64,000 nt of DNA from a virus. This document shows, in pieces, positions 1 through 64,000 of this stretch. Made by a program: the position numbers and the translations under genes. Location of the stretch: positions 1-64,000 of the IMG/VR virus record IMGVR_UViG_3300028920_000002. One strand, 5' to 3'. Numbering within the stretch: position 1 is the stretch's first letter; each line of letters begins with the position of its first letter. Below the pieces are notes generated by a model. It made no database searches, was not told the DNA's origin, and saw nothing but the letters and a program-made list of their open reading frames with translations.

Positions 1-1274
1 TACTCGAAGTCCATCTCCATCATCTTCTTCATGTTGGCATAGTTTCTGGCTTGTAGGGCTGTGACTTCCGTGCCGTCAGGTCGGATGATGCACACCTTGT
101 TTTTGACTTGTTGGATGACGCCTCGCTTCTGCCCAGCGACAATGACTGTGTCTTGGAAGTCGACGTTGCCTGGTAGGTCGTAGCGGAACAGGACCTCGCC
201 TGTGATGTTGTCGTGAGTTCCAGCCTTGCCTTTTTCGGTGGCCCACTTCATGACCTTGCCGAAGGCGACCTTGCCCACTCCCTTCACATCCTTCTTCTTG
301 ACCTCTCCATCCCAGAGAATCAGGTCGATGAGCTTGTAGTGCTTCATGGCGTAGCCGCCACTGATGGCCCAATCCTTGAGGTATTGCTGGATGTGCGCTG
401 GGGCTGTGGCCTTCTGAGGGTTGGCTCGTACCTGCTGGGTCATAAGCAGCGTGGTGTTGTTCAACCCGTACAGTCCCCGCGTGTAGGGGATGTACATGCT
501 GAAGAAGCGCTGCATCATCATGGCGTGTGCGGCACGCTTGTCGTTGTCTTCGAGGGACTTGTCCAAGTTGGCCAGCGGATTGAGGCTGTTCAGTGAGTCG
601 ATGCCGATGATGCTCACCACGTTGGTGCTCACCAGTCGGATGACCATATCCAGCATCTCCTCGCCGTAGGCACCACGGATGATTTCCAGCCGTCCGATGC
701 CTTGTCGGTACGGCATGAGCTCATCTTCGGAGAAAAGGGGTAGTCCCCGCTCCATGCGCGCTTGCTGCCACTGCTGAATCATGACTTCGGGATAGGGCAC
801 TACGAGACCAGCCTTGATGGCTTGGTCGAAGGGGAACGTCCCCTCACCGATGACGTAGGCTCCGACGAAGTTCTGTCCGTACAGCTTCTGTTGCATCGCC
901 AGGTAACGCAGCAGCAGCCAGGTCTTGCCGGAGTTGTCCGGCCCGCTGATGAAGCAGGCTCCACCAGCTGGAGGCCCACCACCCAGGTCAATGTCCAGCT
1001 CCATGATGCCGCAGGGCCTACGGAGCATGTGTGGATTGGGCGCTTCATGCACCGGCACGGCTAGGCGACGCCCGTCCTCCGTCACGGTGTTGACGATGGC
1101 GTCTAGGGCTAGTCGGCCTTCTTCGGCGCTGGTGATGCCACCAAGGGGCGGGGCGCTGGTAGACGGCGCCTTGGGTTCCGGCGCTGCCTTCCTAGCCTTC
1201 GGCTTCTTGATGACCGAAGCCGCCTTGGCGGCCTTCTTCTTAGTACGGGTTGTCGTCTTTTTCTTGGCTGCCAT
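1..1274 (-). CDS. RecA-like recombinase, 3' end cut by window edge
   Basis: I translated this from the minus strand; it stays open to the left edge, so the C-terminus is missing. A Lys/Ala-rich tail of about 40 residues precedes a RecA core. The Walker A motif GPDNSGKT (residues 111-118) closely matches the RecA form GPESSGKT, and a later segment, IIGIDSLNSLNP, matches the RecA Walker B strand. LLMTQQVRANP followed by a GGYAMKHYK segment matches the L2 region and the strand after it. RecA/UvsX proteins form filaments on ssDNA for strand exchange, which fits the end of this replication operon. The ATG lies 35 bases inside the upstream HU-like gene. The basic N-terminal tail is unusual for RecA and may be an added DNA-binding extension. 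Confidence 0.88.
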   Translation of the reverse strand, partial: MAAKKKTTTRTKKKAAKAASVIKKPKARKAAPEPKAPSTSAPPLGGITSAEEGRLALDAIVNTVTEDGRRLAVPVHEAPNPHMLRRPCGIMELDIDLGGGPPAGGACFISGPDNSGKTWLLLRYLAMQQKLYGQNFVGAYVIGEGTFPFDQAIKAGLVVPYPEVMIQQWQQARMERGLPLFSEDELMPYRQGIGRLEIIRGAYGEEMLDMVIRLVSTNVVSIIGIDSLNSLNPLANLDKSLEDNDKRAAHAMMMQRFFSMYIPYTRGLYGLNNTTLLMTQQVRANPQKATAPAHIQQYLKDWAISGGYAMKHYKLIDLILWDGEVKKKDVKGVGKVAFGKVMKWATEKGKAGTHDNITGEVLFRYDLPGNVDFQDTVIVAGQKRGVIQQVKNKVCIIRPDGTEVTALQARNYANMKKMMEMDFE

Positions 1275-1740
1275 CCTGGTTCATCAGCCCCTCGAAGGGC
1301 TTGCTCCCACATTTGGCACAGAGGATGACGTTGCCATGCCGGGAGAGCTCGCTGCCACACTCGGGACATCCCTCGTTGGCTAGCTTCTCGAGCTTCTCCT
1401 GGTCCACGCCGGACGTCTCATCCACTGCGTATTTGTCCATCCCATCCTTCAAGTCGGTACTCATGGCCAGTTCCTTTCTGAGCGGTACGCTCTTCTTGAA
1501 GGTTACACGAAGCATCGGCACGCCTGCCACCCTGTCGGTCTTTTCACCGAAGGAGGCAGGCATGGTTCCCCGCTGTTCTTTTACCCGAAACTGGCCGAAT
1601 CCGTCGTACATGACCTCTCCATCCTCGCTGAGCGCTTCGATGAGCTGAGAGGCAAATTCTCGGGTGACCGTGCTGACCTGCGAAGGACTGAGCCCCAATG
1701 CGAAGGCGGTAGCCACATCCAGGTCCTTCTTCCTCTTCAC
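1240..1740 (-). CDS. HU/IHF-like DNA-binding protein fused to a zinc ribbon
   Basis: This 166-residue protein starts at a GTG that overlaps the polymerase stop codon as GTGA. Residues about 1-92 follow the HU/IHF pattern: a helical N-terminus, then VMYDGFGQFRVKEQRG, which matches the family signature GFGxFxVxxR, and a strand ending VTFKKSVPLRKEL. A linker leads to a C-terminal CPECG...CAKCG zinc ribbon, and the tail is acidic. HU proteins bend and compact DNA. Ordinary HU is about 90 residues and has no zinc ribbon, so this fusion is unusual. It lies between DNA polymerase and RecA, so a role in replication or recombination is likely. The HU assignment is from pattern; the role of the ribbon is unknown. 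Confidence 0.72.
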   Translation of the reverse strand: MKRKKDLDVATAFALGLSPSQVSTVTREFASQLIEALSEDGEVMYDGFGQFRVKEQRGTMPASFGEKTDRVAGVPMLRVTFKKSVPLRKELAMSTDLKDGMDKYAVDETSGVDQEKLEKLANEGCPECGSELSRHGNVILCAKCGSKPFEGLMNQDGSQEKDDNPY

Positions 1741-3683
1741 TTGGCGGACCCCCAAGACGCACCTTTGCCGGCGTCCACTTCTAGGCGAACGTCGAGGTCT
1801 CGAGAGAAGGGATGCTCCATGAGGTCGCAGATTTCAGGAAGCACGCGCTCCACGTTCTCGTTAGGGCACTCGAAGACCAGCTCGTCATGGACCTGTAGCA
1901 GCATCTTGCAGCCGAAACGGTACTCGAGCCCCACCTTGTCGATGAGAATCTGTGCCATCTTCACCACGTCAGCGGCAGAGCCCTGAATCTGAGTGTTGAC
2001 CGCTACTCGTTCTCCACGACCACGCTCGTCACGCCGGCTGGAGCGAATCTCCGGTACGTTGCGCCTGCGCCCGAGAATGGTGAAGGCGTAGCCCGTCTGC
2101 TCGGTTTCGTCGATGGCTTCTTGGTAGAACTGGGTGACGGCCGGGTAGGTCTTCTTGTACTGCTCAATCTTCTGAACGGCCTCTTCGTCTGAGCATCCGA
2201 GGGAGGTGGCTAACTTGCCGGGGCCCATGCCGTAGTTCAGCCCGAAGCCGATGTTCTTGGCGGCGGACCGAGCATGGATGCACTGCAGCACGTAGTCAGT
2301 CATCGCCTGCTCGCTGAGCTCGCCCTGCTTGACGGCCTTGTCGGTCTTCTTTGCTGCCTTCAGGTCCTCGTAGGGGATTCCGAACATGAGGCTGGCGTTG
2401 CCCATGTGGATGTCCCATTGACGGCGGAAGATGTCTATCATGTCCGCCTCACGAGAAGCGCAGGCCAGTAGGCGCATCTCCAGCTGCTCGTAGTCAATCG
2501 CGATGATGCTGTTGCCCGGCTCGGCGATGAACGCGTCTCGCAGGTGCCACTTGTCGTTCTCCAGGCGCGGTATGTTCTGGAGGTTCGGGTCGCTGGAGCT
2601 CAGTCGGCCAGTGCGCGCGACGTCCTGGTTGAACCGCGAGTGGATGCGGTCAGCTGGGTCTAGCAGGTCATGGAGGCCGACGATGTAGGTGCCATGCAGC
2701 TTCGCGTACTCACGAAACTGTAGGATGAGGTCGACCATCTTGTGCCTGCCCTGGTAGTGCTCCAGGAAGTGCGAATCGATGCTCGGCTCGCGGGTGCCAC
2801 TCTTGCCTCCCTTGGTCCACCGCACGGGCTTCAAGCCCTCCTGCTCGATGAAGTAGCGACGCAGTTGTGGCGTGCTGTTGGGGTTGAGCGGGAAGCCGGC
2901 CAGACTGGTGATTTCACGCCTGATGCGGTCAATCTCCTTGCGCGCTTTGGGCTCCGCCAGCTCCAGTCGCTCACGGTCGACCTTGATGCCGTGCCTCTCC
3001 ATCCGCCAGAGCACCTTGGTGTAGGGAATCTCCGTCTTGTAGAACAGGTCCCAGAGCGTCTGGATGTAGGGAGACGTGTCTCGAAAGAGTGAGTGGGTTA
3101 CCGCATCCTCGAGTTGCTTACGCAGCTCATCGTAGAGGCGTAGCGTGCCCCAGGCGTCGTTGGCCGCATACTCGACGAGCAGCGCCATGTTTTCCCGCTC
3201 TGCCCGTCGGATGACTTCCTCGGCGCTCTGGCGCTTGCCAATCTTGCCGAAGGAGTCCTCGAAGTCGGCCCACGTCCAGCCCAAAATGTGCTGAGCCATG
3301 AACTTGAGCTTGTGCGGTTTGTCCTCGTAGAGCAGCGCGTGCATCACCTGGGTGTCAATGCACTTGCCCGCCAAGTGAGCGCCGACGTTGCCTAGGATGT
3401 GCATGTCGTACTTGGCGTTGGCGAACAGCCAGTGCTTCGCAGGGTCGTCGAAGACCTTTTGGAAGTAAGGAAGAACGTCCGCGCGCAGCGTTGCCCGCTT
3501 CCCCGGCCAGGCTAGTGACCAGTAGAGCGGGATGTCCTTCCAGACGCACAGGCCGGTAGTCTCGGTGTCGATAGCTAGCAAAGGTTGGTCGGAAACTTCC
3601 TTCACCAGCTCTGCGAATTTGGGGTCACTGACGTTGTCGCCGCTGAAGTAGAGAGTCGGCGGCAGGTCGATGTTCCATCCCAT
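1737..3683 (-). CDS. Family A DNA polymerase with 3'-5' exonuclease domain
   Basis: The 648-residue product copies DNA. The N-terminal proofreading domain shows the exo I motif LLAIDTETTGL (D39, E41). The polymerase domain has motif A AIDYEQLEMRLLA (catalytic D397), motif B RSAAKNIGFGLNYGMG with the conserved Lys and Tyr, and motif C LLQVHDELVFE (D600, E601). No 5'-3' nuclease domain precedes it, so it resembles a phage polymerase or Klenow-like enzyme rather than full bacterial Pol I. The ATG has an AGGTGA ribosome site three bases upstream. It sits in the replication operon, separated from the upstream multi-zinc gene by a strong GC hairpin and coupled to the downstream HU-like gene. Confidence 0.95.
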   Translation of the reverse strand: MGWNIDLPPTLYFSGDNVSDPKFAELVKEVSDQPLLAIDTETTGLCVWKDIPLYWSLAWPGKRATLRADVLPYFQKVFDDPAKHWLFANAKYDMHILGNVGAHLAGKCIDTQVMHALLYEDKPHKLKFMAQHILGWTWADFEDSFGKIGKRQSAEEVIRRAERENMALLVEYAANDAWGTLRLYDELRKQLEDAVTHSLFRDTSPYIQTLWDLFYKTEIPYTKVLWRMERHGIKVDRERLELAEPKARKEIDRIRREITSLAGFPLNPNSTPQLRRYFIEQEGLKPVRWTKGGKSGTREPSIDSHFLEHYQGRHKMVDLILQFREYAKLHGTYIVGLHDLLDPADRIHSRFNQDVARTGRLSSSDPNLQNIPRLENDKWHLRDAFIAEPGNSIIAIDYEQLEMRLLACASREADMIDIFRRQWDIHMGNASLMFGIPYEDLKAAKKTDKAVKQGELSEQAMTDYVLQCIHARSAAKNIGFGLNYGMGPGKLATSLGCSDEEAVQKIEQYKKTYPAVTQFYQEAIDETEQTGYAFTILGRRRNVPEIRSSRRDERGRGERVAVNTQIQGSAADVVKMAQILIDKVGLEYRFGCKMLLQVHDELVFECPNENVERVLPEICDLMEHPFSRDLDVRLEVDAGKGASWGSAK

Positions 3684-3695
3684 ATGTCACCTGGT

Positions 3696-3719
3696 GGGCC
3701 CGCCCCGGAGGGCGGGCCC
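3696..3719 (-). other. Strong GC hairpin between two replication genes
   Basis: A perfect 9 bp inverted repeat (GGGCCCGCC at 3696-3704 with GGCGGGCCC at 3711-3719, 6-base loop) fills most of the 44-base gap between the multi-zinc gene and the polymerase gene. No T-run follows on the minus strand, so a simple intrinsic terminator is unlikely. It may act as an attenuator or RNA-stabilising stem that sets polymerase expression relative to the upstream genes. Confidence 0.6.
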
Positions 3720-3727
3720 TGGTGGAG

Positions 3728-5164
3728 TTACTGTTTGTTCATCGTGCTGTTGAGATGCTGCAGCGCAGCATTGAGGTCCGCACCCGTCTGCACCTGAGGC
3801 GCTGCCGGCGGGGTGACTGCCGGCGGAGGGGGCGGCGGCGCCACTGGCTGCGGCGGAGTAGCCTGCACCTGTGGGACCGGAGGCATCGGCGGGGGCTGCG
3901 GCGGCATGGGTGCCGGAGCGCCCATCGGCGGGGGCTGTACGTAGACTGGCTGGCCCGCGGGCGAGACTGGCTGGCCCTGCATGTTCATCGGCACTCCAGG
4001 TGGAGGTTGCCATCCTGACTGAGGACCGGGTGCTCCTTGCGGGGCCGGCGGCTGCGCGGGTGCCTCGCCGCTCAGGTTCCACAGCTTGCGCTGAGTATCG
4101 ATGGGCGTGGCTGCGAACTTCTTGGAGAGGTCGATGGGCTTGATGTCCTTCAGCGCTTCTGCGTCCTGCACCTGGACGGGTCTGGGGTTGCTGAAGCTGA
4201 TGATGTTCAGGAAGGTCTGCTGACCCCGAGAGCCCTGCTTCATCACCTGCAAGTCCACGTCGAAGATGCTGGCGCGTTGTGGGGCCTGGCAGGCGCTGCA
4301 GGCAATCTCCTCGTGTGGGTAGAGCGTCTGACCACACTGCGCACAGTGATGCGGGAAGTTCGCCATCTGGTCCTGCTGCTCGGGCGTCATGGTCGTGTTG
4401 TTCGGGTCGAACAGGAAGGCTCGACACTGCGGATTGCCACAGAAGTAGCCTCGCGAGGTCACGCAGTTCTGATTGCCGCAGCTCACGCAGCTGTTGCGGA
4501 TGACCTTGGCGTACTTGACCAGGGTGTCCTTGTAGGTGGTGCCCATCGACCAGGGGCAAAGGTGACCCTGCTTCCACGGTTTGCCTTGGTAGCGAGGGTC
4601 GTTCGGGCTGGCCTTCACCCATTCGGTGTACGGCTGGCCTTCCTTGTTGGTGCGAACCTGGCCGTTGCCATCGACCTGCGGGACCTGGAAGTAGATGCCG
4701 TAGTCCCAAGTCGTGAAGACGAATTGGTCACGCGCACTCATGCGGTTGGGTCCACGCGTCTTGTCGCCGCGAGCCTTCTTGGCCCTGCGCTCATCGACGT
4801 CCTCCCAGAACATGTCGCAGCCCAGGCAGGGTTCACGCTTGTCCTTGAACAGGAATGCCGGCCCAGCGCTGCAGATGGCGCCACGGTGGGACGAGGCATG
4901 GTAGTGCTCTCGCACCTTCAGGTAGGGCAGCACCTCCTCGTAGATGTCGCCTTCCTCATTGCAGACGAGCTGCTTGTAGTCGCCTCGAATCAGGCGAACG
5001 GTGTCCGGCGTGTGCTCGCTGAGCTGGAAGCATCCCTTCCAGTAGGGTTCGCCCCCACCACCTCGTCGGGGTCGGCGCTCAGTGGTCGCCGACTTCTGAA
5101 TGAAGCTGCCCTGGCCGTAGCCCGGGATGCCCTGCAGATTGTTCTGGTCTTTACCGAATGACAT
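3728..5164 (-). CDS. Multi-zinc-site replication protein, possible ssDNA-binding protein
   Basis: I do not recognise the family of this 478-residue protein with certainty. Residues about 1-340 contain several Cys pairs (CLGC, CVSCGNQNC, CGNPQC, CAQCG, CSAC), which look like successive zinc ribbons. Residues about 365-460 are very rich in Pro, Gln and Gly and are probably disordered; the last 15 residues, ending LQHLNSTMNKQ, may form a short helix. It lies between the primase and DNA polymerase genes. A zinc-containing core with a disordered tail is reminiscent of phage ssDNA-binding proteins such as T4 gp32, but that is inference from context and no gp32 motif is evident. AGGAGA lies just upstream of the ATG, and the start overlaps the primase gene by 14 bases. 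Confidence 0.6.
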   Translation of the reverse strand: MSFGKDQNNLQGIPGYGQGSFIQKSATTERRPRRGGGGEPYWKGCFQLSEHTPDTVRLIRGDYKQLVCNEEGDIYEEVLPYLKVREHYHASSHRGAICSAGPAFLFKDKREPCLGCDMFWEDVDERRAKKARGDKTRGPNRMSARDQFVFTTWDYGIYFQVPQVDGNGQVRTNKEGQPYTEWVKASPNDPRYQGKPWKQGHLCPWSMGTTYKDTLVKYAKVIRNSCVSCGNQNCVTSRGYFCGNPQCRAFLFDPNNTTMTPEQQDQMANFPHHCAQCGQTLYPHEEIACSACQAPQRASIFDVDLQVMKQGSRGQQTFLNIISFSNPRPVQVQDAEALKDIKPIDLSKKFAATPIDTQRKLWNLSGEAPAQPPAPQGAPGPQSGWQPPPGVPMNMQGQPVSPAGQPVYVQPPPMGAPAPMPPQPPPMPPVPQVQATPPQPVAPPPPPPAVTPPAAPQVQTGADLNAALQHLNSTMNKQ

Positions 5165-6179
5165 TGTGTTTCTCCTGATTGCTCATCAACCACTGTTCGT
5201 AGATAGGCGCTCTCGCCAACTGTTCACTCGCCTCGCTGGGCGTTAAGTCATCTGGCTGCGCATCCTCATCGCCGAGCAGCCGAGTTGGGTACTCGATGAT
5301 GTGGGTGGACAGTACTTTGCTAAGTCTGTGTGCGGCATCCTCATTGCACTGCCGCCCCGGCCCGTCGTTGTCCGTGAAGATGTACACCCGGGCTCCCAGG
5401 CGTTCAAGAATCCACTGTTGCTCCCAGGACAAATAACTTCCGAGGAGAGCGACCACGTTCCTTATGCCGCATTGCCACAACCACATTGCGGCCTTGAACC
5501 CCTCGACTATCACGAGGTAGGCGTCCGCCGGGCTCTGCCCGAAGGCGTCGGGGTACAAGGAGTTCGCGTTCCAGAGCAGGGCTCGTTTGTCCCACCCGTG
5601 TCGCGGCGGGTAGTGCCACACCTGGTACTCGCTGTCGTACACCTTGTACTTTGGCCACTGCTCTCCGTAGACCGCCCTGCCACTGATGCCTACCAGCTTC
5701 CCCTTCAGGTCTCGCAGCGGGAAGGTGATGCGCTTGTGCCAACCATCCCAGCCAACGTCGAAATGCTGCAGAGTGGACTGGGCGAAGTTGGGGAGTAGGT
5801 TCTGCGTATCGTGGTCGAAGAGCCCGAGCATGGCTTCATCCATCGGCTGGAGCTCGAAGACCCCGGGACGCATTGGGTCGGGCGGCGCTGGGATGTTGTT
5901 CGACGCAGCCTCGATGAGGTCTCGGTACTTCAGCTCGATGACCTGGCGGGTGAGGCCGAGGTCACGGAGGAAGGTGTAGAGATTACCCTTCGCCTTGCAC
6001 GCGTGGCAGAAGAACAGCCCGTTCGTCAGCGACATGGCGAACGATGGGTTCTGCTCCTCCGTGCCATCCGACTTCAGGTGGAAGGGGCAGATGGCCATGA
6101 TGTTCTCGGACCCCGAGCGCCTGACCTTTCTCAGGTGCTGGTAGCTCAGCATGAAGACTTCTTCTGAGACGTCCATCAT
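5151..6179 (-). CDS. DnaG-type DNA primase (CHC2 zinc finger plus TOPRIM)
   Basis: This 342-residue protein would make RNA primers for lagging-strand synthesis. The N-terminal CHC2 zinc site is CPFH (C31, H34) and CHAC (C58, C61). The TOPRIM domain shows VIVEGFKAA (E226) and IFTDNDGPG (D270, D272), the acidic residues that bind metal. The protein is shorter than bacterial DnaG, which is about 580 residues, because no helicase-binding C-terminal domain is present; this is common in phages. The start overlaps the end of the DnaB-like helicase gene at an ATGATG, so the two are probably translationally coupled. Confidence 0.92.
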   Translation of the reverse strand: MMDVSEEVFMLSYQHLRKVRRSGSENIMAICPFHLKSDGTEEQNPSFAMSLTNGLFFCHACKAKGNLYTFLRDLGLTRQVIELKYRDLIEAASNNIPAPPDPMRPGVFELQPMDEAMLGLFDHDTQNLLPNFAQSTLQHFDVGWDGWHKRITFPLRDLKGKLVGISGRAVYGEQWPKYKVYDSEYQVWHYPPRHGWDKRALLWNANSLYPDAFGQSPADAYLVIVEGFKAAMWLWQCGIRNVVALLGSYLSWEQQWILERLGARVYIFTDNDGPGRQCNEDAAHRLSKVLSTHIIEYPTRLLGDEDAQPDDLTPSEASEQLARAPIYEQWLMSNQEKHNVIR

Positions 6180-7570
6180 CTACTGAGGTAGTCCGCCACG
6201 CGGTTCTGCATCTGCATGACGTCCTCCTCCCCTCGAGCTTTCTTGGCCGCCTTCTTCTTACCAGGTACTTTCGGGTTGCCACCCTCTGATTCGGCGTCTT
6301 GCTCCTTGGCCTTCTCAGCCTCTTTCTCGGTGATGGGCCCGGCGTAGTCGAAGTTGGTTGCCGGTACACCGTAGATGCGGAAGCCGTTGAGCTCGAACTC
6401 ACGTGAGCCGGCAAGTAGGAGAGCGATGGTTGGCTGCTGTCGCTCGTTGATGACGCGAGCAATGATGGTGCCGTCTTGGCTGAGCGCGTCACTGAAGGCT
6501 ACCTCATCCAGGTTGGCCTCTTGGTGCTTCGCCGCATCTCGGTTCGCTTGGATTGTGGCGAACACAGGCACACCCAGGTCTAGCGGGATACGCCGTAGGT
6601 CTCGGGAGATGTCACGTACGCGCTCGTTGTCCTTCTGCCTCCGGCCGCCCCGGATGTTGCTCATCAGGTACATGCCGTCGATGAAGGCCAGGTCGGGCTT
6701 GTGCGTCTCAATCTTCGAGCGGAACCAGGGGACGGTGTCTCCACCTTCTGGTGCGTCTTGGCCCGACAAGCACACTGTGGTCTGCGCCGTGCGAAGCGCG
6801 TGAACCATTCGGCGAGTGATGTACAACGACTCTCGTTCCTGGGCTGACAGGTTAGCTTTGCGGTACTCCTGGTAGCGAATTCTGGCCAGGGCTGCTGACA
6901 CACGCATGAAGATGTTGTCGGGGGTCATCTCCTTCGTGTAGATGAGCAGCCGCTTACCGCACTCGTAGTAGTAGGCGATGAGTGCGGCCAGCACCCATGA
7001 CTTCATAGACTTCGGCCGACCGTAGAAGATGATGTAGTCCTCTTTCTCCACACCGCCGGTAGCATCCTGCAGTGGATACCAAGGCCAGCTGGCGACGGAG
7101 AGGTCTACGCCTCTTTCCTTGAGCTCGTACTTGCCGATGGAGCGGTCGAACGCGTCTGAGAAGTGAACGTCGGTGTTCTTCGACGTGCCCAGATTTTGGA
7201 TGTCTGAGGTCAGTAGATTCAGCCTGGATGCTGCTGCTAGTGGGTCGTAGTCCACCAACTCCAGAGCACCCTGTATGCCTTGCTTGAGGTCGATGCTGAG
7301 CCGGGCTTTGCGCACCTCACCGCACAATGCCTCGGTCGTCATGCTTTCGTCGTCACACAGCACGAAGTTCGGGTAGATGCTTCGCACCGCGTTGGGGCCG
7401 AGCACCGCGCCGGCAGTTTGGGGCATGGAGAAGTACGAGAGTAGGTGGCGGAAGAAGCCACGCCCCTCGTTGGTCAAGAAGTCTTCAGGAGTGATGCCCC
7501 ACTGCAGTACGGTGTTGATTTCCCCGGTTCTGACAATCCGGCTGACGAGCTGCAGCTCCCATGTTGCCAT
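6176..7570 (-). CDS. DnaB-like replicative helicase
   Basis: The 464-residue product fits a hexameric helicase that unwinds DNA ahead of the fork and works with the primase encoded next. An N-terminal helical domain (about residues 1-120) is followed by a RecA-type motor. Walker A is GRPKSMKS (residues 184-191) and departs from the usual GKS/T because Met replaces the Gly before Lys190. The segment LLIYTKEMTPDNIFMRVSA matches DnaB motif 1a, DLAFIDGMYLM matches Walker B, and ATIQANRD matches motif 3. The C-terminal 60 residues are Lys-rich. A promoter-like element lies 28-58 bases upstream, so this may start a sub-operon as well as continuing from genes upstream. Confidence 0.9.
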   Translation of the reverse strand: MATWELQLVSRIVRTGEINTVLQWGITPEDFLTNEGRGFFRHLLSYFSMPQTAGAVLGPNAVRSIYPNFVLCDDESMTTEALCGEVRKARLSIDLKQGIQGALELVDYDPLAAASRLNLLTSDIQNLGTSKNTDVHFSDAFDRSIGKYELKERGVDLSVASWPWYPLQDATGGVEKEDYIIFYGRPKSMKSWVLAALIAYYYECGKRLLIYTKEMTPDNIFMRVSAALARIRYQEYRKANLSAQERESLYITRRMVHALRTAQTTVCLSGQDAPEGGDTVPWFRSKIETHKPDLAFIDGMYLMSNIRGGRRQKDNERVRDISRDLRRIPLDLGVPVFATIQANRDAAKHQEANLDEVAFSDALSQDGTIIARVINERQQPTIALLLAGSREFELNGFRIYGVPATNFDYAGPITEKEAEKAKEQDAESEGGNPKVPGKKKAAKKARGEEDVMQMQNRVADYLSR

Positions 7571-7597
7571 TCCGTCGGTTACTCCTTCCGCGCGACC

Positions 7598-7628
7598 CTT
7601 ATCCCGTAGGACCCCATGTGGGTTGCGC
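7598..7628 (-). promoter_or_regulatory. Minus-strand promoter-like element P1
   Basis: Read on the minus strand, GCGCAA (7628-7623) is followed after 19 bases by GATAAG (7603-7598) in the context CGGGATAAGGG. It lies 28 bases upstream of the DnaB-like helicase ATG. The same bipartite arrangement precedes three other minus-strand genes in the window, with spacing 18 there, so this copy is the weakest match. Confidence 0.45.
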
Positions 7629-7682
7629 GGGGTCTTTCAGCGTAGGTGGGGGGCGTCGAACGTCAACGTTTTTTTGGGCGTA

Positions 7683-7737
7683 CCCCAACCTGTTGGGGCT
7701 CGTCGCCGCGACGCCACAAGATGTCGGTTAGACCGAC
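7683..7737. other. Cluster of palindromes in the 157-base gap before the DnaB-like gene
   Basis: Three inverted repeats follow one another: CCCCAAC/GTTGGGG (7683-7698), a short GTCGC/GCGAC stem near 7702-7712, and GTCGGT/ACCGAC (7723-7737), which overlaps the stop of the gene at 7728-8075. A run of seven T on the plus strand (7669-7675) is on the wrong side for a minus-strand terminator. The cluster could stabilise or process mRNA, or bind a protein next to P1. Confidence 0.4.
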
Positions 7738-8075
7738 GGAGGCTCATCGTCGGAGGCGCGAAGATGCTCACCTAGGCCCGCCGGCGGACCTAGCTGAAGA
7801 CCTTTCGTTTCGGTGGCCACGCCGGGCTCTACGCCCTTCATGTGCACCTTGGCGATGTCGCGCTCCATCGATTCACGCAACTGCTGCAGCAGCTTGGCAG
7901 TTTCATCTGACCACCTGATGCCTTCACCCGATACGTAAGAGCGTGTCTCTCCACTCTTCGTGTCTACCAGCGCGCCAACGGCGCTGATGCTGGGGCCAGG
8001 TGGTCGCTTCATCCAGTCGGCGCTCAGTCTCCCAAGCACCAACTGGTCAGCGTTCAGGGTTCCCTTGATGCTCAT
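7728..8075 (-). CDS. Hypothetical protein, 115 aa
   Basis: I do not recognise this gene. The N-terminal third, MSIKGTLNADQLVLGRLSAD, looks like short beta strands, and the middle is a charged helix (SDETAKLLQQLRESMERDI). The C-terminus is Gly/Pro-rich and acidic. Its ATG overlaps the stop of the upstream gene by four bases, so it belongs to the replication operon. It has no Cys pairs, membrane segments or catalytic motifs. Confidence 0.7.
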   Translation of the reverse strand: MSIKGTLNADQLVLGRLSADWMKRPPGPSISAVGALVDTKSGETRSYVSGEGIRWSDETAKLLQQLRESMERDIAKVHMKGVEPGVATETKGLQLGPPAGLGEHLRASDDEPPSV

Positions 8076-8371
8076 GTCTTCGGGATTCCCATGTCCTCGG
8101 AGCCATCGTCAAGCAGCTGCTTGGCGCGGCGGAAGGCTACTTCGCCAGCCATCATGATGTGAGCATCCGTCTGAGGGCACTCGATGGTGATGGAGAAGTT
8201 GCACTTCAGCTGGCCATAGTCGGCGCCGCTGGTGGGGCTGCAAGTCACTCGAGTGGTGGGCAACCCCTTCGTCTTGGCGTAGGCCGCTTCGTTGGCCAGG
8301 TAGGTGAACGGGTCCCCTCCGCCGCTGGTGGGGTCGAGACTATACTTCTGAAAGACTTCGGTCCAGCTCAT
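8072..8371 (-). CDS. Hypothetical protein, 99 aa
   Basis: This small gene overlaps both neighbours by four bases (ATGA junctions) and is therefore probably co-translated in the replication operon. The sequence has an N-terminal helical part (WTEVFQKYSLDP), two isolated Cys in a strand-rich middle (TRVTCSPTSG and IECPQTD), and a C-terminal helix (MMAGEVAFRRAKQLLDDG). No known domain is evident. Its conserved-looking coding frame and tight packing support it as a real gene, but the role is unknown. Confidence 0.7.
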   Translation of the reverse strand: MSWTEVFQKYSLDPTSGGGDPFTYLANEAAYAKTKGLPTTRVTCSPTSGADYGQLKCNFSITIECPQTDAHIMMAGEVAFRRAKQLLDDGSEDMGIPKT

Positions 8372-8799
8372 GGAACCTCCACCTTCTTCGGCGTGCTGAA
8401 GACTGGGCTGATGACCCGCACCAGGGAGGCCAGGGCCTCGTCAATCTGACCTGAGGCTATGGAAGCGTCTATCCGCTTCTTGTCACACTCGTATTGGGTC
8501 TTGGTGGAAATCTTGCCCCCGAGCTCGAGGAACTTCTCTCGACCCACTGCTTGGTACAGCTCCTCCGGCTTGTAGCGCCTTTGGAACTTGTCCAGCTTGA
8601 AGTCACCACAGCTGACCTGCTTGGCTCGGGCGGCCTTGTCTGCCGCCTCCAGTTTGGTGTTGTAGTCGTCGATGAGTTCTTCGAGGTACGTGAAGAACTC
8701 GGGGTTCTGTTTGCGGAATGCTTCGAGCCGCTCTTTGGCGGCGTGGAAGTCCGCTACTTCTGGGACCTGCTCCACAGGAACCTTGTTGTGCTCACCCAT
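8368..8799 (-). CDS. Hypothetical helical protein, 143 aa
   Basis: I place the start at the ATG of MGEHNKVP rather than at in-frame codons up to 78 bases earlier, because this ATG overlaps the glycosylase stop codon in the ATGGGTGA arrangement typical of this operon. The protein is mainly charged helix (residues about 20-70: AAKERLEAFRKQNPEFFTYL, then EELIDDYNTKLEAADKAARA). A second helical part is followed by a Lys/Val-rich end. Only one Cys is present and there are no membrane segments. The function is unknown; position suggests an accessory replication or repair role. Confidence 0.7.
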   Translation of the reverse strand: MGEHNKVPVEQVPEVADFHAAKERLEAFRKQNPEFFTYLEELIDDYNTKLEAADKAARAKQVSCGDFKLDKFQRRYKPEELYQAVGREKFLELGGKISTKTQYECDKKRIDASIASGQIDEALASLVRVISPVFSTPKKVEVP

Positions 8800-9637
8800 C
8801 CTGTAGCTCCTCCTGAAGACGTTCGATGTCACTTGCTTCGATGCTGGGTTCTTCCAGCTGGTCGCCGTAGACCTCATGCACGAAGCGGATGTAGATTTGG
8901 CTGGCCTTCGCCATCGCTTTGACGAAGGACTCGACCGGATTCTTGAAGCGTTTGTCCTCCTTCATCCTCAGCACCCACGCTGGGTGGAAGATGGGGATGG
9001 TGAGGTACTCCACGCTGTTCTGCTCGACCGGCATGACGTACTGGCCGCGCAGTTTGCGGAGCCACTGCTTCCGCTTCTCGGTCAGCTGAGGGCTGTAGCC
9101 AGCGCCTGGGATTTTGGCTATGTGAGTAGTGCCATTCTCCGACATCATCGTGATGGACCGATTGAGCACAGCTTCGCTGGCAGCGACGCCAAGCGTCACG
9201 ATGATGACTGGGTCCACGAGGTAAATCTCCTCGTGTAGTCGAGGCAGACAGCTGTTCACCTCAAGTTTGGAGGGTGGCTTGTCGATGATGACTGGCTCAC
9301 GCCCGTGCTTGCCATTCCTCCATCGGAGGTTGCCCTCGAGGTCGGCGGCCTGCCCACAAGAGCGGCAGCACACCACGTTGCTGATGTAGGTGTTCTGCTC
9401 AACCTTGCACTCACGAAGTACCATGCGCAGGAATTGGCCAGACTTACCGACGAATGGACGCCCTTCAGCGTCCTCGTCTTTGCCCGGACCTTCGCCGATG
9501 ACCATCATTCCTCGGACCGGACCTTCGCCGAAGACGAATTGCCCTCCAGACGAAGCACGGTACTGGCCAAGGCCGCACGCTTGGCAGCCCTCCCACTCAC
9601 TGCGGAGGACTGCCAGCGACCTGGTGAAGTCAGGCAT
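8792..9637 (-). CDS. Uracil-DNA glycosylase, family 4/5 type with Fe-S cluster
   Basis: This 281-residue protein would remove uracil from DNA. The active-site motif is GEGPGKDED (residues 48-56), the family 4 form of GEAPG. The second motif, FHPAWVLR, matches the HPxxLLR loop. Cys18 and Cys21, a cluster at Cys90/91/94, and Cys130 would provide the four ligands of the 4Fe-4S cluster typical of this family. An inserted segment (about residues 95-125) makes it longer than the usual 200-220 residues. It overlaps both neighbours by four to eight bases. Phages may use such enzymes for repair or in nucleotide-modification conflicts with the host; which applies here is not visible. Confidence 0.88.
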   Translation of the reverse strand: MPDFTRSLAVLRSEWEGCQACGLGQYRASSGGQFVFGEGPVRGMMVIGEGPGKDEDAEGRPFVGKSGQFLRMVLRECKVEQNTYISNVVCCRSCGQAADLEGNLRWRNGKHGREPVIIDKPPSKLEVNSCLPRLHEEIYLVDPVIIVTLGVAASEAVLNRSITMMSENGTTHIAKIPGAGYSPQLTEKRKQWLRKLRGQYVMPVEQNSVEYLTIPIFHPAWVLRMKEDKRFKNPVESFVKAMAKASQIYIRFVHEVYGDQLEEPSIEASDIERLQEELQDG

Positions 9638-10118
9638 CGTACGGCCCGCGGCCCCCCGTCGGCATCTTGTCGGTCACCTCTATGCCGGACCTCTTGGCCC
9701 GAACCTTTGCGAGGGAATCCTGCAACCTGCGGCGAACGTCTTCCACAAGTTCTTTGTACCCGAGCCGGTCATCTTCTTCCAACTCGTCGAGGAAGTGGGC
9801 GGTGTCGATTGCAGAACAGCGGAACCACTTCTGCACGTCGCACATGCAGTCGTTGATGGACATGCACTGAGTGACTTTGCCCAGGCCAGCCTGCGGGTGT
9901 TGGACCATCATGTCCTTGAAGATGTAGCAAGGCTTCAGTAGGACCGTGTAGCCCTCTCCACCTCTGAAGAGGAACGACCTGGCATCGACTCCTCCTACTC
10001 CGTCAAAGCGGTTGCCCTTCGAGTTCACGAAGTATTCAATCGCTCCGATGTAGGACTCTCCTCCACGGAGAGTCACAACTGTCCAAACGCGTCCTTCAAA
10101 GATGTCGCTTTTTGCCAT
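9630..10118 (-). CDS. Hypothetical protein, 162 aa
   Basis: I do not recognise this protein. The first half is strand-rich (WTVVTLRGGESYIGAIEYF; SFLFRGGEGYTVLLKPCYIF), suggesting a small barrel, and the second half is helical and charged (ELEEDDRLGYKELVEDV). Three Cys lie within CMSINDCMCDVQKWFRC, which might bind metal. The start lies 46 bases inside the 3' end of the SF2 helicase gene, and the stop overlaps the glycosylase ATG. No strong ribosome site is visible, so it may be translated by coupling. Confidence 0.65.
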   Translation of the reverse strand: MAKSDIFEGRVWTVVTLRGGESYIGAIEYFVNSKGNRFDGVGGVDARSFLFRGGEGYTVLLKPCYIFKDMMVQHPQAGLGKVTQCMSINDCMCDVQKWFRCSAIDTAHFLDELEEDDRLGYKELVEDVRRRLQDSLAKVRAKRSGIEVTDKMPTGGRGPYDA

Positions 10119-11821
10119 CGCTTTGTCTGTGGGTTGTCAACGTACTCGAAGTCGAACGGCCCACCTTCTTCGTGCGGCCACGACCTCAAGTGAGATTCGA
10201 GTTTCTGGCACATGCCATGCATCACGCCGATGTTGTCTCGGTAGATGACGATGAGAGGCGGTTTCTTACCTGCTCGGATGCGGGTCGGTCGACCCTTCAG
10301 CTGCTGGAGGCCGTTCTTGCTAGAGAAGGGCGTGCTCACCAACACGGTATCGAGCTCGGGGCAGTCCAGCCCCTCCTTGCCATATTTGGTGATGGCGAAG
10401 ACCACGGGGCGTGAGTCCAGGAACTCCTGACGCCTTGCCGGCGGCACCCCGTAGGTCATCACTCCAGCGCTGCTGACCTCGTCAATCAGCGTTCTCAGGA
10501 ACGCCTTCTGCCTCTTCTCCAGCTCTCGCAGAATCTTGCGATGTACTTGGTAGCGCTCCCAGTCTTGCTCCATGGAGGCCAGCTGCCCCTCCAGCTCAGC
10601 CTGCTTCGTTGGGTTGTGCGGCTTCTCGACCAGCTTCTTCTGCTTGGCGATGTTCGCCTTGAGCCGCTTGCCCTCCTTGTCGTCGAGTGCCAGTGGGGTG
10701 AGAGTTGAGCCGACGTCGGTGTTCGTCGGGGTTGGTACGTCTGAGTACAACGGCGTGTGCGGGCCCCTGGTCCACAGCGTCATGAGGTTGACCACCTCGT
10801 CCACGCTGTTGGAGAGCAGGAGCACCTTGCGCCCAGTACTCACGGCGTCGATGCAATCCTGCACCAGTACCCACAGTCGGTGACGCCACTTTCCGAGGTA
10901 GGTGTACACCTTAGAGGTGTGAATCTCACCATTGACGTCCGTGACGTCGCAGGTTGGGTCGGTCAGGTCCAGTTCCAGTCCAGTCCACTTGAAGATGATG
11001 CGAGACGGCATCATTTCTCGTAGGTCCTTGAACAGCACGCGTCCAACGTGCATGTCGGCGATGATATGCATCCCGTCATCACGTTCTGGGGTTGCAGTCA
11101 GCAAGAAGCGGAAGCCGTAGAACAACGGCGCACTCTTGGAGAACACGGGCGCGCTGAGATGATGTCCTTCATCCCAGAAGGCGGAGCCGAACCATGACCG
11201 GACCTCCTCCGGCATGGTATCCGCCCAGTTGGCGACCGAGTGGTACGTTCCGAGCACAAGGCCCTTCTTCCAGTCCTTCTTGCCGCCGGCTATGACGCCT
11301 ACGCCACCGGGGACCACCAAGTGCTCTCGGATGTCGTCCATCCACTGGTGAAAGAGATTGGTGTTGTCCAGCATGATGATGGCTGGCATCTGACTGCGTG
11401 CGATGTATTCAAGAGCGATGATGGTCTTACCTTTGCCACACGCTAGTTGAAGTACGCCGCCCATCGCTTGCTGCAGCGCACCCATGGATTTCTGCTGTAC
11501 GTCATCCCCGGTGGGGATGAGCTTGCCCTCAACTTTCAGGTGGTCGAGCTTGATGCGGGTCTTGAAAGAGACCTGAGTGAACCGGCGTGGGCGGCAGTCC
11601 ACTACATCGAAGGGCAGAGAAGAGGGATTCCAGTACGCTCGTGGTACGAGCAGGTGGTGTGGTGCCTCCTTGTACAGGTACACGAGCTTCTCGTGGCCCG
11701 AGTAGTCCGCAATCTTGTGTGTCAGAGACTGCTTCACGCTGTTGACGTTCACAAATGACTGCGGAATCCAGAGCCAGTCGTCGATGTAGCCCTTGTTGGG
11801 GTCCCTTCGTACTACTCTCAT
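10073..11821 (-). CDS. Superfamily 2 DNA helicase, UvsW/RAD25-like
   Basis: The 582-residue protein has Walker A ACGKGKT (127-133), the DEAH-type motif II DEGH (217-220) and motif III LLTATPERDDG. In the second motor domain KYGKEGLDCPELDTVLVS (motif V) is followed by QLKGRPTRIR (motif VI, arginine finger). An insertion of about 70 charged residues lies in the second domain (LKANIAKQKKLVEKP... to FLRTLIDEV), probably a coiled coil. SF2 helicases of this kind, such as T4 UvsW, remodel replication forks and recombination intermediates, which fits the RecA-like gene in the same operon. A GAGGAA ribosome site precedes the ATG. Confidence 0.9.
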   Translation of the reverse strand: MRVVRRDPNKGYIDDWLWIPQSFVNVNSVKQSLTHKIADYSGHEKLVYLYKEAPHHLLVPRAYWNPSSLPFDVVDCRPRRFTQVSFKTRIKLDHLKVEGKLIPTGDDVQQKSMGALQQAMGGVLQLACGKGKTIIALEYIARSQMPAIIMLDNTNLFHQWMDDIREHLVVPGGVGVIAGGKKDWKKGLVLGTYHSVANWADTMPEEVRSWFGSAFWDEGHHLSAPVFSKSAPLFYGFRFLLTATPERDDGMHIIADMHVGRVLFKDLREMMPSRIIFKWTGLELDLTDPTCDVTDVNGEIHTSKVYTYLGKWRHRLWVLVQDCIDAVSTGRKVLLLSNSVDEVVNLMTLWTRGPHTPLYSDVPTPTNTDVGSTLTPLALDDKEGKRLKANIAKQKKLVEKPHNPTKQAELEGQLASMEQDWERYQVHRKILRELEKRQKAFLRTLIDEVSSAGVMTYGVPPARRQEFLDSRPVVFAITKYGKEGLDCPELDTVLVSTPFSSKNGLQQLKGRPTRIRAGKKPPLIVIYRDNIGVMHGMCQKLESHLRSWPHEEGGPFDFEYVDNPQTKRWQKATSLKDAFGQL

Positions 11822-11830
11822 CGTTGTTCC

Positions 11831-12439
11831 TCAGCCCGCCTTGGGCGCCTCGTAGGGCGTGACGGTTGAATGGTCGAAGAAGTTGGCTGCAGTGTGGCAG
11901 CCGGCCTTGCCCATGGCGCGCAGTAGGTTGTGCGCGAGCCTCCAGTACCAAGGCACGTCCACATTGTAGGGCTCCGGGACCGTCAGATAGCTAGGAATTT
12001 GCATTCCCAGCCCCGGAACGTTCATCGGTACGAAGGCGGGTAGTCCTGCCCACGACGGAGGCACCATCTGCGGGCCGGTCATGCCCTGCCAGGTTCCTTG
12101 TGGGCTCATGTTTGGGGGTAGAACAGGAGGCGCTGGGGGCCTTGGCGCACTGGTGTTCTGCCAGATTTGCTGTTGTGGTGGTGCGACCACCATCGGAGCA
12201 GTGGGTACACTCGGAACTTGGGGCAAAGATGGAATGAGATTCTGCTGTGGTGCGGCCGGGGCCGCCGCTGCAGCTTTGCGTCGGTTGGTCTCGGTGGCAC
12301 AAGTACTGAAGTACTTGCATCGCTCTCGGCGATTTGAGCCATTCTGTGGGTGAACATAGGCCGGGTCATTCCCGCCGGCACACAGGACGTTGGTGGCATC
12401 CCAGCTCACGCCGTAGCACGGTACAGTCGGATTGGTCAT
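11831..12439 (-). CDS. Pro/Gln-rich protein with N-terminal Cys motif, first gene of the minus operon
   Basis: This 202-residue protein starts at an ATG preceded by AGGAGG. Residues about 5-50 carry four Cys (C8, C20, C41, C46) in a CYGVSWD... RCKYFSTCATET context that could bind a metal. Residues about 55-145 are Pro/Ala/Gln-rich and probably disordered. The last 45 residues are folded-looking (VPWYWRLAHNLLRAMGKAGC). It resembles the multi-zinc protein at 3728-5164 in joining a Cys region to a Pro-rich tail. As the first gene behind promoter-like element P2 it is probably expressed early, but its function is unknown. Confidence 0.75.
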   Translation of the reverse strand: MTNPTVPCYGVSWDATNVLCAGGNDPAYVHPQNGSNRRERCKYFSTCATETNRRKAAAAAPAAPQQNLIPSLPQVPSVPTAPMVVAPPQQQIWQNTSAPRPPAPPVLPPNMSPQGTWQGMTGPQMVPPSWAGLPAFVPMNVPGLGMQIPSYLTVPEPYNVDVPWYWRLAHNLLRAMGKAGCHTAANFFDHSTVTPYEAPKAG

Positions 12440-12474
12440 CAAACCTCCTGGACGTTAGTCCTTCATCCGCTTCT

Positions 12475-12504
12475 CTTATCCCCGGACATCGAATACTCTT
12501 GCAG
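12475..12504 (-). promoter_or_regulatory. Minus-strand promoter-like element P2
   Basis: On the minus strand, CTGCAA (12504-12499) is separated by 18 bases from GATAAG (12480-12475) within CCGGGGATAAGAG. The element lies 36 bases upstream of the first gene of the replication operon. Its upstream hexamer is the exact complement of the TTGCAG that begins the plus-strand element at 12499-12527, so the two divergent promoters would share one box. Confidence 0.6.
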
Positions 12505-12527
12505 GAGCGGCGCCCCGCATTTACGCT
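12499..12527 (+). promoter_or_regulatory. Plus-strand promoter-like element
   Basis: TTGCAG, a 17-base spacer and TACGCT lie 15 bases before the ATG at 12543. The same arrangement, TTGCGG-18-TACGCT with the identical 15-base distance to the ATG, precedes the RNA polymerase gene at 23816. A GGAGG ribosome site (12533-12537) lies between this element and the start codon. Confidence 0.5.
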
Positions 12528-12542
12528 GTTTTGGAGGTCTTC

Positions 12543-13049
12543 ATGGAGAAGCTCAGCGGCCTGGTTCTGGACCCGGCGGACGACCACGACGGAGCCATCC
12601 TCCGCTCCATCTTTCCCGCCGAGTCGGACGTGCCGGAGCTCATCAAGCAGGCGGAGTACTTGAGCCCTGAACGGCGCACGAAGCTGCCGGACGACTTGTT
12701 CGCGCTGATTCTTCAGAGCGATGATGTGTCTCTGCGCAAGTACGCCTGTGCGGACGCAGGGAACACGGCACTCAGCACCGAGTACTTCATGAAGACGGCG
12801 CACAAGTTGCCGGTAGAGGCGCAGAAGGTCGCCGCCTCAAACCTCGTGAAGGCGTGTGCCTGGTATGGCATCGAGCCTCCCGAGCAGCTCGAGAAGGTTG
12901 CTATTGGTCTGCTGACCATGGGTGTTGGTGCCCTGGCTGCCCCAGGTGCTATGCGTCAGGCGAAATCCAACCTGCAGATGGCCAAGCAGTCTCCCGGCAT
13001 CGTCAACCCAGAAGTGACCAAGGCCCCCGTGGTGCCGAAGATGAGGTGA
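12543..13049 (+). CDS. Hypothetical protein, 168 aa, probable virion protein
   Basis: I chose this ATG, not the upstream TTG, because GGAGG lies five bases before it. The protein is helical and has three copies of the K-x-A pattern that recurs in predicted virion proteins here (ELIKQA near residue 34, FMKTAHKL, LEKVAIGL). A short hydrophobic stretch (IGLLTMGVGALAAPGA) near residue 125 might be a weak membrane or glycine-zipper segment. It is the first gene of the plus operon that leads to the portal. No known domain is recognised. Confidence 0.75.
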   Translation: MEKLSGLVLDPADDHDGAILRSIFPAESDVPELIKQAEYLSPERRTKLPDDLFALILQSDDVSLRKYACADAGNTALSTEYFMKTAHKLPVEAQKVAASNLVKACAWYGIEPPEQLEKVAIGLLTMGVGALAAPGAMRQAKSNLQMAKQSPGIVNPEVTKAPVVPKMR

Positions 13050-13052
13050 AGC

Positions 13053-13958
13053 ATGGTCGAGAAAGAAACTCGGCAGCAGTTGTGGCGAAGCATGGGACGC
13101 ATCCTGCACAAGGAGGCGGAACTCGCTGAGACCTACGATATGCCGCTGAGCCCTCCACCCAGCAAGAAGGACCGCGGCAAGGAGAAGACAGTCATCGACA
13201 AGGTCGGCTCTCTGCAACCTCATGTGGACGTGTCCGGGCTCGAGCCGCCGGGAGAGGTGAAGCAGGCGTCCGTCAGTCGCTTCGCCATGCCTTCTCAGCA
13301 GCGCTACCCGCTGGACAGCTACGCCCAGGTGAAGCAGGCAGAAGCCTACTTCATGGAGAACTTCGGCCTGCTACCTCCGAGAGACCGGCATGAATACTGC
13401 GAGAATCTCGTCGGGCGGGCGGGGGAGCTGGCCATCGGCGTGAGCCCGCTCATCGAGAAGTACGGCTCGAGCACCTACGCTACCGCGGAGCAGGTGGGCA
13501 TCGCCATCGACGGACGGCGCTCCATCCTGAAGGACCCGGAGCACGTGGAGCTTCTGGACAAGCTGGCACACATTCGGGTGCACACCCCACCTCAAGTCTT
13601 CGCTGATTCGCTGGCCGAGTTCGACAAGCTTGCCGGCATCGACGAGTACTACGGTCAGGACATCCCGGACCCGTACTACTCAACCTTCGGCAAGACCGCC
13701 GAGAAGCAGGAGAGCGAGACCAGCCCTGAGGGTGCCGTCGTCGTGGGCAATGAGTACGTCACTCAGAGAAAGCTGGTGGAATTCTCCAAGCGTGGGAGCG
13801 GCATCATCTCCAAACGATTCGGCGAAGACTTCCAGAAGGAGTTCACCCAGGACCCCGTGGGCATCCTCAAGTCCTTGCCGCGCGACCAGCAGCTCGTCAT
13901 CATGCGGCTGGCCAACACGGACGAGGTGGTCGGCGTCACTGCGCCGTACGGCGGGTAG
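13053..13958 (+). CDS. Hypothetical protein, 301 aa, probable virion protein
   Basis: The ATG is preceded by AGGTGAAG. The N-terminus, with LHKEAELAE at about residues 18-26, matches the leader-like L-x-K-x-A pattern of other predicted virion proteins. Later copies include VKQASV, VKQAEAYF, LDKLAHI, FDKLAGI and FGKTAEKQ. The N-terminal 70 residues are Pro/Lys-rich; the rest is helical and soluble. It lies between two other unknown genes ahead of the portal. I do not recognise a fold; head-internal or scaffold roles are possible from context only. Confidence 0.72.
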   Translation: MVEKETRQQLWRSMGRILHKEAELAETYDMPLSPPPSKKDRGKEKTVIDKVGSLQPHVDVSGLEPPGEVKQASVSRFAMPSQQRYPLDSYAQVKQAEAYFMENFGLLPPRDRHEYCENLVGRAGELAIGVSPLIEKYGSSTYATAEQVGIAIDGRRSILKDPEHVELLDKLAHIRVHTPPQVFADSLAEFDKLAGIDEYYGQDIPDPYYSTFGKTAEKQESETSPEGAVVVGNEYVTQRKLVEFSKRGSGIISKRFGEDFQKEFTQDPVGILKSLPRDQQLVIMRLANTDEVVGVTAPYGG

Positions 13959-13961
13959 TCC

Positions 13962-14798
13962 ATGGACGCTCCGCTCGATTTCGAGCAACGACTCAAGCGG
14001 GCGTTGGATAGCCTCGGCCTGCGCAAGACAGCTGCGCCCTACAAGGTGCCCGCGGGGGATGTCGGTCTACCCGAGGACGGTGATGTCGACAACACCGTGG
14101 AGGTGGAGACGACTCAGGGTGACCGCCAGGCCAGCGACGCAATCTCAGAGAAGCCGTTCCCGAATCCCGTAGGAATCAACCTGTTTCAGCACCCGAGCTC
14201 ACATCCCATCGTGCTGGACCTGGCTCTGCTCAAGAAGTACGGCCCGGAGTGGATGGACTGGGAGCCGGAGATTCTGGCGTGGCGCATTCCTCAGGACTTC
14301 AGGACCGCGTCGGTCAGCGACCTGAACATGAACAAGCTGCAGGCCACGAAGACTCTGCACTACGTGGACAGCTACTGGAGTGAGTGGGAGGTCTTCGTTC
14401 CCTGCACTATGTCGTTCAACGGTTTGCTCCCGGACTTCGAGGTCATGCAGGTGCCGACGGTGGCGCAGTGCATGGTCAGCGTGGACGTGGCCAACCGCAT
14501 TCGCCAGGATGTTTCATGGGGTGAAGAGCTGAAGGAGTACCTCTCCGTGGTGCACTTCCACGAGGGTATCTTCTGCCCCATCGAGCCACTCGAGTTCGTC
14601 AAGGTGGACGGTGAGGACTACCCTGTAGAGTGCGCAATAGTGCGTGAGTTGTGGCCACAGGTGCGCAAGACTGGGCGAGTCCCATCAACCAGTCCTGTTG
14701 AAGAAGAGCAGCTGCATCGACTGCTGCTCGTGCGAGAATATCTCGAGGAGAGCCGAGAGCTTCTTCGACAACAGCTGCCCCTCATCATCGATGCCTAG
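13962..14798 (+). CDS. Hypothetical protein, 278 aa, near portal
   Basis: The N-terminal 50 residues are charged and include LRKTAAPY (residues 20-27), the recurring motif. Residues about 70-230 appear to be a compact mixed domain (PSSHPIVLDLALLKKYG; VDSYWSEWEVFVPCTMSF; LSVVHFHEGIFCPIEPLEFV). The C-terminus is a long helix with many Leu and Arg. The stop codon overlaps the next gene's ATG (ATGCCTAG). Location upstream of the portal suggests a head or connector component, but no family is recognised. Confidence 0.75.
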   Translation: MDAPLDFEQRLKRALDSLGLRKTAAPYKVPAGDVGLPEDGDVDNTVEVETTQGDRQASDAISEKPFPNPVGINLFQHPSSHPIVLDLALLKKYGPEWMDWEPEILAWRIPQDFRTASVSDLNMNKLQATKTLHYVDSYWSEWEVFVPCTMSFNGLLPDFEVMQVPTVAQCMVSVDVANRIRQDVSWGEELKEYLSVVHFHEGIFCPIEPLEFVKVDGEDYPVECAIVRELWPQVRKTGRVPSTSPVEEEQLHRLLLVREYLEESRELLRQQLPLIIDA

Positions 14799-16545
14799 AT
14801 TCAGCGAAGAGATAATGCTCGCCTTCGAGGACGAGCTGCAGAAAGAGGCGGCCGGCGCTGGTCAGCTCATGTCCTTTCTGCGCGCTGGAGGGCAGGCTGG
14901 GCTGCGCCGAGGCGCTGGCGTAGGCGCGGTGGGGGGCGGTCTAGCCGGCGGGCTGACCGGGCGTGAGGAGGGCGAGAGGTTCAACGTCGGCCGGGCGCTG
15001 GCGGGCGCCGCGGGCGGCGCGGCCCTCGGCGCTGGCGCCGGGCACTTCGGCTCGAGGGTGATGATGGGCCGGCGGGCCGGATTGGGGCTAGGGGAATCGG
15101 CTCGCATGGCGAAGCAGGACATCGCCGCCACCGTGCGGGGCCTGAGCCCCAAGAGGGTGACGGACGCCGAGAGGGCCAGTGAGGGGCTACGCAAAGCCAT
15201 GGAGCGGGCTCCCACACAGAAGGCGCCGGTGGGCGCGCCTACGAGCGACACCGGCTACCTGCGGGCCTACCGACACATGGACGAGCAGACACGCATCCGG
15301 CGCGGTCTGCCACCCCGCTCCGTCACTCAGCCCAGCCCGCGGGCGCCCGCAGTGAGCGGCGAGGCCACCATCGCCAACCCGGGTGTGGCCCGCCGTAGGG
15401 CGCCTCAGACCGGCGAGGCTACCATTGCCTCTCCAGCTCGCCAGCGGGCGGCACAGCGCGCTGCCGAGCAAGACCTGCCCACCATCATGACCGGCGGGCC
15501 CACGCTCCAGTCAGCTGGTAAGACCACTTTGGCCTCGGCCAAGTATGCTGCCCCCGCCTGGTACACGGCGGCGCGGGGCGCCATGCAGAAAGCGCTGCCG
15601 GGCGCCCAGTCGCGCTTGATGGGCGCTGGTGCTGGCGCGTCCCTGGGAGCCGTGGGCGGGGCCGGGCTCGGCGCCGGGGTTGGCGGCGTCCGCGGCTATC
15701 AGCAGGCCCGACAGCAGGGCGCCACTAAGGGGCAGGCACTGCTCTACGGACTGGGTGGTGGAATGAAGGGCATGGCCTTGGGCGGCGCGGCCGGGTTGAC
15801 CGCGGGCGGCGCGGCCGGCGGCCTGCTGCGCGGTGGAGCAGGGGTAGCGCGGCGTACGGCCGAGCTTGGGGGAGCTACCGGGGCCGTCAGTCGCTTTGGG
15901 CAGCGTCAGATGCATGCTCTCACTGGTGCTCTGCCCCAGGGCATGCCTCGACTTTCAGCTCAGCGGAGTATCGGTGTCGGCGGCGCAGACCTCGCCAGTC
16001 AGCTCAACAAGGCCAAGGCCGGTCTAGCGAAGGCTGCTCCAGGCTCAAGAGAGGCTGCCAGCGCACAGAAGCAGATAGGCTCTCTGTCGAAGGGCATGGA
16101 ACATGCGCGTGCGCTCGAGCAGATGGGGGCTACCAACCTACCTGGATACGTCAAGGCTCTGGCGTCCAGGGATGCAGGTAAGGTGCTCAAGCATACGGCT
16201 GGCTCTCAGTGGCATGGCACTCCCGGTGTAGGGGGCAAGCTCATGGCCTTTGGGATGCCAGCTGGCTTCGTCGGTATGGAGACACTCGGTAAGCCGCAGC
16301 CTGGGCAAGAGGGAGAGAGCAAGCTTCGACGAGGGGCCAAGTCTGTTGCTACGAACCTGCCGTTCCTGCTTCCTATGGGTATGGCTGGTCAACTGGTTGC
16401 TTCCGGCGCTGCAGGTAAGCTGATGGGGCGCCGTGGCGGACGCGTCCCAAACCCGGAGCCAGAGGAGGCGTCGGCATCTGGGGACGTGGAGCGCATCTAC
16501 TCACCGTCTGCGATGGGTAGGCCGCCGGAGGGTATGCTCACATGA
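14791..16545 (+). CDS. Glycine-zipper virion protein, 584 aa
   Basis: The start is the ATG overlapping the previous stop; upstream in-frame codons give a Cys-rich sequence that looks non-coding. The N-terminus has EDELQKEAAGAG (residues 13-24), a clear example of the shared leader motif. At least three Gly/Ala-rich zipper blocks follow: around residues 35-90, 265-300 and 315-345 (for example LGAVGGAGLGAGVGGVRGYQ). Arg/Pro-rich linkers with a repeated GEATIA phrase separate them. Such zippers can pack in membranes, so the protein could be packaged in the head and inserted in the host envelope on infection; that is inference. The stop overlaps the portal ATG. Confidence 0.8.
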   Translation: MPRFSEEIMLAFEDELQKEAAGAGQLMSFLRAGGQAGLRRGAGVGAVGGGLAGGLTGREEGERFNVGRALAGAAGGAALGAGAGHFGSRVMMGRRAGLGLGESARMAKQDIAATVRGLSPKRVTDAERASEGLRKAMERAPTQKAPVGAPTSDTGYLRAYRHMDEQTRIRRGLPPRSVTQPSPRAPAVSGEATIANPGVARRRAPQTGEATIASPARQRAAQRAAEQDLPTIMTGGPTLQSAGKTTLASAKYAAPAWYTAARGAMQKALPGAQSRLMGAGAGASLGAVGGAGLGAGVGGVRGYQQARQQGATKGQALLYGLGGGMKGMALGGAAGLTAGGAAGGLLRGGAGVARRTAELGGATGAVSRFGQRQMHALTGALPQGMPRLSAQRSIGVGGADLASQLNKAKAGLAKAAPGSREAASAQKQIGSLSKGMEHARALEQMGATNLPGYVKALASRDAGKVLKHTAGSQWHGTPGVGGKLMAFGMPAGFVGMETLGKPQPGQEGESKLRRGAKSVATNLPFLLPMGMAGQLVASGAAGKLMGRRGGRVPNPEPEEASASGDVERIYSPSAMGRPPEGMLT

Positions 16546-18599
16546 CCTTTCCCGGGATGTTCAACTTCAGCTGCGGAGCTGCTGGCCCGGGGCGTGGCGG
16601 CGGGTACACACCGGGGCGCATGCGCGGTGGGTTGCAGGGACAAGGTCTCGGTTACCCCAATCCCTTCTTCGACATCGCCCACACGTATCTACCGGCGACC
16701 GTCAAGGAGATGTTCAAGTACTGCCGGTACTACTTCCTGACCAACGCGCTCATCAACGCGACGGTCTTCAAGTTGAGCGAGTACCCCGTCACCGACATCA
16801 TCATCGACCACGAGAACTCTGAGACGAAGAAGCGGTGGGAGGAGTACTTCCACGACCACCTGCAGTACCGGCCGTTCCAGGTTGAGTGCGGGCTCGACTA
16901 CAACACGTACGGCAACTGTCTGGTCAGCCTGAGCTTCCCCTTCCAGAAGTACCTCAAGTGCCGCGGCTGCGGCTACACCGAGCGCGCGGACAAGATTCGC
17001 CCCTTCTGGAAGTTCACCAACTTCGGCTTCCGCATGACCTGTCCGCATTGTGGGACGACCGAGGAGGCCATTGCCAAGGACGTCTACCTGAAGAACGCCA
17101 GCGGCATCAAGCTGCTGCGGTGGAACGTCGAAGACATCGAGATTCAGTACAACGACATCAGCGGTGAGTGCACGTACTACTACACCATTCCCCAGCCGCT
17201 GCGCTCGGACATCGTCATCGGCAAGAAGGAAGTCGTTGAAGGCGTACCCCAAATCTTCATCCAGGCGCTGCGTCAACAGAAGGGCATCATCTTCAGCAAG
17301 GACAACCTCTTCCACCTCAAGCGCCCGACGCTGGCGTGGCAAGACCGCGGCTGGGGCATCCCGCTCATCCTGCCGGTGCTCAAGGATACGTTCTACCTGC
17401 AAATCATGAAGAAGGCGCAGGAGGCGGTGCTGCTCGAGCACGTCGTCCCACTACGCGTTCTTTTCCCACAGGCGGCCTCCGGTACCAGCGACCCGTTCAC
17501 CACCATCAACCTGACCCAGTGGAAGGAACAGGTCGCCAGCGAGATTGCGCGGTGGCGCTACGACCACAACTACATCCCCATCATGCCGCTGCCTCTGGGC
17601 AATCAGAGCATCGGCGGCGACGGCAAGGCTCTTCTGCTCATGCAGGAGATGCAGATGTGGTCAGAGCACATCATCATGGGGATGGGCGTGCCCCGCGAAT
17701 TCCTCATGGGAGGCTTGAGCTATGCCGGCACCAACGTGTCGATGCGGATGCTCGAGAACGCGTTCATCGGTTACATCCTGCGCCACAAGCTGATGGCCAA
17801 CTGGGTGATGAAGATGGTCGCCAACTACATGGAGTGGCCCGAGGCGAAGATTCGCTTCAAGCCCTTCAAGATGGCCGACGACATCCAGCGCAAGGCGTAC
17901 CTGTTCCAACTCAACCAGGCGCAGAAGATTTCGGACACCACGCTGCTCGCCGATGCCGACCTCAACATGGAGGAGGAGGACGAAATCATGGTCCACGAGA
18001 CGGATAAGCGTCTCGAGTCGACCAAGAAGCAGCAGCTCGCGATGGCCCAGATTCAGGGAGAGTCTCAGGTCATCATGATGAAGATGCAGGCCAAGGCACA
18101 GGAGGCCATGCAGGCTGCTCAGATGGGTCCTCAGGCTCCCGGAGAGCCAGGCGGCCCCGAGGGCCCGCTGCCGGGCATGCCGCCCGGTGCTGGCGCCCCT
18201 CCGCCCGGCGCCGCGGGCGTCCCCATGGGCGGCCCTCCAGCGCCCATGCCGGAGGCCGGGGGTGGCGGCCCGACTGGCGGCATGCCTGCTGAGGCACAGA
18301 GCCAACTCGGCGCTGGCCAGGACCTGGGCGCGCCTCCTGGGCAGGAGCAGATGGGTGTGGACCTGGTTCAACTGGCGGAGGGATACGCGGCTCAGGTCGC
18401 TCAGCTCCAGCCGGAGCAACAGGAGCTGGCGCTGCAGGCCATCGAGGCTCAGAGTCCCGAGCTTGCTCAGCTGGTGCAGCAGTTCATGTCCCTCATGATG
18501 CGCGGCCAAGCTGGGCAGCACTTGGGCGGGGAGCCCCAAGTAGACATGCGCCCACTGCCGGAGAAGCTGCCGCCGCGGCGTGAAGCGGCGATGGTCTGA
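16542..18599 (+). CDS. Portal protein with internal zinc ribbon
   Basis: The 685-residue protein fits the dodecameric portal through which DNA enters the head. Portal-like features are an alpha/beta clip-stem region with KEQVASEIARWRYDHNYIP, then MQMWSEHIIMGMGVPREFLMG, which resembles the conserved region before the long portal helix, and SYAGTNVSMRMLENAF. Residues 140-170 carry CRGC and CPHC (C140, C143, C167, C170), a zinc ribbon inserted in the N-terminal half. The C-terminal 150 residues are Gln/Pro/Gly/Met-rich and probably disordered or crown-like. The start overlaps the upstream gene by four bases, and a strong hairpin region follows. Confidence 0.82.
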   Translation: MTFPGMFNFSCGAAGPGRGGGYTPGRMRGGLQGQGLGYPNPFFDIAHTYLPATVKEMFKYCRYYFLTNALINATVFKLSEYPVTDIIIDHENSETKKRWEEYFHDHLQYRPFQVECGLDYNTYGNCLVSLSFPFQKYLKCRGCGYTERADKIRPFWKFTNFGFRMTCPHCGTTEEAIAKDVYLKNASGIKLLRWNVEDIEIQYNDISGECTYYYTIPQPLRSDIVIGKKEVVEGVPQIFIQALRQQKGIIFSKDNLFHLKRPTLAWQDRGWGIPLILPVLKDTFYLQIMKKAQEAVLLEHVVPLRVLFPQAASGTSDPFTTINLTQWKEQVASEIARWRYDHNYIPIMPLPLGNQSIGGDGKALLLMQEMQMWSEHIIMGMGVPREFLMGGLSYAGTNVSMRMLENAFIGYILRHKLMANWVMKMVANYMEWPEAKIRFKPFKMADDIQRKAYLFQLNQAQKISDTTLLADADLNMEEEDEIMVHETDKRLESTKKQQLAMAQIQGESQVIMMKMQAKAQEAMQAAQMGPQAPGEPGGPEGPLPGMPPGAGAPPPGAAGVPMGGPPAPMPEAGGGGPTGGMPAEAQSQLGAGQDLGAPPGQEQMGVDLVQLAEGYAAQVAQLQPEQQELALQAIEAQSPELAQLVQQFMSLMMRGQAGQHLGGEPQVDMRPLPEKLPPRREAAMV

Positions 18600-18610
18600 A
18601 CTGAGGGCTA

Positions 18611-18665
18611 GAGAAGAGGACCCGCACGGATGGGTCCTTTCGGGAGCCCGCTGCTCCCTCTTCTC
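18611..18665. terminator. Nested hairpins between convergent genes
   Basis: The 73-base gap between the portal gene and the convergent gene at 18673-19110 is nearly all inverted repeat. AGGACCC/GGGTCCT (18617-18638) and GGGAGC/GCTCCC (18642-18658) are adjacent, and an outer pair, GAGAAGAGG (18611-18619) with CCTCTTCTC (18657-18665), can enclose them. T-rich tracts are short. A bidirectional terminator or a branched RNA structure are both possible. Confidence 0.6.
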
Positions 18666-18672
18666 CTCGTCG

Positions 18673-19110
18673 CTACTTCTTGCTCATGGAGCCGGCGACG
18701 GCACCGGCGAGGAAGCCGATGGCGGCGGCAGCGGCTTCGGAGCTGGAGTCGCGACGGACGCGGTGCTCGACGACGGTGCGGGTGCGCACGACCGGCCGCT
18801 CGACGACGACGGTGCGGGTCACCGTGTGGCGGGGGCGGCGCCCGTTGTCGCGCGAGTGGTCCGGCGTGGCCTCCTTGAAGGTGTCGTCCCAGCGCACGCG
18901 CTTGCAGTGGTGGCGCCGCTGGCAGTCGAACACCTCTTCGGGGACGCGCACGACGGGCACGCGCTCGGTTTCGGCGAAGGGCCCATCCTTGCGGATGAGG
19001 TACCACTGCCGTTCACCGTGCAGGTACTCGAAGAGGGCATCGCTGATGCCGATGTCCCAGTTGCGCCAACGACGGACGGGATTGCCTGAGGGGGTTCGGA
19101 GATTCATCAT
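18673..19110 (-). CDS. Hypothetical basic protein with hydrophobic C-terminal tail, 145 aa
   Basis: I start at the ATG of MMNLRTPSG; upstream in-frame sequence is part of a structured leader. The first 75 residues look folded (RWRNWDIGISDALFEYLHGE, then WYLIRKDGP). Residues about 80-125 are rich in Arg and Val with repeated TRTVVV/VVRTRTVVE segments. The end, EAAAAAIGFLAGAVAGSMSKK, is a short glycine-zipper-like hydrophobic helix, so it may be tail-anchored. It converges on the portal gene and lies alone downstream of P3. The function is unknown. Confidence 0.65.
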   Translation of the reverse strand: MMNLRTPSGNPVRRWRNWDIGISDALFEYLHGERQWYLIRKDGPFAETERVPVVRVPEEVFDCQRRHHCKRVRWDDTFKEATPDHSRDNGRRPRHTVTRTVVVERPVVRTRTVVEHRVRRDSSSEAAAAAIGFLAGAVAGSMSKK

Positions 19111-19327
19111 TTGCTTCTTGCTCCTGGCTCTACGCCATACTGGCCGAGAGAACTCGGCTGTGAGGTTTCCCGGCTGCCTAAGCACTCGCGCCCGCCGGGA
19201 GGGCGCTTTGGTCGTCGGTGTTCTACACCTGCGGTGCTTGCTCCCGCAGAGTCTTTCCGGTCTAGCGGCGCGGGCGTCAGACTCGAACGCCGGAGAGCCT
19301 CATCTGGTCAATGTGGTTCCTCTCCAT
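19111..19327 (-). ncRNA. Structured leader or small RNA candidate
   Basis: This 217-base stretch between P3 and the gene at 18673-19110 has no good coding frame. On the minus strand it can form at least six stems in a row: GGAGAG/CTCTCC, GGCGT/ACGCC, CTGCGG/CCGCAG, GGTGT/ACACC, GCGCCC/GGGCGC and GCCGAG/CTCGGC, plus an alternative GAGTCT/AGACTC pairing. A 16-codon reading frame starts at 19327, about where P3 would start transcription. It may be a long regulatory leader or a processed small RNA. I found no tRNA cloverleaf. Confidence 0.4.
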
Positions 19328-19331
19328 AATT

Positions 19332-19361
19332 CTTATCCCCGACTGAGCATCAATTTTGCAG
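19332..19361 (-). promoter_or_regulatory. Minus-strand promoter-like element P3
   Basis: On the minus strand CTGCAA (19361-19356), an 18-base spacer and GATAAG (19337-19332) match P2 exactly at both boxes, in the context TCGGGGATAAGAA. It starts the structured leader of the gene at 18673-19110 and lies just downstream of the terminator of the ATPase operon, as a new transcription unit would. Confidence 0.58.
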
Positions 19362-19369
19362 CTAGAAGA

Positions 19370-19391
19370 AAGGCCACGTTGTTGTGGCCTT
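19370..19391 (-). terminator. Intrinsic terminator after the VWA gene
   Basis: AAGGCCAC (19370-19377) and GTGGCCTT (19384-19391) form a perfect 8 bp stem with a 6-base loop, followed on the minus strand by the T-rich tract TCTTCT. It begins five bases past the stop of the gene at 19396-20766. Confidence 0.72.
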
Positions 19392-19395
19392 CCCT

Positions 19396-20766
19396 CTACT
19401 CGAACTCGTCAACCACTGATTGTTCTTCAGTGCAGATGACGATGTGCCCCCAGTCGGCCGGCTTGCTACGCCATCGGCTGGGTACGATGCACCAGATAAC
19501 CGGAATGCCTTTGGGTGGCTTGTCCGGCGCGGAGCCGTCACCGTCAGTCAAGTAGATGATGACGTCGGGGCGTGGCTTCAGTTTGGCGGCTCGCGCTAGC
19601 GGTTCGATGAAACTAGTGCCGCCGCGGCCTACTGGGTCGAGCCTGGGAATGTCCTTTAGCCTCACCAGCTTGAAGCCGTACTGCTGCGTGTCTGCATCAG
19701 CCCACCAGACCTGCTCCACACCGGTCTGCTCCATCAATGCGATGGCTTCGTTGTTCGCCTCGTGCAGCTGTTTGGTTCCCATGGAGCCAGAAGTGTCTCG
19801 GATGAGGCAGGGTACCCACTGCTGGTCAATCATGCCGGGTCGTAGAATGCCCCGCAGCAGTGAGCGTTTGGAGGGGCGCCGCAGGGAGAAGTCGCTGCCG
19901 CCTGAGATAGCGATACCGGAGGCGCGCCGAACGATGCGGCTGAGCGTACGCTTCCAGTCGTTCTTGGACTTCTTCTTGGGAACGCTGTCCAGCAGCTGTT
20001 TTAGGTGTCCAGGTACGGAGCCGCGACCCTGCTGCTCGACGTGCTCCCGCACGGCGTGAACTACTTCTTCTCGGGCGGATTGAACCTCGTCTTTGCTCCG
20101 GCCGAGACCACGTGACTTCAGCTCGTCTTCGACGGGGTCGTTGCTTGCACCACCGCCTGCGGAGCCGCTTACGCCGGAGCATATGTCCCAGCGCATTCCA
20201 TCCTTGCCACCCTGGCCCTTCTGCTTGGAGGAGCTCTTGCCACCCTGGCCCTGGTCGTCTCCGTCCCCACTGCCAGGCGGACTTCCCATCAGCCGGTAGA
20301 CCTTCTTGGCGTCTGCCTTCAGCCGCTCGAGATACTGTTCGAGCGTCTCGCCATCTGGATAGCCGTACGAACCCGGGAAAGCACCCCATGAAGGCAACTT
20401 CACTCCGGCCTGTTGAAGCGGACCGTTGATGGCCAGGTCTGCCGCGAGGGTGACCAAGTTCTCATCCTCGCCTTGTTGCAGCAGCACCTCGATGCGCTCC
20501 ATGTGTTCCTGCACATGCCAGCACTCGTGGAAGAGTACGCCGGCCAAGGTCTCTGGGTCACTCAGCTCGGGGTCGTCTACAACTCGTATTGGGTCGACGG
20601 AGAGGATGCAATCTTTGCTGACCCCGAGAGTGTTCAGCCCTACGACGAATACGGGGACCAGCTTGTACTGAATCGCCGACATGTACGGCGCGAGTTTCTC
20701 GAGCTCAAGGCGGGCGAGCTCCAGTAGGTCGCCCGCCTTGTCCTCATAGTCGATAGCTGCGCTCAT
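19396..20766 (-). CDS. Putative metallopeptidase with C-terminal VWA-like domain
   Basis: The 456-residue protein has two regions. Residues about 10-130 carry LFHECWHVQEHM, an HExxH zinc-protease motif (H80, E81, H84). After a Gly/Ser/Lys-rich linker (about 160-205), residues 310-450 form a VWA-like domain. Its MIDAS consists of DTSGSMG (D324, S326, S328), GGTSF (T384) and YLTDGDG (D408). The layout is that of the DUF2201-type putative metallopeptidase/VWA family. The MoxR-type ATPase encoded immediately upstream overlaps it by four bases, and MoxR-VWA pairs act together in remodelling or maturation of target complexes. The target here is unknown. A clear terminator follows. Confidence 0.82.
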   Translation of the reverse strand: MSAAIDYEDKAGDLLELARLELEKLAPYMSAIQYKLVPVFVVGLNTLGVSKDCILSVDPIRVVDDPELSDPETLAGVLFHECWHVQEHMERIEVLLQQGEDENLVTLAADLAINGPLQQAGVKLPSWGAFPGSYGYPDGETLEQYLERLKADAKKVYRLMGSPPGSGDGDDQGQGGKSSSKQKGQGGKDGMRWDICSGVSGSAGGGASNDPVEDELKSRGLGRSKDEVQSAREEVVHAVREHVEQQGRGSVPGHLKQLLDSVPKKKSKNDWKRTLSRIVRRASGIAISGGSDFSLRRPSKRSLLRGILRPGMIDQQWVPCLIRDTSGSMGTKQLHEANNEAIALMEQTGVEQVWWADADTQQYGFKLVRLKDIPRLDPVGRGGTSFIEPLARAAKLKPRPDVIIYLTDGDGSAPDKPPKGIPVIWCIVPSRWRSKPADWGHIVICTEEQSVVDEFE

Positions 20767-22031
20767 AGACCCAGTGCGTTCGCGTACTTGGACAGGCCCT
20801 TCTGCCCGAGGCGGTAGACGACCTCTTCGGACACCTTCTTCAACTCAGGGGTTGCGTCTGTGGAGTCGAAGTAGACGTTGTGCTTGACCAGTGCGGCAGA
20901 AGATTTGACGGCCATGTCGCTGATTTTCTTGTCCATGCATCTGCCCAGGATGTCCCAGGCCGCAGGAGCGAGCTTGAGCTGCTCTTTGCGATTGGGTCGT
21001 CCGGTGAGGTACGTCACCATGCTGGTGAGCGCTGCAGCAGTGATGTCCAACCGTTGTGGGTTGGGCGTCCAGCCGTTGGTGAGCATCTCGAGGGGCTTGG
21101 GCAGGTCGCATTCGCGCAACCAGGTCAGCCACTCCTTCATGACACCTTGGCCCACACAGGCTTGCACGAGCTCACGCTCCAGTTCTCCTCGTAGCGCCTT
21201 GCGCGCCTCAGCGGCCTTCATCTGGTTTTCGTCGCTCGGGTCGGTGACGGGCAGGTCTGGGTACAGGCATGCGGCAGTAGCCTTGGCACGGCCGGCCCAG
21301 TTCCAGGTGCGGTGGCTAGGCCATGCACCGCCAGAGTCCGCATCATCCGGTTTGGGCTGCTGGTGAATCAGGGACGGCTTGCGCTTCATGAAGCCAACCA
21401 GTTGACCGCGTACTTCGGGCCATTCGTCGGGCCAGGAGTTAGTAACTCGCTGCTCTCCTTTTAGGACTGCCTCTACACGGAGCTGCGCATTGCCGAGCAG
21501 CCAGTCAATCCACTCGTCTGCGCTGGGCGCTCTGTAGGCCACATGCGCCAGTCGGTTGGCCAGAGGGGGCTCGAGGCCGAATCCGCCAGCGGCGTACTCC
21601 GGCGGGTTCATCGCAGTGACCACTCGCACTTTGGGTGGCAGGATGTGGTCTCCAACCCTGCGTTCATTGACCACGCTGAGCAGAGCAGCCTGGACCGCAG
21701 GGCGAGCGCATGAAATCTCGTCGATGAACAAGACACCGTAGCCGGTGTCTAGGAGCTTCCTCGCTTGAGGCAGAATGCACTCAATGACCACGCCGTTGGG
21801 CGTGGCGAAGGGGGCTCCCGTGAAGTCCTCCGGCTGCTTTGTAGCCGGGTAGACGGTTTGAACATTGAGACCTACTGCTGCACCGGCGGCCTGGATGCGC
21901 TCGGATTTGCCGATGCCGGAGAGCCCTTCGATGTTCACGGGCAATCCCCAGATGCAGGCGGGATTTGTCGGCTCGCCGTGGGGGACGAGAAACGCTGTCG
22001 CTAGGAACTGTTCTAGGCTAGCCATATTCAT
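20763..22031 (-). CDS. MoxR-type AAA+ ATPase
   Basis: The 422-residue protein has Walker A GLSGIGKS (36-43), Walker B LFIDEISC (D104, E105), and a sensor 1 segment VTAMNPPEYAAGGFGL (N142) followed by an arginine at R160 in PPLANRLAHV. The sequence between Walker A and B (YPATKQPEDFTGAP) is typical of MoxR ATPases, which work with VWA partners. Residues 230-422 are helical and less conserved. The gene overlaps its VWA/metallopeptidase partner by four bases and the small upstream gene by 14, so the set is probably one operon. MoxR systems act as chaperone-like remodellers; why a phage keeps one is not evident. Confidence 0.88.
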   Translation of the reverse strand: MNMASLEQFLATAFLVPHGEPTNPACIWGLPVNIEGLSGIGKSERIQAAGAAVGLNVQTVYPATKQPEDFTGAPFATPNGVVIECILPQARKLLDTGYGVLFIDEISCARPAVQAALLSVVNERRVGDHILPPKVRVVTAMNPPEYAAGGFGLEPPLANRLAHVAYRAPSADEWIDWLLGNAQLRVEAVLKGEQRVTNSWPDEWPEVRGQLVGFMKRKPSLIHQQPKPDDADSGGAWPSHRTWNWAGRAKATAACLYPDLPVTDPSDENQMKAAEARKALRGELERELVQACVGQGVMKEWLTWLRECDLPKPLEMLTNGWTPNPQRLDITAAALTSMVTYLTGRPNRKEQLKLAPAAWDILGRCMDKKISDMAVKSSAALVKHNVYFDSTDATPELKKVSEEVVYRLGQKGLSKYANALGL

Positions 22032-22302
22032 TCAGCTGTTCGTTGACTTCTTTACACCACGCGGCAGGCATGACGGTGACCACTTGCTGCTCACCGACAA
22101 TGACCGCGAACCCATCTTCTCCGTAGAAGCAGAACGGGAAGTACCGTCCGCTTGGGGTGTCTACCACACGACCGCTACGCCTGGCGTCATCAATACGCTC
22201 GGTGAGCGTCTGCATGAGCTGGGCGTCGGAGTAGCGGCGGGCGTCAGACCACCTATCTCGGAATTGCGTTAGAGCATGGTGTGTGAACACCAGTGGCTTC
22301 AT
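22018..22302 (-). CDS. Small protein resembling DUF4258-type domains, 94 aa
   Basis: I start at the ATG of MKPLVFTHHA because it overlaps the upstream stop as ATGA. The pattern FTHHALTQFRDRW at the start, a helix, and two final strands (FAVIVGEQQVVTVMP) resemble small DUF4258-like domains with an H-A-x-x-R motif, found near toxin and RNase families. That resemblance is weak and unconfirmed. The gene is the third of the ATPase operon and could encode an accessory or independent enzyme. Confidence 0.6.
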   Translation of the reverse strand: MKPLVFTHHALTQFRDRWSDARRYSDAQLMQTLTERIDDARRSGRVVDTPSGRYFPFCFYGEDGFAVIVGEQQVVTVMPAAWCKEVNEQLNEYG

Positions 22303-22904
22303 CCGCCTCGTCGATATCTGCACCCGCCTTCGCATTCTCCTGTTCTCCAGCAGCGTCTCGAAGTCCCCTCCTCACATTCGCCGTGGTACGACAAGTTGCT
22401 CCAGAGCTCTAGTATGGACGAGGTGTACTCCCTCATGCATGAGATGCAGTAGAAGTCTGGAGCCTGCGTCCCTTGAAAGCAAATCGTCGATTCACCGTTC
22501 GGCGTCTGCTTTGGACGTTGGAGCCTGCCTAGTGTGGACATGCCACAAGGCTCCCAAGGTGGGATGTCACTGCTACAAATTGAGCACCTGCAGATGGAGT
22601 AGTCGCACAGCTCGGGGGCGAAGTTCCCGTAGGTCTCTTCCATGTGTTCGCGAAGCTTATCTATCGTCTCGTCCCAGCAGACCTCATCCAAGAACGACGG
22701 CTCGTAGCCATAGTCGCCCTCAGAGTTCAGCACTGGTCGGAATGTGAGTATGTTGCTCTCGTCGATGTGACCGTAGACGACCTGCACGAGCACTACATCG
22801 CTAGTCAAGTGCAGCGCCTCTCCGCATGAGTCACACTCGTGGCCTGACTGGAAGATGATGTTCTCCAGCTCAGCTTCATCCGGCGTTAGGGCAGCCGGGT
22901 CCAC
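22299..22904 (-). CDS. Zinc-finger-rich acidic protein, about 201 aa
   Basis: I favour the GTG at 22904 because GGAGGA lies seven bases upstream; an ATG at 22934 is an alternative with poorer spacing. The protein has CDSCGEALH near the N-terminus, then a dense Cys cluster (CDYSICRCSICSSDIPPWEPCG) and a CISCMREY motif, so it probably binds two or three zinc ions. The C-terminal end also has several Cys. The first 60 residues are acidic. No enzyme motif is visible. It lies in the operon leading to the MoxR ATPase and could be a regulator or adaptor. Confidence 0.62.
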   Translation of the reverse strand: MDPAALTPDEAELENIIFQSGHECDSCGEALHLTSDVVLVQVVYGHIDESNILTFRPVLNSEGDYGYEPSFLDEVCWDETIDKLREHMEETYGNFAPELCDYSICRCSICSSDIPPWEPCGMSTLGRLQRPKQTPNGESTICFQGTQAPDFYCISCMREYTSSILELWSNLSYHGECEEGTSRRCWRTGECEGGCRYRRGG

Positions 22905-23470
22905 ATCAGTTTCCTCCGTTCTACTCGAGACCATCGCCTCGAGAGGGTGAGCAGCCGTGGGTCTGGGTACATCCCGGTTTCGGGGTCCATATCCCACAAC
23001 AACATCTGCATCTCCTCGACGTCGGATGTAGCGTCTAGGTGAATGCGTCGGTCCAGCTGCAGATTGCTGGGTAAGAAGTGATGCTGGCACTGCGCCCTGA
23101 GGTCGAGCTCCCGCTCGTACAGGTCGTCGTCCAGGTCGATGGAGTCAACACAGAGTCCGTAGAACTCCGGGTCGTTTATACCCGGATACTCCTGGTTCGC
23201 CCAGAAGCACCACTCACCTGGTCTAGCCAGTTCCACCAGCAGCTCGAAGTCTCGTTGGTTGCAGAACGTGACGAAGCCCTTCTGGTCCACCAGTTTGACC
23301 CGCACCCCTCCCAGCGCTCTTCCGGGTATAGGGGCGTAGAGTTTGGTGACTGTCCACCTTCTTCCGAAGATTTTGGGGTCGTCGACACTCAGGCCGACAA
23401 CCCCAAAACCCTCGCTCAGCATTCGGGTTCCTGGATAGACGTTAAGGCCGCAGTATGGGTCCAAGAGCAC
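22886..23470 (-). CDS. Hypothetical protein, 194 aa
   Basis: This frame starts at a GTG with GGAG about ten bases upstream and overlaps the small membrane-protein gene before it. The first half is strand-rich (FGVVGLSVDDPKIFGRRWTV, then YAPIPGRALGGVRVKLVDQK), followed by an acidic helix with DSIDLDDDLYERELDLRAQC. Three Trp and several aromatic residues suggest a folded globular protein. I do not recognise a family. It is in the same transcription unit as the zinc-finger and ATPase genes. Confidence 0.65.
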   Translation of the reverse strand: MLLDPYCGLNVYPGTRMLSEGFGVVGLSVDDPKIFGRRWTVTKLYAPIPGRALGGVRVKLVDQKGFVTFCNQRDFELLVELARPGEWCFWANQEYPGINDPEFYGLCVDSIDLDDDLYERELDLRAQCQHHFLPSNLQLDRRIHLDATSDVEEMQMLLWDMDPETGMYPDPRLLTLSRRWSRVERRKLMWTRLP

Positions 23471-23540
23471 CGTTCAGTGTCTCCACTAGATAGAGGAGGA
23501 CCCCGTTCAACAGCCCGGCCACGAACATCGACCAGAACAT
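23442..23540 (-). CDS. Tiny single-span membrane protein, 32 aa
   Basis: Its ATG follows the TAG of the acidic gene directly (TAGATG). The peptide MFWSMFVAGLLNGVLLYLVE, followed by 12 further residues, is one hydrophobic span. It overlaps the next gene by 29 bases. Such mini-proteins occur as phage membrane or regulatory peptides, but size alone makes it uncertain. Confidence 0.4.
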   Translation of the reverse strand: MFWSMFVAGLLNGVLLYLVETLNGALGPILRP

Positions 23541-23699
23541 CTAGCTCTCCGAGTCGTCCTCGCCTTCGTCCTCGGCCCGGTCGTCCTCCTCGTCCTGGTC
23601 GCCTTGGTCATCCTCACAGCCCCCGTACAGCTCGTTGATGTCCTGCTCGAGTCCCGCCCCGACGTTCCTGTCTTCTTCTTCTCTGGGTCCGCCATACAT
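23541..23699 (-). CDS. Small highly acidic protein, 52 aa
   Basis: An AAGGAGA ribosome site lies six bases before the ATG. The C-terminal half is almost all Asp and Glu, and the first half has a short amphipathic segment (AGLEQDINELYGGC). It is the first gene after promoter-like element P4. Very acidic small phage proteins often mimic DNA or bind basic host proteins; that is a possibility here, not something the sequence proves. Confidence 0.6.
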   Translation of the reverse strand: MYGGPREEEDRNVGAGLEQDINELYGGCEDDQGDQDEEDDRAEDEGEDDSES

Positions 23700-23746
23700 A
23701 GCTGTCTCCTTTGCGGTGGAGGGAGTCAGTCTCCCTCTCCACTACT

Positions 23747-23776
23747 GTTATTCCGCATGCTGCGAATGCCTTGCGG
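23747..23776 (-). promoter_or_regulatory. Minus-strand promoter-like element P4
   Basis: CCGCAA (23776-23771), an 18-base spacer and AATAAC (23752-23747) lie 47 bases before the acidic small gene. As at P2, its upstream hexamer is the exact complement of the plus-strand box TTGCGG. An imperfect hairpin (23716-23742) lies in the 5' leader. Confidence 0.5.
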
Positions 23777-23800
23777 GGTATTCAGGCAGTGGAGTACGCT
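23771..23800 (+). promoter_or_regulatory. Plus-strand promoter-like element before the RNA polymerase gene
   Basis: TTGCGG, an 18-base spacer and TACGCT end 15 bases before the polymerase ATG. The TACGCT is followed by ACAAT, so TACAAT at 23800-23805 is an alternative -10 but would give a 23-base spacer. No good ribosome site lies between this element and the ATG, so the mRNA may have a very short leader. Confidence 0.5.
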
Positions 23801-23815
23801 ACAATCGACTGACGA

Positions 23816-26800
23816 ATGGCGCGCCTAGACCCTAGTGAATCGTTCGCCGACTTCCGAGACCGCACGCTCGAGGGCATCCGTTCTCATTTCCCTGTCAAGG
23901 GAAGAACGCAGACGCTGGAGCTGGATGACCTGGAAGTCGATAGCGCAGGTATGGAGTCCGACGACATCCGTGGGCAGCATAGGGCTAAGGTAGAAGGCGC
24001 TAGTTGGAGTGCGCCGGTCTACGCCACTATGTCGCTGCGCGACAACGAGACGGGCAAGGCCAAGAAGCAGCGCATCAAGTTGGCTGAACTGCCGATGATG
24101 ACCAGGCGCTACAGCTACATCGTCAATGGCCAGGAGTATCAGGTCGACAACCAGTGGCAGCTCAAGCCGGGCGTTTACACACGCCGGCGCCAGAATGGTG
24201 AGCTCGAGTCTCGTTTCAACATCGTCAACAAGCCTCACTTCGACTTGAAGTTCGAGCCGGACAAGAAGCGCTTCTTGATGGAGCGTGGGAAGTCCAGCGC
24301 CATTCCTCTCTACCCGCTGATGAAGTCTCTCGGTATCAGCGACGACGACCTGGAGAAGACGTGGGGCAAAGAGATTCTCGAGCAGAACAAGGCAGCACGC
24401 GGCGTATCAGGCGCCCTAGAGAAATTCTACAAGGCGGACCGAAAGAAGTCGGCGCCGTCCAAGGAGGAAGCAGAGCGCTACTTCTACGAGACGATGATGC
24501 AGTCAGAGCTCCGTCCAGAAGCGACCAAGCGAACGCTGGGTAAGGAGTACAGCACTGTAGAGGGCGATGCCGTCCTGCGCGCCACGAAGCGGATGTTGGA
24601 GGTACAGAGTGGTGCCCCAGAGGACGACCGAGACTCTCTCGTCTTCAAGGACCTGCGCGGAGCAGGCGACTACGCGTTCGACCGACTGACAGACTACAAG
24701 ACGCGCCGTAGTCTGCAGGGCAAGATGGGGCGCCAAATCAACAACGCCAGAAGCATCCGCGACGTGATTCGTCCTGGAACCTTCGACGACCAGATTCGTA
24801 GGACCTTCACCGAGAACAAGGGCGCGACCCGCGTGCCGGAGCAAATCAATCCGGTAGAGATGATTGCTGGGTCACAGCAGACGACCGTTATGGGTCCCGG
24901 TGGCATTCAAAGCGAGAACGCCATCATGGATGAGACGAAGTTCATCAACCCGACGCACTTCGGGTTCTTGGACCCCATCCATACCCCGGAGGGCAACAAG
25001 ACTGGTGTGACGCTGCATCTGCCCATGGGAGTGAGCAAGAAGGGGAAGTCTCCGGTCATCCCGGTCTACAACCTGAAAACCGGCAAGGGTGAGCGCATCA
25101 CTCCTGAGCAGTTCATGGACTCTACAGTGGCGCTGCCCGACCAGATGAAGTGGAAGGACAACAAGCCCACTCCTGTTGGCAAGAAGGTCAAGGTATCCAC
25201 ACCCGGCAACGAGCTCGATGAGGTGGACCCGAAGGACGCGAAGTACGCGATGTACCATCCATCGCAGGCGTTCAGTATCACGAGCAACCTGGTTCCCTTC
25301 ATGGGGAACACCTCTGGCAACCGTGCCAGCTATGCCACGCACCACATCGAGCAAGCCATCAGCCTCAAGGACCGGGATGTGCCTCTGGTCCAGTCTGGTA
25401 CTGGTGGTCAGCGGGAGGGCCTACGTACCTTCGAGGAGCTGTTGGGTCGGGGCTCGTCGCATCCCTCGCCGATGGATGGCGAAGTAGTCAAGGTGAAGAA
25501 GGATGGCGTCATCGTTAAGGGCAAGGATGGCAAGACCCGAGAGATTCAGCTCTACAACAACTTCCCGCTCAACGATGCCAAGGCCGTCATCGACTCTACT
25601 CCGACGGTGAAGGTCGGCGATAAGGTGAAGCAGGGCCAGCCTGTTGCTGACACCAACTTCACCAAAAACGGCACGCTGGCATTGGGTAAGAACCTGCGTA
25701 CTGCCTATCTGCCATTCAAGGGCTACAACTTCGAGGATGGCGTAGTCATCAGTGAGAGCGCCGCCAAGAAGCTTACTAGTGTCCACATGCACAAGCCGGA
25801 CACCAGGGTCGCCGACAGCGACGTGACCGACCCGAAGAAGTTCCGGGTCTTTCACCCTGAAGCGTTCACGAAGGACCAGTACAAGCTGGTCGGAGATGAC
25901 GGTATCGTGCGTGTTGGCACAAGGGTGCAGAAGGGAGACCCCCTCGTACTCAATACCAAGCCCTATCAACTGCGCGACAGGACTGGTATCGCCGCTGTGC
26001 GCAAGAACGCCTCAGGTGCGCAGACCGACGCCTCATTGAAATGGGACTCGGACTACGCAGGGGAGGTGGTGGGCGTACACCGCGGAAAGAAGGGCCAGAT
26101 TGGCGTCCACGTTCGCACTGAAGAGCCGATGCAGGTCGGCGACAAGCTGACTGGGCGGCACGGCAACAAGGGCATCGTCACCAAGGTCATCCCTGATAAG
26201 GAGATGCCTCATACCAGAGATGGCAAGCCGATTGAGGTAGCGCTCAACCCCGCTGGCGTGCCCGGTCGTATGAATGTGGGTCAGGTGCTCGAGACTGCGG
26301 CGGCCAAGGTAGCTGAGAAGACTGGTAAGCCCTACATCGTTGAAAACTTCGAGCATGGCGTCGACCAACTCAAGCGGGTGAAATCCGACTTGAAGAAGCA
26401 CGGCTTGTCGGACACTGAAGAGCTCATCGACCCGAATACTGGCAAGAGTCTAGGTAACGTCCTCGTCGGTCCGCAGCACATGCTCAAGCTGCAGCATCAG
26501 GTAGACAAGAAGGCGTCGGCCCGCTCCGGTATGAGCCTCAAGGGTGAAGAGGGAGAGGGGTATGACTACAACCTGCAGCCGGTGGGTGGCAGCAAGACCG
26601 GAGCGCAGAGCGTAGGCAACTTGGGTATCTACACACTGCTCGCTCACGGCGCCAAGGCCAACATCCGAGAGATGCAGACCTGGAAGAGCGAGGGCGAGGA
26701 TACCAGCCCGGAGGGGAAGCGTTGGGCGTCTCAGCACAATGAGGTCTGGCGCGCCATCCAGAGTGGAGACCCGCTGCCGCCACCCAAGCCAACGTTCGCC

Positions 26801-29800
26801 TTCCACAAATTCACCGAGATGTTGAAGGCGGCTGGCATCAACGTTGAGAAGCGTGGCAACACCATGCAGCTCAACCCGCTCACCAACCAGGACATCCTGA
26901 ACATGTCAGCGGGGGAGCTCTCGAAGCCAGCGGACCGGCTTCGCCAGGGCAAGCTCGATGAGAATGGCGACCCCATGCCCATGAAGGGAGGGCTGTTCGA
27001 CCCGAAGCTCACCGGTGGGCACGGTGGGAAGAAGTGGACGCACTTCAAACTGGCAGAGCCAGTTCCGAATCCGGTCTTCGAGGGAGCCATCCAGCGGCTG
27101 ACTGGGCTCACCGGTAAGCAGTACGAGTCAGTCGTCAACGGTGAGCAGTCCATCGACCTCAAGACGAGGAAGGTCGTACCTCTTGGCAAGGGCGCGACGG
27201 GAGGCCCCGCCATCAAGAGCATGCTCGATGGCATCGACGTGAACAAGGAGCTGGAGCAGTCCATGAAGGAGCTGGAGGCGGTGAAGCTGCCTTCTGGATT
27301 CGCTCACGGCGCCAGCACCACGAAGCTCGACAAGGCGATGAAGAAGGTGAGGCACCTTCAAGTCCTCAAGGACAAGAAGATGAGCCCCTCCGACGCCTAT
27401 ATGCTGGAGAACGTACCGGTCATCCCGCCGGCGATGCGCACGGTCAGCGTGCTGAAGGACGGCGGCGTTCGCTGGGGCGATTTGAACCAGCTCTACTCCG
27501 ACCTCGCCCAGACCAATGGCGAGATGGGCAAGATGAAGCAGCGCTCCTACTTCGGCGACAAGGACCTGAAGGACAGTCGAAAGGATGTCTACGATGGGCT
27601 TCGCGCTTTGGTAGGTATTGGTTCCTCGCCGGCTGAGAAGGAGGCCAAGAACAAGGGCGTGCTGCAACAGATTGCTGGCAGTCAGCCGAAGAAGGGCTAC
27701 TTCCAGAACACCCTGATGAACCGTCGTCAGGACATGAGCATGCGCTCGACCATCGTTCCTGAGCCGGCGATGGGGTTGGATGAGGTGGGCATTCCTCAGG
27801 AGCATGCACTCAAGCTGTTCCGTCCGTTCGTCGTCAAGAAGATGATGGACATCGGCGTGGCTCCAACTGAGTTGGATGCTCAGCACATGCTGGCCGAGAA
27901 GAAGAAGGATAAGGGGGTGTGGCGGGCGCTGGACTTGGCGATGGAGGACCGGCCGGTTCTGATGAAGCGTGACCCCGCACTGCACAAGCATTCGATGCAG
28001 GCGTTTCGCCCTTACCGTACGAGCGGGCACGCTATCAAGATTCATCCGCTGGTGACCAATGGCTACAACGCTGACTTCGATGGCGACACCATGAGCATGT
28101 TCGTCCCCATCTCCAAGGAGGCAGTGGACGAAGCCAAGCAGATGCAGCCGTCGAACAACCTGTTCAACGAGGCGCAGGGTAAGGTTACCTACACTCCGAC
28201 CTTGGAGAGTTCATTAGGCTTGTACAAGATGAGCCGCGTGCGTGGTGATGGTAAACAGCAGTACAAGAACCCCACCGACGTGCTCAAAGCCGTGGAGGCG
28301 GGCAAACTGCCGATGGACGAGCTCGTCACCGTCGGTAAGATGAAGACTACTGGTGGCCGCATCATGCTCTCCTCCGCGCTGCCTAAGCCGCTGCAGAACA
28401 AGATGCTGACTGACCACAAGTTCGTCCTGGACAAGAACGGCGTTCATCAGCTCTACACAGACTTGGCGAAGAACCATCGTGCGGACTTCGGAGAGGCGGC
28501 GAACAAGCTCAAGGACTTTGGTTTCGACGCTTCCTACGGCTCAGTACGCGTGGCACATCCACAGCACAAGGGACCCAACGCCATCGCGGCTATGGAGAAC
28601 CCGAAGCAGAACGTCAAGTTCCTGCCGATGGGAGCGCATACCTTGTCGCTCGACGACCTGGAACCCGACCGTGAGGTCCGAGACCGGGAAATCGCCAAGG
28701 CGCAGAAGCAGGTGGACAAGATTCGCTCCATGAAAGGACTGTCCAAGCTCGAGCGCGACCGGCGCAGCGTAGCCATCTGGGAGAAGGCGGATGCCGACAT
28801 CGCTCGGAAGCATGTAGGTCGCGCTGAGGCTAGAGATGACCGCCTGCACCAGATGTTGGCGGCCGGCACTAAGCCAAGTTGGTCTCAGTACAAGCAGCTC
28901 AAGCTCGCGCCGATGGTAATGCAGGATGCGGCTAACCGGGACATCCCGACGCCCATCAAGCACTCCTACTCAGAGGGCCTCGACATGGGCGAGTACTGGA
29001 CCGGGATGCATGGCGCTCGGCGAGGTACGGTCCTCAAGGTTCAGGAGGTGCAGGAGCCCGGCTACTTCTCCAAGCAGCTCATCAACACCACGATGAACAT
29101 GGTGGTGAACAAGGATGACTGCGGCACCAAGCGGGGCATAGCGGTTCCGGTCGGCTCGAAGGATATCTACGACCGTGAGTTGGCAGCGCCGGTAACAGTC
29201 AAGGGAAAGACCTTCAAGCCGGGCACGATTCTGGGACCGGACCTGGTCGCTCAGATTCGCTCCCACGACAAGAACGCGCAGCTCGTTGTACGGAGCGCGC
29301 TTCGCTGCGAGCACGGTGATGGCCTCTGCCAGCACTGCGCCGGCCTGTCCGCCGACGGCACCTACTACAAGAAGGGCTCGAATCTGGGTGTGCTCTCTGC
29401 CCAGTCATTGGGTGAGCGCGCCGTGCAGCTGCCGATGAAGATGTTCCACAGCGGCGGCGTCAAGCAGGGCGGACGGGGCGGAGTGGTCGGTATGTTCGAC
29501 CGCACCAAGCAGCTGACTGAGCTGCCCAAGAAGATTCCAGACGCCTCAACCCTGGCCATGCACTCGGGTACCGTCGACAAGGTAGAGCGGGACCCCACCG
29601 GCACGAACGTATGGATTGGTGGGCAACGACATCACGTGCCGAAGGACCGCTCTGGTATGCCTCTGCACATTCCCTTGCCAGGTGAGAAGGTCAAGGGTTG
29701 GCAGCCACCTAGAGTAGGGATGAAGGTGGAGGCCGGCCAGTCACTTAGCGACCCCACCCGCACCTTCGTGAATCCGCACGACCTGTACAAGGCCACGCGT

Positions 29801-30271
29801 AGTATGGAGAAGGTGCAGAACCATCTAGTCAACGAGCTTCACGGCATCTACTCTGAAGAGGGCGTGCGCCGACAGCACATCGAGACCGTCGTGAAGGCTA
29901 TGGGTAATCTCACCCGCGTAAGGAATCCAGGAGACGCGCAGGGTATTTTGAAAGGCGAGTACCAGCCGACGTCCAGGTTGCGGGAGCTCAATCGTCAGTT
30001 GTCCCGACAGGGCAAGAAGCCCGTGCAGCACTCACCCATCCTCAAGGGCATCGACGTGATGCCACTCACCGTCCAGGAAGATTGGATGGCGAAGCTGAAC
30101 TACGCTCAGCTCCAGAGAACGCTCACGGAAGGAGCTGCGATAGGAGCGAAGTCGCATCTGCACGGTACTCATCCCATCCCTGCGGCAGCCTACGGCGCCG
30201 AGTTCGGTTTGACTGAGAAGCACAAGAAGAAGTATCCGCACTTGGCCAAAGTCCCCTCCTGGTCCTACTGA
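23816..30271 (+). CDS. Single-chain multisubunit-type RNA polymerase (beta and beta-prime halves fused)
   Basis: This 2151-residue protein carries both large-subunit regions of cellular-type RNA polymerase in one chain, order beta then beta-prime. Beta-like signatures include HTPEGNKTG (fork region), GYNFEDGVVISE, GRHGNKG (780-786) and GRMNVGQVLE. Beta-prime-like signatures follow: PAMRTVSVLKDGGVRWGDLN, RRQDMSMRSTIV, and the catalytic NADFDGD (1418-1424; Asp1420, 1422, 1424 bind Mg). DDCGT (C1769) and CEHGDGLCQHC (C1831, C1838, C1841) form the second beta-prime zinc site, followed by LGVLSAQSLGERAVQL and the trigger-loop region MKMFHSGG. The N-terminal beta-prime zinc ribbon is absent. It is smaller than bacterial beta plus beta-prime (about 2700). 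No alpha, omega or sigma gene is recognised nearby. It probably transcribes phage genes. Confidence 0.95.
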   Translation: MARLDPSESFADFRDRTLEGIRSHFPVKGRTQTLELDDLEVDSAGMESDDIRGQHRAKVEGASWSAPVYATMSLRDNETGKAKKQRIKLAELPMMTRRYSYIVNGQEYQVDNQWQLKPGVYTRRRQNGELESRFNIVNKPHFDLKFEPDKKRFLMERGKSSAIPLYPLMKSLGISDDDLEKTWGKEILEQNKAARGVSGALEKFYKADRKKSAPSKEEAERYFYETMMQSELRPEATKRTLGKEYSTVEGDAVLRATKRMLEVQSGAPEDDRDSLVFKDLRGAGDYAFDRLTDYKTRRSLQGKMGRQINNARSIRDVIRPGTFDDQIRRTFTENKGATRVPEQINPVEMIAGSQQTTVMGPGGIQSENAIMDETKFINPTHFGFLDPIHTPEGNKTGVTLHLPMGVSKKGKSPVIPVYNLKTGKGERITPEQFMDSTVALPDQMKWKDNKPTPVGKKVKVSTPGNELDEVDPKDAKYAMYHPSQAFSITSNLVPFMGNTSGNRASYATHHIEQAISLKDRDVPLVQSGTGGQREGLRTFEELLGRGSSHPSPMDGEVVKVKKDGVIVKGKDGKTREIQLYNNFPLNDAKAVIDSTPTVKVGDKVKQGQPVADTNFTKNGTLALGKNLRTAYLPFKGYNFEDGVVISESAAKKLTSVHMHKPDTRVADSDVTDPKKFRVFHPEAFTKDQYKLVGDDGIVRVGTRVQKGDPLVLNTKPYQLRDRTGIAAVRKNASGAQTDASLKWDSDYAGEVVGVHRGKKGQIGVHVRTEEPMQVGDKLTGRHGNKGIVTKVIPDKEMPHTRDGKPIEVALNPAGVPGRMNVGQVLETAAAKVAEKTGKPYIVENFEHGVDQLKRVKSDLKKHGLSDTEELIDPNTGKSLGNVLVGPQHMLKLQHQVDKKASARSGMSLKGEEGEGYDYNLQPVGGSKTGAQSVGNLGIYTLLAHGAKANIREMQTWKSEGEDTSPEGKRWASQHNEVWRAIQSGDPLPPPKPTFAFHKFTEMLKAAGINVEKRGNTMQLNPLTNQDILNMSAGELSKPADRLRQGKLDENGDPMPMKGGLFDPKLTGGHGGKKWTHFKLAEPVPNPVFEGAIQRLTGLTGKQYESVVNGEQSIDLKTRKVVPLGKGATGGPAIKSMLDGIDVNKELEQSMKELEAVKLPSGFAHGASTTKLDKAMKKVRHLQVLKDKKMSPSDAYMLENVPVIPPAMRTVSVLKDGGVRWGDLNQLYSDLAQTNGEMGKMKQRSYFGDKDLKDSRKDVYDGLRALVGIGSSPAEKEAKNKGVLQQIAGSQPKKGYFQNTLMNRRQDMSMRSTIVPEPAMGLDEVGIPQEHALKLFRPFVVKKMMDIGVAPTELDAQHMLAEKKKDKGVWRALDLAMEDRPVLMKRDPALHKHSMQAFRPYRTSGHAIKIHPLVTNGYNADFDGDTMSMFVPISKEAVDEAKQMQPSNNLFNEAQGKVTYTPTLESSLGLYKMSRVRGDGKQQYKNPTDVLKAVEAGKLPMDELVTVGKMKTTGGRIMLSSALPKPLQNKMLTDHKFVLDKNGVHQLYTDLAKNHRADFGEAANKLKDFGFDASYGSVRVAHPQHKGPNAIAAMENPKQNVKFLPMGAHTLSLDDLEPDREVRDREIAKAQKQVDKIRSMKGLSKLERDRRSVAIWEKADADIARKHVGRAEARDDRLHQMLAAGTKPSWSQYKQLKLAPMVMQDAANRDIPTPIKHSYSEGLDMGEYWTGMHGARRGTVLKVQEVQEPGYFSKQLINTTMNMVVNKDDCGTKRGIAVPVGSKDIYDRELAAPVTVKGKTFKPGTILGPDLVAQIRSHDKNAQLVVRSALRCEHGDGLCQHCAGLSADGTYYKKGSNLGVLSAQSLGERAVQLPMKMFHSGGVKQGGRGGVVGMFDRTKQLTELPKKIPDASTLAMHSGTVDKVERDPTGTNVWIGGQRHHVPKDRSGMPLHIPLPGEKVKGWQPPRVGMKVEAGQSLSDPTRTFVNPHDLYKATRSMEKVQNHLVNELHGIYSEEGVRRQHIETVVKAMGNLTRVRNPGDAQGILKGEYQPTSRLRELNRQLSRQGKKPVQHSPILKGIDVMPLTVQEDWMAKLNYAQLQRTLTEGAAIGAKSHLHGTHPIPAAAYGAEFGLTEKHKKKYPHLAKVPSWSY

Positions 30272-31506
30272 TGGGTCTCAAAGAGAACAAATTCTTCGAC
30301 CCGCTATCCTGGCGAAGCTTCGCTCATGGGGGCTGGTCTCAACCCGAGGGGTCCATCCCAGCCTACATACACGAGGCCAGGGTCATCGATGTCAATCTGA
30401 CCAACTGGACCATCGATTGCCACACCATCTTCGACCAGAAGATGTTCTTGGACGTACAGGTCGCCTCCCCCTACATGCACCCAGCTCGCGGAGAGGGGAT
30501 GTATGTCATCCCGGAAGTTGGTGCGAAGTGCCTCATCTGTATTCCATCGGATGGGCCTCCGCCGTTCGTCTTGGCCTTCCTAATGCCGATGGAGACCAAG
30601 ACCAAGACCACTGCCGTCACCGACCCCATCGAGGCGAATGACTCGAACGCCAGCTTTGGCGGTGGGCGCAAACGCCCCAAGCCCGGAGACATCGTCGTTC
30701 AGGGTCGTGACGGGAACTTCATGCGGCTCCACCGTGGAGGGGTTGCGGAGTTTGGAGCCAGCCAGTTGGCCCAACGCATCTGCATTCCGCTCGGCAACCT
30801 CGTCACGGACATCAGTCAGAACTACAACCACTTCAACTCTGGCGGGGCCATCAACTGGGGCGTCCGAGATGGTGGTACGAGCAACCCGGAGTCGGAGTAC
30901 AGACACACCATTCGTGTGTTCGCGGATGACGAGTACGCGGACATGCGCTTCGCCATGGGCAAGTTGAAGCGCCCGGTGGCTGAGCCAGTAGGAGAAGACG
31001 GCGAGACCTCGAACTTGGAGCAGCTCGGTATCGGAACTACCGAGGACATCGTGTTCGAGATGGTACTTGCGCCCGGTGGGTTCGATGGTGGAAACGGCGA
31101 CCAGAAGGATGTGAAGGAAACTCGAGACCTGACCAAGCTGCGCATCTTCTTCGACCGCGGTGGCAACGCCATGGCTCGCTTCGAGGGAGCTGTGGATATG
31201 CGTGTGAAGAAGCGACTCAAGCTGACGGTGGACGAAGACATCGACATCATCGGCAAGAAGCGCATCTCCATCGAGGCCACGGAGATTCTGCGCCTGATTG
31301 GCCAGAATGGTCTCGAGCTTGGTACGGGTGGTGGAGTCACAGCCATCAACGGTGGTACGAAGGCTGTTGCCTACGTAGGCTCTCCAGTGACTGTTACCGT
31401 CCCCCCAGGGCTTCTGGTTACTACACCCGGAGGTGAAGGCTTCGTGAACCCAGGTCAGACCTTCACCGGATTCATCACGCTCGGCAACTCTACCATTCTC
31501 GTCTGA
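30271..31506 (+). CDS. Tail-spike or baseplate-hub-like protein with OB-fold and beta-helix regions
   Basis: The 411-residue protein starts on the last base of the polymerase stop codon. Residues about 30-110 look like the OB-fold of gp5/gpV-type spikes (ARVIDVNLTNWTIDCHTIFD; ARGEGMYVIPEVGAKCLICI). Residues about 310-360 show short alternating strands (KKRLKLTVDEDIDIIGKKRI) as in a triple-stranded beta-helix. The C-terminal part is Gly/Thr/Val-rich. Contractile phages use such spikes at the tail tip to pierce the outer membrane. The assignment rests on pattern and contractile-tail context; it is far from the sheath genes. Confidence 0.6.
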   Translation: MGLKENKFFDPLSWRSFAHGGWSQPEGSIPAYIHEARVIDVNLTNWTIDCHTIFDQKMFLDVQVASPYMHPARGEGMYVIPEVGAKCLICIPSDGPPPFVLAFLMPMETKTKTTAVTDPIEANDSNASFGGGRKRPKPGDIVVQGRDGNFMRLHRGGVAEFGASQLAQRICIPLGNLVTDISQNYNHFNSGGAINWGVRDGGTSNPESEYRHTIRVFADDEYADMRFAMGKLKRPVAEPVGEDGETSNLEQLGIGTTEDIVFEMVLAPGGFDGGNGDQKDVKETRDLTKLRIFFDRGGNAMARFEGAVDMRVKKRLKLTVDEDIDIIGKKRISIEATEILRLIGQNGLELGTGGGVTAINGGTKAVAYVGSPVTVTVPPGLLVTTPGGEGFVNPGQTFTGFITLGNSTILV

Positions 31507-32153
31507 TGCCCATCAGCCCAGACCCTCCTCGCGGCTTCACCCTGCTTGAATTCAACAAGGGGGCTGCGGCTGCAGTGGGTGCCATCAACCCGTTGGGTGC
31601 GCAGATAGACGCTCTGCTGTCCGCGGGCATCACTCCATTTCAACTGGCACTGGCCGCGCAGCTCAACGCAGCTGTAGCAGCACAGGCCAACCTCACTCTT
31701 CAGGTCACCGACCCTCTGGCTGCTATCCGCGCACTCCTCGCGGCGATGGCTCAACTACAAGCGGCGCTCACCGCAGCATTGTCGCTACCTCCGCTGGACA
31801 TCAGTCTTGGCGCGGAGCTCACTGCCACGGCCCGCTTGGTAACTGACCTACAGGCGCAGCTTGGGCCTTTGCAGCTGGCGGTAGATGCTGCTCTACGCAT
31901 CAAGATTCCGGCTATTCGACTGGCTGCTGAGCTCGGTCTTGCTCTCAACGCCGGTCCGTTCTTCGCCTTCACCTATGACAACACGACCTTGTCTGGTGCA
32001 GGAGCCGAAATCAACAGCGTGTTCAGCGCCGGCTTGAATGACGGCACGAATACAATTGCGCCTACTGGCGAGCCAGTCTTCGGCTTAGTAGTCGTCTGCA
32101 AGGAGTTTGGCCTTTCAGGCTACTTCTCGGCCATAATCGACGTGCCCACCTGA
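31506..32153 (+). CDS. Ala/Leu-rich helical protein, 215 aa, next to spike gene
   Basis: Residues about 20-150 are nearly all Ala, Leu and Gln with a heptad-like pattern (LALAAQLNAAVAAQANLTLQ), so a long coiled coil or helical bundle is likely. The last 65 residues have a different, beta-like composition (FFAFTYDNTTLSGAGAEINS; GLVVVCKEFGLSGYFSAII). The ATG overlaps the spike gene stop by one base. A baseplate or tail-tip partner of the spike is plausible. No known domain is recognised. Confidence 0.7.
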   Translation: MPISPDPPRGFTLLEFNKGAAAAVGAINPLGAQIDALLSAGITPFQLALAAQLNAAVAAQANLTLQVTDPLAAIRALLAAMAQLQAALTAALSLPPLDISLGAELTATARLVTDLQAQLGPLQLAVDAALRIKIPAIRLAAELGLALNAGPFFAFTYDNTTLSGAGAEINSVFSAGLNDGTNTIAPTGEPVFGLVVVCKEFGLSGYFSAIIDVPT

Positions 32154-32164
32154 GGAGCCCACTG

Positions 32165-34357
32165 ATGGAACTGTTCATCCAGCCCGAGACCTACTTGGAG
32201 AAGACCGCCGGCGAAGTGGAGCTGCCGGAAGACCCCAACATGTGGCCCCAGGAGGTGCTGCAGGAGCTGTTCAAGCAGGTCCCGTACATCTCGGACTTCC
32301 AGCCCCACGTCGTCATGGACAAGGTGGACGCCGAGCAGGGCTATGGTCTCGGGCACGTCGAGATTGCCAACCAGAGCGAGGCGCAGGTCACCGCTGAGCC
32401 GGAGATGGCCGAGGCGGCGGGCATCCGCACGGTGCGCATCCCGGTGGTCATCCGAGAGGGCAAGCTCACACCTTTCGACCTGCTCATCAACGACAACGGC
32501 AAGATTCTCCCGCTCACCGAATCCCGCATCCGGCAGGCCCTCTTCCGCCCGCAGGCATTCGACGTCACCAGCAAGACGCCGGGCGACCAGAGCATGATTG
32601 GGCAGCTCTACCCTCCGTACCGTCAGAACTACGGTTTCGGGCGCACTGGTACTGGCGTAGTGACTGGAACCGGACTCGGGAAGATGGGGTCTGCGCTCGA
32701 CGCGTACTTGACTGCGGAGCTCGAGAAGACTGCGCAGAGAGCCCAAGTACCTGAACGACCCAAGTCGGACTTTCAGTTTCATCGGTTGGAGAAGAAAGCT
32801 TCCATCCTCGAGTCCATTCTCCCAACGCTCAACCGGACGGACTTCGACAGCTTCTGGGAGAAGGTCAGCAGTGACCACAGCCTTCAGGCGCAGTTCCGTC
32901 ACAACGCTGACGCTACGCAGGGGGCGCTCTGTCTGCTGGCCAACCACGAGCCCATCACGCTGGAGAAGACGGCCAGCGCGTTGGCTGAGGTGGTCAAACC
33001 TACTGTCGCTCAGGTCACGAAGACGGTCGATGGCTATCTGGTGAAGACCGCCAGCCACCTCTACTGGAAGCCGCAGACCAGGCTCCTGAACCGCGGGGAG
33101 GTGATTCAGGAGTTCGGTGAGAAGGTGGCTCTGGCGGCGGATGAATCCGGCGGCGTCACGCTGGCCGAGGGTGCCGACGCCGAGGACGCCGAAGGAGCTC
33201 TGGACCAGGAGGAGCCCATCAGCGTTTCGGACTCTGGCCTCTACAAGGTCTACGACGATACCGGCAAGGAGCTGGTGGGCTTCGTCATCCCCAACCTGCT
33301 CGACACCGACGGCACCCCGCTGCCGCTGAGCCTGTTCACCAACGGTTCTCAGACGGCGGTGCAGGACGATATCCAGGGGGTGCCCGCCGGCGACGGCGTG
33401 AATCTGCCCACCGCCCAGCCCGGCGGACGGGGAGCCTTCTTCTCCGTCACCGACGAGGGCAGCGTTCAGGCCACTGTCCCCCTCGTTTTGGGTGGGTCCT
33501 ACGCCACGGGTGACGGTCAGACCGTCCTGAACGGACAGACCTTTGACGGGCGCCCGGTGGAGGTCAGCGTCCAGTCGAACATCCAGACCGTCATGGGCAC
33601 GCCCGAGGGGCGGATGCTGGTGCCGGAGAGCTGGCAGTGGACTCCGATGTCTGATGAGCAGGTCTCCTTGTACGGAGGCGACGTCGGGGAGCAGCCTGAC
33701 GAAGGCGACGACGAGCAGCTGCAGCAGGCTTTCGGCGCCGAGAACGAGGGTGAGGCAGCTCCCCAGCAGGAGGAGCAGGCTGAAGAGAAGCAGAGCTCGG
33801 CCTTCATCTGGGTCCGCTCCGGCGGCCCGGACACCTTCTCCGTCAGCGGTCCGGCGCTCGAGAAGCTGGCCTACAGCGAACGGGAGTCGTTGAGTCTGGA
33901 TGACGCCATGTTCCTCCTGGCGGGCCTTGGTGTGTCACAGGCGTATGGCGTCAAGAAACTGGCGCACGCCTGTTCAGGGGCCAACCCGGAACGCGTGCGG
34001 ATTGGGCGCATCATCAAGACCGCGGCCGAGGTGGATGCCTGGTCCAGGGAGCGCGCACAAGCTCTGCACTCGGTGGTCCCACGGCTCAAGCAGGACCTGG
34101 TGAAGGAGGCCGCGCTCATCCCCAATCCGTCGGCCGTTGACACCGTACTCAGCCTGGGCTTCATCAACCCAGAGAACATCATGACGTTCGTAGGCTACCT
34201 GCCGGACATCGACGGCGCGCAGGGCAAGCTCTGCGAGTTGCTGCTCGCTTCCCGCCTCGGCATGGACGACATCCCAGCTTCGGCACTAGAGCGGGCAGTC
34301 CGCTCCGTCGAAGAGACCATCGAAGGTCTGAAGGTCCTCGCGTTCCAAGGAGGCTGA
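32165..34357 (+). CDS. Large virion protein with repeated EKTA-type motifs, 730 aa
   Basis: The N-terminus has YLEKTAGEVEL (residues 10-20). Further copies include LEKTAQRA, LEKKASIL, LEKTASAL, LVKTASHL, GEKVALAA, LEKLAYSE, VKKLAHAC, IIKTAAEVD and VKEAALIPN. Between them are at least three globular segments: about 60-150, 340-500 (strand-rich, GLYKVYDDTGKELVGFVIPN) and 560-730 (helical). An acidic Gln/Glu-rich linker sits near 520-550. The spacing of motifs suggests domain boundaries, as in proteins cut during head maturation. No enzyme motif is recognised. It follows the tail-tip genes and precedes the nucleotidyltransferase-like gene. Confidence 0.75.
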   Translation: MELFIQPETYLEKTAGEVELPEDPNMWPQEVLQELFKQVPYISDFQPHVVMDKVDAEQGYGLGHVEIANQSEAQVTAEPEMAEAAGIRTVRIPVVIREGKLTPFDLLINDNGKILPLTESRIRQALFRPQAFDVTSKTPGDQSMIGQLYPPYRQNYGFGRTGTGVVTGTGLGKMGSALDAYLTAELEKTAQRAQVPERPKSDFQFHRLEKKASILESILPTLNRTDFDSFWEKVSSDHSLQAQFRHNADATQGALCLLANHEPITLEKTASALAEVVKPTVAQVTKTVDGYLVKTASHLYWKPQTRLLNRGEVIQEFGEKVALAADESGGVTLAEGADAEDAEGALDQEEPISVSDSGLYKVYDDTGKELVGFVIPNLLDTDGTPLPLSLFTNGSQTAVQDDIQGVPAGDGVNLPTAQPGGRGAFFSVTDEGSVQATVPLVLGGSYATGDGQTVLNGQTFDGRPVEVSVQSNIQTVMGTPEGRMLVPESWQWTPMSDEQVSLYGGDVGEQPDEGDDEQLQQAFGAENEGEAAPQQEEQAEEKQSSAFIWVRSGGPDTFSVSGPALEKLAYSERESLSLDDAMFLLAGLGVSQAYGVKKLAHACSGANPERVRIGRIIKTAAEVDAWSRERAQALHSVVPRLKQDLVKEAALIPNPSAVDTVLSLGFINPENIMTFVGYLPDIDGAQGKLCELLLASRLGMDDIPASALERAVRSVEETIEGLKVLAFQGG

Positions 34358-34358
34358 G

Positions 34359-35870
34359 GTGGCCGAAGGTTTCGGCCGACTCATTGGGGGCGTGAAGGCC
34401 GAGCTTGGCTACGGCCCGGCACTGCCTAAGCCCACGGAGGAGGAGAAGCGTGAGGCTCTGCAGCGCGCGGAGGAAATCAGGCGCACTGTCGGCAAGCGGT
34501 ACAACGTCTCCCCCTATCTGGCTGGGTCGCTAGCCACCGGCTTGAACATTCCTGGGCAGCACGACTTCGACTACGGGGTACGCGTTACCTCCAAGCCGAA
34601 GTTCGACAAGCTGGTCAATCGTTTGCAGCGGGCCGAGGGAGTGAAGACCTCTCCATACAATCAGACTGGTACGGACTACCACGTCTTCACCACCAGTGTT
34701 GGGGGCGAGCCCGTGGACTTGGCTGTCATGTATGGGGACAAGGGCAAGCTGCAGCGGCAGGCGATTCAGCGGGCTCAGAACCTCAGTCAGGACGAGAAGG
34801 ACAAAATCATTGCTGAGAAAGCGCGGCTCTCCAACGTCCTGTTCTTTCAGAAGCAGCGCAAGAAGCGCTTCAAGCGACAGGTAGACGCGCAGCTCGGTCT
34901 ACCGCGCTTCGGTAAAGAGAAGGTGGGACGTGTTGTGACCGACCAAGAATGGAGGCGACTCGCTACTCGCCCTACTGTGTTCGGCCATCGCACGAACAAC
35001 ATCGAGCCCATCATGCAGTCTCAACGACTGTTGAGCGCCGCTGATGCGGCGAAGAGGGGAGCGCTGAAGAGCTACGAGACGGGGACGGGTCGTGGGAGCC
35101 GCGAGCGCTCTGATTTGAGTGAGCGTAGAGGCGAGCGCAAGATGCTCCGCTCAGAGGTCTTCATGAACAAGGGCGGATTGATGCCCCCCAGCGAAGCGTA
35201 TGGACAATACGGCGTGCTCTTCGAGAAGCAGAAGGCCGCGCCCTCGAAGTACCTCAACGCCGTACCTCGAGAGCACACGGCAGAAACGGTGAAGAGCAAG
35301 CTCACTTACGTTGTGCCTGACAAGGAATTCGCGAAGTGGAATCGTAAGTTCCCTGACCGGAAAATCATGCGCGAGTCACACGTGCCGGAGCATATGAGGC
35401 TGCCAGGCAAAGACCGCGGAGAGCTCATCCAGAGAATCCTGACCGGACCCAAGCTCTACGAGAAGAAGGAAGAGGTCAAGATTGGTGGAGCACTGGCCAA
35501 GAAGAAGGGGCTGCGCCGGGTGGGGCAGCTCCTCAGTGGTTCCCGAATGAAGGCGTTGGAGGAGCGGGCTGCTGGTCTGGAGTCCCCATTTCGACGGCGC
35601 GCCCAGCGTGCGCTGGAGCCTGTCCGAAGTAGCGGGATGAAGAAGCGCCGTATAGAGGAGAGCCTCGGGCGCGTGAAGTCCAGAGGTAGGGTTGAATCCG
35701 CGCTGAAGGCCGAGCAGGAAGCAGTACAAAAGGCGAGAAAGACCACCAAGACTGTTGGGGGTGTGGCTGCTGGACTTGGGGCCGCGGCGCTTGGTGCTGG
35801 GGCGTTCAGCAAAGCCATGAAAGAGCCGGACTACGCGGCGATTGCGGCCGAGCAGCGCGCAAAGGCTTGA
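34359..35870 (+). CDS. Nucleotidyltransferase-like protein with a possible ADP-ribosyltransferase-like region
   Basis: This 503-residue protein starts at a GTG with AAGGAGG upstream. Residues about 53-125 show a nucleotidyltransferase-fold signature: AGSLATGLN (G56, S57), HDFDYG (D69, D71) and a third acid in EPVDLAVMYG (D120). Residues about 206-330 begin VFGHRTNNIEPIMQSQRLLS, which resembles the first motif of ADP-ribosyltransferase or DarT-like folds, and end with strands typical of that fold. The C-terminus is basic, then a glycine-zipper segment (VGGVAAGLGAAALGAGAF). Such a protein could be carried in the virion and modify host RNA, DNA or protein. The first domain is moderately supported; the second is tentative. 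Confidence 0.6.
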   Translation: MAEGFGRLIGGVKAELGYGPALPKPTEEEKREALQRAEEIRRTVGKRYNVSPYLAGSLATGLNIPGQHDFDYGVRVTSKPKFDKLVNRLQRAEGVKTSPYNQTGTDYHVFTTSVGGEPVDLAVMYGDKGKLQRQAIQRAQNLSQDEKDKIIAEKARLSNVLFFQKQRKKRFKRQVDAQLGLPRFGKEKVGRVVTDQEWRRLATRPTVFGHRTNNIEPIMQSQRLLSAADAAKRGALKSYETGTGRGSRERSDLSERRGERKMLRSEVFMNKGGLMPPSEAYGQYGVLFEKQKAAPSKYLNAVPREHTAETVKSKLTYVVPDKEFAKWNRKFPDRKIMRESHVPEHMRLPGKDRGELIQRILTGPKLYEKKEEVKIGGALAKKKGLRRVGQLLSGSRMKALEERAAGLESPFRRRAQRALEPVRSSGMKKRRIEESLGRVKSRGRVESALKAEQEAVQKARKTTKTVGGVAAGLGAAALGAGAFSKAMKEPDYAAIAAEQRAKA

Positions 35871-35903
35871 CCCACAAGAAGAAGTCGGCCACTTTCAACG
35901 GGG

Positions 35904-36872
35904 ATGATTCGCCGCAGCCCCTGCGAGTGCTACATCAAGTACCTGCTCGTGCACCCCGATGGGTACGCTGATACTGCAGTCATTGACCTGCTCCGGCTAC
36001 AACAGCTCGATGTAGTGAGCGCGGCGTACATCGACCGCTTGAGGCGGAGCATGCGTCTGCCCAAGCCGTTCTACCCCAGCAATAGGCTGCATAGGCCGTC
36101 GAGCCGGTTTCTCCGAGCGCAGCATATCTACCTGCTGTTCCACCCCGACCAGTCCATGCGGGAGGCCCAGCAGATTTTGCGCCATGCCCGAGGCAAGGAG
36201 CTCATGGAGACATTGGTGCTCGCCGGTGAGCCTCCAGCCTTCATCGCTCACAGACTTTCCGGGGCCGGCTTCAAGTGCACGACTGAAACAGTTGAGCGCT
36301 ACTGCCACCACTTCTGGAATCTCCGCCTACTCGACTCTACTGAGACTCGTGCACTACTCCGCTTGCGGTGGGAGTACGTCTCTGACGTTGAGGAGCCGGA
36401 AGATGCGCGCACGCGCACCGCGTTGAAGAAGGCGTACCACAACGACCCGCGGCGCATCGTGGCCGAGAACCCGGTCAGCCCGCTCGCCGGGGTGATGGGC
36501 CAGATGCAGCTTGGCTACATGCCCGGTCAGGTTGAGCTGTCTCGTCTAGCCGACGCAACTCGCACGGCGGCGCAGCTGCAGATGATGGCCTCATCGGTTG
36601 TAGGAGGTCCTGGCCGCGCTGCTGAGGCGAGGGATTGGTCCATGGTCGTGTCGGCCATGACTCAGCTCATTGCAGATATAGGCAGTCCGGAGGCAGAGTT
36701 GCAGAAGGAGCTGCAGCAGCTGGGGCTCAAGACCGAAGAGGCTATGGTCCCGCACATCAAAGAGCTCAGCGATGGGTCGCACACGGTGGATTTGCAGCCG
36801 ATAGGAGACAGCGATGTCAGTGAGGAGCCAAGAGCAGGAGCGTCAGGTGGTACTGGGGGAAGTGCCGGATGA
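35904..36872 (+). CDS. Candidate terminase small subunit, 322 aa
   Basis: The protein has a helical N-terminal two-thirds with helix-turn-helix-like stretches (EPPAFIAHRLSGAGFKCTTE, then TVERYCHHFWNLRLLDSTE). A middle segment (GVMGQMQLGYMPGQVELSRL) and a disordered Gly/Ser/Glu C-terminus follow. It lies upstream of the terminase large subunit gene with one gene between. DNA-binding small terminase subunits usually sit here, but no family signature is certain; a regulator is the alternative. The next gene starts 59 bases before this one ends. Confidence 0.45.
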   Translation: MIRRSPCECYIKYLLVHPDGYADTAVIDLLRLQQLDVVSAAYIDRLRRSMRLPKPFYPSNRLHRPSSRFLRAQHIYLLFHPDQSMREAQQILRHARGKELMETLVLAGEPPAFIAHRLSGAGFKCTTETVERYCHHFWNLRLLDSTETRALLRLRWEYVSDVEEPEDARTRTALKKAYHNDPRRIVAENPVSPLAGVMGQMQLGYMPGQVELSRLADATRTAAQLQMMASSVVGGPGRAAEARDWSMVVSAMTQLIADIGSPEAELQKELQQLGLKTEEAMVPHIKELSDGSHTVDLQPIGDSDVSEEPRAGASGGTGGSAG

Positions 36873-37275
36873 GAAGGCACGCGAGTACATCAATCATGCG
36901 CAGGATGTGAGCATCGGCAAAGATGCCATCCCGCAGTTCATCAAGTACAAGTGCTACAGCTTTCGGGCTGAGTACACGTTCATCGATGAGGACCTCGTCA
37001 TCCATTTCTATCTGCCAGCTCACGCGAATCTGGAAACGCCGGAGGCGGAGCAACAGTGGATGCGATACTGGATTGGGCGCTTCGCCGAAGTGCTGGACCG
37101 GATAGCACGAGAACACTTCGAGGCGGAGCATCCGCGGCTGGTGGCGAAATACACTGAGGAAGTGGCCTCGTGGTGGTTCCGAGCGCAGGGTTTTGGGGGA
37201 GGTCTGTCTCCTGAGATGCTGGTCGTGCGCTTCTTCGAGAAGCTCGATGAAGCACTAAGGACTTCGAGCAACTGA
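36814..37275 (+). CDS. Hypothetical protein, 153 aa
   Basis: The ATG lies inside the 3' end of the preceding gene. The protein is compact and aromatic-rich (FIKYKCYSFRAEYTFIDEDL; WMRYWIGRFAEVLDRIAREH; VASWWFRAQGFGGGLSPEML), so it is probably folded and soluble. It has only one Cys and no membrane segment. It lies between the putative small and the large terminase genes, so a packaging role is possible. I do not recognise the family. Confidence 0.7.
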   Translation: MSVRSQEQERQVVLGEVPDEKAREYINHAQDVSIGKDAIPQFIKYKCYSFRAEYTFIDEDLVIHFYLPAHANLETPEAEQQWMRYWIGRFAEVLDRIAREHFEAEHPRLVAKYTEEVASWWFRAQGFGGGLSPEMLVVRFFEKLDEALRTSSN

Positions 37276-37528
37276 ACTCCACGCGCTGGTTGTAGAAGCG
37301 CACGTTGCCGAACGTCCATCCGCACGCCGCTCCATACTGACGTATGTACTCACGAAGGCTCTCCCTCGCTTTGGGCAGAACACCACTCAGCTGAAATGCC
37401 ACCCGGTAGCCATCATCCTCTTCCCACGCCTGGACCAACCCTGTCAGGTTACCAGCGGCCCGATTCAGAGATTCCCACAGACCGCGCACTGCCTGTTCGG
37501 GGTCGCTCGTAGACTCAGGGGGGAACAT
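36998..37528 (-). CDS. Possible antisense gene head-to-head with terminase
   Basis: The 251 bases between the gene at 36814-37275 and the terminase have no plus-strand gene. The minus strand reads open from an ATG at 37528, which shares CATG with the terminase start. The first 85-90 codons look like a real protein (LWESLNRAAGNLTGLVQAWE; VAFQLSGVLPKARESLREYI; ACGWTFGNVRFYNQRVEFSC). The last half, antisense to the neighbour, is Arg/Ser/Pro-rich and looks non-coding. No ribosome site is visible. It may be a small gene whose true end was lost by a frameshift, or chance. Confidence 0.35.
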   Translation of the reverse strand: MFPPESTSDPEQAVRGLWESLNRAAGNLTGLVQAWEEDDGYRVAFQLSGVLPKARESLREYIRQYGAACGWTFGNVRFYNQRVEFSCSKSLVLHRASRRSARPASQETDLPQNPALGTTTRPLPQCISPPAADAPPRSVLVLSGPALRRSAQSSIASTVAPPPAFPDSRELADRNG

Positions 37529-39323
37529 GGCGGCTGAACAAGTCTACGTCGAACCAGAGGATGAGTGGGACGATAGTTGGTTCGACGACCGCATATGGAC
37601 ACCAGAGCCCGAGATTGTAGAGCAGCCGCTCGTCATACGTCAGAAGCGGAAGAAGCTGCCGAGAATACCGGAGGTTAGACCTTCGGACTTCACCGCCTTC
37701 GCCTTCCGCATGCCGAGGGAGGACGAAGAAGGGCGCATCGTCATCGACAACTTCTCGTTCGAGGGTCGCCGTCATCTGCGCCGTATATACGACACTCCCG
37801 CTAAGAAGCTGCTGCTCATCTGTGGTCGACAGGTCGAGAAGTCCACACTGCTGGGGAACATCGCTCTCTGCTACATGAGTCTAGTGCAGGGCTACCGCGT
37901 CTTGTACGTCAGCCCTTCTGCAACGCAGACGAAGACGTTCAGCAACGACCGAGTCAAGGAGCCGATTGAGACCAGTCCGATTCTCAAGAAGTTCACGACT
38001 CACATGCTGTCGCAGAACATCTTCGAGAAACAGTTCATCAACCGCAGCAAGATTACGATGCGGTACGCATTCCTCAATGCGGACCGAGCTCGAGGTATCC
38101 CCTCGTACATGCTGGACGTCGATGAGTTGCAAGACATCCTCGGAGACAACCTGCCGGTTCTCGAAGAGTGCCTCAGCCACGCTCCCGACCGTTGGAAGAG
38201 ACAGGTCTACTCAGGAACGCCCAAGAGTCTCGATAACACCATCGAGCAGTACCGCGTAAAGCGCTCAACGCAGAGTGAGTGGGTGGTGCCACACAACTGT
38301 AGAGGAGGAGAGGGAGGTCGCTTCTGGAACATCCTTGGTGAGAAGAACATCGGGCTGAAAGGTCTCATCTGTGAGAACTGCGGCACTCTCATCGACCCCA
38401 TGTGTGACGACGCGCAGTGGGCCTGCATGGTCTACCCCAGCGACAAGGTGGACTTCGAGAGCTACCGAATCTCTCAATTGATGGTGCCTTGGGTACCCTG
38501 GATTGACGTCCTCACGAAGTATCGGAACTACGGGCGCGACCGGTTCTACAACGAGGTGTTGGGGCTGAGCTATGACTCGGGGCTACGCCCGCTCACCATG
38601 CAGCAGGTGAAGGACCGATGCATGGACCACATCACCATGTCTGCAGTGGAGGCGTATCGGTCCAGAGCCTACACCACTCCGGTCTTCGCCGGCATCGACT
38701 GGGGTACTGGAGAGCACAGCTACACCGTCGTCTTCTTGGGCACCTACGTCGACATGCAGTTCCGCGTCTTCTTCGCTCACCGATTCACTGGTGAGGAGAC
38801 TGAACCCGAGCTGCAAATCAAGCGCATCATCGAACTCCTGCGGTACTTCAACGTCCGGCTCATCGGCTGCGACTATGGTGGCGGGTTCGCCATGAACCAC
38901 CGGCTCATTCGAGAGTTCGGAGCCGACAAGGTTCATCAGTTTCAGTATCTGGCACGAACCACCGGTAAGAAGGTGCAGTGGGACCCCAAGATGGGCCGCT
39001 GGAAGATTGCACGCACCGAAGTGATGAGCGACATCTTCAACGCCATCAAGCGCAACAAGTGCGAATTTCCTCGGTGGGAGGAGTTCGAGGAGCCTCACGG
39101 CAGTGACATGCTGAACATCTACTCGGAGTACAACGAGAAGCTCCGCATGATTCAGTACGACCACTCCCCCGACAACCCAGACGATTCCTTCCACGCGTTC
39201 TTGTACTGCTGGTTGGTGAGCATGCTCATCATCCCACGTCCTGACATCGTCGCGCCGACGAAGGAGGACCCACGTACTGGAATGCCCATGCAGAACTTCG
39301 CAGGTCCGGTAGACCAGAGCTAG
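37527..39323 (+). CDS. Terminase large subunit
   Basis: The 598-residue ATPase-nuclease packages DNA into the head. The ATPase shows the terminase-type Walker A GRQVEKST (100-107) and Walker B YMLDVDE (D198, D199 region, E200). The coupling segment is VYSGTPKSLDNT. The RNase H-like nuclease has FAGIDWGTGE (D391), LIGCDYGGG (D449) and a C-terminal DDSFHAFLYC acidic motif. A zinc-ribbon-like insert between the domains has ICENC (C282, C285) with C258, C293 and C300 near. AGGGGGGA lies upstream of the ATG. The stop shares CTAG with the stop of the convergent gene. Confidence 0.95.
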   Translation: MAAEQVYVEPEDEWDDSWFDDRIWTPEPEIVEQPLVIRQKRKKLPRIPEVRPSDFTAFAFRMPREDEEGRIVIDNFSFEGRRHLRRIYDTPAKKLLLICGRQVEKSTLLGNIALCYMSLVQGYRVLYVSPSATQTKTFSNDRVKEPIETSPILKKFTTHMLSQNIFEKQFINRSKITMRYAFLNADRARGIPSYMLDVDELQDILGDNLPVLEECLSHAPDRWKRQVYSGTPKSLDNTIEQYRVKRSTQSEWVVPHNCRGGEGGRFWNILGEKNIGLKGLICENCGTLIDPMCDDAQWACMVYPSDKVDFESYRISQLMVPWVPWIDVLTKYRNYGRDRFYNEVLGLSYDSGLRPLTMQQVKDRCMDHITMSAVEAYRSRAYTTPVFAGIDWGTGEHSYTVVFLGTYVDMQFRVFFAHRFTGEETEPELQIKRIIELLRYFNVRLIGCDYGGGFAMNHRLIREFGADKVHQFQYLARTTGKKVQWDPKMGRWKIARTEVMSDIFNAIKRNKCEFPRWEEFEEPHGSDMLNIYSEYNEKLRMIQYDHSPDNPDDSFHAFLYCWLVSMLIIPRPDIVAPTKEDPRTGMPMQNFAGPVDQS

Positions 39324-40045
39324 TCGTCGAAGTCGATGTGGCTCAGGATGCGGTCATGGATGTCGCATCCAGTTTCCGGGAAGCGTTTGGTGGCCTCCGG
39401 TAATCCGTGCTTGGTACGGATGTAGAAGTAGGCAGCGTGGCGTAGACTACGTCTTCCCGCATCTAACCACCCATAGGCGATGCGCGTCATAGGCTCAGCA
39501 TCGAGTAGTTCGATGGGGCAGTTGACCGTGAGCTTATTTGCTAGCTCCAAGAAAGGCTCCCACGGTTCATCCTTGCCCAGAACCTTCTCGATGAGCGCGA
39601 AGTACTCTTCGCCGATGGCCATGAACACCTTGGCCCAATTCAGAATCTCGTCGGCATCAGTGATACGTCGGTCTTTGTACTCGTGGACCTTGAGCCACAT
39701 CGAGACGACCGAATCCTCGTCGAGCTGAAGCGGAGGTACACCGGCTCCACACATCTGCTCTAGGATGTCCACGCGCCGTTCGAGTGCGCGGGCGGTGGCG
39801 AACGCCTGAGCGGCGGTGACTGACACTTCAGGTAGGGTCACTCCTCGCCGGCGCGCCTCGGCCAGGGCGGACACTTCCTCCGACCAATACATCCTGGGCG
39901 CATTCAGCCTCTGTCCTGTAGGATAGTGGGGTCGGAGCATTCCTTGGCGCGCGAGTTGCATCACCTGGTGGACACTGACCCCGAGGACCTCTGCGGCCTC
40001 CTCGGGAGGAATCAGGCGGTTGCTTCCCATGACCTTGACCGACAT
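39320..40045 (-). CDS. MerR/excisionase-type helix-turn-helix protein, 241 aa
   Basis: I start at the ATG of MSVKVMGSNR; a second ATG five codons later is possible. Residues about 8-65 form a winged HTH of the MerR/excisionase kind (LIPPEEAAEVLGVSVHQVMQ, then LARQGMLRP...WSEEVSALAEARRRGV). The rest is helical, with an Arg-rich segment near residue 200. It is the only minus-strand gene in the plus-strand head block, lying tail-to-tail with the terminase and head-to-head (35-base gap) with the next head gene. It may regulate late genes. A DNA-packaging partner is another possibility. Confidence 0.7.
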   Translation of the reverse strand: MSVKVMGSNRLIPPEEAAEVLGVSVHQVMQLARQGMLRPHYPTGQRLNAPRMYWSEEVSALAEARRRGVTLPEVSVTAAQAFATARALERRVDILEQMCGAGVPPLQLDEDSVVSMWLKVHEYKDRRITDADEILNWAKVFMAIGEEYFALIEKVLGKDEPWEPFLELANKLTVNCPIELLDAEPMTRIAYGWLDAGRRSLRHAAYFYIRTKHGLPEATKRFPETGCDIHDRILSHIDFDD

Positions 40046-40080
40046 GGTACTTCTTTTGTGCACGGCTGAAAGAGGTTCTG

Positions 40081-41736
40081 ATGCACGACCTTCCATCCAT
40101 CACCCTTCTGCAGCAGGCTCACGCAGTCCCCAAGACCGGAGAAGAACTCGAAGTTCTCGGGAAGACCGCGGCTTGTAGGTATGAATCGGGTGAGTGCTCC
40201 AGTCTCAGCGATGCTGTGGTGGAGACCGTCAAACACGCCGGCCTCTCCCCGGAGCAGGTGAAACGGGTCACCGAGTTCACCAACCAGGCGGCGTACCTCA
40301 ACGAGTTCCGCAAGCTGGGGAGCAACCACAAGTACATCGAGTTCGACGGCGGCCCGGCCGACCCCGGCGCTGTGTTGAAGGACCTCAACGATGGGAGTGG
40401 CGGCACCGTCTTCGACCGTGGCGTCCTCGACTACGCCTCCCAGCCGTCGACTCCTGTGAAGACCGCATCCGTGAAGCGCAACATGGCTCGGCTGGAGAAG
40501 GTGGCTCAGCGCTTCATGAGCGATGCGGACTTGGCACAGTTCGCTGGCATGCAGCCGATGGGCATGGAGAATTGGCGGGACAACCCCATGTATCAGAACC
40601 AGCGGAAGCTGCAGCAGGTGGCGATGCTCAGTGCCATGACCGGCCGGCAGCCCATCAAGGTCGCTGCTGCTGAAGAGAAGCCGTTGCCCGGTAACGGGCT
40701 CGGTGAGCGAGGGAGGGGCGCTCCAGGACCGGGTTCTGGGTGTGACCAGCCGGGACGTCGGCTTGGGCAGAGGGGCGAGGTCCCCCGTAAGTTTAGGCAC
40801 CGCGCTGCGGATTTGTCGGCGGTGCAGCTCGCTGGTGAGCGGAAGCAGTCGTCGGCCGAGCTCGACTTCAACCCGGCCGAAGCCGCCTTCGAGGACATGT
40901 TCCGAGCCGACGGGCCGGAGACTGAGCCGTACCACGAGCCCATGCAGGACACGCTCGACATGAGGGAGAAGCTCGCCGGCGCGCGGGACCACCTGACGGG
41001 TGAGCTCGGAGGGCTCGAGCTCGCCTTCGGCGAGGTCCTCGAGGACATGTACCAGCAGGTCAAGCAGGCGGCGCTGCAGGGCGCGACGCTCGGCCAGGTA
41101 ATTCGTGCCTGGAACGACGTGGTCCCCGGGCCGGAGTACGTGAAGACCGCCTTCGCCCACATCGGCCCGCGCCTGCATGAGGAGGGAGTCTTCCCCTCCC
41201 TCGACTCCATCGGCGAGTCGCTCACCAAGACTGCGGCCACTGGGCTGGTAAACCACAGTCACCCTTTGGTCCAGTCCATGGCCGCGTATATCACCGTGCT
41301 CGATAAGCTGGCTCATGTGCGCGCAGCACGGGATGAGCTGGCTCAGGAGTTCGAGCGCATCGATTGGTTCGCCAAGCGTGCAGCTCCGACCGCTCAAGGG
41401 CTCAACATCATGAAGCGGATGGCCCAGAGTGGAGGGCTCATCCCAAAAGTGACGGGCGCTGCCAGGCGAGCGGGTGAAGCTGTAGCTCCTCGGGTGCAGC
41501 AGGTGGGGGAGGCCCTCCTAGGCGCCGGCTCTCCAGCCGCTGCGCAGATGGGGCAACTCGCTGGCGGCGCCGTCAAGTACACCCCGCATGCCGTTGCCGG
41601 ATTGGCCGGCCTCGAGGCGTACCAGCGCGCCAAGTACAACCCGGCCTTCCAGACGGCGAAGAACGCCCTGCTCGGCCGCATTCCCTACACCCACCCCTGG
41701 CAAGTTCGGCAGTACCAGCTGCAGATGGGAGCATGA
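40081..41736 (+). CDS. Virion protein with recurring K-T-A motifs, 551 aa
   Basis: AGAGG precedes the ATG. The N-terminal part has VLGKTAACRY, VKHAGLS, VKTASVKRN and LEKVAQRF; later copies are VKQAALQG, VKTAFAHI, LTKTAATGL and LDKLAHVR. Residues about 270-420 are helical and charged, and the C-terminal 130 residues are Ala/Gly-rich with zipper-like stretches (MGQLAGGAVKYTPHAVAGLA). Residues about 203-245 have an odd Gly/Arg/Pro composition; the adjacent frame reads more normally there, which suggests paired frameshifts. It is the first gene of the plus-strand head block after the HTH gene. The function is not recognised; an internal head or scaffold role is likely. Confidence 0.72.
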   Translation: MHDLPSITLLQQAHAVPKTGEELEVLGKTAACRYESGECSSLSDAVVETVKHAGLSPEQVKRVTEFTNQAAYLNEFRKLGSNHKYIEFDGGPADPGAVLKDLNDGSGGTVFDRGVLDYASQPSTPVKTASVKRNMARLEKVAQRFMSDADLAQFAGMQPMGMENWRDNPMYQNQRKLQQVAMLSAMTGRQPIKVAAAEEKPLPGNGLGERGRGAPGPGSGCDQPGRRLGQRGEVPRKFRHRAADLSAVQLAGERKQSSAELDFNPAEAAFEDMFRADGPETEPYHEPMQDTLDMREKLAGARDHLTGELGGLELAFGEVLEDMYQQVKQAALQGATLGQVIRAWNDVVPGPEYVKTAFAHIGPRLHEEGVFPSLDSIGESLTKTAATGLVNHSHPLVQSMAAYITVLDKLAHVRAARDELAQEFERIDWFAKRAAPTAQGLNIMKRMAQSGGLIPKVTGAARRAGEAVAPRVQQVGEALLGAGSPAAAQMGQLAGGAVKYTPHAVAGLAGLEAYQRAKYNPAFQTAKNALLGRIPYTHPWQVRQYQLQMGA

Positions 41737-41737
41737 G

Positions 41738-42259
41738 ATGAGCCCGCTCGACGAGTACATGGAGCTACGCAAGGAGGCGGCCACCCAGATGCTTCTACCG
41801 GGCTTCAGGCGTGGGGCCGGTACGCTGATGAGGGAGTTCGGCCACTCTGCCGTCAGCCCCCAGGCTGTCGGTGAAATGGGCAGGGCCTTCGGCATCGGTG
41901 CGGTGGGTGCCGCCGGCGCGGCGATGTTCGGCGGAGCTGTGTCTGGTGTGCGCAAGCTCATGGGTGCAGCGAGCGCCAAGCGCGACTTCCGGGACATGAT
42001 GGACACCCACCCCGACCTGCACGACGTCCAGCAGGAGAACCCGCGCTTCTTCAACCAGGCGTACAAGTCGCTCAGGCGAATGAACCCGACCTACGCCAAG
42101 GACCCGATGATTGCCGGCAGCTACATGAAGAAGATGATGGCCTCCCCGGACACCGCGGGTTTGACGCTGGCACAGAGCTTCCGGCAGCCACAAGAGCACG
42201 GACAGCAGCCGCTCGGACTGCGCGTGGGCAAGGATTCGCCCGTCACCTTCAACGTCTGA
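41738..42259 (+). CDS. Virion protein with leader motif and short glycine zipper, 173 aa
   Basis: The ATG just follows the previous stop (TGAGATG); longer in-frame starts are inside the upstream gene and give non-coding-like sequence. The N-terminus LDEYMELRKEAATQM fits the shared L-x-K-x-A leader. Residues about 48-72 form a Gly/Ala zipper (FGIGAVGAAGAAMFGGAVSG). The second half is soluble and helical (FRDMMDTHPDLHDVQQENPR). It precedes the putative protease by one base. A packaged membrane-active protein is a reasonable guess. Confidence 0.72.
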   Translation: MSPLDEYMELRKEAATQMLLPGFRRGAGTLMREFGHSAVSPQAVGEMGRAFGIGAVGAAGAAMFGGAVSGVRKLMGAASAKRDFRDMMDTHPDLHDVQQENPRFFNQAYKSLRRMNPTYAKDPMIAGSYMKKMMASPDTAGLTLAQSFRQPQEHGQQPLGLRVGKDSPVTFNV

Positions 42260-42260
42260 G

Positions 42261-43961
42261 ATGCTCAAGGTCAGCACCTTCTTCGCCGAGAGTGACCACG
42301 GCCTCGCCGCGGTACCGCTCTTCGGCAAGGCTGACGCAGCCTTTGAGAAGACGGCAGCGGCGGGATTGCTGCCGGAGGTGATGGCCTACATCGAAGGACT
42401 GAGGCCCCGGCCAGGAGCTCAGTACGTTCTCGTCAACGCTATGGGCGCCGGCGAGTACTACGGCTCAAACATCAACGGCGACTACTTCGAGGAGAGCGGC
42501 CTCATCCACAAGCCCGATGGCTGGAGCGGCAACCCGCTGACCGACAAGCTGTTGGCGAAGAACTGGCACTACGGATTCCCCACCTTCTACAACGCTCATC
42601 CGTACGCCCATCACCGCAACAAGGACCCCAGCCGGGCCTACGGTGAGGTCGAACTCGCAGTGTGGAACGACCACATGAAGCGGGTTGAACTCGTAGTCCG
42701 TGTGGACCTGGACAAGTGCAACAAGTTCGGAGGGGTCAGCGTCTGGGACCGGCTCAAAGAAGGTCAGTTCCCTGACGTCAGCATGGGCTCTCGTGTGCCG
42801 TTCGACCTGAGCTCCGTCAATACAGACTGGGAGTTGTACCGTAAGGCACTGGCGGGCTTCCGCCCAGGTAAACATAAGCATCCTGGCTTGGCGGTGGTGG
42901 AATTCCACAAGAAGCTCAAGGCCGAAAACGGTGTGGGCATCAAGGGTGTCTCCATCACCCGCAATGACTACGACGAGTGGACGAAGAATCACATGAACCG
43001 CATCCTGCCCGATGGCAGGAAGGTCTTCGTCTACAACCCGTTCCCCCGCTTCTTCGACATCAGCTTCGTCTTCATCGGCGCGGACAAGACCGCCAAGGTG
43101 ATGGTGTTCATCATCCGCTGTGGAGGCCCGAAGTACGTCTCCTCTGCCGATGCTGCAGAGAAGCTTGGGTACGATGAAGTAGCTACAGAGCGGCTCGAGC
43201 GCGCTGCTTCGGAAGGCGTGAAGACCGCCAGCATTGCTGATGAACTTTTGAAGAGTGCGTTCCTCGGCAAGAAGAGTGAGATTGAGAAGGAGGTCGTGCC
43301 ATCGCAGTTCGCGAGCAAGGCCATTCCGGTCCTGACCAAGTGCGAGAAGGACCTACCGGAGGAGGCGGTCAAGGCGCTGGCCTCCGTGCCCGAGAAGAAT
43401 GCGCTCTCTACCCTCAGCGGAATGGGGATTGTGCTCCGGCCTCGGGAGTTTCAGCGCATCACCCTCATTCGTGAGGGCAAGGGACCGTTGGCGGACCAGC
43501 TCAGTGAGGCGGACCAGCTCTTTCCAAAGAGCAAGGACAGCTTGCCGATGGCCCTTTCTGCAGGCGATTTCATGCCTGCTCTGGCCCGGCTGCTGATGCC
43601 CTTGATGATGGAGCGTTCAGCGCTGGGCCCGTACGTCGAGAAGCGTGTTGTAGTCGTTGATTCTGACAAGAAACCCACCAAAGAAACGGCCACTTCCCAT
43701 CCAGACGAAAGTCTCCGTAAGATGAGTGCTGCGTACAACGGGTACCGGCAGAGTTTGATGGATACAGTGGCGCACACCCAAGAGCTCATCGAGTCAGCAG
43801 CGCTGCCTGAAGACGTCGAGTTGCGAAAGCTCGCTGCCGCACCCGCTGAAGAAGTCTTCACCCAGTTGGCGGTCAACTACTTGGAAGACGCTTTCATGGA
43901 TGAAGCACCGTTTGCCGTTACGGAAAACACGGTGGTACAACCCAAGGACCTCAGGCGATAG
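42261..43961 (+). CDS. Putative prohead maturation protease with long C-terminal extension
   Basis: The first 300 residues of this 566-residue protein look like a capsid-linked serine protease. It has NINGDYFEESGL, a His-rich AHPYAHHRNKDP, strands that include ELVVRVDLDKCNKF, then a DVSMGSRVPFDL motif whose Ser may be catalytic, and VSITRNDYDEW. This order resembles phage head proteases of the HK97/T4 type, but I cannot prove the catalytic triad. The C-terminal 250 residues are helical with motifs VKTASIADELLKSAFL, RKMSAAY and LRKLAAAP, and may act as scaffold. Its position just ahead of scaffold-like genes and the capsid protein supports the call. Confidence 0.6.
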   Translation: MLKVSTFFAESDHGLAAVPLFGKADAAFEKTAAAGLLPEVMAYIEGLRPRPGAQYVLVNAMGAGEYYGSNINGDYFEESGLIHKPDGWSGNPLTDKLLAKNWHYGFPTFYNAHPYAHHRNKDPSRAYGEVELAVWNDHMKRVELVVRVDLDKCNKFGGVSVWDRLKEGQFPDVSMGSRVPFDLSSVNTDWELYRKALAGFRPGKHKHPGLAVVEFHKKLKAENGVGIKGVSITRNDYDEWTKNHMNRILPDGRKVFVYNPFPRFFDISFVFIGADKTAKVMVFIIRCGGPKYVSSADAAEKLGYDEVATERLERAASEGVKTASIADELLKSAFLGKKSEIEKEVVPSQFASKAIPVLTKCEKDLPEEAVKALASVPEKNALSTLSGMGIVLRPREFQRITLIREGKGPLADQLSEADQLFPKSKDSLPMALSAGDFMPALARLLMPLMMERSALGPYVEKRVVVVDSDKKPTKETATSHPDESLRKMSAAYNGYRQSLMDTVAHTQELIESAALPEDVELRKLAAAPAEEVFTQLAVNYLEDAFMDEAPFAVTENTVVQPKDLRR

Positions 43962-44034
43962 CCGGCGTGGAGAGGGGTCTCCCCCTCGAGGAACACGTGG
44001 AGTAACTCAGAGACCCAATCCCACGGAGAATCCC

Positions 44035-45027
44035 ATGAACGAGTGGCTCGCGCAGATGTACGGCACCAACACGGACCCCCAGGTCGTCGAAGAAGAGCAG
44101 GCCAAGCTGGCGCAGGTGGAACTGTTCGCCAAGCTCGCCTCCGATTCCGGCGTCGACCTCGACGAGTACACGGATGAGCAAATCCAGGAGCTCTTCAACG
44201 AGGTCATGCTCAAGGAAGCTCAGGAGAACGAGCCCGGCGAGGGCGCTGCTCACGAGAAGTCCGAGTCCAAGGCCAAGGAAGAGGGCGAGGACGAGGGCGA
44301 GGCCGCGACCAAAGAGAAGGCCAAGGAGGAGTTCGCCGAGAAGAAGGCGTTCTCCGAGAAGTTCGCCGAGGCCGACTTCATGGGACGCGTGATGGCCCAC
44401 GCCTTCACTCAGGAGAAGGACGCCATCGAGAAGACCGCCAAGGAGGACAAGAAGCCTCTGAGCGAGCGCGTTGGTGAGGCAGCTGGCCGCAACCTGGAGA
44501 AGGGCACGGCGGCCGTCGGTGGTGGCTACGGCGGCGCAGTGGGTGGTGTCGGTGGTGCGGTTGCGGCGCGCAAGGCCGGCGAGAAGATTGTCGGCAAGCA
44601 CTGGGTCCGCTCCCAGCAGGGAGGCAAGCTCGGCCGGCTCGGCAAGGCCATCGGCGGCAAGAAGGGCCAGATTGCCGGCGCCGCTCTCGGTGCGGCAGGC
44701 GGTGCGGCAGCCGGCGGGCTCGCCGGTCGCGGCTACGGTCGGTTCGCCAAGGGAATGACCCGAGGTGCGGCCGAGGAGAAGAAGGCGTCGGCCACTCCGA
44801 ACCTCGACCTCATCGCGGCAGAGCACGCCGTGAAGATTGCCGAAGCGGCGGAGTACGACACCGATGAGGCCATCGAGCGCCTCAACGCGGTGCTGACCCT
44901 CGGCGTCGAGGACAGTGAGAAGCTGGCCTACGCGCCCGACGAGGAGACGGCCGTTCACATCCGCGGGCTCGAGCTGCTCGAGTCTGCCGGCTACCCGGTC
45001 AACTGGGAGGAAGTCTTCGGCGAGTAG
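44035..45027 (+). CDS. Acidic, glycine-zipper head protein, 330 aa
   Basis: The ATG is preceded by CGGAGAA; a 73-base gap with a GAGGGG/CCCCTC hairpin (43972-43987) precedes it. Residues about 20-40 carry AKLAQVELFAKLASDSG. Residues about 75-110 are Glu/Lys-rich coiled coil, and residues about 155-240 form a long Gly zipper (GGGYGGAVGGVGGAVAARKA; AALGAAGGAAAGGLAGRGYG). The C-terminus is helical with IAEAAEYDTDEAIERL and SEKLAYAPD. It lies between the putative protease and the capsid protein, where scaffold or internal head proteins occur. The zipper argues for a packaged, membrane-active role. Confidence 0.7.
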   Translation: MNEWLAQMYGTNTDPQVVEEEQAKLAQVELFAKLASDSGVDLDEYTDEQIQELFNEVMLKEAQENEPGEGAAHEKSESKAKEEGEDEGEAATKEKAKEEFAEKKAFSEKFAEADFMGRVMAHAFTQEKDAIEKTAKEDKKPLSERVGEAAGRNLEKGTAAVGGGYGGAVGGVGGAVAARKAGEKIVGKHWVRSQQGGKLGRLGKAIGGKKGQIAGAALGAAGGAAAGGLAGRGYGRFAKGMTRGAAEEKKASATPNLDLIAAEHAVKIAEAAEYDTDEAIERLNAVLTLGVEDSEKLAYAPDEETAVHIRGLELLESAGYPVNWEEVFGE

Positions 45028-45046
45028 AGCTCTGGTGAGGTGATGG

Positions 45047-46528
45047 GTGGTTCTCTGGCACAAACTGGCTGCTTCGTCCGGGTCGGGATTACCCGACCCG
45101 ACGCAGTCCGAGGCCAATCTGGGTCAGGTGCCACCCGTGGCCATCGCGAACAAGCCGCCCCCGGGCCGCACGGGACCGCGGGGCTTGCAGCCACGTCAAA
45201 CGTACTCCCGCGTGAACACGGGGAGTCCACCGGTGCCTGATGCAGGAGCTTCGTCCCAGAAAGCCTCACCCCCTCGAGGGATGGAGTTCCTCCCGCAGAA
45301 GGTGGCTCACTCAGAGGAAGGTTTCATGAACAGCATGATGCGCAAGCCGCTTCTTCAGGACCTCGTCAAGGAGGCGATGGAGGGGACGGTTCAGAAGGTG
45401 AATGTCACGGCGGAAGCTCTCCGTCAGTTCGGTGGCTACCCGAACGACGAGGAACAGACCAAGACCGCGTCTGTCGAAGAGCCGTCAGTCCTGAATGGCG
45501 AGTTCGTGGAGAAGCTCGCCTCGGCGCTCGAGTACATCTCCGACGCGCTCGAGAAGGACGCCGCCAACCCCAACTCTCCCGACAACGCCTCCCCCGGCGT
45601 CGGACCTGGTCAGGGTCAGAACACCCTGCAGGTCATGAAGGCCGAGTCCAGCGAAGAGAACATCGACGCTGGCGAGGGTGGCAAGGCGGTGCCCAAGGAG
45701 CAGCCGCCCATGAACCCGTCGCTTCAGAGCGTCCCGGGTCAGAGTTCTGACCCATCCAACGCTCTCGAGAGCAACGACTCCATGATGCACGGCGAGCAGC
45801 CCGTCGAGCCCATCAGCAACGAGAAGGCCAGCATCAAGGCGGCCCAGGCCCTGTTCGAGAAGAACTTGGAGCGGCTCGGCCTGCCCAAGGAGGCATCTCG
45901 TACGCTCCAGGCGCCACCGCAGGCCAAGCTCGGCGGGGCCAACCAGGAGCTGCTCGCCAAGAACCTGGCGCGCCTCGGCTTCCAGAAGCAGGCTGAGGAT
46001 GCCATCAACCCGGCGCAAATCTCCGCCGGGCCCGCACCCGCGCAGGGCGCCGCTGCTCCTCCTGGAGTGAGCGAGGCGGAGAAGGGGCCCATCCCGGCCG
46101 AGCCCAGCGACGTCAACAGCCAGAAGCGCCTCATCGCTTCCAACGACGCGGCTATCAACTACAGCAAGCGCGACGCGAAGGCCGACCCGAAGAAGGACAT
46201 GGGCAATCTGTTGGCCGAGCCGATGCAGAGCAAGGCCACCGACAAGACCCTGAGCCGGGTCTGGGACCACACCGACCAGGCCGGCGCGAAGATTGCCGGC
46301 GACATGACCCGCACCGCCGCGGCTCGGGCTCTGCTCGCGAAGCTGGCCTCGAAGCAGGAGACCAAGACCGCCGAGGGTGAGAGCTGTGCCTCCGGCGAGG
46401 ACAAGGTCCGCAGTGCGGTCGCCAAGGCAGTCAAGGGCAAGGAGAAGGACTCGCAGGGTATGGGCGGACCGACCCCGACTCCCGAGGGCCACTCCGGTTT
46501 CCGGTCCGCTGACGTCGGCGGCATGTAG
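45047..46528 (+). CDS. Scaffold-like head protein, 493 aa
   Basis: I place the start at the GTG with GAGG upstream, giving WHKLAASSG at the N-terminus. An ATG at 45326 with a better AGAGGAAGG site is a strong alternative and would give a protein beginning MNSMMRKPLLQDLVKEAMEG. The protein is rich in Ala, Glu, Lys, Pro and Gln. Motifs include TKTASVEE, VEKLASALE, LEKDAANPN and ETKTAEG, and two related segments (ALFEKNLERLGLPKEAS; ELLAKNLARLGFQKQA) look like an internal repeat. Position two genes before the capsid protein and low complexity suggest scaffold, but this is inference. Confidence 0.68.
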   Translation: MVLWHKLAASSGSGLPDPTQSEANLGQVPPVAIANKPPPGRTGPRGLQPRQTYSRVNTGSPPVPDAGASSQKASPPRGMEFLPQKVAHSEEGFMNSMMRKPLLQDLVKEAMEGTVQKVNVTAEALRQFGGYPNDEEQTKTASVEEPSVLNGEFVEKLASALEYISDALEKDAANPNSPDNASPGVGPGQGQNTLQVMKAESSEENIDAGEGGKAVPKEQPPMNPSLQSVPGQSSDPSNALESNDSMMHGEQPVEPISNEKASIKAAQALFEKNLERLGLPKEASRTLQAPPQAKLGGANQELLAKNLARLGFQKQAEDAINPAQISAGPAPAQGAAAPPGVSEAEKGPIPAEPSDVNSQKRLIASNDAAINYSKRDAKADPKKDMGNLLAEPMQSKATDKTLSRVWDHTDQAGAKIAGDMTRTAAARALLAKLASKQETKTAEGESCASGEDKVRSAVAKAVKGKEKDSQGMGGPTPTPEGHSGFRSADVGGM

Positions 46529-46536
46529 GAGCCATC

Positions 46537-46923
46537 ATGAACGACCAGGAAAAGCAGAAGGTTGCGCAGGTCCTCAAGGACGCCGCCGCCGGCATGCGTC
46601 AGCTCCAGGCGGAGCGAGATGCGGCCATCACCATGGCGGCCAGCCACCAGGAGAAGCTGGCCACCATCGAACGTCGGCTCATGGCCGAGAAGGTCGCTGC
46701 GGAGATGCACCGTAAGGGTCTCCGCACCGACGAGAACTTCAGCGACCTCGCAGACGACCTAGAAAAGGCCGCTGCCGAGGGCAAGCTGGCGACGATTCAG
46801 GAAGCGGTGGACATGGTGGCACCAGACATGGGCATCAAGACCGCCTCCATCAACCACGACACGGCGCAGGCCGGCTCGGGCACCTCGGAGCTCGAAGCCT
46901 TCCTCGTCGGGCAAGTCGGCTAG
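46537..46923 (+). CDS. Small coiled-coil head protein, 128 aa
   Basis: The ATG follows GGAGCC and lies eight bases past the previous stop. The protein is almost wholly helical: residues 1-60 form a charged coiled coil (VLKDAAAGMRQLQAERDAAI, then KLATIERRLMAEKVAAEMHR), followed by LEKAAAEGKLATI and IKTASINHD. No Cys, no membrane segment. It sits just before the decoration-like and capsid genes, so a scaffold or core role is likely. Confidence 0.7.
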   Translation: MNDQEKQKVAQVLKDAAAGMRQLQAERDAAITMAASHQEKLATIERRLMAEKVAAEMHRKGLRTDENFSDLADDLEKAAAEGKLATIQEAVDMVAPDMGIKTASINHDTAQAGSGTSELEAFLVGQVG

Positions 46924-46974
46924 TCCGACGAGGACCATTCAAGGAGTCCTTCCCCAGGAAAGCAGGAGACAATC

Positions 46975-47520
46975 ATGAGCACCATCCAGAAGGTCAACTT
47001 CGAGAACGTCTCGAACATGATGCAGGTCCAGACGCGGGACTTCGAGCTGGCGGCTGCGCAGAAGGTCATCGTCAACCCGCTCAACGCCAACGCGCTCATC
47101 GACGGCGAGTGGATGAACTTCGACAGCACCGGCAAGCTCGTCCGCGCCGTGGACATCAGCGGAGCAGAGGGCACGGCAGCCACCGCCATCAGCTGGCCGG
47201 CATGGGGCGAGCGGGGGCGTACCGACTGGCAGGCTCTCGGCGGCCGGAAGATTCCGCTGCTGTGGCTCGGCCCGTGGGAGTTCGACACCCGCGTGTTCAA
47301 GGCCACCGGCGTCGGCGCGCTCACGGACATCACCGCCATCGGCCAGGCCGTTCAGGTCGCGGTCATCGACATCGGCGGTACGAAGTACGCCGGCCTCGCT
47401 GGACACGACGGTGGCCCGCAGGTGGGTGGCACCGACACAGGCATCATCGTGGCGCGCGTCGTGCGCCTCCCGGCCAACAACGGCGGCAAGCTGCGGATTC
47501 GCGGAGGCATGCTGTACTGA
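46975..47520 (+). CDS. Putative capsid decoration protein, 181 aa
   Basis: The protein is strand-rich and soluble. Its first 40 residues (VNFENVSNMMQVQTRDFELA) lead into a compact beta domain with several Gly and Trp (ISWPAWGERGRTDW; IPLLWLGPWEFDTRVF; VAVIDIGGTKYAGLAG). It has an AGGAGA ribosome site and lies directly upstream of the major capsid gene, the usual position of a cement or decoration protein. The call rests on position and composition; no family is recognised. Confidence 0.5.
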   Translation: MSTIQKVNFENVSNMMQVQTRDFELAAAQKVIVNPLNANALIDGEWMNFDSTGKLVRAVDISGAEGTAATAISWPAWGERGRTDWQALGGRKIPLLWLGPWEFDTRVFKATGVGALTDITAIGQAVQVAVIDIGGTKYAGLAGHDGGPQVGGTDTGIIVARVVRLPANNGGKLRIRGGMLY

Positions 47521-47576
47521 GCAGCGCGCCTTCCTAACCTCTCTGGCCACCAAGGACTGAACCAAGGAGAACCATC

Positions 47577-48704
47577 ATGAGCAGCGTCGTTTCACCGCGA
47601 ATGCTGAACGACCTCTTCGCGCAGAAGCTGAACACGCAGGAGGGCAAGGAAAAGATTGCCCAGTACGGCGGCAGCTACATCCGCGACCGGCTACGCGAGG
47701 TCAGCTTCGCACGCAAGATTCTTCCGCCGGAGCAGGTCACGCGCAACGACTGCCAGCGGTCCACGAACCACGACACCCTCGTGAAAATCGTGGACATCGA
47801 GCCGCAGTCCCGCGCGATGGCCATCACGTTCCGGGGGCAGCCCTCCGCCCGCTTCATCCGCGCGCCCCGCGCGGAGTGCGCGTTCTTCACCATCAGCTCG
47901 GAAATCTTCCAGAAGACCGAGCAGGAACTGCTGGCCTACGAGATGCCCATCACCAAGGTCATCGAGGAGAACAGCGTGAAGGACATCCAGGAAATCGAGG
48001 ACCGCGAGTTCCTGCTGCACATCGAAGCGGCCGTGCAAGCCCTGCAGACCGAGGCCAATGGCGGGACGCCGACGGCGCTCAACAACACGGCCATCGGCAC
48101 GACGGTCGAGTTCAGCGTCCGCAAGGGCGAGCTGGCTCGGGCGTCCGGCGTGGGCGACGACGCCGTGGTGCGGCCCATCCAGCGGGTGGACATCGTCAAC
48201 CTGTTCAAGATGCTGGACGGGAATCGGCTGCGCGCCGAGCGCATGCTGATGACCGAGGTCGACTACGACGACATCCTTCAGTGGACCGTCGAGGACCAGG
48301 GCGACCGCATCCAGTCGGAGACCACGGTCGACGGCTACAAGTACAACACGCTGCTCGGGCGTGCGTACATCCGCACCATCAAGACGGACCTGCTTCGACC
48401 GGGCAACGTCTACATCTTCACCGCTCCGCAGTTCTTCGGCCGGTTCTTCATCCTGAACCAGACCAAGTTCTACATCGACAAGGTCGCCAACCTCATCTCC
48501 TGGCAAGCCTGGGAGGACATCGGCATGCTGGTGGCCAACATCGCGTCGGTGCGGAAGATGGAGCTGTACTCGGCGGACGCCAACCCGTCCACCGACGCCG
48601 ACAGCCTCCTCGCCAACTTCATTCCGAAGGAGGAGGAAGAACTGGGAGCGGTCAACAACCGCGTCGACTCGGGACTCAAGTTCCCGCAGGTCGTCCAGTT
48701 CTAG
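47577..48704 (+). CDS. Major capsid protein
   Basis: This 375-residue protein has the length and features of an HK97-fold capsid protein. A helical N-arm is followed by segments resembling the E-loop and P-domain spine helix (FTISSEIFQKTEQELLAYEM; REFLLHIEAAVQALQTEANG). An A-domain follows with MLMTEVDYDDILQWTV and YIRTIKTDLLRPGNVYIFTA. The C-terminal part IDKVANLISWQAWEDIGMLV is typical. A GGAGAA site precedes the ATG, and a strong terminator follows the gene, as often after highly expressed capsid genes. Position between decoration-like and connector genes supports it. Confidence 0.85.
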   Translation: MSSVVSPRMLNDLFAQKLNTQEGKEKIAQYGGSYIRDRLREVSFARKILPPEQVTRNDCQRSTNHDTLVKIVDIEPQSRAMAITFRGQPSARFIRAPRAECAFFTISSEIFQKTEQELLAYEMPITKVIEENSVKDIQEIEDREFLLHIEAAVQALQTEANGGTPTALNNTAIGTTVEFSVRKGELARASGVGDDAVVRPIQRVDIVNLFKMLDGNRLRAERMLMTEVDYDDILQWTVEDQGDRIQSETTVDGYKYNTLLGRAYIRTIKTDLLRPGNVYIFTAPQFFGRFFILNQTKFYIDKVANLISWQAWEDIGMLVANIASVRKMELYSADANPSTDADSLLANFIPKEEEELGAVNNRVDSGLKFPQVVQF

Positions 48705-48735
48705 TCGCAGTTCCGCCCTTGGTCGGCCCGGAGTT

Positions 48736-48766
48736 GGGCGCCGGCGCCTCCGGTGTGTCGGCGCCC
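48736..48766 (+). terminator. Intrinsic terminator after capsid gene
   Basis: GGGCGCCG (48736-48743) pairs with CGGCGCCC (48759-48766) around a 15-base loop and is followed by TTCTTCGT. It starts 31 bases after the capsid protein stop and would limit read-through into the connector genes. Confidence 0.7.
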
Positions 48767-48812
48767 TTCTTCGTATGGGCCGTAGGGGCCAACCTCAACA
48801 GGAGAACAGACC

Positions 48813-49325
48813 GTGGCCGCCAAGAAGAAGCCCGAGTTCTACCAGATTCGTTCGGCCGTTCGTACGCTCGACACGCGAGTGCAGCGCGTCACGTCACCGG
48901 CCCGGCACCGCTTCACCTACATGTTGGGTGGTGGGCTGGTCCGCCTGACCCGCAAGCGCCCGGCCACTGTGTCGGCGGACGTGCTTCAGAAGCTCCTGCC
49001 TGAGCTCAAGGACAAGGAGCAGCAGGGCATTCTCGTCGTCACCAACGCTGCGGGCGAGCGGCTCGACCTCAACAGCCTCAAGGTGGTGAGCAAGCCGGCT
49101 CCGGCTTCGCCGCTGCCCAACATCCAGCCCGACTCTATCGCCAACGACAAGAACGAGGGCATCGGCAAGCCGATGGCACCCGAGGAGGGCGCACTGCCTG
49201 AGGGAGCCGTCGTGCCCGCTCCGGTGGTCACCCGACCGGACCGCATTCCCGAGGGCATTGAAGAGCCTGACGGAGCCCCCGAAGTCGTCGAGAAGAAGAA
49301 GGGCGGTCGCCGGAAGAAGGGCTGA
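48813..49325 (+). CDS. Hypothetical head protein with Lys-rich ends, 170 aa
   Basis: The start is a GTG with AGGAGAA upstream. The N-terminal 60 residues look like small strands and helices (YQIRSAVRTLDTRVQRVTSP; RFTYMLGGGLVRLTRKR). The rest is Pro/Glu-rich and probably disordered, ending KKKGGRRKKG. It lies first after the capsid terminator and overlaps the next gene by one base. A head-completion or capsid-binding role is plausible. No family is recognised. Confidence 0.68.
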   Translation: MAAKKKPEFYQIRSAVRTLDTRVQRVTSPARHRFTYMLGGGLVRLTRKRPATVSADVLQKLLPELKDKEQQGILVVTNAAGERLDLNSLKVVSKPAPASPLPNIQPDSIANDKNEGIGKPMAPEEGALPEGAVVPAPVVTRPDRIPEGIEEPDGAPEVVEKKKGGRRKKG

Positions 49326-49834
49326 TGTCAGAAGCGCTGCAAGGTGTGGAGAGCGCAACGCCCACTCTACGGGCGTTCGTACATACCGTGCGCCTCTACA
49401 TGAGGGATTTCCCTGAGCTCAACCGGCTCATCGCAGGCGAGGAGAGCACCGACCGGATGATTGGCTGGGCGGTGCTCGACGCGCTCAATGCGTTCAACGG
49501 CACTCCACACGTCACCAACCTGACCCTCGAAGAACTGTTCGCGCGCAACCAGCAGCATCTGATGTTGCGCATGACGGTGATATCGCTCGTCGAGTCGGTG
49601 GGCCTCCTGCAGACGCGCAACCACATCAACTACTCCACCGGTGGCATCAACGTCGGCGTGAACGACAAGACGCCGCTTCTCATGAACTGGCTACAGTACT
49701 TCAAGTCCTACACCGACCAGCTCAAGCAGCAGGTCAAAGTGAGCTTGAACATCGAGGGCATTCTGGGCTCGGACCAAGTGGGTGCCCATAGTGAGTACTG
49801 GGCCGCGAATCTCTCCTACCTCTCGTACTACTGA
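49325..49834 (+). CDS. Putative head-tail connector protein, 169 aa
   Basis: The protein is helical at the N-terminus (TLRAFVHTVRLYMRDFPELN, then IGWAVLDALNAFN) with a following strand-containing part (INYSTGGINVGVNDKTPLLM) and a C-terminal helix (WLQYFKSYTDQLKQQVKVSL). Size, soluble character and position among genes after the capsid protein suggest a connector or neck protein. That is inference from context. It overlaps its upstream neighbour by one base. Confidence 0.55.
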   Translation: MSEALQGVESATPTLRAFVHTVRLYMRDFPELNRLIAGEESTDRMIGWAVLDALNAFNGTPHVTNLTLEELFARNQQHLMLRMTVISLVESVGLLQTRNHINYSTGGINVGVNDKTPLLMNWLQYFKSYTDQLKQQVKVSLNIEGILGSDQVGAHSEYWAANLSYLSYY

Positions 49835-49840
49835 GGCGTC

Positions 49841-50302
49841 ATGGCGGCTCTCTACACGCGCAAGTTCGGCAAGCTCGAGGACATGCAGCTCTTTCTGCAG
49901 GGCGGCATTCGCGGCGGCAAGAAGGTCGTTCAGCTCGACGGTAAGGTCTTTGGTCTGCACGGCAAGACGCTCGTGTTCAACACCCCGACTGGCACGGTCA
50001 CGTTCGCTGATGCTACCAACGCCGGCCTTACCTACAAGCAAATCGTCGACGAGATTGCCGCTGACGTGACCACTGTCGTGGGTAGATTCGACGGTGATGG
50101 TCGCCTCACCATCTTGGACGCCGACCTCAGCGGCCCCATCGACCTCGACGTTACCGGCACGGCCAACAAAGCTCTAGGCTTCAGTACGGTCAATGACACA
50201 GTCGGAACGCTCTACGCCGCGCCGGATGGTTCGGCTCCACGACTCGTCACCATGGGAGGCAACTCTCAGGGTGATGGCTACCACGTTGTGACGGAGGAGT
50301 GA
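49841..50302 (+). CDS. Small beta-rich protein with a sheath-like domain, 153 aa
   Basis: Residues about 44-130 (LVFNTPTGTVTFADATNAGL; TTVVGRFDGDGRLTILDADL; IDLDVTGTANKALGFS) follow the same pattern as residues about 85-180 of the tail sheath at 56157-59330 (VVTITFADPTATGLTPATVV; DRFQVRTTGVGEFQ). They probably share a fold. The N-terminus is helical and basic. It may be a tail-terminator or connector-associated beta-sandwich. The stop overlaps the next gene's ATG. Confidence 0.6.
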   Translation: MAALYTRKFGKLEDMQLFLQGGIRGGKKVVQLDGKVFGLHGKTLVFNTPTGTVTFADATNAGLTYKQIVDEIAADVTTVVGRFDGDGRLTILDADLSGPIDLDVTGTANKALGFSTVNDTVGTLYAAPDGSAPRLVTMGGNSQGDGYHVVTEE

Positions 50303-52236
50303 TGTCACGCATCGAAGACGCATTGAGACGGGACATCCCTCTGCATGTGGCGGCAGAGTACTTCTCCATGGTGAAGCAGGCTCGTGAGCTCACGATGAAG
50401 GGACGCGAGCAAATCAAGGAGAAGAACTTCGCCATTCCGAAGGGTGATGGGCCAGGAGATACTGGCAAGTACCCCATCCACGATGAGCGCCATGCGAAGA
50501 CCGCGCTCACCTATGTGGAGCAGCACGGCACGCCGGCGGAGAAGGCCAAGGTCTACTCGGCAGTGGCGAAGAAGTACCCAGGTCTCAGCCGCGAATCGAG
50601 CGTTCCTGCACTGCGAGAGAAGGCTCAGGAGAAGAAGGCCGCGGAGGAGAAGAAGGCGCCTATCAAGACGATGCACCCCGGAATCTCGGCGGCCATCGGC
50701 GCGGGTGGTGGTCAGGGAGTTCCTGACCTTGCGGCTGCTGCCTATCAGAAGATGAAGGGCAAGTCGGTTCGTGGAGCCGGCGTCAAGTCCCGCCTCGTAG
50801 GTGGCGCCATCGGTGCAGCTACGTTGGGAGCTGCCGGGTTGGCTGCACGTCGGCAGGAGAAGAAGCATCAGAAGCAGGAGAAGACGGCGGCCGATGAGTC
50901 CGACTCCGAACTGCGAGAGAAGGGACGACAGCGCGCTGTCTCCAGCATGGCCGCCGAGTTCGAGCGGGAGAAGTCCCGTCGGGCAGAGCGCGCCGGCGGC
51001 GCCCTGGGCGCCCTGGGTGGAGCTGCAGCAGGGGCGTTGGCTGGTAAGAAGCTCGTGGGTGGCAAGCTCGGGACGCTTGGTGGGGCGGCTCTCGGTTTGA
51101 CCACCGGGCGGCAGGCCGGCAAGGAGGTCGGCACCGAGGTCGACATCAAGCGGCACGAGAAGACCGCGGCGCTCAGATTCGATGAGGCGGCAGAGGCGCA
51201 GCTGCGCCCCATCGAGGCCGACACGCGTAAGGGTATGGGCAAGCTCTTCCGAGATGCTGGCATCGTGCGTGGGGCCGTACCCTCCGCTCTGGTCAGCGGG
51301 CTGGGAAGCGCTGCCCTCACCGCCGGAATGGGTGGTGGACTACGCGGGGCAGGCCGCGCCGCCGGCGCTGGCGCCCTCGGCGGGCTCGTCTTGGGCGGTC
51401 TCGGCGGTGCTCTGGCCGGGCAGGCCAAGGGGCAGGAGGCAGCCGAGCGCCTCAACGAGATGCGCCGCAACGCCGTCCTGGGGCGGGCCATCCAACAGCA
51501 GGCAGCTGCGCCTCCGCCGGAGGCAGTTCAGGAGCCGGTGAAGGCCGCTGCTGCCCGCATGAAGTTCAAGCTGGCCGCCACCAAGCTGGCCGACGACGGT
51601 GCCATGGGCCAGGAGGCCCCCATGACCTCCCCGACCGCGCCTGAGCTGCAGCCCCAGAACTATCTGGCGGCCGAGCAGATTGGCCAGCAGGCCCAGGACG
51701 CGACCGAGATGGCCTACTACAAGGAGCAGGCCCGTCAGGCTCAGCAGCAGGCGGCCATGGCCTCTCAGCAGGCCGAGGCGACGGCCGCTGCCTCCGCCGA
51801 GGGCCAGGCGCAGGCCCAGCAGCTCCAGCAGCAGGCGATGATGGCTCAGGATGAGGCCACCAAGCAGACCCAGGTGGCCGCCCAGCTACGCATCGCCCTG
51901 CAGGCCCAGCGGGCCAAGCTCATGGACGTGGTGAGCCAAGACCCGACTGAGGCCCTGGCCGCCGAGATTGGGCAGGGGCCGGCGCCGGCGGTGCCGCCGG
52001 GGGCCGAGGAGGCGGGGGCCGCCGCGGGCGCTCCACCGCCGCCCGAGGCCGGTATGCCCCAGCCTCCGCCTTCGGCCGCCGCCGCCAAGGAGATGGAGGA
52101 GGCCGCCCGCGCCCAGAACGACGCCGCCGAGCAGACCGCTCAGGCCGAGGGAGCCGCCCAGGGTGGCCCCGCTGCCGCCCCACCGCCCGGAGGCCCCGCC
52201 GGGCCGCCCGGCGCCGCCCCACCTGCAGGACCGTAG
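50302..52236 (+). CDS. Glycine-zipper virion protein with N-terminal DUF6582-like domain, 644 aa
   Basis: Residues about 45-92 (FAIPKG...YPIHDERHAKTALTYVE; GTPAEKAKVYSAVAKKYP) match a small domain seen in many phage and prophage proteins, which I recall as DUF6582. Long Gly/Ala zipper stretches follow, around residues 165-185, 230-275 and 330-385, with EKTAADES and HEKTAALRF between them. Residues about 440-545 are Gln/Ala coiled coil, and the C-terminus is Pro/Ala/Gly-rich. The N-terminus MVKQARELTMK fits the recurring K-x-A pattern. A packaged membrane-active protein is likely; the zipper/coil layout resembles ejection proteins, which is inference. Confidence 0.75.
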   Translation: MSRIEDALRRDIPLHVAAEYFSMVKQARELTMKGREQIKEKNFAIPKGDGPGDTGKYPIHDERHAKTALTYVEQHGTPAEKAKVYSAVAKKYPGLSRESSVPALREKAQEKKAAEEKKAPIKTMHPGISAAIGAGGGQGVPDLAAAAYQKMKGKSVRGAGVKSRLVGGAIGAATLGAAGLAARRQEKKHQKQEKTAADESDSELREKGRQRAVSSMAAEFEREKSRRAERAGGALGALGGAAAGALAGKKLVGGKLGTLGGAALGLTTGRQAGKEVGTEVDIKRHEKTAALRFDEAAEAQLRPIEADTRKGMGKLFRDAGIVRGAVPSALVSGLGSAALTAGMGGGLRGAGRAAGAGALGGLVLGGLGGALAGQAKGQEAAERLNEMRRNAVLGRAIQQQAAAPPPEAVQEPVKAAAARMKFKLAATKLADDGAMGQEAPMTSPTAPELQPQNYLAAEQIGQQAQDATEMAYYKEQARQAQQQAAMASQQAEATAAASAEGQAQAQQLQQQAMMAQDEATKQTQVAAQLRIALQAQRAKLMDVVSQDPTEALAAEIGQGPAPAVPPGAEEAGAAAGAPPPPEAGMPQPPPSAAAAKEMEEAARAQNDAAEQTAQAEGAAQGGPAAAPPPGGPAGPPGAAPPAGP

Positions 52237-52249
52237 CTAGGAGCCAGTC

Positions 52250-53956
52250 ATGTTGGACCAATTCCTCGAGGTCGCCTACGAGGCACAGCAGAAGAAGGAA
52301 GCTCAGGCCGAGATGGTCGAGGGCTTCAAGAACCTCCCCGAGCGGGAGCTGTTCAAGCTGGCCACCGGTCAGACCAAGCTCGCCATGTACGACGGGGACG
52401 ACTGGCTCGAGAAGTACAAGGACACGGAGCTCTACCCCGAGGCCCTACAGCTCGAGCAGCAGTGCCTGCAGGCCAAGATTCAGCAGGAGCAGAAGCGCTT
52501 GGCCGAGCAGGAGGAGCGGGACTCCAAGCGCGAGGAGCAAGATGAGGAGTGGCGCGCGATGGACGCCATCCGCCTGAAGAAGCGCATCCTCGACCTCAAG
52601 CTCAATCAGGCAGAGCTCGCAGCTCTCGGCTCAGAAGGCGGAGAGGCCGGCGAGGAAGAGGAGTCTGAGGAGGAAGAGGCCGAAGAGGAGGCCGAGGAGC
52701 CTGAGGCTGAAGAGGGCGAGGAAGAAGCCGAGGCCGACAACGCCGCAGTGGCAGCTGATGAGAAGGCTGCTTCAGACATGAAGACTGCAGTGTCTATTGA
52801 TTGGGTGCGTCGCGGCGCTAGGAGTGGTGCCAAGCAAAGGACTCTGAAGGGGGAGGGTGAGAAGCTAGTTCAGTCCATCCGCAAAGCTCGAGCGCCGTCG
52901 CCCAAGAGGCAGGCGGCTAGCAAGGGTCTAGCTGAAGGCATGGTAGAGGCTGCCCGAACCAAGAAGGCGTCAGCGGCTCTCACGAAGGTCGCTCAGCCTC
53001 CGGCGGCGCAATCCATGAACCCCATCAAGGCTCGGCGGGTTGTCCAGCCTCAGCTGGAGGACGTGGCTCTCGACATGGACCTGCCCGAAACCTACACGCC
53101 ACAGGACGTAGAGGCCGGCGGTGCGCTGCTCGGTGAGAACATCGCAGCTCAGCGGGGAAAGCTCCAAGAGCAGGCTCAGTACGCCCAAGAGCATCCGGTG
53201 ATGAACAAGCTGAAGGGCGCGGTGCCCGGCGCTGTGATTGGCGGGGTGGGCGGTGGCCTAATCGGTGCAAGTACGGGAGGTACGGGCAAGCAGATGTTGG
53301 CTCGGGGAGCCATCGGTGCTGGCCTCGGCGCGCTCGGCATGGGAGGAATCACCGCTGCCGCCACTCCCGGCGCCGCGAAGCGTCAGGAGACGGCGGGTGA
53401 GTACGAGGCTGCTGAGCAGGCGCTCACGCCAGAGCTGCGGCAGGCCCTGGTAGAGCGTGAGCTCAAGGATTGGGGAGCTGAGCAGGCGCACAACCGGGCT
53501 CTTGCTTTGGCAGAGGCTCGAGCACCTCGTACGAACATCTCGCAGACGACGCGCAACGTCATGCGTCCGCCGTACGCTGCGGAGGATGAGGACGAAGGGG
53601 ACTACCGGTATGCGTCCGCTCAGCTCAAGCTCGCGGCGGCGAAGATTCGCATGCGCCAAGAGATGGAGAAGGAGGCGTGGGGCCCGGTGCTGGCGGCGAT
53701 GGGCAAGGGCCTGCAGGGCATGGGGCAGTTCGCTGCCAAATCCGGCCGTCAACTCGGTGGTGCCATCAGCCGTGGCGCCAAGGCAGGTACGGTAGCGCCG
53801 GTAGGCCGCACCCTGGGTAGGCAGGCGCAGGCTGGAATGATGCGCGCAGGCCAGTGGGCGGCGAAGAATCCCAAGGCTGCCCTAGGTATTGCTGGCGCCG
53901 GCGCGCTGGGCGTTGGTGGTCTGGGGTACATGGCAGGCCGCGGCTCCAACCAGTAG
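52250..53956 (+). CDS. Glycine-zipper virion protein with acidic middle, 568 aa
   Basis: The ATG lies 13 bases past the previous stop with AGGAG upstream. The N-terminus contains YEAQQKKEAQAEM and LFKLATGQTKLAMY. Residues about 65-125 are coiled coil, and about 128-165 are almost all Glu with Ala. KTAVSIDWVRR, LTKVAQPP and QLKLAAAKI repeat the recurring motif. Gly zippers occur at about 325-375 and 540-568, the latter ending the protein as a hydrophobic helix (LGIAGAGALGVGGLGYMAGR). It shares this plan with the preceding gene. Function is inferred only as virion-associated and membrane-active. Confidence 0.73.
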   Translation: MLDQFLEVAYEAQQKKEAQAEMVEGFKNLPERELFKLATGQTKLAMYDGDDWLEKYKDTELYPEALQLEQQCLQAKIQQEQKRLAEQEERDSKREEQDEEWRAMDAIRLKKRILDLKLNQAELAALGSEGGEAGEEEESEEEEAEEEAEEPEAEEGEEEAEADNAAVAADEKAASDMKTAVSIDWVRRGARSGAKQRTLKGEGEKLVQSIRKARAPSPKRQAASKGLAEGMVEAARTKKASAALTKVAQPPAAQSMNPIKARRVVQPQLEDVALDMDLPETYTPQDVEAGGALLGENIAAQRGKLQEQAQYAQEHPVMNKLKGAVPGAVIGGVGGGLIGASTGGTGKQMLARGAIGAGLGALGMGGITAAATPGAAKRQETAGEYEAAEQALTPELRQALVERELKDWGAEQAHNRALALAEARAPRTNISQTTRNVMRPPYAAEDEDEGDYRYASAQLKLAAAKIRMRQEMEKEAWGPVLAAMGKGLQGMGQFAAKSGRQLGGAISRGAKAGTVAPVGRTLGRQAQAGMMRAGQWAAKNPKAALGIAGAGALGVGGLGYMAGRGSNQ

Positions 53957-53969
53957 GAGATGCATTTGA

Positions 53970-54860
53970 GTGCCCTGCCTGAAGGTCATCAACATCAAGG
54001 TTCGGTCTCTGTCGGTCGAGTACAACGAGGTCTCTTGGGAACTCGAGCCGACCAGCGAAGACGCCCTTGACTACACCTTCGAGGTGTTGAGGTCCGAAGG
54101 ACCTGAGGGACCTTTTGCGCCAGTTGCTCCTCCATTCGACGACCAGTACATCTTCGTCGACAACATCATCAAGAGCGCGAATCGACACCGTCAGTACTTC
54201 TACAAGGTGCGAATCACCAGCAAAATGTCTGGTGATTCCGAGGAGTTCGGACCTGCATCTCTCGGCGCAGATGCAGAGCTGGTGACGATTGAACTGCGCA
54301 CTCACATGAACCTCTTGTTCAAGGAGTACGCGGGTCGGTTGTGCTGGCTGCTGCCGGTGCGCACCTTCGGGCAGCGCTGCACGTGCTTCAACGAGACGCT
54401 GCAGCGTCGCACGCGTTCTGGCTGCCGTACCTGCTACGACACCGGCTTCGTCCGTGGGTACATGCACCCCATCGAGTTCTGGGCGCAGTTCGACCCCAGC
54501 CCCAAGGCAGAGCAGGAGACCAGCCTCGGTAAGCTCGAGCAGAGCAACACCACCCTACGCTTCGGCTATTGGCCACCGGCCAAGCCTGGCGACCTCATCA
54601 TCGAGAGCGAGAATCGACGGTGGAGAGTGGTGCAGGTCAGCTCGACGCAGCACAATCGAAGCGTGGTCCATCAGGAAGTCCAGGTCCACGAGGTTCCCAA
54701 GAGCGACATCGAGTACCTCATTGAGCTGCAGCTCGATAAGGCGCTGCGCGACATCACGAGCTCGCCCCCACGCAACTTCACCAACCCACACAACCTCGAA
54801 GCTTTCGAGGACGAGCACATCCCAGCCATCTACGACCTCTACTCCGGGTGCAGCCGATGA
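53970..54860 (+). CDS. Neck or connector protein with FnIII-like and zinc-site regions, 296 aa
   Basis: This GTG-start protein has an N-terminal beta-sandwich-like region (residues about 5-100: VEYNEVSWELEPTSEDALDY; YIFVDNIIKSANRHRQYFYK) resembling fibronectin type III. Residues about 130-152 carry CTCFNETLQRRTRSGCRTC, a likely zinc site. The rest is strand-rich (LIIESENRRWRVVQVSS), as in phage neck proteins. It lies between the glycine-zipper genes and the sheath. Head-tail connection is plausible by position. Its stop overlaps the next ATG. Confidence 0.58.
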   Translation: MPCLKVINIKVRSLSVEYNEVSWELEPTSEDALDYTFEVLRSEGPEGPFAPVAPPFDDQYIFVDNIIKSANRHRQYFYKVRITSKMSGDSEEFGPASLGADAELVTIELRTHMNLLFKEYAGRLCWLLPVRTFGQRCTCFNETLQRRTRSGCRTCYDTGFVRGYMHPIEFWAQFDPSPKAEQETSLGKLEQSNTTLRFGYWPPAKPGDLIIESENRRWRVVQVSSTQHNRSVVHQEVQVHEVPKSDIEYLIELQLDKALRDITSSPPRNFTNPHNLEAFEDEHIPAIYDLYSGCSR

Positions 54861-55228
54861 CTGCGTCAGTTCAGTACAGCGCTATGGCTGATGAGCTCAC
54901 CAAGATAGCTCAGCAGCCACAGGATGCAGCATCGAGTCCGCTTGAGGAGCAGAAACTTCCTCCGCACCCGGCACTCACCGCTGGTAAGGGAGCTCTGGGC
55001 TTCGGCGCCGGTCTGGGAGCTGGCTACCTGGGAGCGAAGGGGCTCGACCTGGCCATGGGTGGCCCAGGCAAACTGGCACCATGGGGGCTCAAGGCGGCGC
55101 CTGTACTCACCGGTCTTGGCGGACTGGCCTACATGCACTCTCAGGGCGTCACGCTCGACAAGATGCGCGAGGACGCTGCTGTGCGCCGGCGCATGAAGGA
55201 GGCTCAGCGTGGTCGCGTCAATTCCTGA
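54857..55228 (+). CDS. Small glycine-zipper protein with leader motif, 123 aa
   Basis: I start at the ATG overlapping the previous stop. The N-terminus MADELTKIAQQ (residues 10-20) matches the leader in the gene at 59340 almost exactly. Residues about 45-95 are a Gly/Leu zipper with two hydrophobic spans (LGFGAGLGAGYLGAKGLDLA; PVLTGLGGLAYM). The tail is basic. A packaged membrane protein is likely. It overlaps the next gene's GTG by 20 bases. Confidence 0.7.
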   Translation: MTASVQYSAMADELTKIAQQPQDAASSPLEEQKLPPHPALTAGKGALGFGAGLGAGYLGAKGLDLAMGGPGKLAPWGLKAAPVLTGLGGLAYMHSQGVTLDKMREDAAVRRRMKEAQRGRVNS

Positions 55229-56141
55229 GACGCGGGCGCTGTCTGCCTTCCCGGGCAGCAGCTTCAAGTACGGACCGCTCATGCATGTCCGCTACTTGTT
55301 CATCAGGTTCTGTCAAGGCTTGTTCCACGCGGCGCCGGAGAACTGCTACCACTGGGTAGAAGACCAGCACACCACCGAAATCTTCATCGCTGACGAAGAG
55401 ACGCTCAACCCGGAAGTCATCGCCAAGCGGCCCGGCATCTCCTTCACTCGAGGCCCAGTGCAGTTCTACTCGCTCGGCATCGACGACATGCAGGAGTACG
55501 ACTTCAGCTTGGATAAGAAGACCAAGGGTGTCCTCATTCCGGGCACGATGACCATCAACTGCTGCTCCAGAGTGCCCATCGAAAGCGAGCACATCGCATG
55601 GGTTGTCGCCGAACATCTGTGGCTTCTTCGACACCTCATGATGAGAGCTGGATTCTTCGAGATTGCCCGAGGAATTCAAGTCGGTGCGCCTTCAGCGGCT
55701 GGCTCCATCATCGCGCAAGACCGCGGTGAGGAGTTCACTTGTACGCCGGTGAGCGTGCCCTTCCAGTTCGCACGTACTTCTTCCTACACCCCGCTGGGCA
55801 AGGAAATCGTCAACAACATCGACATGAACTTGAGAGTCCGTAGGGGTTTGCCCATACAGAGTCTCGGTCCCGCACAAGCTGGACACGAGTATCCCATGGG
55901 TGTCTATACCTGCCAGCCGGAGTCATTTGCGCCTAACGCCGCCGACCTCCAGCGGGATGAAGACCTGCCCAAGATTCCTCACCCGCTCAATCCGGCAAAG
56001 ACCGTGAGAGTCCGCGTTGTTCGGCCCCATCGGGCGGGTACCAGACTCATCCAACGCCAGGGCGCCACTATTCCCATAGTGCGGCCCTGCGTGGAACAAT
56101 CGAACTCGCAATCAGCCCCAGTGTTTACGCAGCAAGGCTAG
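55209..56141 (+). CDS. Putative tail-completion or neck protein, 310 aa
   Basis: The GTG start has GGAGG ten bases upstream. The protein is a soluble mixed alpha/beta protein with aromatic-rich strands (SFKYGPLMHVRYLFIRFCQG) and a helical region (IAWVVAEHLWLLRHLMMRAG). The second half is strand-rich (EFTCTPVSVPFQFARTSSYT), and the C-terminus is basic and disordered. It sits immediately before the sheath, a usual place for tail-terminator or neck genes. No family is recognised. Confidence 0.55.
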   Translation: MVASIPETRALSAFPGSSFKYGPLMHVRYLFIRFCQGLFHAAPENCYHWVEDQHTTEIFIADEETLNPEVIAKRPGISFTRGPVQFYSLGIDDMQEYDFSLDKKTKGVLIPGTMTINCCSRVPIESEHIAWVVAEHLWLLRHLMMRAGFFEIARGIQVGAPSAAGSIIAQDRGEEFTCTPVSVPFQFARTSSYTPLGKEIVNNIDMNLRVRRGLPIQSLGPAQAGHEYPMGVYTCQPESFAPNAADLQRDEDLPKIPHPLNPAKTVRVRVVRPHRAGTRLIQRQGATIPIVRPCVEQSNSQSAPVFTQQG

Positions 56142-56156
56142 AGAAAGGAGCCCGCA

Positions 56157-59100
56157 GTGGCCGCAGAACAGCTTGCACGCCCCGGCGTAGAGGTCATCCA
56201 GGAGTTCCGCACGGTCACTCCTTCTGTCATCACGCCTACGCTCAATCCCTGTGTGGTCGGTGTGGCGAAGCAGCTCGTGGAGGTGCTTCAGTCCGATGGG
56301 GCTGGTGGCTCCGAGCTCAACCCGGATGCGCTCATCACCCTACCCGGCTTCTTCATCGCGTCGGCCGGCAGCGGTAGCCCCGTGGTCTACGGTGGATTGG
56401 ACGGCCTGGCGCTGGCCCTGTCCATCAATGAAGGCCCGGTAGTGACCATCACCTTCGCCGACCCAACGGCGACCGGACTGACCCCAGCGACGGTGGTCAA
56501 CGCCATCAACCAGCAGTTCACTCAGGATGGCATCACTTCGGCCATCGCAGAGACGGTGGGCACTGACCGCTTCCAGGTGCGCACTACGGGGGTCGGCGAG
56601 TTCCAGAACATCTTCGTCGACTCGACTACCGCTCAGGCAGTGGCGGACGCGTTCGGTATCGGTCTGCAGAAGACCTATCAGGGGCTGACCAGCTACAACC
56701 AGTACATCGTCACCGTCCCGGAAATCGCCTTCCCGGACCCGCGTGACAACCTCGACGAGCTCGCCATCCAGAAGGACACCATCCGGGTCTTCCTGTACCA
56801 GGGTAGCGGCACTGGGCTACAGGAGGTCAAGCGGGACGAGAGCTTCCTACGTCGCGGTGAGGTGAACGACCAGGCCAGCTTCACCAGTACCATCGCTGGC
56901 CCGCCGACGTACCCGACGGACTTCTATGACAAGACCGTGCGCATCCTGGTGGATGGGGTGCTGCAGGTCTACACGTTCCCGGGTTCTGGTACGGCCCCGG
57001 CCGACGCCGACGCTGTGGCCACACTGCTCAGCGCTGGTTTCAGCGGTGTGACGGTGACCAACTTGGCCGGCGTTCTGACTTGGACGCGCGACGACGGTGG
57101 CTACGCCAACACCATCGCTGTGGATGGCACGGCCGGTACTGCCCACACCATCCTTGGTCTGACGACTCAGAGCTCCGCAGGCATCTCCATCCGAGCCATC
57201 GACGATGGCAACGGTGATGCCGTCACTCCGCTGCTGCAGTTCGACGGGGCATCTCCGCAGGACTTCACCGCCACTGGCGCACCCGCCACGGCGGCCGTCC
57301 TGGCCGGTACCGGTGTGGTGACCTACGGCAACATCAGTGCCGGTGACACCCTCGTCATCTCCGATGGCAACCAGGAGCAGACCATCACCTTCCTGGGCAC
57401 GGAGACGAGCATCGATGGTGGCTCCCCCGACATGAAGACCACCATCGAGGCGGTGGTGGGACCGGCTGCCGGAGGCAAGATTACCGTCGATGACGCTGGC
57501 ACCGACCAGCTACGGCTCACCCACTCAGACCTCGGCGAGGAGTCGTACATCAAGCTGGTGGGTGGCACGGTCAGCTTCGCTGACCTGGACGATGATGCCA
57601 CCCCGACGTTGTACGCCGGCGTCACGGCCAACGGCGACCCGTTCGCCCCGCAGCCGGGTGACCACCTGTACATCGACGGGTTGTTCTACGCCACCATCAC
57701 CAAGGTCGCCCCAGGCGGAGCTGGTAACGAGGACGTGCTGAAGATTGACCGTCAGGTCCCCATCAGCAACAACATCGGCCGCCGGTTCTACATCATCTCG
57801 CAGGACATCGTCCCCGGGGATGCCGCCATCGGCGTGACCATCCCGACACCGGACCTGACGGTGGATGCAGAAGGCAACGTCATCCTCAAGCACAACCTGC
57901 TGCGGGACACCACCGGCGCGCCCATCAGTGGCAAGGCGCCCATCTACCTGTCGTACACCGCCGTGCGTCAGGATGTGACGGCTCTGGCCAGCAACCCGGG
58001 CTTGCTGCGTTTCGACACCACGACTGAGCTCGACTCGGCTCTGGAGCCCATCAACACCGACAACCCGTTGGCGTTGGGGTTGTACTACGCGATGATTAAC
58101 GCCGCTGGCATCCAGGTGACCGGTCTGGGCGTGGACGAAATCAGCGCGGACAGCCCGTTCGGTACGGTGGAGGCATTCACCCGGGCGGCGGAGTACCTCG
58201 AGGGCTACGAAGTGTACGCCCTGGCTCCGCTCACCCACGACCGAACGGTCGCCGAGGTGTTCAACACCCACGTCAACTTCATGAGCGAGCCCGAGAGCAA
58301 GGGTGAGCGTATCGTCATCTGGAACCCGGAGGTTCCGACCAACCGCAACGACACGCTGGTCGCCTCGGGCACCGACGGCGACGGTCTGACCACCACCACC
58401 TTTGACACCAAGGTGGTCAACCTCAGCGCGCTGCTCCTGAACGCCGGCGTGGATGCCACCGGCACCATCCCGGTCAGTGATGGAGTCCTCCTCGACATCG
58501 CCAGCGATGCCAAGCGCTACAGCGTGGAGAGCGTCAGCGGCGGCGTGGTGACCATCCGTACGGTCTTCAACGCCGGCGAGAACGATGACGGCTACTACAG
58601 CACTACCGCCCTCACCCTGCCTCTCATCAGCGAAGCCTTCGCGATTCGTGTACGAGGCACCGCGCTGGTCACGGCAGCTGGTACGGCAGACAAGGATGCC
58701 ATCGCGGAGACCGTGGCCACGACCGGCCAGGCATTCCAGAACCGTCGGTTCTGGATGACCTTCCCGGACCAGGCGGCGGCCACCATCGAAGGGCTCGAGC
58801 AGCTCGTCAACGGCTTCTACATGAACGCGGCCATCGCGGGCATGATTGGCCAGCAGCCTCCGCAGCAGTCCTTCACCAACTTCCCGATGACCGGCTTCAC
58901 CCGGGTCATCGGGTCGCAGGACACCTTCAACGACCGGCAGCTCAACGTGATGGCCGGCGGCGGCGCCTACATCATCGTGCAGGACGCTGAGGGCGCCCCG
59001 CTCATCAGCCGGATGGCTCTGACCACCGACCTGACGAGCATCGAGACCCGGACTGACTCCATCACCAAGGTCGTGGACTTCACCGCGAAGTTCATGCGCC

Positions 59101-59330
59101 GGGGCCTGCGGAGTTTCATCGGCCGGTTCAACATCACGCAGGGCTTCCTGGACACTCTCGGCTCCGTCATCCAGGGCCTGCTCGGCTTCTTGGTGGAGAC
59201 GGGCGTGCTCATCGGTGGCAACCTGAACAACCTGGTGCAGGACGAAGATGCCCGGGACACCGTCCTCATCGACGTCTCGCTCGACCCACCCTACCCCTGC
59301 AACTACATCCGCCTGACGCTGGTGGTGTGA
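56157..59330 (+). CDS. Tail sheath protein
   Basis: The 1057-residue protein forms the contractile outer tail tube. Its N-terminus (RPGVEVIQEFRTVTPSVITP) and C-terminal domain (KFMRRGLRSFIGRFNITQGF ... DVSLDPPYPCNYIRLTLVV) are typical of sheaths, which use the ends to link neighbouring subunits. Between them are several repeated beta-sandwich modules (about 85-180, 250-345, 370-480) that inflate it well beyond the usual 400-660 residues. The start is GTG with AAGGAG upstream. The tube-like gene follows after one small gene. This gene shows the phage is a myovirus. Confidence 0.9.
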   Translation: MAAEQLARPGVEVIQEFRTVTPSVITPTLNPCVVGVAKQLVEVLQSDGAGGSELNPDALITLPGFFIASAGSGSPVVYGGLDGLALALSINEGPVVTITFADPTATGLTPATVVNAINQQFTQDGITSAIAETVGTDRFQVRTTGVGEFQNIFVDSTTAQAVADAFGIGLQKTYQGLTSYNQYIVTVPEIAFPDPRDNLDELAIQKDTIRVFLYQGSGTGLQEVKRDESFLRRGEVNDQASFTSTIAGPPTYPTDFYDKTVRILVDGVLQVYTFPGSGTAPADADAVATLLSAGFSGVTVTNLAGVLTWTRDDGGYANTIAVDGTAGTAHTILGLTTQSSAGISIRAIDDGNGDAVTPLLQFDGASPQDFTATGAPATAAVLAGTGVVTYGNISAGDTLVISDGNQEQTITFLGTETSIDGGSPDMKTTIEAVVGPAAGGKITVDDAGTDQLRLTHSDLGEESYIKLVGGTVSFADLDDDATPTLYAGVTANGDPFAPQPGDHLYIDGLFYATITKVAPGGAGNEDVLKIDRQVPISNNIGRRFYIISQDIVPGDAAIGVTIPTPDLTVDAEGNVILKHNLLRDTTGAPISGKAPIYLSYTAVRQDVTALASNPGLLRFDTTTELDSALEPINTDNPLALGLYYAMINAAGIQVTGLGVDEISADSPFGTVEAFTRAAEYLEGYEVYALAPLTHDRTVAEVFNTHVNFMSEPESKGERIVIWNPEVPTNRNDTLVASGTDGDGLTTTTFDTKVVNLSALLLNAGVDATGTIPVSDGVLLDIASDAKRYSVESVSGGVVTIRTVFNAGENDDGYYSTTALTLPLISEAFAIRVRGTALVTAAGTADKDAIAETVATTGQAFQNRRFWMTFPDQAAATIEGLEQLVNGFYMNAAIAGMIGQQPPQQSFTNFPMTGFTRVIGSQDTFNDRQLNVMAGGGAYIIVQDAEGAPLISRMALTTDLTSIETRTDSITKVVDFTAKFMRRGLRSFIGRFNITQGFLDTLGSVIQGLLGFLVETGVLIGGNLNNLVQDEDARDTVLIDVSLDPPYPCNYIRLTLVV

Positions 59331-59339
59331 GGCCCCCCG

Positions 59340-59726
59340 ATGTTGGACCTCGTCACCACCCAGGCGCTCCGCGATGAGCTCGTGAAGATTGCCAACGTCA
59401 AGGCGTTGGCGATTGGCAAGCGACTCGCGAAGCGGCCTCTCCCGCCCAGCGTCCGAGGGCTGAAGCCAAAGGCCGAGGCCCTCAAGAAGGTGGACTTCAG
59501 CATCGACCCGAAGCAGATGGCGTCCTGGGCGGGGAAGACCTCCACGGCGTCGGTCAAGTTGTCGGCCAAGCTGCCTCCCCAAGCGAAGGCCAGCTTGGAA
59601 GCCCTCGCCACACGGCTGGCCAAGAGCGAGAAGAAGGTACCTCAGAAGCTCGTCATGAAGAGCCTCGGCGGAGGCGGTGGCCTCATCAGTGGCAGGGGCA
59701 AGGCTGCCGTCATGGGCCTGAAGTAG
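59340..59726 (+). CDS. Small basic protein with leader motif, 128 aa
   Basis: The N-terminus MLDLVTTQALRDELVKIANV carries DELVKIA at residues 12-18, the same spacing as in the gene at 54857. The rest is Lys/Ala/Ser-rich and helical (RLAKRPLPPSVRGLKPKAEA) and ends in a short Gly-rich segment. Isoelectric character is strongly basic, so DNA binding in the head is possible. It sits between sheath and tube genes. No family is recognised. Confidence 0.68.
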   Translation: MLDLVTTQALRDELVKIANVKALAIGKRLAKRPLPPSVRGLKPKAEALKKVDFSIDPKQMASWAGKTSTASVKLSAKLPPQAKASLEALATRLAKSEKKVPQKLVMKSLGGGGGLISGRGKAAVMGLK

Positions 59727-59749
59727 AATACTCGTAGAAGGAGAAGGAC

Positions 59750-60511
59750 ATGGCAGGAAACTACAGCGACTGGTCGCCCTACACCAACTACGTCCAGGCC
59801 GGCCTGGTCGACGGGGCGTACGTCAACGCAGGGCACACGCTGCTAGCCGCCGGCCCTCCGCGCATCGCCAACATCGGCGGGGCTGCGAGCTTCGCTCAGG
59901 CGGTGAGCGGTGATGGGCAGTCAGCCAATCAGATTGTGCTGCCCATTGGCATCATCCAGAACTTCGCCCTGAGCCACAACCGGCAGTTCAGCCGCATCTT
60001 CGAGATTGGCTCCGAGCGGAGCTACTTCATCTCGGGTCGTACGGTCGGGCAGCTGCAGCTCGGGCGCATCTACTACCACGGTGCGTCCCTGCTTCGCATT
60101 CTGTACGCGTACTACCAGGACCTCATCCCGCCGACCTTCGTGCCGGCGATGTGGCCCAACGCTGGTACGGCGTCGATGAGCAACCCCCACGACGTCATCA
60201 TCCCGCCGGGGTACGAGAACATCTACCTCAACCTGGCGAGCGACCTGTTCGCGCAGCCCATCGGCATCCTGATGTACATCCGGGACGTCAACCAGGACGC
60301 GTTGGGCTCCGGCTACTTCGAGGCGTGCTACGTCCCGAACCACAACTGGCGGACCGATTCGCAGGGTGTGCTCGTACAGGAGGACGTCGGCGTGCAGTTC
60401 GAGCGCATGGTGCCCGTCGCCATCAGCGCCCTGACCCTCATCACCTCAGCCAGCCAGAACGCCGGAGGCGCCAGCGCCAACGAGACCTTCCTCGGCATCC
60501 CCGGTTCCTGA
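59750..60511 (+). CDS. Putative tail tube protein
   Basis: The 253-residue protein is beta-rich with features of tube proteins: FEIGSERSYFISGRTVGQLQ, then LGRIYYHGASLLRILYAYYQ, a central sheet, and a C-terminal strand set (CYVPNHNWRTDSQGVLVQED, ERMVPVAISALTL). It is one gene downstream of the sheath, as tubes are in myoviruses. AGAAGGAGA precedes the ATG. The fold call is by pattern and position; other tail proteins are possible. Confidence 0.7.
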   Translation: MAGNYSDWSPYTNYVQAGLVDGAYVNAGHTLLAAGPPRIANIGGAASFAQAVSGDGQSANQIVLPIGIIQNFALSHNRQFSRIFEIGSERSYFISGRTVGQLQLGRIYYHGASLLRILYAYYQDLIPPTFVPAMWPNAGTASMSNPHDVIIPPGYENIYLNLASDLFAQPIGILMYIRDVNQDALGSGYFEACYVPNHNWRTDSQGVLVQEDVGVQFERMVPVAISALTLITSASQNAGGASANETFLGIPGS

Positions 60512-60523
60512 TAGGAGGTCCTC

Positions 60524-60931
60524 GTGGCAGCAACACCCTTCACCTTCTCTGGCACGCTCGTACGACCGCCCGTTCCGGGTCAGGCGAACAACAACATCCC
60601 GGTTCCGCTCACGACCTTCAGCTCGAGCTTCAAGCCGAAGAGCGAAGATGAGTACGACCTCTCGGGCGCGGGTACGAAGGCCGTGGACATGGCCGGTATC
60701 TCGAGCGCTGGCGCCAAGTTCTTCTCCATCGAGGTCAGCACCACCACGCCCGACGACCTGCCTGCATCCGCTCCGGTGAACCTGCGCGTCAACGGTGGCA
60801 CCGACGACATCGAGCTCAGCCCCGGCGGCTTCATCATCTTCGGCAGTCCGAATCCCACGGCCAGCGGCATCACCAGTCTCGACCTGGTACACACGCAGGA
60901 CGCGAAGGTCATCGTCAGGGTGTACGGCTGA
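60524..60931 (+). CDS. Small beta-rich tail protein, 135 aa
   Basis: This GTG-start protein has GGAGG upstream. It is Thr/Ser/Pro-rich with beta strands (FTFSGTLVRPPVPGQANNNI; AKFFSIEVSTTTPDDLPASA; GITSLDLVHTQDAKVIVRVY). Size and position after the tube suggest a tail accessory or decoration protein. No Cys and no membrane segment. I do not recognise it. Confidence 0.65.
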   Translation: MAATPFTFSGTLVRPPVPGQANNNIPVPLTTFSSSFKPKSEDEYDLSGAGTKAVDMAGISSAGAKFFSIEVSTTTPDDLPASAPVNLRVNGGTDDIELSPGGFIIFGSPNPTASGITSLDLVHTQDAKVIVRVYG

Positions 60932-60942
60932 CCGGAGGCTAC

Positions 60943-61317
60943 GTGCTATTGGCCTCCTTCATGAGCGGTCCGGGGGCGGAAGCCGCCGAACTTGCTGGGA
61001 GAAGTGGGCTCACCCTGCTCGAGTCCAGCCTGCTCGGGGCCATCGCGGTACTATCTTTGCTTGTCGCGATTTTTGCGGTCTGGAAACTCAACCGGGTGCA
61101 AAATGAGAGGGTAGAGGACCAGAAGCAGATGAGCGAGCGTATGGAGAAGTTGGCTGACAGGCTGGTCAGCACTTTCTCCGAGACGAACAGCGCTCTACAA
61201 AACCTGACGCAGGCCGAAGTGCAAGGTCAGGCGCTCATGCAGCAGCTCAAGTCTTCCATCGACGGGGTCATCATGGCCGCGGTCCGTCGTGGTTCCTCTC
61301 ATCCGCCCCGTCCATGA
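60943..61317 (+). CDS. Membrane protein with coiled coil, possible holin, 124 aa
   Basis: The GTG start has GGAGG five bases upstream. Residues about 26-48 form one strong hydrophobic span (SLLGAIAVLSLLVAIFAVWK), followed by a charged coiled coil (NERVEDQKQMSERMEKLADR). Small size, N-out/C-in topology and the two further small genes suggest a lysis cluster, with this as holin or antiholin. No endolysin is seen nearby, so that remains open. Confidence 0.5.
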   Translation: MLLASFMSGPGAEAAELAGRSGLTLLESSLLGAIAVLSLLVAIFAVWKLNRVQNERVEDQKQMSERMEKLADRLVSTFSETNSALQNLTQAEVQGQALMQQLKSSIDGVIMAAVRRGSSHPPRP

Positions 61318-61327
61318 GGGGGTTCTC

Positions 61328-61591
61328 ATGCTCATGTTTTTCAGACGACTGGTTGGTGTGGAGGACACACAGCGAGAGGAGCATGCGCGCTTCAAACGCA
61401 ACCTGAACGGCTTCGATAAGCGAGCCACTGAGCTCAACGACATCGAATCCCAGCTGGCCAAGGTGGTACACGCCATCGACGAGAAGAAGGATGCCGTACA
61501 AGCTAGTCGTTGCTCAGGAGCATCCGGCGAACATTCATTGAACCTGACCATAGACGGAGAGAGCTGTGTCACAGGAGAAGCAGCAGAATGA
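61328..61591 (+). CDS. Small coiled-coil protein, 87 aa
   Basis: The ATG has GAGGGGG upstream; a GTG 39 bases earlier is an alternative. The N-terminus has a short hydrophobic piece (MLMFFRRLVGVED), then a charged helix (REEHARFKRNLNGFDKRATE). The C-terminal 25 residues overlap the next gene. It sits inside the membrane-protein cluster and could be a lysis accessory. No family is recognised. Confidence 0.5.
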   Translation: MLMFFRRLVGVEDTQREEHARFKRNLNGFDKRATELNDIESQLAKVVHAIDEKKDAVQASRCSGASGEHSLNLTIDGESCVTGEAAE

Positions 61592-62153
61592 GGGGACCGT
61601 CAGCCAAGAGGCGCAGGTCATCCGCCGCAAAGACCTGACGGACCTCGCCGACACGTTCAAGCAGGCGTTGTGCCCGGTCCAGAACCTTGTGGGGTTGGTG
61701 GGCGACCAGAACGTTTTGGTCAAAGAGACCAACAGACAGGTCAAGGACACCAGCCACAAGCAGAAGTGGCAGAGTGTGTGGCTCATCGCGCTGACCATTG
61801 GCTTCATAGCTGTGGCGGTAGCGCAGACACGTACTAGCAGTGCCCAAGATGTTACTGCCAAGAGCCAGAAGCAGCTTGTCGAGAGCGGCGCTCAGGTTCA
61901 GAAGGACTTGTCTGATGTCACTGTCGAGCTGCGCGGTCTAGTCGCACTTGCGAAGAAGACCGGGCAGCAGGTGGAGGACATCAAGGAGAACAAGGAAACC
62001 GAGCCCGAAGTTCAGCTGGTGGCTGAGACCGACCCGGTGAAGGCCCGCCGAGCACCGGTGAAGGTGCGTATTCTTCCTCCGAAGAAGAAGGGGGCTGCGC
62101 CTCCGCCGCAGTCGGCGGTAGAATTACCCATTCCCAGCAAGCACGTGAAGTGA
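61566..62153 (+). CDS. Single-span membrane protein, spanin-like, 195 aa
   Basis: The GTG start lies in the previous gene. Residues about 70-88 are a hydrophobic span (SVWLIALTIGFIAVAVA) flanked by charged coiled coil, and the C-terminal 60 residues are Pro/Lys-rich. A one-span protein with coiled coils next to a holin-like gene resembles an inner-membrane spanin. A tail-associated membrane protein is also possible. The stop overlaps the next ATG. Confidence 0.45.
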   Translation: MSQEKQQNEGTVSQEAQVIRRKDLTDLADTFKQALCPVQNLVGLVGDQNVLVKETNRQVKDTSHKQKWQSVWLIALTIGFIAVAVAQTRTSSAQDVTAKSQKQLVESGAQVQKDLSDVTVELRGLVALAKKTGQQVEDIKENKETEPEVQLVAETDPVKARRAPVKVRILPPKKKGAAPPPQSAVELPIPSKHVK

Positions 62154-62770
62154 TGGAAAGCCCCAGCCCCGAGCTGATGCACGCATACGGTACCGACGAA
62201 TTCTACGTCGACAACCTGGAGAAGCGTGCGGCTCTGCCGATACTCGCTCGAATGGCTGCGGGTGCCGGTTTCCTCGGCCTGGTGGCTCATCAGAGACGGC
62301 ACGAGGAGCGTCTGCGTACTCAGGCTGCCATCCTGAATGAGATGTTCCGCCAGGAGGAGGCGGAGCGCATGGCGGCCACCATCCAGTCGTTTCAGCATCC
62401 AGGAGACAGAATGATGGCTGGCATCTATCCGCTCGACCAGGGCATGGAGCGCTTGGCGTCGGTGGCCGCACACATCGGTCGAGGAATGGCACACCAAGAG
62501 CTAGAAAAAGAAGCCGGCATAGGTGGCGCGGCGCTGAGTGCCCTCGGCAAGGGGCTGAGCCGGGCCAAAGGAGCCGTAGGCAGCGCCACCAAGATTGGGT
62601 GGAAGGGCAAGCTTCTTGGACTGGGTGCCCTTGGCGGAGTTGGATACCTCGGGTACAAGGGCCTGCAGGCGGGCAAGGACTACATGATGCAGCCCACTTC
62701 CGGTGGCCGTTGGGGTACGGGGCAGCAGCTCAGGACGCGTGTCAATCAGTGGGGGCAGCCTACCTACTGA
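62153..62770 (+). CDS. Glycine-zipper protein with leader motif, 205 aa
   Basis: I start at the ATG overlapping the previous stop; a GTG one codon earlier is the alternative. NLEKRAALPIL (residues 21-31) and LEKEAGIGGAAL repeat the recurring motif, each followed by a Gly/Ala-rich segment (GAGFLGLVAHQ; LLGLGALGGVGYLGYKGLQA). The end is Gly/Gln/Trp-rich. It is the last gene of the plus block and converges, with seven bases of overlap, on the minus gene that follows. A packaged membrane-active protein is likely. Confidence 0.7.
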   Translation: MESPSPELMHAYGTDEFYVDNLEKRAALPILARMAAGAGFLGLVAHQRRHEERLRTQAAILNEMFRQEEAERMAATIQSFQHPGDRMMAGIYPLDQGMERLASVAAHIGRGMAHQELEKEAGIGGAALSALGKGLSRAKGAVGSATKIGWKGKLLGLGALGGVGYLGYKGLQAGKDYMMQPTSGGRWGTGQQLRTRVNQWGQPTY

Positions 62771-63490
62771 CGCCACCAGTAGGTCGGTGGGGACTCGTCC
62801 GGCCCGTCCGTGATGGGCACCAGCGCACCCTCTCGGTACTCCAGTTCGATGGAGTCATCAGCGAGGGCGTCCTCGAGGCTGAGGACATGCTCCAGTGCGG
62901 CGGGCACCTGGGACTCCTCTGCCGCTTGTACCTGTGGCTTCGGTGTGCGTCTCGGCTCCGCGAAGTCAAGCACCGCGGCGTCGAGTTGACCCATCTCGCT
63001 TGGCCCGAGCTCGTCGAGCTTCTTCTGGCCCGCGATGAGCTGTTGTAACAAGTCCCCGAGTTCTGGGTTGAACTTCTCGGGTTCCTCCAGGTACTCCTGA
63101 TACAAAACTGCTGGGTCGCCGATAAGGGCCGTGAACAGCCCCTCTCTCCGCTTTGGCTCGGCGTTCGTCTCTGCGCTTTGGGTCAAGGCAAACGGCGTCG
63201 GGAATTTCGGAAGCGCTGGCCGACGCAATAGCCACAAGTTGTTCGGAACTGTAAAATCTGGGTAGCCCAGCCTTTGTAAGTTCCAGCTGAATCTGCGAGA
63301 ACTCTGCTTGGATTCCATTGCCGTGCTCCACTAGGAAGTCTTGCAGGATGGCGCTGACGAGCTTGGACAGATTGGCCATCGGTCGTCCGCTCGTCAGCAG
63401 CCTGTACTGCATCACCGCCACGTACATCCCCAGGACCTTCCAGCAGCCGCCGGTTATCCCGAAGGGCACCCTCGTGTAGACGCGCTTCAC
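62764..63490 (-). pseudogene. Frameshifted or programmed-shift gene
   Basis: Two overlapping minus-strand frames make one sensible protein. The upstream frame starts at a GTG (63490) that overlaps the previous stop as GTGA. It reads sensibly to about residue 100 (LVSAILQDFLVEHG; LELTKAGLPRFYSSEQLVAI), then becomes Arg/Gly-rich. The other frame is one base on, starts being sensible near 63190, and reads PAVLYQEYLEEPEKFNPELG to its stop at 62764. A +1 shift between about 63200 and 63120 would give about 241 residues. This could be an indel, a sequencing error or programmed frameshifting. I know no family. Confidence 0.6.
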
Positions 63491-64000
63491 CCTGGAAGAG
63501 TATCTCGCTCTTCTACGTCGGGCAACTGGTTGCTCAGTAGTACGCAGTAGAAGCGGTAGTACTGACTGTTCTCACCCTCTAGCTCGTCGGGCAGCTTCAC
63601 CAGCCGCCCTCCCTGCGACAGGTATTCTAGGCAGGCGTCCTCAACCCGTGCCTCCGACGGCGCTTCTTCGTCAACCAGGTCTGGGCAGAGAGGTAGGTTG
63701 TTTACGTCGTAGCAAAGGGAGATGCCACGACGATGAGACTCTCGCACCACCTCCTTGCTCGCACCGGTGTCGTGTGTGCTGAGCGTCCAGTGTTCACGAG
63801 CGAGGTTCTTGACCACGGCTGGACCTTGGATGAGCTTGAACGGCGTCGCAGAATTGAGCCTCTCTGACGTCCACCGAGGGGCCCACTCTTCTGGTAGGAA
63901 TCCACCCTTCTTCATCCACCCGTTGAGGGCTGCGACGTGGTCGACCAGGTCGTTCACGTTGGCGATGAGCTCGTCTACTTCCTCGGGCTTGGCTTCCTCG
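63487..64000 (-). CDS. Hypothetical protein, 5' end beyond window
   Basis: The frame is open to the right edge (EEAKPEEVDELIANVNDLVD before the first in-window GTG), so the N-terminus is missing. It ends in the GTGA that starts the frameshifted gene. The visible part is soluble, with acidic helices and aromatic strands (RGISLCYDVNNLPLCPDLVD; SQYYRFYCVLLSNQLP). No domain is recognised. It begins a minus-strand unit transcribed toward the tail block. Confidence 0.65.
   Translation of the reverse strand, partial: EEAKPEEVDELIANVNDLVDHVAALNGWMKKGGFLPEEWAPRWTSERLNSATPFKLIQGPAVVKNLAREHWTLSTHDTGASKEVVRESHRRGISLCYDVNNLPLCPDLVDEEAPSEARVEDACLEYLSQGGRLVKLPDELEGENSQYYRFYCVLLSNQLPDVEERDTLPG

Follow-up and report, generated by a model that had tools for sequence, protein, structure and literature searches.

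On the plus strand of the analysed window (64,000 nucleotides of viral DNA, belonging to a contig of 186,723 bp), positions 23816..30271 form one uninterrupted open reading frame that runs from ATG to stop and encodes a fused RNA polymerase beta-beta' protein of 2151 aa. When the window was shuffled 100 times by mononucleotide, no frame exceeded 454 codons. The beta part comprises residues 1 to about 1016 (23816..26863, +), as recognised by the Pfam models Rpb2_3 (E 2e-8) and Rpb2_6 (2.7e-63), the rpoB models TIGR02013 and NF001616, and alignment with E. coli RpoB. The beta' part comprises residues from about 1017 to 2151 (26864..30268, +) and matches Rpb1_1, Rpb1_2 (4.3e-27), Rpb1_5 (3.9e-19), the rpoC model TIGR02386 (450 bits) and, in Foldseek, beta' of T. 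thermophilus (E 2e-50). The top NCBIfam matches of the whole protein are fused beta/beta' models at 492 and 476 bits, both far under their cut-offs, followed by rpoC (450 bits) and rpoB (388 bits). An assembly chimera can be excluded because the same fused single frame is present in about 60 other phage contigs. The original prediction of a complete beta/beta' polymerase in a single 2151-residue chain was confirmed by the reading frame, by profile models matching both halves, and by the catalytic residues.

As had been anticipated, the signatures of beta and then those of beta' follow one another within this frame, from residue 639 to residue 1877 (all +). FEDGVVISE begins at residue 639 (25730..25756), where E640/D641 correspond to E813/D814 of E. 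coli beta. GRHGNKG, at residue 780 (26153..26173), holds the catalytic beta lysine K785 (E. coli K1073), and K777, the equivalent of K1065, lies slightly upstream. In the beta' part, RRQDMSMRST of the switch region (residue 1303; 27722..27751) contains the counterparts of R346/R352. NADFDGD (residue 1418; 28067..28087) provides the catalytic Mg-binding aspartates D1420, D1422 and D1424 by alignment with E. coli, and its ADFDGD residues are invariant across 26 relatives. The second beta' zinc site (Cys 1769/1831/1838/1841; 29120..29338, by the same alignment) is followed by the trigger-loop FHSGG at residue 1877 (29444..29458), in which H1878 matches beta' H936. In E. coli numbering, R678, E813, D814, K1065, K1073 and R1106 of beta are kept, as are K334, R352, R425, D460/462/464, H936 and the second zinc-site cysteines of beta'. 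The single exception among the catalytic residues compared is beta' R933, which is replaced by Lys. It can be seen that the beta and beta' catalytic residues defining the core of a bacterial multisubunit RNA polymerase are present in one chain.

The two parts meet at 26813..26995 (+), a junction delimited in alignments with 26 relatives, with Salmonella phage Arash and Vibrio phage D69, and with E. coli. Here, the beta C-terminal anchor (FHKFTEMLKAAGINV) passes into the beta' N-terminal segment (DILNMSAGELSKP...GGLFD) within about 20 residues, and beta' zinc ribbon 1 is deleted relative to E. coli. The junction is short and conserved across all 26 full-length relatives, and Arash and Vibrio D69 carry a homologous one. 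These features bear on the idea that the chain, once made, is split into beta and beta' (or N- and C-terminal) parts, which would make the working enzyme multisubunit. Proteolysis is common among phage structural proteins, and the C-terminal part of beta' is a separate protein in the group of Arash and its Vibrio relatives; however, there is no long linker, the anchor and the beta' N-terminus being joined by a short conserved segment rather than a variable one. Such processing is considered quite improbable. AlphaFold models of two overlapping parts reached moderate values (pLDDT 73, pTM 0.53-0.54); in the first of them, the region of the catalytic barrel had low confidence. Because these models are partial and the global TM to beta is low (0.29), structural statements rest mainly on sequence.

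About 60 contigs of IMG/VR encode a complete single chain with the same junction, at 39-65% identity; the nearer phage relatives are 53-65% identical. The fusion is common to a large lineage of phages of about 185 kb. Cultured Salmonella phage Arash and Vibrio phages D69, D148 and D181 form a monophyletic sister group, whose enzyme is homologous (31-32% identity over the shared length), has the same junction, lies adjacent to the portal gene and is accompanied by a sigma-like homologue. In this sister group, the beta/beta' fusion is kept but beta' breaks off beyond the catalytic barrel, its C-terminal portion being on a second gene. Arash Gp206 is annotated as 'beta' only, yet it also includes the beta' barrel, in which the catalytic aspartates lie. 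Within the lineage, the analysis found no member in which beta and beta' are separate. Two wastewater records named as Enterococcus/Staphylococcus phages (L220 and L221), in which beta and beta' are separate, group with Firmicutes and look bacterial.

In an unrooted IQ-TREE phylogeny (LG+F+G4) built with no archaeal outgroup, the phage sequences form a clade with 100/100 support that falls within none of the bacterial phyla sampled, each of which keeps a clade of its own. The closest cellular identity is 28-29%. Judged from this tree and these identities, the polymerase is not a gene of any sampled bacterial phylum, and the placement within the host's own rpoBC that would have contradicted the original prediction was not observed. 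Fused rpoBC does occur in some bacteria, a further case being seen here in Woesebacteria (L201), and recent capture of a host rpoBC pair, followed by its fusion, could be imagined. Nevertheless, the best cellular identity stands against 53-65% with the nearer phage relatives, the polymerase falls within no sampled phylum, the bacterial fused rpoBC models score far under cut-off and beta' zinc ribbon 1 is missing; recent capture is therefore regarded as extremely improbable. Rooting with NCLDV beta' was rejected as uninformative: the outgroup, on a branch of length 2.2, joined Parcubacteria-like sequences (48/50 support), and long branches dominate that tree. The 'monophyly' of bacteria was also dropped as an argument for a non-bacterial origin, since in an unrooted tree it is the same split as the monophyly of the phages.

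Several known polymerases resemble this one in part. The fused rpoBC of Helicobacter and Wolbachia joins beta and beta' in the same order; these are cellular enzymes that retain alpha and omega, and the fused models NF007172 and NF011417 score here at only about one tenth of cut-off. Identity with the YonO/crAss type was rejected: its members are described as having diverged far from the cellular subunits, and the present protein scores strongly on cellular models. The phiKZ/AR9-type enzymes likewise have bacterial-type catalytic parts encoded by the phage and lack alpha and omega, with a vRNAP delivered in the virion (PMC7598289), but they are made of 4-5 highly diverged chains without recognisable sigma, as against one chain of near-cellular sequence with a sigma-like protein. 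Identity with the phiKZ type was rejected because one unbroken chain takes the place of several genes. The predicted distinctness from both types was accordingly borne out. In gp66 of crAss-like phi14:2 and in gp64/gp96 of P23-45, both barrels also lie in one polypeptide, and the virion contains the crAss enzyme and gp96 of P23-45 (PMC7886860, PMC10770324); these belong to the diverged single-subunit/QDE-1-like side of the two-barrel enzymes, in contrast to the bacterial beta and beta' sequence found here from end to end.

A close likeness by published description is to the mReC lineage (Weinheimer & Aylward 2020, PMC7481178), known from IMG/VR contigs, some near 200 kb: tailed-phage beta and beta' that clearly resemble the cellular subunits and, in that study, form a clade apart from them. 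That lineage was delimited by similarity to COG0085/COG0086, more than 800 aa for each subunit, and NADxDGD. With Pfam and NCBIfam models used as equivalent tests, the present protein shows the cellular similarity, the length and the motif (NADFDGD at 1418). The mReC capsid signature PF07068 was detected in none of 14 genomes, with the control also silent, and the terminase PF03237 matched weakly in 9 of 14 and not in this contig. The suggestion that the enzyme belongs to mReC, or is a fused member of it, was upheld for similarity, length and motif, and the polymerase probably represents either a fused branch within this lineage or its sister. In PMC7481178, beta and beta' are described as subunits, fusion is mentioned for crAssphage only, and nothing is reported of a fused form, of sigma or of location in the virion. 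Literature searches returned no description of a phage beta-beta' fusion of this type.

The statement that no alpha, omega or sigma gene is visible holds for the window, and for alpha and omega it extends to the whole contig. Alpha (RNA_pol_L, PF01193) was found in 0 of 18 related genomes and not in this contig, and omega (PF01192) was likewise not detected in this contig; the enzyme departs in this respect from bacterial multisubunit polymerases, with their alpha dimer and omega. For sigma, the statement fails beyond the window, as contig positions 102953-103963 encode a sigma70-family-like protein. Homologues are present in 18 of 18 related genomes (E 1e-16 to 1e-83), and relatives give matches to Sigma70_r3 (up to 1.3e-11), to SigB/F/G and FliA/WhiG models and, in the PDB, to sigma70 of E. 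coli. In these relatives, region 3 exceeds its cut-off (44.8 bits against 25.3), and regions 2 and 4 are only weak. This genome's own protein scores under the Pfam gathering cut-offs, and the SigB/F/G model gives 3.1e-6 for it and 1.5e-9 in a relative. No shared promoter motif was found in the upstream regions searched, for which gene calls were rough.

The source is a tailed phage, with portal and terminase genes near the polymerase gene. The portal gene (16542..18599, +) is homologous to Arash Gp204 (31% over 504 aa, E 1.7e-86) and lies upstream of the polymerase in the relatives whose contigs are long enough to show it. The polymerase stop codon is overlapped by a gene (30271..31506, +) with weak baseplate/injector OB similarity (Phage_base_V, below cut-off), and the terminase large subunit follows at 37527..39323 (+; phrog_675, E 4.4e-55; Arash Gp1 homologue). 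The portal-polymerase-terminase order is conserved in the lineage, and the polymerase gene is a fixed member of a virion-morphogenesis block of portal, polymerase, tail/baseplate and terminase. An SNF2 helicase at contig 171781-173217, homologous to Arash Gp217, was present in just 5 of 14 genomes and is not a core partner.

Virion mass spectrometry of Arash (PMC10585845) places Gp206 at the top, with 3516 spectra, 128 unique peptides and 100% coverage; the C-terminal beta' protein Gp216 gave 1210 spectra and the sigma Gp10 gave 467. Normalised to length, these three reach 2.0-2.3 spectra per residue, compared with 1.5 for the portal. The Arash polymerase is, however, only about 31% identical to the present one and has beta' in two pieces. 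In the same preparation 116 proteins were listed, ribonucleotide reductase and primase among them, and the authors allow for carry-over (PMC10585845). A late non-virion enzyme, produced with host RNA polymerase once the cell is infected and transcribing middle and late genes, would fit the presence of replication and nucleotide-metabolism enzymes in Arash particles. Early genes could depend on host polymerase, the contig having only one polymerase locus, and phiKZ-type phages own a separate non-virion enzyme (PMC7598289). However, no other protein of the Arash virion is detected as strongly as the homologue, which also outranks the portal per residue, whereas ribonucleotide reductase and primase gave few unique peptides, and the polymerase gene sits within the structural block across the lineage. 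A late enzyme carried over into particles is thus considered rather unlikely.

An alpha-free, sigma-dependent, virion-packaged RNA polymerase, with a single-chain core and a phage sigma performing early transcription from the virion, appears fairly likely, although we infer catalysis, sigma dependence and packaging in this phage. Both double-psi barrels, the clamp, the bridge helix and the trigger loop would fold in cis, and therefore the alpha dimer and omega would be unneeded to join beta and beta'. The sigma70-family-like protein may supply promoter recognition, giving a two-protein alpha-free holoenzyme. Production of this holoenzyme would most likely be late; it would then be loaded into the head and, on injection along with the DNA, transcribe early genes of the phage with no need of host polymerase. 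Insensitivity to rifampicin would be expected. The wider proposal, that the fusion is ancestral to the lineage, the Arash and Vibrio enzymes are secondary splits, and a two-protein holoenzyme of single-chain beta-beta' core and sigma, without alpha or omega, is virion-packaged and transcribes from entry, is a possibility to which we give slightly less than an even chance.

These findings bear on two open questions, namely how an RNA polymerase works without the alpha assembly platform, and whether phage polymerases originated from cellular ones or before them. Arash and Vibrio D69, D148 and D181 offer cultured models for the lineage, and it is predicted that the Arash 'beta' protein Gp206 bears both catalytic barrels. 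One gene could suffice to express a single chain with the full catalytic apparatus of bacteria, and its reconstitution with one sigma would give a minimal sigma-dependent polymerase.

The 2151 residues of the polymerase are encoded by one open reading frame (window 23816-30271), compared with a longest frame of 454 codons in shuffled windows. In the profile search, the beta domains Rpb2_3 and Rpb2_6 precede the beta' domains Rpb1_1, Rpb1_2, and Rpb1_5, bearing out the original prediction of complete beta and beta' in one unbroken frame. Both halves match bacterial models, with scores (rpoC 450, rpoB 388 bits) far above those of archaeal profiles (A' 96/77, B 145/128 bits), and by its sequence the polymerase is thus bacterial-type. 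Among PDB sequences, bacterial beta' chains were matched with E-values down to 1e-97. Alignment to E. coli indicates that R678, E813, D814, K1065, K1073, and R1106 of RpoB and K334, R352, R425, D460, D462, D464, and H936 of RpoC are present, while trigger-loop R933 is replaced by Lys. In the structural modelling proposed earlier as a check, models of residues 480-1660 and 1100-2151 (pLDDT 73 for both) had their best matches in beta (E 9e-31) and beta' (E 2e-50) of bacteria, at limited global confidence. Residues at positions known to contact rifampicin are replaced (Q513R, F514V, D516E, H526G, R529Q, S531T, and I572T), so that insensitivity to rifampicin is predicted.

One polymerase locus exists in the 186,723-bp IMG/VR virus record, whose bases 1-64000 make up the window. 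The portal (window 16542-18599) and terminase (window 37527-39323) genes identify a tailed phage, and both flank the polymerase gene in the compared single-chain relatives with contigs reaching that far. An opposite-strand block between portal and polymerase (window 19396-23470; HNH endonuclease-like, ATPase, and two unknowns) is an insertion of this sub-clade, with no matches in the compared loci L020, L126, L131, and L139 or in Salmonella phage Arash.

The first IMG/VR scan gave 45 loci, nearly all covering residues 1-2151. Checked reading frames are single and uninterrupted in about 60 distinct contigs, with identity down to 39%; the remaining scanned loci are contig-end fragments or contain in-frame inserts. 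The beta/beta' fusion is therefore a trait of the whole phage lineage, whose near-complete, longest records are 178-202 kb. Alignment of 26 full-length relatives shows a short, conserved junction, at which the C-terminal anchor of beta, F..FT.ML...GIN.EK.G, runs straight into the beta' N-terminus SPLTD.Q.L..S.GE...KP...GGLFD...TGG, and beta' zinc ribbon 1 is deleted. In-frame inserts of roughly 290-480 aa are found in the polymerase genes of loci L018, L022, L025, L029, L031, L035 (three inserts), L041, L099, and L103, the last two assigned from position only. They lie at catalytic sites (HTPEG/N394, GDK~778, GNKG~786, ~813, NADFDGD/1424, and FH/S1879). Most begin with Cys and end with Asn/Asp followed by Ser/Thr/Cys; LAGLIDADG endonuclease domains are carried, with intein-splicing domains in two cases, and the inserts look like inteins. 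The window's copy is without any such insert.

In the tree (IQ-TREE, LG+F+G4, bacteria of several phyla included), the phage clade of fused forms, Arash, and Vibrio phage D69 has support of 100/100. Placement within the host's own rpoBC had been named beforehand as contrary evidence; in this tree the clade lies outside sampled bacterial groups such as Planctomycetes (100/100), Microgenomates/WWE3 (100/100), and most Firmicutes (98.8/98). The closest cellular match among GTDB genomes is 28-29%. On a Candidatus Woesebacteria contig (L201:5813-12898), rpoB and rpoC share one 2362-codon frame, a cellular fusion other than those of Helicobacter and Wolbachia. Separate bacterial-type rpoB/rpoC were found in records labelled Acinetobacter phage MD-2021a, Enterococcus phage Efs 1-1-1, and Staphylococcus phage SA 1306 Kay (L227, L220, L221), which are probably bacterial contigs; the first also holds ribosomal protein genes. 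Cobetia phage Carin-5 and Yersinia phage YerA41, with separate beta and beta', lie on a distant long branch.

Among cultured phages, Vibrio phages D181, D148, and D69 and Arash match the polymerase at 31-32%. In Arash and D69, the first frame (1525 and ~1530 aa) comprises beta and the beta' barrel including the catalytic aspartates, with a junction homologous to that of the window polymerase; C-beta' lies on a second frame (606 and 609 aa). D181 (OZ196140, L226) shows a further break: near residue 500, where D69 is uninterrupted, a gene for a homing endonuclease interrupts its polymerase gene. According to a third scan there are two basic architectures, the full chain and the split form (beta-Nbeta' plus Cbeta'), and a few split forms contain one more break. 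Because fused locus L305 branches ahead of both groups (support 0.863) and the split forms are one clade (0.999), the lineage probably began with the full fusion and acquired the split later, a direction with only moderate support.

Alpha is absent from the window's contig and 18 relatives, and omega from the contig; neither had been visible at first reading. The lack of a sigma gene, also noted then, applies to the window only: a 336-aa sigma-like frame, out of view because it lies outside the window (contig 102953-103963), is homologous (E 1e-17) to Arash Gp10, annotated as a sigma factor. Homologues occur in 18/18 genomes, and those of relatives match sigma family models and also sigma region 3, the latter with scores above cut-off. 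A 159-aa protein (contig 129205-129684; L052:5205-5681), in which the helix-turn-helix of sigma70 region 4 is clear (37 bits) but is the only sigma part, is possibly a second transcription factor. A 1329-aa frame (contig 169231-173220; L054:5231-9217) combines LigD 3'-phosphoesterase, ATP-dependent ligase, inorganic pyrophosphatase, and SNF2 helicase domains, the helicase part homologous to Gp217 of the Arash virion.

Phage beta/beta' akin to cellular enzymes were already known from multimeric RNAP-encoding Caudovirales (PMC7481178), as were the single-chain two-barrel enzymes of crAss and P23-45 phages. In the literature searched, we found no account of a single-chain polymerase that has complete beta and beta' of bacterial type, comes with its own sigma, and is conserved throughout a lineage. 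In Arash virions, the polymerase homologue is the protein with most spectra (PMC10585845); in the same data, C-beta' and sigma have similar spectra per residue, higher than the portal's. These spectra and the portal-terminase location favour packaging in the virion over the main rival, a late enzyme kept out of the virion, which appears rather unlikely. As in crAss-like, P23-45, and phiKZ-type phages, packaging of the polymerase for early transcription is proposed here with reasonable confidence: the phage sigma would direct the single-chain core, and this core, carried in the virion, would serve early transcription.
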